IMG/VR virus record: IMGVR_UViG_3300027857_000488
Location: 1-27,109 of that record
Source of the DNA: a virus
Reading direction: 5' to 3' (one strand)
Length of the DNA stretch: 27,109 bases
Below the pieces are notes generated by a model that was not told the DNA's origin, ran no database searches, and saw only the letters and a program-made list of their open reading frames with translations. Positions 1 through 27,109 of this stretch are shown piece by piece. The position numbers and the translations under genes are program-made. The first letter of the stretch is position 1; the number at the start of each line of letters is the position of its first letter.

Positions 1-4
1 TCAT
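1..4 (-). CDS. Possible first codon of a divergent repressor gene, cut by the window edge
   Basis: The reverse complement of bases 1-4 reads ATGA, and a GGAG ribosome-binding sequence sits about 8 bases upstream on the minus strand (around bases 13-16). In Mu-like phages the lysogeny repressor gene c is divergent from ner and shares the operator region, which is the arrangement expected here. Only one codon is visible, so the identity is inferred from position alone. Confidence 0.3.
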
Positions 5-181
5 AATCCAAACTCCGAATTCCGCACCATCCTAACTCCGAAATTTCGGATTTGAGAAAAAAGCGGATAAATCAACAGGTTAGCATATCGCCTGCAATCG
101 GAGTTGGAGGCCAAACTCCGAAACACAGAATTGTGTGTTTTTTCCTCGAAAAACACGAATTTGTGTGTCATCTTCATTGCC
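5..181. promoter_or_regulatory. Early control region between putative repressor and ner, with operator arrays
   Basis: This AT-richer intergenic stretch carries two kinds of repeated site. The first is the 8-base element AACTCCGA at 11-18, 34-41 and 114-121, with an inverted copy TCGGAGTT at 98-105. The 34-41 copy runs into a perfect 14-base palindrome (TCCGAAATTTCGGA, 37-50), and the 98-105/114-121 pair forms an inverted repeat with an 8-base spacer. The second is a pair of 18-base imperfect palindromes at 121-138 and 151-168. Phage Mu has repressor and Ner operators in the equivalent place. I could not assign a convincing -35/-10 pair, so the promoters themselves are not called. Confidence 0.65.
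121..168. promoter_or_regulatory. Tandem near-identical palindromic sites, candidate Ner operator
   Basis: Two 18-base elements, AAACACAGAATTGTGTGT (121-138) and AAACACGAATTTGTGTGT (151-168), differ only in their central bases and start exactly 30 bases apart, close to three helical turns. Each is an imperfect inverted repeat (ACAC...GTGT). They lie just upstream of the ner-like start codon, which suits autoregulation by that protein. Assignment to Ner rather than to the repressor is inference. Confidence 0.5.
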
Positions 182-505
182 ATGTCCATCACGAACGCAA
201 CCTTAGACGTCCCAAAAAATCCCGCCGAAAGGCGGGCATGGGTCATTTACCGACTCCGCGTAGGGGGCAGTTCCATCACCAAGATCGCCAACCAAGAGGG
301 CGTCTGCAGGCAGGCGGTCAGCAATGCGCTGATGACCCCGTCTGCCAACCTCGAGCAGGCGATCGCGGATGAACTGGGCCTGAAGGTCGAACGACTGTTT
401 CCCGAGCGGTTCGACGCAGCAGGTAACCGACTGAACCCCACGCGACAGGTCCAGCGTACCACGGGCCGTGGGGCCGGTAATGTTCAAAAGGAAGTGCGCC
501 CATGA
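182..505 (+). CDS. ner: Ner-like helix-turn-helix early regulator
   Basis: A 107-residue protein whose core (ERRAWVIYRL, then SSITKIANQEG, then a second helix around CRQAVSNALM, and LGLKVERLFPERF) has the Ner/Nlp plan: a small lambda-repressor-like helix-turn-helix followed by an acidic turn and a W/F-P-x-R-[YF] ending. In Mu, Ner represses the early and repressor promoters during lytic growth. ATG at 182 is chosen because the longer frame would start inside the operator repeats; no clear Shine-Dalgarno sequence precedes it. The C-terminal 25 residues are basic and polar and longer than in Mu Ner. The stop codon overlaps the next start (ATGA at 502-505), implying translational coupling. Confident as a Ner-family regulator; its exact targets are inferred. 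Confidence 0.8.
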   Translation: MSITNATLDVPKNPAERRAWVIYRLRVGGSSITKIANQEGVCRQAVSNALMTPSANLEQAIADELGLKVERLFPERFDAAGNRLNPTRQVQRTTGRGAGNVQKEVRP

Positions 506-645
506 ACAGCGGCAAGAAGCGGCCGGCACCGCGTCCTCGTCCCTATCCAGGCCAGCCGCGCAAAGAACCTGAAGGCGAAACGGCAATCCTTTTCCGGAAG
601 GCAATTCGCTGCATCGACGAAGCCCTCGATCAGGAAGTGCGCTGA
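502..645 (+). CDS. Small basic hypothetical protein coupled to ner
   Basis: A 47-residue open frame that starts at the ATGA overlap with the ner-like gene. It begins MNSGKKRPAPRPRPYPGQPR and ends with a short amphipathic helix (AIRCIDEALDQEV). The proline/arginine-rich start and helical end are all that can be seen; I do not recognise a family. The ATGA overlap, same strand and GC-rich third positions support a real gene. Its last 16 bases overlap the 3' end of a convergent minus-strand gene. Confidence 0.5.
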   Translation: MNSGKKRPAPRPRPYPGQPRKEPEGETAILFRKAIRCIDEALDQEVR

Positions 646-830
646 ATGATCGAGTGCGCGACCTCGGCCGCTCCATATAGCGCCGGATCACCATCCATCA
701 TGCTGTCCAGGACGTCCTTGAGACGGTTTAGCAACGCCGGATTCTCGTCTGTGAGCAGGCGCACCATCGCCTTCACTACGAGCGCCGTCCCGATCGCGAC
801 ATTCCTGACTTCCAACGCTTCTTTGTCCAT
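630..830 (-). CDS. Small hypothetical protein encoded against the early operon
   Basis: A 66-residue minus-strand protein starting MDKEALEVRNVAIGTALVVK and ending AEVAHSIIQRTS. The start at 830 is preceded by a strong purine-rich Shine-Dalgarno stretch (GAGGAAGAGG) at the right distance. It has a balanced, helix-rich composition (valine/alanine/leucine with acidic residues), while the plus-strand frames across it are serine/proline/arginine-rich shadows. No domain is recognised. Being transcribed against the early genes, it could belong to a lysogenic transcript or be a late-acquired extra gene. Confidence 0.6.
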   Translation of the reverse strand: MDKEALEVRNVAIGTALVVKAMVRLLTDENPALLNRLKDVLDSMMDGDPALYGAAEVAHSIIQRTS

Positions 831-950
831 ACCTCTTCCTCTCGGTGGTTGTGAGCTGCCAAGCGCGACCATAGGGGAAGTCCGGTCGGCCGTCATTCCC
901 CCCACATCCCCCAGGACGGTCGACCGGGATCAATTCGGAGGCGCGGCCAT
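831..950. promoter_or_regulatory. Divergent intergenic region between the minus-strand small gene and the pre-transposase gene
   Basis: These 120 bases separate two start codons that point away from each other, so they must hold the leader of at least the minus-strand gene. A CGGAG ribosome-binding sequence at 936-940 serves the gene starting at 951. Several GGTCG/CGACC segments occur (for example around 914-925), but I see no clear promoter hexamers. Confidence 0.35.
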
Positions 951-1409
951 ATGGTGAAATCGCGCTACGACACCGCCACCCTCGACCTGTTGAGCTGGGA
1001 GGCGCCCGAGGTGGCGATCAGGTTCGAGGCAGAGGAAATCCGCGCAGCGACCCTACAGGCCCAGATCTGCAAGGCGGTCTCGGTTGCCCTGGCAGACTGC
1101 GGCAAGTCGCGCGACCAGGTAGCCCAAGAGATGTCCGCCTACCTGGGGGTCGAGGTGACGGAGAATATGCTGAACGCTTACACCTCGCCGGCGCGCGAGA
1201 ACCACAATATCAGCGCGGTCCGTCTGATCGCCCTGGCGGTGGTTACCGGCGACCATCGGCTGCTCTCAATCGGCCCTGATCGGGCCGGTCTGGCAGTTGT
1301 TGAGGAGCGCTATCTAAGCGTGATCCGTGCCAAGCAAATGAGGGATAAGGCCGCGGAGCTGGCAGACCTCGCTGCCACGGAAGAGCGACGTGCGCGGGGT
1401 GCCCGATGA
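951..1409 (+). CDS. Conserved protein preceding MuA in alphaproteobacterial Mu-like phages
   Basis: A 152-residue protein with the pattern LLSWEAPEVAIRF near the start, a central YLGVEVTENMLNAYTSPARE segment and a helical C-terminus rich in charged residues. From memory this resembles the small protein often annotated as a DNA transposition protein upstream of the transposase in Mu-like phages of Rhodobacter and Rhizobium relatives; its biochemical role is not known to me. The central part (residues about 50-105) looks like a helix-turn-helix-like fold, suggesting DNA binding. ATG at 951 is supported by CGGAG 10 bases upstream. It overlaps MuA by ATGA, so the two are probably translated as a unit. 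Confidence 0.65.
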   Translation: MVKSRYDTATLDLLSWEAPEVAIRFEAEEIRAATLQAQICKAVSVALADCGKSRDQVAQEMSAYLGVEVTENMLNAYTSPARENHNISAVRLIALAVVTGDHRLLSIGPDRAGLAVVEERYLSVIRAKQMRDKAAELADLAATEERRARGAR

Positions 1410-2767
1410 CCAAGTGGCTCACGGCTCTTGAGATTGCGGGCATCGGCGCCAAGGGATTTCCAAAGACAGAACGAGCGATCCAGCTGTGGGCAGCCCGGGA
1501 AAACTGGGAGCGCCGCAAGCGCGCGGGCAAGGGAGGCGGTTACGAGTACCCCGCCTCTTGCCTTCCGGCCGCTTTGCAGAAAGCGATTGCCGCGGCTGCC
1601 CTCAAGGCGATGCCTCCCATGCCAATCGCGGTACAGCTTCCGCTTCCGCTCCAGACGGCCGCCGAGTTAAAGAACCATCAGCGCGACCGCATGACCGCCC
1701 GGGCCATCCTCCTGCAGCAGGTTGACGACCTGGTGTTGACGCGCGGAATCAGTCAGGGCCAGGCTGTCGCTGCACTCGTTGAGATGGCCGCTAAGGGCGA
1801 GCTGCCGCCTGAAATACAGAAGCAAGTCGGGATCGCCAATGCGCGGCCGAACTCCGACCGCAGCCTGACGCGCGCCACGGTCTATAACTGGCTGAAGGCG
1901 CGCGCGGAGGCTGGCGGCAATGTCGTAGCCCTCGCCCCCAAGGCGGCAAAGGAAGCCCCGGTTCCTGTCTGGGCGGAAACCTTCTTCAATCTGTGGGCAG
2001 ATCCGCGCAAGCCGGCGTTGACCGCCATCATGGAGGACTACTGGCCCGAATCCGTCGAGAAACCGAGCATCCATCAGGTGCGGCGCCTGCTCGACAAGGT
2101 CAGCATTCTGACCCGGAACGAGGGCCGCCTCGGGCCGCGGGAGCTGCGCAAGTTCCGTGTCTATCACGCCCGTGACACGTCCGAGCTATGGCCTGGCGCG
2201 GTGTTCGTCGGTGACGGCCATACTTTCAAGGCCGAGGTGGCGAACCCGCTCAGCGGAAAGCCATTCAGGCCCGAGGTCACCATCATTGTCGACGTCTATA
2301 CGCGGAAGATTGTCGGGTGGAGCGTCGATCTGGCCGAAAACACCCGGTCGGTGGCCGATGCGCTGCGCCATGCCGTCACCTCGGCGACACAGTGCGACAT
2401 TTTCTACTACGACAACGGCTCGGGCGCGAAAAATGTCAACTGGGATGAACCCACCACCGGCCTAGCCGGTCGCCTCGGCATCACGAAGATGCACAGCATC
2501 CCCTACAACTCCCAAGCCCGCGGCATCGTGGAGCGCCGCAACTCTACAGTCCTCCACCGGGCCGCGAAGACGATGATCAGCTATGTCGGCCAGGACATGG
2601 ACAAAGAGGCGCGACAGTCCGGCTACAAGAAGACCCGCAAGGACATGAAGAAGGCGGCGACGTCGGCCAGGCGAACGATTACCAGGCCGGCGAGCTGTTC
2701 TACATGCCGCGCAATTTCAGGACTAACAAGATCTACGGCTTCTCGCCGGTCGAGCAGATCGTGGTGA
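1406..2767 (+). pseudogene. MuA-type DDE transposase, truncated at the 3' end by a junction
   Basis: The N-terminus (WLTALEIAGIGAKGFPKTER, then GWxxR-like and EYPASCLP segments, residues 4-54) is the Mu transposase winged-helix end-binding domain. The catalytic core follows with D270 (VGDGHTF), D336 (YYDNGSG) and E376 (IVERRN), the DDE triad that binds metal for strand transfer. Mu MuA is about 660 residues; homology here stops near residue 420. After about base 2660 the frame reads portal DNA out of register, giving a serine/arginine-rich tail to the stop at 2767. The C-terminal half of MuA, which contacts MuB, and the whole MuB gene are absent. Even with an intact triad, a protein lacking that half is unlikely to do regulated phage transposition. 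Confidence 0.85.
2655..2668. other. Junction: MuA coding sequence joined to the middle of a portal gene
   Basis: Upstream, MuA reads in one frame (ending around TRKDMKKAATS). Downstream, a different frame gives GQANDYQAGELFYMPRN, the conserved middle of a portal protein. Everything that normally lies between (rest of MuA, MuB, middle genes, lysis, terminase subunits, portal N-terminus) is missing. The exact breakpoint is uncertain by about ten bases. A 21-base stretch beside it (2638-2658) recurs with one mismatch at 3501-3521. Confidence 0.75.
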
Positions 2768-4770
2768 TGATCAACATCGCCCTGCGCCGCGAATGGCACA
2801 AGCTGCAGTTCTATACCGAGGGCACGGTGCCCGACGCCCTGGCCGGCGTGCCGGTGACCTGGAACATCAACCAGATCTCCGAATTCCAAGACTATTTCGA
2901 CTCCCTCCTCGAGCACGACACCGGCCAGCGCCGCAAAGTCCGCTTCGTGCCCGAGACGATCGCCAAGGCGTTCGTCCAGACCAAGGAAGGGGCGCTGAAG
3001 GACGAGTTCGACGAGTGGATCGCCCGGTTCGTCTGCTACGCCTTCAGCGTGTCCAGCCAGTGGGCGGTCAAGATGATGAACCGCTCGACGGCCGAGAGCG
3101 CCGCGCAGCAGGCTCAGGAAGAAGGCCTGGCCCCCCTGCAGTCCTGGGTGCGCCGGGTCATGAACCGGATCATCGCCCAGGTCTTCAAGCGACCTGACCT
3201 GCAGTTCAGATGGAAGGAGGATCAGGCCGTCTCGCCGCAGGAGCAGGCGGCGATCGACGACACCAATCTGAAGAACGGCAGCGCCACCATCAACGAGGTG
3301 CGGGCCAACCGCGGGCAGGAAAAGGTCGAGGACGGCGACACGCCGATGATTTACACCGCCACCGGCGCGGTGCCGCTGAAGGACGTGCTGAACCCGCCGC
3401 CGCCGCCGGCGCCGCTCAACCAGCTTGGCCACAATGGTGGTCCGGCTCTGGACGATGACAACCAGGTCGACAAGCCGCCGGCGCCGGCGGCCAAGGGCGG
3501 CAAGGTCATGAAGAAGGCGGCCGGCGACGAGCAGATGGCCGATGATGTCGACGAGCTGGGCGAGCTGTGGTTGACCTATTTCGAGCACCAGGCCGATCAG
3601 GTCACAGGCTATCTGGCTGACCAGGCCGGAGGCGATGACGATCTGGTGCCCGCCGGCTGGAGCGCCGACACCATGGCGATCGGCGCGATCGAGGCGTCGG
3701 CGACCGCGGCGGAGCGCTCGGCACTATCGGCCGCCACCACCGAGCTGCTGCAGAAGTCCGGAATCGCCGGCGTCGATGCCGGCCTCGACGCGCTGGCCAA
3801 GCGAATGGAGACCGGCGGCGCCCATGCCGGCATCGTGCTGGGGCCGAAAGAGCGCGTCGAGATCACCAACCTGGCGCATCCGGACGCGGTCGAATATGCC
3901 CAGACCCGTGGCGCCGCCCTGGTCTCAAAAATCGACGACACCACCCGCGGCCTGCTGCGCAACCTGATCGCCACCGCCCAGACCGAGGGGTGGAGCGTCG
4001 CGAAGCTGGCCGACCAGGTCGAGAGCATGGGGGGCTTCGGGCCGGTTCGCGCCGGCATGATCGCCAAGAACGAGCTGGCCGCCTCGTCGATCCGCGGCAA
4101 CCTGGCCAGCTGGAAGAGGGCGGACGAGCGCTACGGCATCAAGACCAAGAAGCGAGTGATCCTGGGCATCAACGAGGATCACTGCCCGGCCTGCCTGCAG
4201 GCGGTACGGGACGGCGCGATCGATCTCGACGACAGCTGGGACGCCGGCGAGGCACCGCCCTTCCATCCGCGATGCGGTTGCGACCTGGTGCCGGTGGTGC
4301 AGCGGGACACCGACGAGGCCGACGACATGGCCAAGGCCGGCGGCAACCCCCACCACGACGCCCGGGGGCGCTTCACCAGCGCGCCGGCGCCGGCCGGGCA
4401 CGACGATCCAGCCCAAGAGCATTCGGCCGGCCTGGCCGCCATGGCCAAGGTCATCGCCACCCACCAGGATCATGACGCCGCCATGCACGTCGCCGGCGTC
4501 GGGCCAGTGTCGTTCGTCTGGGGCGAGGAGGGCGACAAAGCCAACAGCTTCAAGGGCGGCTATGGCCTGGCCAAGATCGTCGCGAAACACGGGTCGGAAT
4601 CCGCTCTGGCGGTGCCCCATACCCTGGCCTATGGCAGCAGCCAGCGCGGCCCCACCCGGGTGGTGGTCGAGCATCAGGAGCACCGCGTCGTGCTGACCAA
4701 GGGCGGCAAGGGGCCGGACACCCATTGGGTGCTGACCGCGTATCAGAAGGGAAAGGGAGGCTCCCGGTGA
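2704..4770 (+). CDS. Portal (5'-truncated) - Mu F-like head protein - nuclease-toxin-like fusion
   Basis: Three parts are visible in this 688-residue frame. Residues 1-230 are the C-terminal half of an HK97/lambda-type portal (PRNFRTNKIYGFSPVEQI, then LEHDTGQRRKVRFVP and INEVRANRG). Residues 240-530 form a linker with LGHNGGPALDDD followed by a Phage Mu F-like minor head domain with CPAC (494-497) and HPRCGC (521-526), typical metal-binding-like cysteines. After the NPHHDARGRFTS linker (548-559), residues 595-682 (FKGGYGLAKIVAKHG, then HWVLTAYQ) look like a BECR-fold (barnase/EndoU/colicin/RelE-like) phage nuclease domain. The frame is open upstream to about 2449 but ATG 2704 lies inside a conserved portal motif, so the true start and about 200 residues are lost at the junction. 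No obvious immunity gene follows. Confidence 0.8.
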   Translation: MPRNFRTNKIYGFSPVEQIVVMINIALRREWHKLQFYTEGTVPDALAGVPVTWNINQISEFQDYFDSLLEHDTGQRRKVRFVPETIAKAFVQTKEGALKDEFDEWIARFVCYAFSVSSQWAVKMMNRSTAESAAQQAQEEGLAPLQSWVRRVMNRIIAQVFKRPDLQFRWKEDQAVSPQEQAAIDDTNLKNGSATINEVRANRGQEKVEDGDTPMIYTATGAVPLKDVLNPPPPPAPLNQLGHNGGPALDDDNQVDKPPAPAAKGGKVMKKAAGDEQMADDVDELGELWLTYFEHQADQVTGYLADQAGGDDDLVPAGWSADTMAIGAIEASATAAERSALSAATTELLQKSGIAGVDAGLDALAKRMETGGAHAGIVLGPKERVEITNLAHPDAVEYAQTRGAALVSKIDDTTRGLLRNLIATAQTEGWSVAKLADQVESMGGFGPVRAGMIAKNELAASSIRGNLASWKRADERYGIKTKKRVILGINEDHCPACLQAVRDGAIDLDDSWDAGEAPPFHPRCGCDLVPVVQRDTDEADDMAKAGGNPHHDARGRFTSAPAPAGHDDPAQEHSAGLAAMAKVIATHQDHDAAMHVAGVGPVSFVWGEEGDKANSFKGGYGLAKIVAKHGSESALAVPHTLAYGSSQRGPTRVVVEHQEHRVVLTKGGKGPDTHWVLTAYQKGKGGSR

Positions 4771-4799
4771 GCCGGCCAGGGGTTAGCCCCGGCCGGCTC
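4769..4799 (+). terminator. Strong GC hairpin directly after portal/MuF gene
   Basis: GAGCCGGCC (4769-4777) pairs perfectly with GGCCGGCTC (4791-4799); after one bulged A, GGGG pairs with CCCC around a TTAG loop. The hairpin begins at the stop codon. It lacks a downstream T-run, so it may stabilise or pause the transcript rather than terminate it. Confidence 0.4.
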
Positions 4800-5117
4800 T
4801 ACGCTCGGCGCCGTCTCGAGTTGTCCGGCGGTCCGAGGTGGGAAACCTGATTATAAGCCCGGGTGGGTCTTGCCGCAACCGCCCCGGAGGTCGGGTCATT
4901 TCTGTGACCGGGGGTGTGGCCCCGAGGTGGAATAGGCCCGCCAACCGCGCCAGGACCGTTTAAATTCATCTTTAAAAGATTCGGCGCCCCGTCGCGGCAG
5001 GTATGGGGTCGACTCGCACCCACGGCCATAAAATCGGCTCGGACGAATCGAGCCTGTTGTCGCCGCGCCGCCATCGTGGCACCGTGACCTTCTTCCCGCA
5101 CCTGAGAACGGCCGCCC

Positions 5118-5135
5118 CCCTGACACCTGTCAGGG
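5118..5135. repeat. Perfect 8-base inverted repeat
   Basis: CCCTGACA and TGTCAGGG are exact reverse complements separated by CC. The shape suits either a dimeric protein's operator or a small RNA hairpin in the long intergenic gap before the protease gene. Confidence 0.4.
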
Positions 5136-5175
5136 TGATGCACCATTTCGCCCTTCCCTAATCTCAAGGCTCATT

Positions 5176-5207
5176 CCGCGTGCCGCCGGTTGCGGCGGCG
5201 CGGCTTT
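5176..5207 (+). terminator. Terminator-like hairpin just upstream of the protease gene
   Basis: CCGCG (5176-5180) pairs with CGCGG, and an inner GCCGC pairs with GCGGC around a CGGTT loop, followed by CTTTTA. This resembles an intrinsic terminator with a short T-run about 20 bases before the start at 5226. It might end a transcript from the gap or act as a leader structure for the head operon. Confidence 0.35.
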
Positions 5208-5225
5208 TAGGGGCCGTCGAGATCC

Positions 5226-6749
5226 ATGTTGTTCATTCCGCTGCTGAAGGTCGATGCCGCCCGGCGCATCATCATCGCCCGTCTCGATGAAACGCCCGAT
5301 CGGGCGAACATGGTCTTGGACTATGACTCGTCCAAGCCGGCTTTTCTGGAGTGGTCCCAGACCATGCAGAAGGCCTCGGGCGGCCTGAGCTACGGCAATG
5401 TGCGCGAGATGCACGGCCTGAAGGCGGCCGGCCGCGTGGTGCGCCTCGACTGCCTCGACGCCGAGAAGGCGTTCGAGTTCGAAATCGAAGTGCTCGACGA
5501 CGACACGATGCTGAAGGTCGAGACGGGGGTGCTGACCGGCATCAGCCAGGGCGGCAAGTACGGCCGCAAGTGGCGCGACGGCCCCTATACCCGTTATACC
5601 GCCGGCAAGATCAACGAGCTGAGCATCGTGGACCTGCCGTGCAACCCGGGCGGCGCCGTCATGCTGAAAGCGGACGGGACCGAGGTCGCGCTGGAATTCG
5701 TGGATGGCGGCCTCGACGCCCAATCGCGCTATGTCGGTTCCCTGCTGGTCGACGCCGAGGATCTGAACGAGTACCGCCAGATCCTGACGGCCCAGGGCGC
5801 CGACATGCTGAAGGTGCTGTTCCCCGAGGCCGGCCCCGACGCCATGCTGAAGCGCGACTATGACGCGCAGGAGCGCCTGGCGCTGGCGGCGAAGGGCGAG
5901 GCCATGGATGACGGCTCATTCCCGATCGCCGCCCGGGCCGATGTCGAGATCGCGGTGTCGGCCCACGGCTATGCCGCCGACCAGGCCGCCGCGCAGACCT
6001 GGATCACCGAGCGCGCCCTGGCGCTCGAGGCGACCGACCTGCTGCCGGAAGGCTGGGCCGGGTCGACCATGCAGAAGGGCCTCGGCAATGTGAGCCGCCT
6101 GGCCGAACTGCTGGAGTGCCTGACCTGGCTGGTGTCCGACGCGACCTGGGAGGCCAGCGCCGAGCGCGACGGCTCCAAGGTGCCCGCCCAGCTCGCGGCC
6201 TGGGTGAAGCAAGGCACCGTAATCCTCAACGCCATGTCGGCCGAGGAAACCAGCGAAGCCATGGCGGCGCTGCAGGCCCAGGTCGATGCCATCCCGATCG
6301 ACGCCACGATCGCCGCCGACATGGAAAAGGCCGCCCCCATTCTCGACATGGCCAAGGCGATCGCCGGCGATGCCGGCGTGAGCGCCTTCGTCCAGTCCAT
6401 CCATGACCAGGCCGCCCAGCTCGGCGCCTGCTGCGCCCATGACGGCGGCGGCTTGACCAACATGGTGAAAATCGCCGGCGACCTGGCCAGCACCCGCGCC
6501 CTTCTCGCCGATGTCACGGCCGAGCGCGACGACATGCAAAAGCGCATCCACCAACTCGAGGGCTTGCCCGAGCAGGGCGGCCCCGCGCGCACCAGTGCCA
6601 CCCCGGGCGCGGTGTCGAAAGGCGCCGACCATGGCCAGGGCCAAGCCGACAAGACCAAAGACATCGCCGCCGAACAGGCCGCGATCGACGCCATGCCGGA
6701 CGGCCCCGACAAGACCACCGCGCTGGTGCGGCTGGCGATGAAGTCCTAA
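5226..6749 (+). CDS. Prohead serine protease with C-terminal scaffold (XkdF/S78-like)
   Basis: Cuts scaffold and capsid proteins during head maturation. The N-terminal 150 residues have the herpesvirus-fold protease layout: YGNVREMHG with candidate catalytic H63, GVLTGISQGG with candidate nucleophile S107, and ELSIVDLPCNP (131-141), the strand typical of these proteases. Residues 220-280 contain GSFPI and a helical segment (ITERALALEATDLLPEGW) common in phage protease/scaffold proteins. The last 100 residues hold a short coiled coil (about 425-450) and a polar tail, as expected for a fused scaffold. At 507 residues it is a fused protease-scaffold rather than a stand-alone protease. The Shine-Dalgarno at 5226 is weak. 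It sits directly before the capsid gene, as usual. Confidence 0.8.
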   Translation: MLFIPLLKVDAARRIIIARLDETPDRANMVLDYDSSKPAFLEWSQTMQKASGGLSYGNVREMHGLKAAGRVVRLDCLDAEKAFEFEIEVLDDDTMLKVETGVLTGISQGGKYGRKWRDGPYTRYTAGKINELSIVDLPCNPGGAVMLKADGTEVALEFVDGGLDAQSRYVGSLLVDAEDLNEYRQILTAQGADMLKVLFPEAGPDAMLKRDYDAQERLALAAKGEAMDDGSFPIAARADVEIAVSAHGYAADQAAAQTWITERALALEATDLLPEGWAGSTMQKGLGNVSRLAELLECLTWLVSDATWEASAERDGSKVPAQLAAWVKQGTVILNAMSAEETSEAMAALQAQVDAIPIDATIAADMEKAAPILDMAKAIAGDAGVSAFVQSIHDQAAQLGACCAHDGGGLTNMVKIAGDLASTRALLADVTAERDDMQKRIHQLEGLPEQGGPARTSATPGAVSKGADHGQGQADKTKDIAAEQAAIDAMPDGPDKTTALVRLAMKS

Positions 6750-6767
6750 CCCCACGGAGCACTTTTG

Positions 6768-8303
6768 ATGTTCAACCAGGCTGCTGTTACCGAAGAAACG
6801 ATGAACCTCATGCGCGGTGCTGGCGACACCGCCGAGGATATGATCAAGGCGTGGTTCCAACCGACCGGCGCCACCACCGGCATCCAGAACTATTCGCTGA
6901 TGAAGCCGGCGCTGTCCCTGTTCCCGGTCATCACGCCGATCATGAACTCGCTGTCCATGTCGGACGACGAACAGCCCGCCGGCGGCATCCAGGCCAACTG
7001 GAAGGCGGTCACCGGCATCAACACCACGGGCATGTCGGCGGGCCTCTCGGAAGGCAACCGCGGCGGGGCGATCACCACGAGCACCGCCGACTATTATGCC
7101 GCCTACAAGTCCTTCGGCCATGACGACTTCGTCACGGACGAGGCGCGCGACGCCGCCAAGGACTATCTGGACCTCCTGGCCCGGGCCCAGGCGAACCTGC
7201 TGTTCGCCGTCCGGATCAGCATGGAGCGCGTCGTGCTGGGCGGTCAGGGCACTTACGCCCTGGCCCGGCCGGCCGCGCCGTCCCTGGCCACCGCCACCAC
7301 CGGCGGCAGCTTGGGCGCCACCCAGACCATCTCGGTCATCGTCGCCCCGCTGACCCTGTCCGGCTTCCGCAACGGCTCGATCGCCGCCGGCGTCCCGGGC
7401 CTGGTCGCGCGCACCAACATGGATGGCTCGATCGACAATTACGGCGGCGGCACCGGCCCGCGCTCGCCGAATGCCACCGTGACCACCGGCGCCGGCGCCA
7501 CCAACTCGATCACCGCGACCACGCCCGCCACCGCCGGCGTGGTCGCCTGGGCGTGGTTCTGGGGCGCGGCCGGCGCCGAGACCCTGGGCGCGATCACCAC
7601 CATCAACTCGGTGCTGATCACCGCCGCGGCGACCGGCACCCAGACCGCCGCCTCGCTCGGCGCGGCCGCCACGGACTTCAGCCAGAATTCGCTGGAGTGC
7701 GACGGCCTGATCGCCATCAACGCCAAGCAGGGCATGGGCACCTTCACCTACTCGATGCCCACCGGCGCCGCCGGCACCGGGACGCCGCTGACCGCGGATG
7801 GCAAGGGCGGCATCGTCGAGTTCGACCTGGTCACCAAATGGATGTGGGACAACCTGCGCCTCGGCCCGAGCGTGATCTACGTCTCCAGCCAGGAACAGGA
7901 GAACATCACCCAGAAGGTGCTGTCCTCGCCCAGCGGTTCCGGCGCGCAGCGGTTCGTCATCACCGCCAACCAGGGCAACATCATGGGCGGCGACCTGGTC
8001 ACGGCCTACCTGAACAAGTTCGGCAACAACTATGACGCCAAGACCGGCCAGGGCGCGAAGGTGGTCCCGATCGTCTGCCACCCGGATCTGGCGCCCGGCA
8101 CGGTGATCTTCGACACCAACGTGCTGCCCTATCCGCTGAACGACGTGCCCAGCGTCAAGCGGTTCCTGCCGATCCAGAACTGGTTCGCCACTCTGTGGCC
8201 GCGCGTCCGGCGCCGCTACGAGTACGGCGTCTATATCCGCGGCGTCCTGCAGCACTTCTTCCCGCCGTCGACGGTGGTCATCAACAACATCGCCAACGGC
8301 TAA
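6768..8303 (+). CDS. Major capsid protein with an inserted beta domain
   Basis: A 511-residue HK97-fold shell protein, recognised from its place after the protease and from its E-loop/P-domain style N-terminus (AGLSEGNRGGAITTSTADYY, then YKSFGHDDFVTDEA) and C-terminal FATLWPRVRRRYEYGVYIRG. Residues about 188-290 are a glycine/alanine/threonine-rich beta stretch (SPNATVTTGAGATNSITA, then VVAWAWFWGAAGAETL) that interrupts the fold and looks like an Ig-like or I-domain insertion exposed on the capsid surface. ATG 6768 is preferred over TTG 6765 because CGGAG lies 9 bases upstream. No defect is visible. Confidence 0.85.
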   Translation: MFNQAAVTEETMNLMRGAGDTAEDMIKAWFQPTGATTGIQNYSLMKPALSLFPVITPIMNSLSMSDDEQPAGGIQANWKAVTGINTTGMSAGLSEGNRGGAITTSTADYYAAYKSFGHDDFVTDEARDAAKDYLDLLARAQANLLFAVRISMERVVLGGQGTYALARPAAPSLATATTGGSLGATQTISVIVAPLTLSGFRNGSIAAGVPGLVARTNMDGSIDNYGGGTGPRSPNATVTTGAGATNSITATTPATAGVVAWAWFWGAAGAETLGAITTINSVLITAAATGTQTAASLGAAATDFSQNSLECDGLIAINAKQGMGTFTYSMPTGAAGTGTPLTADGKGGIVEFDLVTKWMWDNLRLGPSVIYVSSQEQENITQKVLSSPSGSGAQRFVITANQGNIMGGDLVTAYLNKFGNNYDAKTGQGAKVVPIVCHPDLAPGTVIFDTNVLPYPLNDVPSVKRFLPIQNWFATLWPRVRRRYEYGVYIRGVLQHFFPPSTVVINNIANG

Positions 8304-8309
8304 CCGGGC

Positions 8310-8327
8310 GGGGTGCAAAGGCACCCC
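8310..8327 (+). terminator. Hairpin after the capsid gene
   Basis: GGGGTGC (8310-8316) pairs perfectly with GCACCCC (8321-8327) around an AAAG loop, seven bases after the capsid stop. There is no long T-run. Hairpins here commonly limit read-through or protect the abundant capsid message. Confidence 0.4.
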
Positions 8328-8353
8328 CCCACTTTCTGGAGCAAAGAAGCGCA

Positions 8354-8653
8354 ATGAAACTGATGAAGTCGCTGTCGGGCCACACCAGCGTGTCCCACGA
8401 GGGCAAGGAGTACAAGCCCAACAAGAAGGGCTTGTTCGAGATCGAGGACGGCCACGTCGTCGCCCTGAAAGCCCACGGTCTCCTGCTGGAAGACGAAGCC
8501 GACCAGACCGAGAAGGCCAACCAGGACGCCGCACAGCGCGCCGCCCTCGAGGCCGAGAACGCCGAGCTGAAGCGCCAGCTGGCCGACTCGACGCTGGCCA
8601 AGGAAAACGAGGAGCTGAAGAAGCAGCTCGCCGACCTGCAGAAGGCCAAATAA
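8354..8653 (+). CDS. Small coiled-coil protein following the capsid gene
   Basis: A 99-residue protein with two parts: a compact beta-like N-terminus (HEGKEYKPNKKGLFEIEDGH, residues about 16-35, followed by VVALKAHGLLLE) and a C-terminal coiled coil with repeated AENAELKRQLAD/KENEELKKQLAD heptads. The beta part resembles small accessory proteins often found after capsid genes; the coiled coil implies oligomerisation or contact with another head protein. ATG 8354 follows TGGAGC by about 13 bases; a longer frame starting inside the capsid gene is rejected. A decoration or head-tail role is inferred from position only. Confidence 0.65.
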   Translation: MKLMKSLSGHTSVSHEGKEYKPNKKGLFEIEDGHVVALKAHGLLLEDEADQTEKANQDAAQRAALEAENAELKRQLADSTLAKENEELKKQLADLQKAK

Positions 8654-8656
8654 GCC

Positions 8657-9214
8657 GTGGCGACTGGCGATCTCACCACCCTGGCCAACGTCGAAGCCTT
8701 GCTGAAGCTCGCCGCCGGCAACGATGACGAATCGTTGCTGGCCGAGCTGATCACCGAGGCGTCGTCGTTCGCCGAGGACTGGTGCAATCGCCAGTTCGCC
8801 CTGCAGGACTACGTCGAGATCCGCGACGGCAACAACAACGTGAAGATGCCGTTCCAGAACCAGCCGGTCGTCTCGATCAATTCCCTCACGATCGACGGCC
8901 AGTCGATCCCATTCAGCAGCAGCGCCAGCCAGCCCGGCTATTTCTTCACGCCGAAGCTGCTGATGCTGCGGGGTTATCGGTTCACGCGCGGTCTGGGCAA
9001 CGTCGAGATCGATCTGCAGGCCGGCTTCGCCGAGATCCCCGCCTCGGTAACCCGAGGGGTCAACGAGATCGTGGCCTATTGCTATCGCGAAGGCGCCCGG
9101 ATCGGCATGTCGTCCCAGGCGATCGCCGGCGAGACCACCTCCTACATCATCCGCGACATGCCGCCGCGGGCCGCCTCGATCTTGGCGAACTACCGCCGGG
9201 TGGCCCCGATATGA
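8657..9214 (+). CDS. Head-tail connector, HK97 gp6-like
   Basis: A 185-residue protein starting with GTG at 8657, three bases after the previous stop. It opens with the helical gp6 signature (LANVEALLKLAAGNDDESLL, then AELITEASSFAEDWCNRQF), in which short helices pack into a ring beneath the portal. A beta segment follows (FQNQPVVSINSLTIDGQSI) and then a second helical region (TRGVNEIVAYCYREGARIGM). In HK97-type phages this adaptor forms the first ring on the portal. Its stop codon overlaps the next gene's ATGA. Confidence 0.75.
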   Translation: MATGDLTTLANVEALLKLAAGNDDESLLAELITEASSFAEDWCNRQFALQDYVEIRDGNNNVKMPFQNQPVVSINSLTIDGQSIPFSSSASQPGYFFTPKLLMLRGYRFTRGLGNVEIDLQAGFAEIPASVTRGVNEIVAYCYREGARIGMSSQAIAGETTSYIIRDMPPRAASILANYRRVAPI

Positions 9215-9714
9215 GCGTCGAGGTCGAAAGCGTCGGCATCGAGGAGGCCATCGCCCACTTCCAGCAGATCCCGGCCGAGGTGCGCCTGGCGCTCGAGGCC
9301 CAGGTCCACATGGAGGCCCTGCACCTGGTCGAGGTCATCAAGGATGAGTACCTGTCCGGCCAGGTGCTGGGCATTCGCAGCGGCCGTTTGCGCCGCTCGG
9401 TCCATGAACTCGAGCTGCACGCCGGCGGCGACAGCGTCGAGGCGGCGGTGGGCGTCAATCTCGGTGATGCGGGCTATGCCGGGTTCTGGGAATACGGCTT
9501 CACCGGCACCGAGGACGTGAGGGAACACCTTCGGGAAATCACCCAGGCTTTCGGCCGCCCGATCTCGCCGCGTGAAGTCGTGGTGCGGCAGCACACCCGC
9601 CAGGTCGACCAGGCGCCTCGGTCCTATCTGCGTGCCGCCCTGGCGGCGGAGGCGGCCGGCATCATCGAACGCATCAAGGCCGCAGCTCTGCGCGCCGCAG
9701 GAGGAGAGAACTGA
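9211..9714 (+). CDS. HK97 gp10-like tail completion / head closure protein
   Basis: A 167-residue protein with the gp10 family pattern: a leading amphipathic helix (EEAIAHFQQIPAEVRLALEA), RSGRLRRSVH in the middle, GFWEYGFTGTED as the characteristic aromatic loop, and APRSYLRAALAAEAAGIIER near the end. In HK97-like phages it completes the head-tail joint. ATG 9211 comes from the ATGA overlap with the connector gene; a longer frame from 8782 is ignored because its extra part is an arginine/proline-rich shadow of the connector gene. Confidence 0.75.
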   Translation: MSVEVESVGIEEAIAHFQQIPAEVRLALEAQVHMEALHLVEVIKDEYLSGQVLGIRSGRLRRSVHELELHAGGDSVEAAVGVNLGDAGYAGFWEYGFTGTEDVREHLREITQAFGRPISPREVVVRQHTRQVDQAPRSYLRAALAAEAAGIIERIKAAALRAAGGEN

Positions 9715-10139
9715 TGGTCCGCGAGACCTATTACACCGCCCTGTTCAATCTGCTGATGACCCTGTCGGGGACGCAGTTCAAGACGGTGTCCCGCAAGCTG
9801 AGGCTGCCGGCCAACATGAACCCGGCCGATTATGACGCCCTGTTCATGACGGTCGACAAGCAGCCCATCAAGCAGCAGCTGGGGCTCCCGGCCGTCCACA
9901 CGCTCGGCGCCCAGCTGACGATCTACGTCAGCAACACCGACGACAAGGTCTCGGCCGATCCGAAGCTCAACGCGGCGATCGACGCTGTCGAGAAGGTGCT
10001 CAAGCCGTGCGGCCTGCCGACCCAGACCCTCGGCGGCCTGGTGCAGAACTGCTGGATCGAAGGGACGATCGAGGTCTTCTCCGGGTCGAACTCGCAGTTC
10101 GCCGCCGCCGTCATCCCCGTGAAAATCCTCGTCCCCTGA
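9714..10139 (+). CDS. Tail terminator-like protein (siphophage type)
   Basis: A 141-residue protein in the position of the tail terminator, between gp10 and the expected tail tube. It starts MVRETYYTALFNLLMTLSGT and ends with a beta strand (AAAVIPVKILVP); the alternation of an N-terminal helix with beta strands (QLTIYVSN, GTIEVFSG) fits the terminator fold. A strong GAGGAGAG ribosome-binding sequence precedes it, and its start overlaps the previous stop (TGATG). The gene is complete. The next expected gene is missing because a junction lies 6-11 bases after the stop codon. Confidence 0.65.
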   Translation: MVRETYYTALFNLLMTLSGTQFKTVSRKLRLPANMNPADYDALFMTVDKQPIKQQLGLPAVHTLGAQLTIYVSNTDDKVSADPKLNAAIDAVEKVLKPCGLPTQTLGGLVQNCWIEGTIEVFSGSNSQFAAAVIPVKILVP

Positions 10140-10144
10140 AAGGA
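10139..10144 (+). promoter_or_regulatory. Orphan ribosome-binding site
   Basis: AAAGGA directly after the tail terminator gene has the form and spacing of a Shine-Dalgarno sequence for a following plus-strand gene, presumably the siphophage tail tube, but no plus-strand start follows: within a few bases the sequence becomes an antisense tape-measure fragment. Confidence 0.35.
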
Positions 10145-10522
10145 AACCCGAGCAGCGCCGCGCAAGGTCTGCAGCTGATCGGTGGTGACGCCGATGCCGA
10201 CCGCACTGCGGCTGATCTCAGCGCCCAGCCGCCCCCATTCGGTCGCTAACGCCGCGACTGCGGCGACACTGCCGACGCCGGCAACGGCAGCCAGCGGCGC
10301 GGCGATCGCCGACACCTTGCTGGCCACATCGCCGGCGGCGCGACCGACGTCACCCATGCCCCGGGCGACGCGGTCGAACCCCATTTCTTTACCGAAGCGC
10401 CCGACAGCAGCCTGCACCTGGCCGATCGGCCTGGTCAGTTGGCTGAAGGACGCATTGACCTTGCGGACGGTCGCCGTCGCGCGATCGACAGCCGCGATCA
10501 CGATTTGGAACTGATTGGCCAT
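10145..10522 (-). pseudogene. Tape measure protein, N-terminal fragment only, on the minus strand
   Basis: The first 126 residues of a tail tape measure protein: a short beta start (MANQFQIVIAAVDRATATVR), helical repeats (FSQLTRPIGQVQAAVGRFGK), then a hydrophobic stretch (AAPLAAVAGVGSVAAVAALA, about 74-93), and GIGVTTDQLQTLRGAARV, where such proteins normally go on for several hundred more residues. After about base 10147 the frame continues as antisense of the tail terminator gene, so the gene is cut. Its start lies five bases after the end of the chaperone extension, in the normal tail-operon order. Without its remainder no tail length can be set. Confidence 0.8.
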
Positions 10523-10527
10523 CGGGA

Positions 10528-10677
10528 TTACGGCTCCGCCGCCTTCTTGAGAAGAAGCGCCTGGCTATTCCACCAGAGTAATTCAGTCCAGGTGAGGCCC
10601 CACGCATCGCGGGGGCCCCAGCCGTAGAACTTGGTCAAACCGGCGAGGACTAGCTGCCAGTTTTTTGGTCGTTGGAA
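10528..10677 (-). CDS. Tail assembly chaperone C-terminal extension (reached by -1 frameshift)
   Basis: In the -1 frame relative to the chaperone gene, a 49-residue segment starts at the slippery site and reads RPKNWQLVLAGL, then TKFYGWGPRDAWGLTWTELL, ending KKAAEP. This G-W/L-T-W-x-E pattern is typical of the downstream (gpT/E') part of tail chaperones, which binds the tape measure protein. It has no start codon of its own in a sensible place, and it ends five bases before the tape measure start. The predicted fusion product is 141 residues. Confidence 0.75.
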   Translation of the reverse strand, partial: FQRPKNWQLVLAGLTKFYGWGPRDAWGLTWTELLWWNSQALLLKKAAEP

Positions 10678-10952
10678 AAAAAACCGGAGACGTAGCTCAT
10701 CGCCTCGTTGAAGTCCCGGATCGACATTTTTCCGATCTCGCCCTCGGTGATCCCGGAGACCAGCGAAATCAGCAGGATGTTCGAGCCCTGCGAGCTTTTC
10801 TCGGCCCGCTTGCTGACCTGCTCGATCTCATAGGCCGTCGGCTCGCGCAGCGTGATCGTTTTGATCTCGCGGTCCTGCAGCTTGATCGGCTTGCGCAGGG
10901 TGAGGGACTTTTCTTCCTCGGGGATGGCCGAGGCGCCGTTTTCGGTGCTCAT
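10650..10952 (-). CDS. Tail assembly chaperone, zero-frame product (Mu gp41-like)
   Basis: A 100-residue protein with SLTLRKPIKLQDREIKTITL and LREPTAYEIEQVSKRAE, the pattern of the Phage tail assembly chaperone E/41/14 family, ending GFFSNDQKTGS. It normally coats the tape measure protein before tube assembly. It lies four bases after the tail tube stop, with GGAG about ten bases upstream of its ATG. The run of eight T residues near its end carries the programmed frameshift signal. The gene is inverted relative to the flanking structural genes. Confidence 0.8.
   Translation of the reverse strand: MSTENGASAIPEEEKSLTLRKPIKLQDREIKTITLREPTAYEIEQVSKRAEKSSQGSNILLISLVSGITEGEIGKMSIRDFNEAMSYVSGFFSNDQKTGS
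10677..10683 (-). promoter_or_regulatory. Programmed -1 ribosomal frameshift heptamer
   Basis: On the minus strand the chaperone codons read GGT TTT TTT TCC, so a T TTT TTT heptamer is correctly aligned in the zero frame (X XXY YYZ). Slipping back one base after codon 92 opens the 49-residue extension frame. The A-run on the plus strand is 10676-10683. A second candidate run, AAAAAAC, is out of register for -1 slippage. Confidence 0.75.
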
Positions 10953-10956
10953 GGTC

Positions 10957-11334
10957 TCAGTTCTCCGTCACGCTGCCCTGGAAGCCTTCCCAGCGCACCT
11001 CCAAGGTGCCCTCTTCCGACTTCACTTCCTGCGCATCGCCGACCGTCCACATATTGCGGCCGATGATCAGCTTGCCGTTGGCGAGCTGGGCAGAAATCGT
11101 GTTGTTGGTCATGGCGTTGAAATCCGCCACGGTCAGGCCGCCGGAGTCGCGGATGGTCGCCACGATATAGGGCGCCATCGGCTTCTCTTTGTAGCCGTGG
11201 ACGGCATCCATGCCGGACAACGTCTCACGCGAGACACTGCCCGGGTTGTAGGCGAAATCGCCCGAGACGGAATAGGCGACCCCGTCAATGGTCAGGCTCG
11301 CCGTACCCGCGAGCCGGTTGGTGGTATCGGCCAT
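10957..11334 (-). CDS. Tail tube protein (Mu gpM-like)
   Basis: A 125-residue tail tube protein recognised from NRLAGTASLTIDGVAYSVSG at the start, SRETLSGMDAVHGYKEKP in the middle and LANGKLIIGRNMWTVGDAQ and GTLEVRWEGFQG towards the end, all typical of the Mu tube family. It stacks in hexameric rings inside the contractile sheath. A perfect AAAGGAG lies eight bases before its ATG. The gene is intact but lies on the strand opposite its cognate sheath gene, with its 5' end facing the head-tail joining gene, whereas in Mu it follows the sheath. Confidence 0.85.
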   Translation of the reverse strand: MADTTNRLAGTASLTIDGVAYSVSGDFAYNPGSVSRETLSGMDAVHGYKEKPMAPYIVATIRDSGGLTVADFNAMTNNTISAQLANGKLIIGRNMWTVGDAQEVKSEEGTLEVRWEGFQGSVTEN

Positions 11335-11372
11335 AAAGGTCGCTCCTTTCGCCGGTCCAAGGGCGACTGATC
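11335..11372. other. Divergent junction between tail tube and head-tail joining genes
   Basis: The left part (11343-11349 on the minus strand) is the tube gene's AAAGGAG. The right part reads, in plus sense, CGG TCC AAG GGC GAC TGA just before the GTG at 11373, which looks like the tail end of a missing upstream gene plus a ribosome-binding AAGGG. The breakpoint is therefore probably near 11350-11355. I see no promoter in the 38 bases. Confidence 0.5.
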
Positions 11373-11702
11373 GTGGCGGTCAACTGGGACGCGATGGTCC
11401 TGGGGCCGCTGATGGGCGTGTTCGGCGAGCCGGCGACCTACCTGCCGGCCGCCGGCGGCTCCTACTTGATCACGGGTGTCTTCGACGAAGCCTACCGTGA
11501 ATTGGAGCTGATCGACGGCGCCAGCGCGATCACCACGGAACTTCCCGTTCTGGGTGTTCGCCTGGCGGCCTTCCCGGTGCCGCCTGTCCAAAACGACCGC
11601 GTCTCGGTCGCTAGCGTCAACACGACCTATGTGGTCCGCGAGGTTCGTCCGGACGGCCACGGATACGCAAAGCTGATGCTGAACTTCGTGAGTTCGCCAT
11701 GA
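11373..11702 (+). CDS. Head-tail joining / attachment protein (lambda FII-like)
   Basis: A 109-residue protein with FGEPATYLPAAGGSYLITGV, then FDEAYRE and PVLGVRLAAFPVPPVQNDRV, the pattern of small phage head-tail attachment proteins; the C-terminal strands (YVVREVRPDGHGYAKLML) complete a beta barrel. It starts with GTG, two bases after a stop that may belong to a lost upstream gene, with AAGGG about ten bases upstream. It overlaps the next gene by ATGA at 11699-11702. Confidence 0.65.
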   Translation: MAVNWDAMVLGPLMGVFGEPATYLPAAGGSYLITGVFDEAYRELELIDGASAITTELPVLGVRLAAFPVPPVQNDRVSVASVNTTYVVREVRPDGHGYAKLMLNFVSSP

Positions 11703-12340
11703 CGGTCACTCGCACAGCGGGCCTGCTGGCCCTTGTCCAGACCATTCTGACCGGCAGCACCGCGGCCGGTCAGAATGTCTTCGTTCCTGGCGACTGGCCG
11801 ACCTGGGCGGGGGAATTTCCCCTCCTATTCTGCCAGGCTATCCGGGAGCAGAAGGTGCAGCAGGGTAGGTCTGGCCTCAATTTCGAGGTCACCACGACGA
11901 TCCGGGTCACCGGCCGCGTGGCAGCGCCAGCGCAGGCCGCCGATCTCGGCGCTTCGGTTGCCGAGGGCGAGGCCTGGTCGCTTGCCCAGCAGGTCGAGGT
12001 CGCCATCATCAATGCGCCGGCGCTGATGCCGCTCCTATCTCAGTTCCCCTTCGTTGACACCCAGATCAAGGTGAGCGCGGAGGGCAGGGAGCACTTCGCC
12101 GAGTTCGTCATGGATATCGGCATGCTGTTTTATCAGGGCTGGGAGGCTTTCTGTCAGCCCCCGACCGAAACTCTGACCGAGGTTACCGTCACCACGGATC
12201 TGACCAACGTCTTCGACCCGGCCGGCACCTATCCGGACGGGCTGTTCCCCCAGGCTGTCACCCCCGCGCCGCGGACGTCCGGACCGGACGGACGGGCCGA
12301 GGGCAACGGCCTCGACATCATTCTCCCGCAACAGGAGTGA
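11699..12340 (+). CDS. Tail protein, probable terminator of the contractile tail
   Basis: A 213-residue protein in the Mu gp37-like position between the joining protein and DUF2635. It has an N-terminal helix (TRTAGLLALVQTILTGST), then beta strands (LNFEVTTTIRVTGRVAAP) and a helix (GEAWSLAQQVEVAIINAP), consistent with a terminator-type fold, and a disordered C-terminal tail after about residue 170 rich in P/T/G/D. I recognise it from context and general layout rather than from a specific motif. AGGAG at its 3' end serves the following gene. Confidence 0.55.
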   Translation: MTVTRTAGLLALVQTILTGSTAAGQNVFVPGDWPTWAGEFPLLFCQAIREQKVQQGRSGLNFEVTTTIRVTGRVAAPAQAADLGASVAEGEAWSLAQQVEVAIINAPALMPLLSQFPFVDTQIKVSAEGREHFAEFVMDIGMLFYQGWEAFCQPPTETLTEVTVTTDLTNVFDPAGTYPDGLFPQAVTPAPRTSGPDGRAEGNGLDIILPQQE

Positions 12341-12343
12341 CGC

Positions 12344-12550
12344 ATGTTCGTCAAACCCGCCGACGGTCTCAGCGTGCGAGACCCGGTCAAGCTCGACCTT
12401 TTGCCGCCGGAGGGCCGGGAAGTTCCCGACGGCGATCTTTACTGGCAGCGCCGCCTCGACTGCGGCGACTGCGTCATCGCGAACGCCGTTCGCGCGACCA
12501 AGCCCGCGGCGCCGAAGCCGGCGCTCGCTGAAGGGAGCACCAAGGAATGA
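12344..12550 (+). CDS. DUF2635 small tail protein (Mu gp38-like)
   Basis: A 68-residue protein with the DUF2635 pattern: FVKPADGLSVRDPVKLDLLP, then EGREVPDGDLYWQRRLDCGD. The C-terminal 20 residues are a low-complexity alanine/proline/lysine tail. In Mu-like phages it sits directly before the sheath gene, as here. AGGAG lies six bases upstream of its ATG, and its stop overlaps the sheath start (ATGA at 12547-12550). Its function is not established. Confidence 0.75.
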   Translation: MFVKPADGLSVRDPVKLDLLPPEGREVPDGDLYWQRRLDCGDCVIANAVRATKPAAPKPALAEGSTKE

Positions 12551-14040
12551 CTACCATCCCGTTCCAGCACATTCCGAGCAATATCCGGGTGCCGCTGTTC
12601 TATGGCGAAGTCAGCAACAGCCAGGCCAACACCGGCGGCACCAACCAGCGCGCGCTGCTGATCGGCCAGATCCTCGCCACGGGCGCCGCCGCTCCGAATG
12701 TACCGCTGCGCAGCCAGGGGCCTGCCGACGCCATCCTGCAGGGCGGCAACGGCTCGATCCTGGCCCTGATGGCCAACGCCTATTTCGACAACGACGAGTT
12801 CGGCGAGGTCTGGTATCTGCCGCTCAGCGATGCCGGTGGTGCCGTCGCCGCGACCGGTTCGATCAACATCACCGCCGCCCCGACGGCTGCGGGCACGCTG
12901 TCGGTCTATATCAAGGGTCAGCTCGTCGCCGTGCCGATCACGGCCGCTGAGACGCCGGCGGCGATCGCCACCGCGCTCGCTGCCGCGATCAACGCGCCCG
13001 GCAATCTGCCGGTCAATGCTACGGTCGACGGCACCACGCCCAGCAAGGTCGACCTGGTCGCCAAGAATGCCGGTCTGGTCGGTAACGATATCGACGTTCG
13101 CCTGAACTATCAGGGCGCCGCTGCCGGCGAGGTGACGCCGACTGGCATGACGGTGACGATCACCGCCATGGCAAACGGTGCCACCAACCCGACGCTGACG
13201 ACCGGCCTGGCCAATTTGCTGGACATGCCCTTCGACTTCATCGCGTGCTCGTTGACCGATGCCGCCTCTATGACGGCGCTGCAGGCGTTCCTGAGCGATA
13301 CCACGGGCCGGTGGAGCTGGCAGCAGCAGGTCTACGGCCATGTCTTCTACGCATACCGGGGCACCGGTGCGTCGCAGACCACCTTTGGCGTGACCCGCAA
13401 CAACCAGCATGAGTCGGTGATGGGTTTCTACGACTCGCCCTCGGCTGCCTGGGAATGGTCGGCGGCGATCGCCGGCGCCGTCGCGCAGAGCGTCCGGGCC
13501 GATGCGGCGCTGCCGCTGCAGACCCTGCCGGTTTATGGCGTGCTCGCGCCGCCGCTGGCGTCCCGTTTCAATCTCGCCGAGCGGAACATCCTGCTGTATG
13601 ACGGGATCTCGACCTTCACGGTCGATCAGAGCGGGCAGATCTATCTGGAAAACGTGATTACCACGTACCAGACCAATGCCTTCGGCCAGGCTGACACCAG
13701 CTATCTGCAGGTCGAAACCCTCTTCACCCTGATGTTCGTTCTGCGGGCCATGGCCACCATGGTCACGTCGAAGTACGCCCGGGTGAAGCTGGCCGCCGAC
13801 GGCACGCGGATCGCGCCCGGCTCGGCGATCGTCACGCCCAGCACGATCAAGGCGGACATCATCGCCAAGTATCAGGAGCTGGAGCAGGACGGCTATGTGC
13901 AGAACAGCGCCGCCTTCGCCAAGGCGGTGATCGTCCAGCAGAACGCCACCAACCCGAACCGCATCGACGTGCTGTGGCCCGGCACGCTGATCGACCAGCT
14001 GCGCATCTTCGCGCTGCTGGCGCAGTTCCGCCTTAGCTAA
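12547..14040 (+). CDS. Contractile tail sheath protein (Mu gpL-like)
   Basis: A 497-residue sheath subunit that surrounds the tail tube and contracts on infection. The Mu gpL pattern runs the whole length: IPFQHIPSNIRVPLFYGEVS at the start, FDNDEFGEVWYLPLSDAGG, WSWQQQVYGHVFYAYRGTGA, LAERNILLYDGISTFTVDQS, and TLIDQLRIFALLAQFRLS at the end. A beta insertion (residues about 100-215) is the variable outer domain. Length and ends look complete or nearly so; a few terminal residues could be missing because a junction follows the stop codon immediately. Its presence upstream of siphophage tail-tip genes is anomalous. Confidence 0.9.
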   Translation: MTTIPFQHIPSNIRVPLFYGEVSNSQANTGGTNQRALLIGQILATGAAAPNVPLRSQGPADAILQGGNGSILALMANAYFDNDEFGEVWYLPLSDAGGAVAATGSINITAAPTAAGTLSVYIKGQLVAVPITAAETPAAIATALAAAINAPGNLPVNATVDGTTPSKVDLVAKNAGLVGNDIDVRLNYQGAAAGEVTPTGMTVTITAMANGATNPTLTTGLANLLDMPFDFIACSLTDAASMTALQAFLSDTTGRWSWQQQVYGHVFYAYRGTGASQTTFGVTRNNQHESVMGFYDSPSAAWEWSAAIAGAVAQSVRADAALPLQTLPVYGVLAPPLASRFNLAERNILLYDGISTFTVDQSGQIYLENVITTYQTNAFGQADTSYLQVETLFTLMFVLRAMATMVTSKYARVKLAADGTRIAPGSAIVTPSTIKADIIAKYQELEQDGYVQNSAAFAKAVIVQQNATNPNRIDVLWPGTLIDQLRIFALLAQFRLS

Positions 14041-14046
14041 ACCGCG

Positions 14047-14565
14047 GTGGCGGCCTGGAGCACGCCGCGCCATCGTTGGACGCTGACCTTCAACCTTCTG
14101 CGACAGGGCTTTTTCCTGGGTGAGGACCTGGCCGAGATGGCGGAGTTGTTCGGGTTCTACTGCGCCCGCAACGCCGGCTTCGACAGCTTCCTCTACCAGG
14201 TCGGCGATGACAATTCGGTCACCGACCAGGTCATCGGGGTGACCGATGGGCTGAACACGGGTTTTCAGGCTTACAAGTCGTTCGGCGACCTGGTCGAGCC
14301 TTGCTATGCCATCAAGGCGGTGACCAGCGTCACTTGCAACGGGATCACCACCCAGAACCCGGTGTTCAACCCCTGGGGCTATACCGGCCTGTCCGGCGGT
14401 CCCGGCTTCATCTTCCTGCCCAGCGTCTATCCGGCTGGGCATCAGATTACGGCGACCTTCTCCTACTACTACCCCTGCCGGTTCGATGCGGATTCCTGCG
14501 ATTTCGAGGAATTCGGCCAAGGCCTTTACAAGGTCAACCAGCTCACTTTTACGAGCATTAAATAA
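14047..14565 (+). CDS. DUF2460 distal tail protein (GTA gp12-like), 5'-truncated
   Basis: A 172-residue protein matching the middle and end of DUF2460/TIGR02217 tail proteins: RHRWTLTFNLLR, FYCARNAGFDSFLYQVGDDN, SVTDQVIGVTDGLNTGF, and the conserved end CRFDADSCDFEEFGQGLYKV. Family members normally begin with about 35-40 further residues (a P-x-L-P-G start and an SGRE-type strand) before the W-x-x-P-R-x-R-W segment. Here the frame begins at AAWSTPRHRW, its GTG has no Shine-Dalgarno sequence, and the base after the sheath stop is already in frame. I infer that the native start was lost at the junction. It binds the tail tip hub in siphophages. Confidence 0.75.
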   Translation: MAAWSTPRHRWTLTFNLLRQGFFLGEDLAEMAELFGFYCARNAGFDSFLYQVGDDNSVTDQVIGVTDGLNTGFQAYKSFGDLVEPCYAIKAVTSVTCNGITTQNPVFNPWGYTGLSGGPGFIFLPSVYPAGHQITATFSYYYPCRFDADSCDFEEFGQGLYKVNQLTFTSIK

Positions 14566-14831
14566 TGAAGATCTGGCTCTTCCAGTTCGCCGACCAGGCG
14601 TGCCCCCTGCAGAGCGCGCGCGTTGCCGCTCCCGATCGCATCCAGGCCTGCGCGGCCATGCAGGTCATGCTGGTCGCCCTGCAGCTCGACATCGCCCTCG
14701 ATGGCGCCCGGCCGCGCCCGGCCGAGGCCGTCGTCCTGTCGTATCTCGGTGAAGGCGACTATCCGGCCGCGCTGATCATCTCGGCGATGAGCCGCACCGG
14801 CGAGACCGTCAGCAATGAGGTTGCCCGATGA
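14565..14831 (+). CDS. Small tail-tip module protein of unknown function
   Basis: An 88-residue protein between DUF2460 and DUF2163 that starts in a TAATG overlap and ends in an ATGA overlap, so it is clearly part of the operon. It is mostly helical and hydrophobic (AMQVMLVALQLDIALD, then YPAALIISAMSRTGE) without a membrane-length run. I do not recognise a named family. Confidence 0.6.
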   Translation: MKIWLFQFADQACPLQSARVAAPDRIQACAAMQVMLVALQLDIALDGARPRPAEAVVLSYLGEGDYPAALIISAMSRTGETVSNEVAR

Positions 14832-15982
14832 AGCCTGTCGCACCCGAGCTGCTGAGCCTGCTGGCGACCCGCCAGTTCTTCGCGGCCGACCTTTACACCA
14901 TCACCCTGGTGACGGGAGAAACGCTGCGCTACTGCGGCGGCGATGCCGACATCACCTGCAACGGCTTCCTTTTCTCGGCCGGCGGGATGATCGGCCCCTA
15001 TTGGGACCGCAGCGACAACAAGGCGAAGTGCCATTGGAAAGTCGGGGTGGATGTCGACAGCCTGATCATCGACATGCTGCCTGGGTCTGCCACCGTGCTG
15101 GGCGTGCCGATTCTGCAGGCGATCCTCAGCGGCGTGTTCGATGACGCGGAATTCACCCTCGATCGCGTCTACATGCCCACCTGGGGCGACACCCGCCGCG
15201 GCTTCATCCGCCTGTTCGTCGGCCGGGTCGCCGAGGTCGATGTGAGCCGCAGCATCGCCACCTTCACCATCACCTCGCACCTCGAGCTGCTGAACATCCA
15301 GATGCCCCGGAACCTCTATCAGGCCGGATGCGTCAACACCCTCGGCGATCAGGCCTGCGGCGTGGATATCAGCCAATATATGTCGACCGGCATCGTAGCG
15401 GCGGGATCGACCGTCGCCGGCGTGATGGCGACGATCGCCGGCCAGTTCCAGCAGGGCTATTTCGACCTCGGGACGCTGACCTTCACCAGCGGCCAGTACC
15501 AAGGCCAGACCTTCACGGTCAAACAGGTGTCCTATGGGGCACCCTCGGTCATCAACCTGCTGGGCTTCCTGCCGGCGCCGCCAGCCGCCGGCGACAGCTT
15601 CAATATCTACGCGGGTTGCGACAAGTCCTGCGACCTGCCGCTGACCGTCAATGGCATCATGACCGAGGGGCAGAACAACCTCGATCTGGTCAACGGGAGC
15701 GCCGGCTCGACCGCGCTGATCGGCTACACGATCACCGGCTATGGCATCCCCGCCGGCGGCTACACCGTCACCGGCTATGAGTCCGGTGCGCCTGGCACCC
15801 CGCCGGTGCCGACCAACGGCGCGCTGCTGCTGTCGGGCACCTTCCAGACCTCCTCGGTCGGGCAGAGCCACATTTACACCCTCACCAAGCCTGGCCTGGT
15901 CCTGAACGGGTGCTCCAAGTTCAACAATCTGGCGCGGTTCCGGGGCTTTCCCTTTGTTCCCGCGCCGAGCACGGCAGCCTGA
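14828..15982 (+). CDS. DUF2163 tail-tip hub protein (GTA gp13-like)
   Basis: A 384-residue protein with the DUF2163/TIGR02218 pattern: LLATRQFFAADLYTITLVTG, ISRS-like VDVSRSIATFTITSHLELLN, MPRNLYQAGCVNTLGDQACG, and the C-terminal NGCSKFNNLARFRGFPFVP with paired cysteines (the family is cysteine-rich at GC.N.G and DKSCD-like positions). In gene transfer agents and related siphophages this hub protein connects the distal tail to the fibre protein. A GAGG lies upstream of ATG 14828. A 55-residue insertion (about 275-330: VNGSAGSTALIGYTITGYGI and following) is extra beta material compared with the shorter members I know. Confidence 0.85.
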   Translation: MKPVAPELLSLLATRQFFAADLYTITLVTGETLRYCGGDADITCNGFLFSAGGMIGPYWDRSDNKAKCHWKVGVDVDSLIIDMLPGSATVLGVPILQAILSGVFDDAEFTLDRVYMPTWGDTRRGFIRLFVGRVAEVDVSRSIATFTITSHLELLNIQMPRNLYQAGCVNTLGDQACGVDISQYMSTGIVAAGSTVAGVMATIAGQFQQGYFDLGTLTFTSGQYQGQTFTVKQVSYGAPSVINLLGFLPAPPAAGDSFNIYAGCDKSCDLPLTVNGIMTEGQNNLDLVNGSAGSTALIGYTITGYGIPAGGYTVTGYESGAPGTPPVPTNGALLLSGTFQTSSVGQSHIYTLTKPGLVLNGCSKFNNLARFRGFPFVPAPSTAA

Positions 15983-15983
15983 C

Positions 15984-16445
15984 ATGCAGTACGCCGCCGA
16001 GCGCGCCGCCGTGATCGCCGAGGCAAAGACCTGGGTCGGAACGCCTTACCACCATGCCGGCCAGGTCAAAGGCGCGGGCGTGGACTGCCTGACCTTGCTC
16101 GCTTGCGTCTATGCCAACGCGGGCGTGATAGACCGGCCGACCATCCCCTATTACACGCGGGATTGGTATTTGCACCGTGAGGAAGAGTTGTATCTGGGCG
16201 GTGTCATGCAGTTCTGCGACCAGGTCGAGGAACTGCTGCCGGCCGACATCGCCGTCTGGAAGATCGGCCGCTGCTACTCCCACGGCGCCATCGTCGTGGA
16301 CTGGCCGCTGATCATCCATGCCCATGTCGGCCGCGGGACTTACCTCGAGAACGTCGACCAGGCGCCCAACCTCACGCAGAACCGCGCGATCGCCGGCAGC
16401 GTGGGCGCCCCGGTCAAGTTCTTCCGCCTGAAGAGGTGGATGTAA
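15984..16445 (+). CDS. NlpC/P60 tail-tip peptidase (GTA gp14-like)
   Basis: A 153-residue cell-wall peptidase with the catalytic layout of the family: C35 in AGVDCLTLLA, H100 in CYSHGAIVV and H112 in IIHAHVG, following the AKTWVGTPYHHAGQVKGAG substrate loop. It is expected to cut host peptide cross-links as the tail tip enters. ATG 15984 is one base after the previous stop. The stop TAATG overlaps the next start. Confidence 0.85.
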   Translation: MQYAAERAAVIAEAKTWVGTPYHHAGQVKGAGVDCLTLLACVYANAGVIDRPTIPYYTRDWYLHREEELYLGGVMQFCDQVEELLPADIAVWKIGRCYSHGAIVVDWPLIIHAHVGRGTYLENVDQAPNLTQNRAIAGSVGAPVKFFRLKRWM

Positions 16446-19400
16446 TGGCCGGTGTACTCGGGGGAAACAAGCCAAAGGCGCCGGCCTATACCGGCCTGCA
16501 GCTGAACACTTCGGCTTACGGGCTGCCGGTGCCGATCGTCATCGGCCGCACCAGGATTGCGCCGAATGTCGGCTGGTTCGAGAACATGCAGTTGCACCCG
16601 GGCAAGCAGCCCGGCAAGGGCACCGGCAGCAGCTCGACCGGCACCCAGGACAATTACACCGTCGATCTGATCCTCATGCTCTGCGAGGGGCCGATCTCGG
16701 GCGTCGGCACCATCTGGCAGAACGGGAACAACAACGTCACCAACCTGGCCACGCTGGTGATGAATTTCAGCGCCGGCAACTACGGCCAGCCTGTCTGGCC
16801 CTATCTCGAGCAGAACTATCCGAACCAGGCGCTGGGCTACAGCGGCTTCTCGTTCCTCTACCAGGCCGGCTACAGCTTGGGGAACACGTCGGCGCTCCCG
16901 AACTGGGGCATCGAAGCTTATGGCTTTTTGGAGGGGACGGCGCCGAACGGCATCGATGCCGATCCCAGCCAGGCGATCCCGCTGCTGCTGTCGAACCCGT
17001 CGTTCGGCGCCGGCTTCCCTGCCGATCGGATCGGCGAGCTGGTCACGCAGAGCGAGACCCACGTCGTCCCGGCCGGGACTGCGCCCTCGGTCGCCGTCAC
17101 GGCGAATTGGGTTTACAACCTGTGTGTCGTCGACGACGCCGGCGAGCTTTATACCTGCGTCGCGCCTGGCGTGACGCCTGGCCCGGATCAGTACAGCTTC
17201 GTGAACGGCACCTACACCTTCGCCCCGTCCAGCGCGGGGAAGTCGGTGACGATCCGGTTCGCCAGCAATGCCGGTCTCGCGACCTACCAATCCTATGCGC
17301 TGGCGCTCGGGCTCTGGATCTCGCCGGCCTATACCTCGCAGCAGGCGGCGGCGTCGATGATCAACGACATCGCCACCTTGACCAATTCGGCCATCGTCTG
17401 GTCGGCTGGCTCCTTGAGCGTGAAGCCTTACGGCACCGTCGATGTCACCGGCAACGGCTACACCTACCAGGCCCAGACTGCGCCGCTCTTCTCCCTCACG
17501 GATGACGATTTCCTGCCGAACCAGGGATCGAGCAGCAGCTCGACCGACGATCCGGTTGTGGTGACCAGGACGCGGTCGTCGGATCAGTTCAACGATGTCC
17601 AGCTCGAGGTGCTCGACCGGGGCAATCAATACGCTCCGGTGCCGGTCGACGTCGACGACCCGGCGCGGATCACAGCCCGCGGCTATCGCCCCCAGGGCAG
17701 CCAACAGGCCCACATCTTCTCCGATCCGGTCGCCGGACACACCGCCGCCCAGCTGCTGCTGCAGCGGCAATTTGTCCGGAACGGGGGCACCTTCACGGTG
17801 GACGAGCGCTATTGCGTCCTCGACGGCATGGACATCATCGGCATCACCGACCAGGCCCTGGGATGGAATGACCATTGGGTGCAGCTGGTCGAGGGGACCG
17901 AGAACGACGACGGCAGCTGGACGCTGATCGCCGATCAGTACCCGACCGGGACTGGGGCGCCGGCCAGCTATTCGGTCAATGTCGGCCAGCCGCGGCCGAT
18001 CGACCAGAACCAGCTGGCGGCGCCCGTGAACCTGCCGGTCATCTTCGAGCCCTCGGCCGACCTCACCCAGGCCGGTGCCCAGATCTGGGTTGGCGTGTCG
18101 GGCGGCAACAACGGCGTGTTCGATCCGAACTGGGGCGGCGCCGATGTGCTGGTCTCGGCCGACAACGTCGAATACGAGAACATCGGCACCATCAAGCGGG
18201 CCGCTTGCCAGGGCTATCTCACTGCCGCACTGGCGGCGCCGGCGGGCGCCAATCCGGACGAGACGAGTTCGCTGTCGGTCGACCTCACGGAAAGCGCCGG
18301 CACACTGATCACCGCGACCCAGGCGGACGCTGCTGCAGGCCGGACGCTCTGCTGGGTCGACGGCGAAATCATCGCCTATGCGACCGCCACGCTCACGGGC
18401 CAGAACCAGTACACCCTGACCTATCTGGAGCGTGGCCTCTACGGAACGACGCCGGCCGCGCACCCGGCTGGAACCGCCTTTCTTCGGCTGAACGATGCCG
18501 TCTTCAAGTACGGCCTGCCCAAGGAGAATGTCGGCGCGCCGATCTGGCTCAAGTTCATTTCGTTCAACATCTATGGTGAAGGTCGCGGCGACCAATCGAC
18601 CGCCGTCGCCTACAGCCTGACGCCGACCGGCAACGGGTTCTTCGTCGCGCCGCCGACCGACCTGCAGGCCTCCCAGGCCGTGGTGTCTTCGTCCCTCGGA
18701 ATGCGCGTCGATATCACCGTCACCTGGACCGCCAGCGCCACCAGCTGGGTCTCGGACTACCAGGTGTCCTATCAGATGGGCAACGGTGCCTGGACGACCT
18801 TCACCACCGGCGGCCAGCCGGCGGCCGACATCCCCAATGTCCTCGAGGCCGTCTACACCATCAAAGTCGTGGCGGTCGGCATGGGTCTGACCTCCGAGCC
18901 GGTCGAGATTACCTGGGACGTGACCACCGACAGCCTCTCGCTCCCGGCCGTCACGGGCCTGGAGCTGACCGGCCAGGCCAATGGGGCGGAGTTCGTCGGC
19001 CAGGACGCCCATTTCGACTGGCGCATGAACTCGTCCTATGGCAGCTCGGAAGCCCTGACGGCGAGCAACAGCGCCGGTTCCAACTATCTCGATTCCTGGT
19101 TCGCCAACTATCGCGTGACGATCTTCGATAGCGCCAACAACGCGCTCCGGACCGAGACCGTCACAGATCCTTCCTACGTCTACACCTTCGAGAAAAACGC
19201 GTCTGATCCGGGCGGCCCGCACCGCTCCTTCCGGATCGAGGTGGTGTGGACGGACAAGCTCAATCGTGTGTCGGCGCCGGCGTCGATCACGGTCAGCAAT
19301 CCGGCGCCGTCGTTCCCCACCAAGATCGTGCCGCTGTCGGCCTTCAAGACCGTCTCGGTGCAATACCAGCCGCCGGCCGATCTGGACTATGCCGGCACGC

Positions 19401-20761
19401 TGGTTTTCATGCAGACCGAGTCATTCGGCGGCGCTGATCCGGACCCGTCCACCCTGGTCTATGACGGCACCGACACGCTGGTGAATATCCCGACCGCCGC
19501 CGCGGGCACGCAATATTTCCTGGTGCTGGCGTCATATGACAGCTTCGGAAAGTCCGGGCTGAACTACTCGTCGGAATACACCACCACCACTGCCCTGGTG
19601 GGCTCGACCGACATCGCCACAGCGGCGATCACCACCCAGCAGCTGGACCAGGATCTCAACAGCGCGATCGACCTGGTCACGGCCGGCCCGGAAACGCCTG
19701 GCTCCCTGCAGGCGGCGCTGGCGTCGATCCTGACCCTGGGCGACCAGTACACCCAGATCAACGACACCGTCGAAAGCCTCTCGGTGACGGTCGGGGGCAA
19801 TACCGCCACCATCACCAACGAGCAGAGCGTCCGCGCCGCGGCCGACAAGGCCAACGCCTCGGCGATCTCGGCCTTGTCCGCGCTGGTGGGGAATAGCTAT
19901 GCCACGATCACCCAGCTCAACAGCGCGATCGCGACGGCCGAGCAGGCAGCCACTCAGCAGGTCAACACGCTCTCGGCCAGCCTGGGCGGAACTTATGCCA
20001 CCTTCACCACGGTCAATCAGGCGATCGCCGGCATTAACGCCTCGTCGTCGACCTTCCTGCAGCAGCTCAATTCCACGGTCGGGAGCGCCACCACCTCGAT
20101 CCAGCAGCAGGCCAGCACCATCAACGGCCTGACCGCCCAATACACGGTGAAGATCGATGCCAACGGCCATGTCGCCGGCTTCGGCCTGGCCAGCACGCCC
20201 GTCAATGGCACGCCTTTCAGCTCCTTCGTGGTGAACGTCGACGACTTCGCCGTGGCCGCGCCCGGCGCCACCAGCTTCGCCCTCGAGGTCGTCAATGGGG
20301 TGGTGACCATCCCGAACGCGGCCATTCAGAACGCTGCGATCACCAACGCCAAGATCGGCAACCTGGCGGTCGATAATTCGAATATCGCCGCCGGGGCGGC
20401 CACGGTCGCCGGCAGCGTCAACATCGGCGCCACCACGGGCACCGGCGGCTACGTCAACGTGGCCACCACCTGGATCACCCTCAAGAGCGCGGCGACCGTA
20501 GTTCTCCAGGCGAGCTGGGGCTGCAATTACGACAGCGGTTTCGGGAACACCAACCAGCAGTTCTTCGGGCAGATCTTCGGCAATACGAACGCGACCGGGC
20601 CTGTCCTTCATACCGGCGTCGCTACTACCCAGACCCCGGCCTACATGTGGTCGACCACCCTGCCTCAGGGCACCTACGAGGTGGTCTTCTGGTGGCAGGC
20701 CGACAACAGCCACGTCCAGATCCTCGCCGGATCGATGGCCGTTATTGCGAGCCAGAAATAG
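16445..20761 (+). CDS. Tail-tip host-specificity protein (lambda J / GTA gp15-like)
   Basis: A 1438-residue central tail-tip protein. Residues 1-180 match the J/gp15 N-terminal hub (GLPVPIVIGRTRIAPNVGWF, ILMLCEGPISGVGTIWQNG); residues about 280-560 hold the Phage-tail_3-like region; about 730-960 is an Fn3-like beta section (ITVTWTASATSWVSDYQVSY); 1050-1240 is helical/coiled-coil (SVRAAADKANASAISALSAL, then QLNSAIATAEQAATQQVNTL). A DUF1983-like segment follows with YTVKIDANGHVAGFGLAST and FAVAAPGATSFALEV, ending in an added beta domain. ATG 16445 is preferred over the upstream GTG 16436, with GAGG about 8-10 bases upstream. It recognises the host or carries the receptor-binding tip. Confidence 0.85.
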   Translation: MAGVLGGNKPKAPAYTGLQLNTSAYGLPVPIVIGRTRIAPNVGWFENMQLHPGKQPGKGTGSSSTGTQDNYTVDLILMLCEGPISGVGTIWQNGNNNVTNLATLVMNFSAGNYGQPVWPYLEQNYPNQALGYSGFSFLYQAGYSLGNTSALPNWGIEAYGFLEGTAPNGIDADPSQAIPLLLSNPSFGAGFPADRIGELVTQSETHVVPAGTAPSVAVTANWVYNLCVVDDAGELYTCVAPGVTPGPDQYSFVNGTYTFAPSSAGKSVTIRFASNAGLATYQSYALALGLWISPAYTSQQAAASMINDIATLTNSAIVWSAGSLSVKPYGTVDVTGNGYTYQAQTAPLFSLTDDDFLPNQGSSSSSTDDPVVVTRTRSSDQFNDVQLEVLDRGNQYAPVPVDVDDPARITARGYRPQGSQQAHIFSDPVAGHTAAQLLLQRQFVRNGGTFTVDERYCVLDGMDIIGITDQALGWNDHWVQLVEGTENDDGSWTLIADQYPTGTGAPASYSVNVGQPRPIDQNQLAAPVNLPVIFEPSADLTQAGAQIWVGVSGGNNGVFDPNWGGADVLVSADNVEYENIGTIKRAACQGYLTAALAAPAGANPDETSSLSVDLTESAGTLITATQADAAAGRTLCWVDGEIIAYATATLTGQNQYTLTYLERGLYGTTPAAHPAGTAFLRLNDAVFKYGLPKENVGAPIWLKFISFNIYGEGRGDQSTAVAYSLTPTGNGFFVAPPTDLQASQAVVSSSLGMRVDITVTWTASATSWVSDYQVSYQMGNGAWTTFTTGGQPAADIPNVLEAVYTIKVVAVGMGLTSEPVEITWDVTTDSLSLPAVTGLELTGQANGAEFVGQDAHFDWRMNSSYGSSEALTASNSAGSNYLDSWFANYRVTIFDSANNALRTETVTDPSYVYTFEKNASDPGGPHRSFRIEVVWTDKLNRVSAPASITVSNPAPSFPTKIVPLSAFKTVSVQYQPPADLDYAGTLVFMQTESFGGADPDPSTLVYDGTDTLVNIPTAAAGTQYFLVLASYDSFGKSGLNYSSEYTTTTALVGSTDIATAAITTQQLDQDLNSAIDLVTAGPETPGSLQAALASILTLGDQYTQINDTVESLSVTVGGNTATITNEQSVRAAADKANASAISALSALVGNSYATITQLNSAIATAEQAATQQVNTLSASLGGTYATFTTVNQAIAGINASSSTFLQQLNSTVGSATTSIQQQASTINGLTAQYTVKIDANGHVAGFGLASTPVNGTPFSSFVVNVDDFAVAAPGATSFALEVVNGVVTIPNAAIQNAAITNAKIGNLAVDNSNIAAGAATVAGSVNIGATTGTGGYVNVATTWITLKSAATVVLQASWGCNYDSGFGNTNQQFFGQIFGNTNATGPVLHTGVATTQTPAYMWSTTLPQGTYEVVFWWQADNSHVQILAGSMAVIASQK

Positions 20762-20763
20762 CC

Positions 20764-21153
20764 ATGACGATGATTCACCAGGTCGCCTACGACGCCACCG
20801 GCAAGATCCGCTTCTCCTCGAGCTGTGCCGCGCTGATGGATATTGCCCATATCTCGCCCGAGCTGAAGGTGCTGCAGATCGACGCCCCTCTCGATCCGAA
20901 CGCCCACTATGTGAGCGGGGATGTCGTGGTCGAGCGGCCAACCCTGCCGCGGTTCGACAAGCTGAAGCTGGTGTCCGGCCAGGTCGCCACTCTGACCGGC
21001 CTGCCCAACCCCTCGAGTGTCACCGTCAACGGCGTCACCCACCAGGTGACGGACGGCGAGGTGGTGCTGCCCTGGGCCGGGATCGGCCGCTTCAACATCC
21101 AGATCCAGGCCTGGCCCTATATGGACTACTCGGTGGTGATCGAATGCGCCTGA
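20764..21153 (+). CDS. Small beta-rich tail protein linked to fibres
   Basis: A 129-residue protein with HYVSGDVVVERPTLPRFDKL, then TLTGLPNPSSVTVNGVTHQV and IQAWPYMDYSVVIE: a central Ig-like beta sandwich of the type seen in small proteins encoded just before tail fibre genes. ATG 20764 is two bases after the J-like stop; no strong ribosome-binding site, so coupling is likely. The last ten bases overlap the following gene. Confidence 0.6.
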   Translation: MTMIHQVAYDATGKIRFSSSCAALMDIAHISPELKVLQIDAPLDPNAHYVSGDVVVERPTLPRFDKLKLVSGQVATLTGLPNPSSVTVNGVTHQVTDGEVVLPWAGIGRFNIQIQAWPYMDYSVVIECA

Positions 21154-21347
21154 CCGTAGCGCCTTGCGTCGAGCACATCCGCACCGCGCGGCAGGCGGCC
21201 TATCTGGCGGCCTGGCCGATCCACGCGCAGCTCGAGGCGCATGCCGAGGCCGCCGCCGGCCGGCCCGAAAAGCTCCAGAAAATGAACGCGGACTTCGCGG
21301 AGATCCGCGCCGCCCATCCGCTCCCAGGAGACAGCAATGCAGTATAG
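21144..21347 (+). CDS. Small helical protein of the fibre module
   Basis: A 67-residue protein overlapping both neighbours. RTARQAAYLAAWPIHAQLEA and KLQKMNADFAEIRAAHPLPG resemble the short phage protein with an AYP-x-x-x-QLDAL and IRxxxP pattern that commonly lies before tail fibres. It is helical, with no signal or membrane segment. Its reading frame is easily missed because it overlaps the 129-residue gene and the long fibre gene. Confidence 0.55.
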   Translation: MRLTVAPCVEHIRTARQAAYLAAWPIHAQLEAHAEAAAGRPEKLQKMNADFAEIRAAHPLPGDSNAV

Positions 21348-23490
21348 GACCGGGACGGTCACCGTCACCAATGGCAGCAACGTCGTCGCCGGCACGGGCA
21401 CGGCCTGGCTGGGCCAGGTCGAGGACGGCGACCTCTTCTTCGTTGCCGGCGACAACGTGGTCTATGAGGTTTCTTCCGTCCCAGCCAATGGATCACTCAC
21501 CCTCTCGACGCCCTATGAGGGTGTCGGGGCGGCGGGGGCTTCCTATGCCATAAGCCGCGATTTTACGCCGCTTTGCGGGTTCCCTTATCCCGATGCCAAC
21601 GACATCGGCACCGCGCTGCTGTTCCGGCGGGCCATGATGGCGCTCGACACGGCGGTCAATGCCACGGTGAAGGGGTCTCCGTCCGTCCAGAGCATCACCA
21701 CCACTGTGCCGCCGGCGACGGCGTCGGCCAGCGAATTCTGGGTCGTGCCCCCGGGCGCGACCGGCGCCTGGGCCGGGCAGACCAACAATCTGGCCCAGCT
21801 CGTCGGGTCTGTGTGGGCCTTCACCGCGCCCGAGCCAGGCAACCGGGTCTGGGTGCTGGATCAGACGCTGGAGATGCTCTTCACCGGCACGGCCTGGGTC
21901 GATAGCACCGCCGGCTTGCCCCAGGTGCTGGCGGCGGTCACCTCGGCCCAAACCGCGGCGACCACGGCCACCACGGCGTTGACCCAAGTCCAGGCGGCGG
22001 TGACCACCGTTTCTCAAGATGTCACCGCGGCGGCCGGCAGCGCGACGACAGCAACCACGGCAGCCACAGCGGCGGCCACGTCCGCGACCAATGCCGCCGG
22101 ATCTGCCACCACGGCCCAAACTGCCGAGACCGCTGCGCAAGCTGCCCAGACTGCGGCCAGCACCAGCGCGACGGCAGCGGCGGCCAGCGCTGCCGATGCT
22201 GAGACCTCAGCAATCTCGGCCGAGGGGGCGGTGACCTCGGCGTCTGGGTATGCGACCGCCGCCCAGGTCAGCGCCACGGCGGCGGCTGCCAGCGCCACGA
22301 CGGCCGGAACCTACGCCACCACCGCCGGCACAGCCGCCACCGGCGCCGCCAATTCGGCCGCCGCTGCAGCGAATTCGGCAACCACCTCTAACTCGGCCGC
22401 CCTGGCTGCTACGGCGTCCGAGAACAATGCAGCCACGTCGGCCACTCAGGCGGCGACCTCGGCGACGGCCGCTTTGACCAGCCAGGGTGGGGCCCAAGCG
22501 AGTGCCACGGCTGCCGCCCAATCAGAGACCGATGCCGCCAGCTCGGCCCAGATCTCCGAGGCCTACGCGACCACGCCGCACAACGTCCAGGTCGCGCCCG
22601 GCGCCTACAGCTCCCTGCACTGGGCCACCGAGGCGGCGCAATCGGCGGCGCAGGCGGCACTGATCGCCGGGGGCAACAACATCGGCTCGTTCGGCGACGG
22701 CTCCAACTTGCGCTACTCGGCCGCTGCGCCCAGCTCCCTCTTCAACCTGACGCAGGGGAGCGGCATCACGCTGGCCTGGGCGGGCAACGGGGTCACCTTC
22801 TCGGCCAACCCGTCCCAGATCGATCACCAGGCGCTGCTTCACGCCGGCACGCTCACGCACGCCCAGATCGACAGCTCGATCAACTCGCTGAACACCACGA
22901 TCACCACGCTGGCGCCGAAGGCGACAACGCTGGCGGGTTACGGGATCACGGACGCGGTCAATGTCAGCTTGCTGGCCGCCGCAAACGGCGTTGCCACGCT
23001 CGGCGCGGATGGCAAGGTGCTGGCGGCGCAGCTTCCCGCTTTCACCATCAACGAGGTCTATCCCGTTGCCAGCCAGGCCGCGATGCTGGCGCTTGCGGCG
23101 AACGTCGGCGATGTCGCCGTAAGGTCGGATCTGGGCGTGAGCTTCATGCTGTCTCAGACGCCCGCGACGACCCTGGCGAACTGGGTCGAGATGTCGACGC
23201 CGAACCAGGTCACCTCGGTCGCCGGGCGTCAAGGAACCATCACTCTGACCTTCGCGGACATCGGTGGCCTTGCCACCGTCGCCTCGACGGGCAGCTATGC
23301 CAGCCTGACCGGCCTGCCGACGCTCGGCACCGCTGCGGCGCTCAATGCCGGGACGGCCGCCACCAACCTCGTCCAGCTCGATAGCCAGGCCCGCTTGCCG
23401 GCCGTCGATGGAAGCCAGCTCACCAACGTTACCGCCATCGACAGCACGGCGCGCAGCCGCGCGGTGGCTATGGCCATCATTTTCGCATAG
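21337..23490 (+). CDS. Long tail fibre protein with an alanine/threonine-rich shaft
   Basis: A 717-residue fibre. Residues 1-90 form a beta head that probably attaches to the tail (GTAWLGQVEDGDLFFVAGDN); about 200-420 is an A/T/S-rich helical repeat shaft of the lambda Stf type; the distal third has standard fibre motifs (TTLAGYGITDAV, GVATLGADGKVLAAQLPAF, TSVAGRQGTITLTFADIGGL). AGGAGA lies eight bases before ATG 21337, and the start overlaps the previous stop. It ends RSRAVAMAIIFA, so the receptor-binding tip may be short or provided by the following proteins. Confidence 0.8.
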   Translation: MQYRTGTVTVTNGSNVVAGTGTAWLGQVEDGDLFFVAGDNVVYEVSSVPANGSLTLSTPYEGVGAAGASYAISRDFTPLCGFPYPDANDIGTALLFRRAMMALDTAVNATVKGSPSVQSITTTVPPATASASEFWVVPPGATGAWAGQTNNLAQLVGSVWAFTAPEPGNRVWVLDQTLEMLFTGTAWVDSTAGLPQVLAAVTSAQTAATTATTALTQVQAAVTTVSQDVTAAAGSATTATTAATAAATSATNAAGSATTAQTAETAAQAAQTAASTSATAAAASAADAETSAISAEGAVTSASGYATAAQVSATAAAASATTAGTYATTAGTAATGAANSAAAAANSATTSNSAALAATASENNAATSATQAATSATAALTSQGGAQASATAAAQSETDAASSAQISEAYATTPHNVQVAPGAYSSLHWATEAAQSAAQAALIAGGNNIGSFGDGSNLRYSAAAPSSLFNLTQGSGITLAWAGNGVTFSANPSQIDHQALLHAGTLTHAQIDSSINSLNTTITTLAPKATTLAGYGITDAVNVSLLAAANGVATLGADGKVLAAQLPAFTINEVYPVASQAAMLALAANVGDVAVRSDLGVSFMLSQTPATTLANWVEMSTPNQVTSVAGRQGTITLTFADIGGLATVASTGSYASLTGLPTLGTAAALNAGTAATNLVQLDSQARLPAVDGSQLTNVTAIDSTARSRAVAMAIIFA
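21940..22560 (+). repeat. Degenerate alanine/threonine/serine-coding repeats of the fibre shaft
   Basis: The DNA is built from short GCC/ACC/AGC-type codons coding repeating AATSATxA-like units (for example GSATTATTAATAAATSATNA). It is not an exact tandem repeat at the DNA level, and is the usual low-complexity shaft of Stf-like fibres. Confidence 0.7.
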
Positions 23491-23498
23491 GGGATCAG

Positions 23499-24500
23499 AT
23501 GACTTTCGCGAACGCTTCCGGCAGCCTCACGGCAACCACCGACAACGTGATCTATACCGAGCCGGGCACTCAACAGGGCTCGGTTCACACGCTTTCCCTG
23601 TCCAACTCCACGGCCACCGCGATCGCCATCGACATCAAGCTGATGTCCTATGCGGCCCAGACCACTACCACGATCTTCGACCAGATCTCGGTGGCGAAGG
23701 GCACGCCGTGGGTCGCGCCGAAGGCGATCGACCTGATGCCGGGCGATCAGCTGCTGGCCAACCCCAGCGCGGCCGGCATCCATTACCACGTCTCGGCCTA
23801 TGTCGACGCCACCAGCGGCGCGAGCACCTTCAATCCGCGCGGCGCCTGGTCGGCGGCGTCGAACTATGCCGCCATGGACCTGATCTCCTACAACGGGGGC
23901 TCCTGGGTCGCCCTGACGGCCAATACCAACCAGGCCCCAGCCGCCGGGCAATATTGGATGAACATCGCCAGCCAGGGGCCGCAAGGCACGGCGGGCACCA
24001 ATGGCACAGGCACCGTGAACGGTCCGGCGAACTCGACGACCGGCAACATTCCGACCTATTCCGATACCACCGGCAAGAACCTCGGCGCCGGGCTGGCTGT
24101 CGGCAATGTGGCCAACGGCATCCCCCAGCTCGACGCGAATGGCTGCCAGAAGATGATCGGCGAGTATTACACCGTCGCGGCCAAGGGGACGCAGTCCAGC
24201 GGGACGCAGACCTTCACCGTCTCCGCGGGCGCCGTCCAGTCTATCACCGTGGGCGGAGCGCTGACGGTGGCGTTGGCCGGCTGGCCGGCGGCGGGAAACG
24301 AGGCGCTTCTGATGCTGAAGATCACCAACGGTGGCTCGGCCGTCGTGACCTGGCCGGCCGGCATCAACTGGATGAAGACGGACGGCAGCGGCACCTACAC
24401 CACCACGTTCCCCTATACCCTGCAGACCACCGGCGTCGACTTCGCCCTGCTGTGGTCCGATGATGGCGGCACGACCGTCTACGGCAAGGTGCTGCGATGA
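23499..24500 (+). CDS. Tail fibre/adhesin with a carbohydrate-binding-like module
   Basis: A 333-residue tail protein. The N-terminal 110 residues are a beta sandwich (TLSLSNSTATAIAIDIKLMS); residues about 112-150 (RGAWSAASNYAAMDLISYNG, then GSWVALTANTNQAPAAGQYW) have the W-x-x-x-x-x-Y...D-x-I-x-Y-x-G-x-x-W plan of small chitin/carbohydrate-binding modules of the CBM5/12 type. A very short collagen-like stretch follows (GPQGTAGTNGTG), then a C-terminal beta domain. It starts eight bases after the fibre stop with GGGAT upstream and overlaps the next gene by ATGA. Host-surface glycan binding is inferred. Confidence 0.65.
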   Translation: MTFANASGSLTATTDNVIYTEPGTQQGSVHTLSLSNSTATAIAIDIKLMSYAAQTTTTIFDQISVAKGTPWVAPKAIDLMPGDQLLANPSAAGIHYHVSAYVDATSGASTFNPRGAWSAASNYAAMDLISYNGGSWVALTANTNQAPAAGQYWMNIASQGPQGTAGTNGTGTVNGPANSTTGNIPTYSDTTGKNLGAGLAVGNVANGIPQLDANGCQKMIGEYYTVAAKGTQSSGTQTFTVSAGAVQSITVGGALTVALAGWPAAGNEALLMLKITNGGSAVVTWPAGINWMKTDGSGTYTTTFPYTLQTTGVDFALLWSDDGGTTVYGKVLR

Positions 24501-26401
24501 GCCTCCTCTCCGCGCTGCTGGCGGCTGGCACCGGCACGCCGGGGACCATGATCGAGGATGTGTTCGCGGCGACGGCCTATGTCGGCGACGGATCGACCTC
24601 GGCCGTTCACTGCGGCGTTGATCTTGTCGATAAGGGCGGGATGGTCTGGATCATGGACCGCACCACGGCCCAGAGCCCGCAGGTCTACGACACCATCCGC
24701 GGCGCGGGCATCTCCATGCAAAGCAACTCAACGGCCCTGCAGGCTGGCCCTCTGGGTCTCACGTCATTTACGAGCGACGGCTACACCGCGGGCAACAATG
24801 CCGCCACGGGAAAGAGCGGCGACAAGTATATCGGCTACGCTTTCCGCAAGGCGTCAAAGTTCTTCGATGTCGTCCAGTACATCGGGGATGGCACCTCGGG
24901 CCGGAAGATCACTCACGGGCTCGCAATTGCCCCCGGTCTCGTCGTGGTCAAGCGATACGACAACGCCGGCTCCTGGATTGCAGCTCACCGATCGGCCACG
25001 GGCGAGATGGCGCTGGAGAGCACCGCGGTCGCGGCAGCATCTTTCACTTCGGTCACGGCGACTTCGGCGCAGGACATCACGATCGCCAGCTCGGCCAATC
25101 TGTCGGGTGCCTATTATGTGGCCTACCTGTGGGCGCATGACACCTCGAACAGCGGTATAATCCAATGCGGGAGCTATGCCGGAAACGGCCTGGCTGCCGG
25201 ACCCACCGTCAACCTCGGGTGGGAGCCCCAATTCATCATGGTGAAGAGGTCGACGGGGTCTTCCTCCGACTGGTTTATCTTCGACGCATCAAGGAGCCTT
25301 CCTGGCGCGGGGCCAACGGGCGCTCGCGAGATGCGCCCCAACCAGACGTCGTCGGAAGGCCAGTACTTCGGTGGGGCGACCGTGAATGTCAGTCCTACCG
25401 GCTTCCAAATCGTTCTCGTCGATGCCACCATCAATGCTTCTGGAGCGACCTATTGCTATATGGCGATACGACGCGGGCCGATGCGTACGCCTACCGCGGG
25501 CACCCAGGTCTTCAACGTCAAGTCCCAGGGGGTGTCGACCACGAAGATCACAGCGGGCTTCCCGATCGATCTCGTCATCGAGGCGCAGTTCCCCACCCCC
25601 CAGTCGGGCGAACATGCCGCAGTGTCCAGCCGGCTTTGCGGTAGCGGCCAGTTTTTGCAAACCGACGCGTCGGCGGTAGAGGCCTCGAATACCGGAGGCG
25701 CCTCATTCGACATCAACGATGGGTTCACGCAATCGAGCTTCTTCGCCTCCAGCTCCTTCATCGCCTGGATGTTCCGGCGCGCGCCGAACTTCCTTGACGT
25801 GGCGTGCTGGAAAAGCGCCGGCACGACCAACCAGAGAGTGCCCTTTATGGGCCTCGGGGCTGTCCCAGAACTGATCCTGACTAAAACGCGGGACACGACA
25901 ATAAAATCCTGGTCTGTCTATTACGCAGCAGGAGGCGTGAACAGCCTACTCATCCTGAACAACAATGCAGCGGTGACCACTCAGGCCGGTGCATATGGCA
26001 CGACTCCACCAACCGCTTCCGATTTCGGTATCGACTCGACCGCTTTGGGCACCGGCACCAACATGGAATCGATACTGTTCGCTTCGTGCCCCGGCGTATC
26101 AAAGGTGGGCACCTACACGGGCGATGGAACTTCTAACTCATCGCACCTAATCACGACTGGCTTTAGCCCTCGCTTCTTCATGGTCAAGCGGCTCGACGCA
26201 ACCGGCGATTGGATCGTTTTCGACAGCGTGCAAGGCATCACCACCGGCAACGACAGTTATCTGACACTTAACACCGAGGCGTCCCAGGTCACTTCGGTGG
26301 ACAGTGTGAGCCCCAACGCCGCGGGTATCTTCGTCAATCAGAACACCACCTCTTTCATCAATGTCAGCGGCGGGAACTATCTGTTCCTGGCCATAGCCTA
26401 A
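24497..26401 (+). CDS. Six-repeat tail protein (DUF7483-like)
   Basis: A 634-residue beta-rich protein made of about six degenerate repeats of roughly 100 residues (starting near residues 26, 124, 220, 336, 432 and 537). The typical unit has Y-x-G-[DN]-G-T, then GF.P...[MV]VK[RN], W-I.FD, and ends in an F/Y-rich strand with FRK/AIRR (for example VGTYTGDGTSNSSHLITTGF). This resembles proteins I know from marine phages as DUF7483. Repeats 3-5 have lost parts of the motif, so the protein may be diverging into distinct faces. It probably decorates the tail and contacts the host, but no activity can be assigned. It is slightly less GC-rich than its neighbours. Confidence 0.6.
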   Translation: MSLLSALLAAGTGTPGTMIEDVFAATAYVGDGSTSAVHCGVDLVDKGGMVWIMDRTTAQSPQVYDTIRGAGISMQSNSTALQAGPLGLTSFTSDGYTAGNNAATGKSGDKYIGYAFRKASKFFDVVQYIGDGTSGRKITHGLAIAPGLVVVKRYDNAGSWIAAHRSATGEMALESTAVAAASFTSVTATSAQDITIASSANLSGAYYVAYLWAHDTSNSGIIQCGSYAGNGLAAGPTVNLGWEPQFIMVKRSTGSSSDWFIFDASRSLPGAGPTGAREMRPNQTSSEGQYFGGATVNVSPTGFQIVLVDATINASGATYCYMAIRRGPMRTPTAGTQVFNVKSQGVSTTKITAGFPIDLVIEAQFPTPQSGEHAAVSSRLCGSGQFLQTDASAVEASNTGGASFDINDGFTQSSFFASSSFIAWMFRRAPNFLDVACWKSAGTTNQRVPFMGLGAVPELILTKTRDTTIKSWSVYYAAGGVNSLLILNNNAAVTTQAGAYGTTPPTASDFGIDSTALGTGTNMESILFASCPGVSKVGTYTGDGTSNSSHLITTGFSPRFFMVKRLDATGDWIVFDSVQGITTGNDSYLTLNTEASQVTSVDSVSPNAAGIFVNQNTTSFINVSGGNYLFLAIA

Positions 26402-26410
26402 GGATCTGTC

Positions 26411-27109
26411 ATGAGCATCGTCGCTTATCGCAATCGCACCACCGGCCAGTACCCGATCACCGACGCCATCCTGCGGCAGGAATACCCAGCCCTCGCGATC
26501 CCCGCCGTGCTGACCGAGGCCGAGTTCGACTTCTTCAACATCGATCCGGTCTTCGCCACCCCCCAGCCAGCGTTGACCCGCCTGCAGACCGCGCAGGAGG
26601 TCGAGCCCGTCGAGACCAATGGTACCTGGGCACAGCAGTGGCAGGTTGTGGACATCACCGCCGGCATGAGCGCCGATCAGCTCGCCGCACTCAAGCAGCA
26701 GATCGCCACCGAACAGGCGGCGGCTTTCAACAATGCCCGCGATGCCATGATCGCGGCAGGCTTCTCGTATGATTTTTCAGCCTTCAAGCTGGCCTCCGGC
26801 CAGCAGGCTGGGACGCTCATTATGCAGATGGGCGCCGACGATCAGACGAACTGGCTGGGCCTCACGCTGCAGGCCCAGATCGCGATCGCCAAGGGACAGG
26901 GCAGCGCGATGATGGAGCTGCGCGTGCTCGAAAACGTCTGGGTGCAAATGGCGGCGACCGACATACTCGGTGTGCTTGAGCAGAGTGGCGCGTGGAAGTC
27001 CGCCACGATCAAAGCCTGCTCGGATGCCAAGGACACGATGACGGCTTTGGTGGCCGACACGTCCAAGGGGCCAGCCGATGTCCTCGCGGTGCAGCCTACC
27101 TGGCTTTAA
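26411..27109 (+). CDS. Fibre assembly-like protein (DUF4376-like)
   Basis: A 232-residue protein in the usual place of a tail fibre assembly chaperone, at the end of the fibre cluster. The N-terminus (SIVAYRNRTTGQYPITDAIL) and the central helices (LKQQIATEQAAAFNNARDAM, then AAGFSYDFSAFKL) are those of DUF4376-type assembly proteins; the C-terminal helix (LENVWVQMAATDILGVLEQS) fits the same family. AAGGA overlaps the previous stop and precedes ATG 26411. The stop codon TAA is the last base of the window, so nothing beyond it is visible. Confidence 0.6.
   Translation: MSIVAYRNRTTGQYPITDAILRQEYPALAIPAVLTEAEFDFFNIDPVFATPQPALTRLQTAQEVEPVETNGTWAQQWQVVDITAGMSADQLAALKQQIATEQAAAFNNARDAMIAAGFSYDFSAFKLASGQQAGTLIMQMGADDQTNWLGLTLQAQIAIAKGQGSAMMELRVLENVWVQMAATDILGVLEQSGAWKSATIKACSDAKDTMTALVADTSKGPADVLAVQPTWL

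Follow-up and report, generated by a model that had tools for sequence, protein, structure and literature searches.

Genes and features of the window

The window, by which we mean the whole 27,109-base stretch of DNA analysed, carries a siphophage-type gene series into which a block of contractile-tail genes is set. It is the minus strand of G000:C145:21407-48515, on a contig of 67,350 bases, and the source assembly (4.88 Mb, 195 contigs) was rated 100% complete with 1.66% contamination. The features are listed below in window coordinates, with J0 to J3 denoting the junctions.

1406..2660, plus strand: MuA transposase, ~418 of ~690 residues from the N-terminus, without its C-terminal part (PF02316, HTH_Tnp_Mu_1, and PF00665, rve)
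2661..2669: J0, truncated MuA joined to truncated portal
2670..4770, plus strand: C-terminal part of the portal (PF04860) fused to a MuF-like protein, with a C-terminal PBECR1 domain
5226..8303, plus strand: backbone head genes (protease/scaffold, major capsid)
9714..10139, plus strand: siphophage tail terminator, intact (phrog_8150)
10139..10147: J1, stop codon of the siphophage terminator against antisense tape-measure residue 127
10142..10522, minus strand: contractile-type tape measure, first 127 residues only (similarity to genomes G029 and G034)
10650..10952, minus strand: tail assembly chaperone (TAC), Mu gp41 type (PF10109, E=7e-19)
10957..11334, minus strand: contractile tail tube (PF10618, E=7e-38; phrog_185)
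11344..11350: TCCTTTC, inverted copy of GAAAGGA at 10138-10144, in the ribosome-binding region of the tube
~11351..11365: J2, upstream of the tube against upstream of the attachment gene
11373..11702, plus strand: head-tail attachment protein, Phage_attach (PF05354, E=7e-20; phrog_82)
11699..12340, plus strand: tail terminator of the contractile donor (phrog_6774)
12344..12550, plus strand: DUF2635 (PF10948)
12547..14040, plus strand: tail sheath, intact, 497 aa (PF04984/PF17482; phrog_165, E=2e-172)
14038..14041: J3, sheath stop codon directly adjoining codon ~37 of DUF2460
14041..14565, plus strand: DUF2460 protein without its N-terminal ~36 residues (PF09343 from profile position 35)
14828..20761, plus strand: backbone tail tip (Gp84/BR0599, NlpC and an Rcc01698-like host-specificity protein of 1,441 aa)

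Bacterial (host-like) genes flank the window at both sides on the contig. The motif TTTTAGA/TCTAAAA was found near the window only at -744, -627, -574 and 27127. Transposable phages carry transposase-binding sites at such end positions, and the motifs at both ends are probably such sites; judged from their positions, the prophage probably extends from about -750 to 27,150. The host flanks and Mu-like end motifs together indicate that the element is integrated, with both likely transposable-phage ends. No TG..CA termini with an exact 5-bp target duplication were found at the prophage ends.

A truncated transposable siphophage backbone

The backbone runs from left to right as MuA, portal-MuF, protease, major capsid, connectors, tail terminator, DUF2460, Gp84/BR0599, NlpC and the Rcc01698-like protein. 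Its MuA has its closest counterparts in transposable siphophages, for example Pseudomonas phage MP22 (Casadabanvirus), with 37% identity to the MP22 transposase in an alignment that stops at residue 419 of the window protein and at 413 of 690. The DDE transposase that marks a transposable (Mu-like) phage is present, though truncated. MuB and the replication and late-activator genes that should come after MuA are absent, and MuA runs straight into the portal; the element was therefore classed only as a defective derivative of a transposable phage. No relatives of this MuA were found in the viral contigs, and a search for the MuA C-terminal domain gave no signal in a setting where the control genomes were likewise silent.

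Compared with MP22, the stretch from the MuA C-terminus to the portal start is missing, a deletion of ~10-11 kb. Its edges are placed where MuA similarity ends, at residue 419, and where nucleotide similarity to the best backbone relative begins, at 2670. Even without the tail block, this deletion makes the prophage defective. The loss takes with it MuB, the middle/lysis region, the terminase and the portal start. The portal lacks its N-terminal third, since the PF04860 match begins at profile position ~107-123. Searches of the remaining genome did not recover this portal N-terminus, and a terminase (PF03237) could be found in no part of the genome. Portal and MuF form a single open reading frame (2704-4770) with a PBECR1 nuclease-like end, that is, a portal-MuF-toxin-like fusion.

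The best backbone relative is L200 (IMGVR_UViG_3300001356_000007), which is collinear with the window (portal 82%, major capsid 72%, protease 60%, terminator 64%) and shares nucleotide similarity with it from 2670 in the portal to 10140. Its head part is intact, with a probable large terminase, an 883-aa portal-MuF fusion and the head genes. After its terminator come a small gene, tube, chaperone, a 963-aa tape measure and DUF2460; the terminase, tube and chaperone of L200 were named from sequence and position. Locus L026 has the same order of tape measure and DUF2460, and its DUF2460 homologue is 227 aa long. The window, in contrast to L200, is without its own tube, chaperone, tape measure and DUF2460 start and has foreign contractile genes instead, so that nothing between its terminator and DUF2460 corresponds to the tube, chaperone and full tape measure of a siphophage. 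The proposal of the first-pass annotation that the block replaces these three genes thus agrees with what L200 and L026 carry at this place. A search of the genome with the L200 tape measure returned only a weak match (C53:36-341), which was rejected as the missing native gene because it lies in another prophage, one that has a tube and chaperone of its own. Neither second copies nor missing halves were found elsewhere in the genome.

The contractile-tail block

The block (10140-14040, ~3.9 kb) lies between the siphophage terminator and the truncated DUF2460 gene, and all seven of its genes match contractile-tailed phages or prophages. The nearest genome match is G034 (sheath 71%, tube 70%, attachment protein 65%, terminator 61%, tape measure 61%), with G029 closer for the tube, tape measure and terminator. 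The tape-measure fragment has 66% identity to G029 (L178/L197, 802-aa tape measure) and 58-61% to G034, and the donor terminator has 61-68% to the G034 and G029 proteins. All the block genes match one kind of donor, which fits the capture of a fragment from a contractile-tailed phage. Profile matches and coordinates bear out the strand assignment made earlier, with tube, chaperone and tape-measure fragment on the minus strand and the sheath and joining genes on the plus strand.

The nearest named contractile phages are Citrobacter phage phiNP and Serratia phage vB_SspM_BZS1, whose sheaths are 57% and 53% identical to that of the window. In phiNP the order is attachment, terminator, DUF2635, sheath, tube, chaperone and tape measure, consecutive and on one strand, and the circularisation and baseplate genes come after these seven. 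The same seven genes in the window are permuted, partly inverted and cut: sheath, tube, chaperone and tape measure are neither codirectional nor consecutive, and the tape measure retains 127 of ~800 residues. No other part of the genome yielded its remainder, and the window shows no baseplate genes of a contractile tail. The block had been called a Mu-type tail. Its tail genes do resemble those of Mu, but among named phages phiNP and BZS1 are closest, the attachment gene belongs to the lambda-FII-like Phage_attach family, and the transposable part is the siphophage backbone, not the tail block.

Junctions of the block

At J1, nucleotide similarity to L200 ends at 10140 and tape-measure similarity ends at residue 127 (10142). 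J2 is inverted, and the donor coordinates jump by ~2.7 kb across it. Gene ends coincide with both edges of J2 and with one edge each of J1 and J3, while the remaining edges cut genes. With these refined junctions and the gene calls, the block is indeed inserted, permuted and partly inverted inside the siphophage operon, as had been suggested. J1 and J2 share the pair GAAAGGA/TCCTTTC, within ribosome-binding-site-like sequence. If the 1.2-kb segment were flipped about these 7-mers, the tube would follow the terminator immediately and have a good ribosome-binding site. An inverted 7-bp match of this kind is expected by chance in about 9% of random pairs of stretches, and the pair is suggestive only as a seed or flip site. 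None of 2.9 million viral contigs contains the junction sequences of J1-J3 (22-23-mers). A possible 5-bp duplication flanking the block (AAACC near 10143-10147 and 14039-14043) is not claimed, because it depends on the unseen ancestral sequence.

Gene order in relatives

The sheath lies upstream of the tube on the same strand in all 86 loci having both genes, and the 17 loci with attachment gene, sheath, tube and tape measure all show the canonical one-strand order. For the backbone, the terminator is upstream of the DUF2460 or Gp84 gene on the same strand in 53/53 loci, with a gap of 2.5-6.9 kb to DUF2460 where both genes are seen. No sheath was found in any of these 53 siphophage-backbone relatives, and no locus mixes a sheath with this backbone. 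The loci are partly near-duplicates of each other, so the counts are not numbers of independent events. Since the contractile and backbone relatives are all normal and L200 keeps its own tail genes, the tail-gene order of the window is, on these sequence comparisons, derived, and it is unique among the relatives searched. Undoing the 1.2-kb inversion would still leave the block circularly permuted, in line with the earlier note, given the position of the sheath in the relatives. Relatives having the window order as their norm, which would have spoken against a rearrangement, were looked for among the 86 loci and did not appear; a conserved alternative gene order is rejected on this ground.

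Origin of the arrangement

We consider it probable that the window holds a recently crippled Mu-like (transposable) siphophage prophage with a captured contractile-tail fragment, and that the rearrangement is real. The middle of its genome is missing, truncated MuA being joined to truncated portal, and a contractile-phage fragment of ~3.9 kb stands where its own tube, chaperone, tape measure and DUF2460 start should be. The fragment derives from genes in the order seen in phiNP, from attachment gene to tape measure; it is now permuted, and its 1.2 kb of tube, chaperone and tape measure is inverted. We infer the number and order of steps as a capture by illegitimate recombination and an inversion that came then or together with it. 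Several non-homologous or microhomology joins may have been involved, perhaps seeded at ribosome-binding-site-like stretches. Ku-based end joining was rejected because no Ku protein was found. The resulting tail operon could presumably not make a tail, since tube and tape measure are encoded on the strand opposite to the operon, the tape-measure gene is cut short as well, and the window shows no baseplate genes of the contractile type; a working hybrid tail is very unlikely.

Terminase, portal start and tape-measure remainder were looked for elsewhere in the genome without success, so pieces placed in other parts of the assembly do not account for the losses. The surviving reading frames are open, which points either to recent damage or to an artefact. 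Several observations speak against this reading: four joins without premature stops are more damage than expected for so young an element, no Ku end-joining protein was found, the ends show no canonical target duplication, and the block junctions occur in no viral contig.

In the strongest competing explanation, siphophage and contractile-phage fragments of one sample, or strand-switch products of multiple displacement amplification, were stitched together into a chimera, and the organism itself would not carry the joins. It has been reported that more than 85% of amplification chimeras are inverted with a deletion, and that priming at 2-21 complementary nucleotides occurs in more than 70% of junctions (PMC1855051). 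J2, with its inversion and ~2.7 kb jump, belongs to the commonest class of such chimeras (PMC1855051), short homologies are present in the form of the 7-bp inverted pair, the remaining reading frames are open, and the block junctions are found in this assembly only, which consists of 195 contigs. However, several independent events, two of them between different phages, would have had to win the consensus within ~12 kb, and the missing parts do not turn up as other contigs. The damage falls mainly in this one prophage, and general scrambling is not seen, given the host flanks, the completeness estimate and a second, different prophage at G000:C53:1-12000 (L202). The latter has codirectional structural genes over its first 12 kb and ends at the contig end, inside its own tape measure; together with the completeness and contamination rating, it suggests that assembly scrambling is not general. 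A chimera is a serious though less probable explanation; the block looks like recombination debris or, less probably, a product of the assembly, and not like a new tail that works.

A lineage-specific normal arrangement, conserved in close relatives outside the collections, is highly improbable. The sampled relatives include no genome of the same genus, but all of them, same-family ones included, are canonical, and the arrangement cuts conserved genes. It is just as improbable that the joins are real and that the 1.2-kb tube-chaperone segment inverts in living cells, an exchange between contractile and flexible tail types caught in mid-course. Least credible of all is a viable hybrid or switchable phage in which the tail genes alternate by inversion between the 7-bp repeats at 10138 and 11344: although the repeats stand at both ends and the flip serves the tube well, their match is near chance, and even a flipped segment would have a tape measure that stops at residue 127 and a permuted order. 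Moreover, three genes (MuA, portal and DUF2460) have lost parts, terminase is not found, and 0/86 relatives depart from the canonical order.

The preferred reading, a crippled siphoprophage with a captured fragment, places the element in a well-known kind, the defective mosaic prophages, of which it is an unusually scrambled instance. Like these in general it has internal deletions, truncated genes and foreign modules; unlike the usual ones its tail module is permuted and partly inverted while the other reading frames are without decay. If real, it would be a snapshot of raw, non-functional recombination between two tail types before selection removes it, and would bear on the origin of phage mosaicism. 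A sheath together with siphophage genes is not enough to call a virus a new hybrid, and contigs of this sort should be checked at the level of reads. Among the backbone relatives, L029 (IMGVR_UViG_3300025664_000005, 6900-9985) has a tube gene, but none of its reading frames ahead of the Gp84 gene is evidently long enough for a full-size tape measure; its tail region is possibly another deletion.
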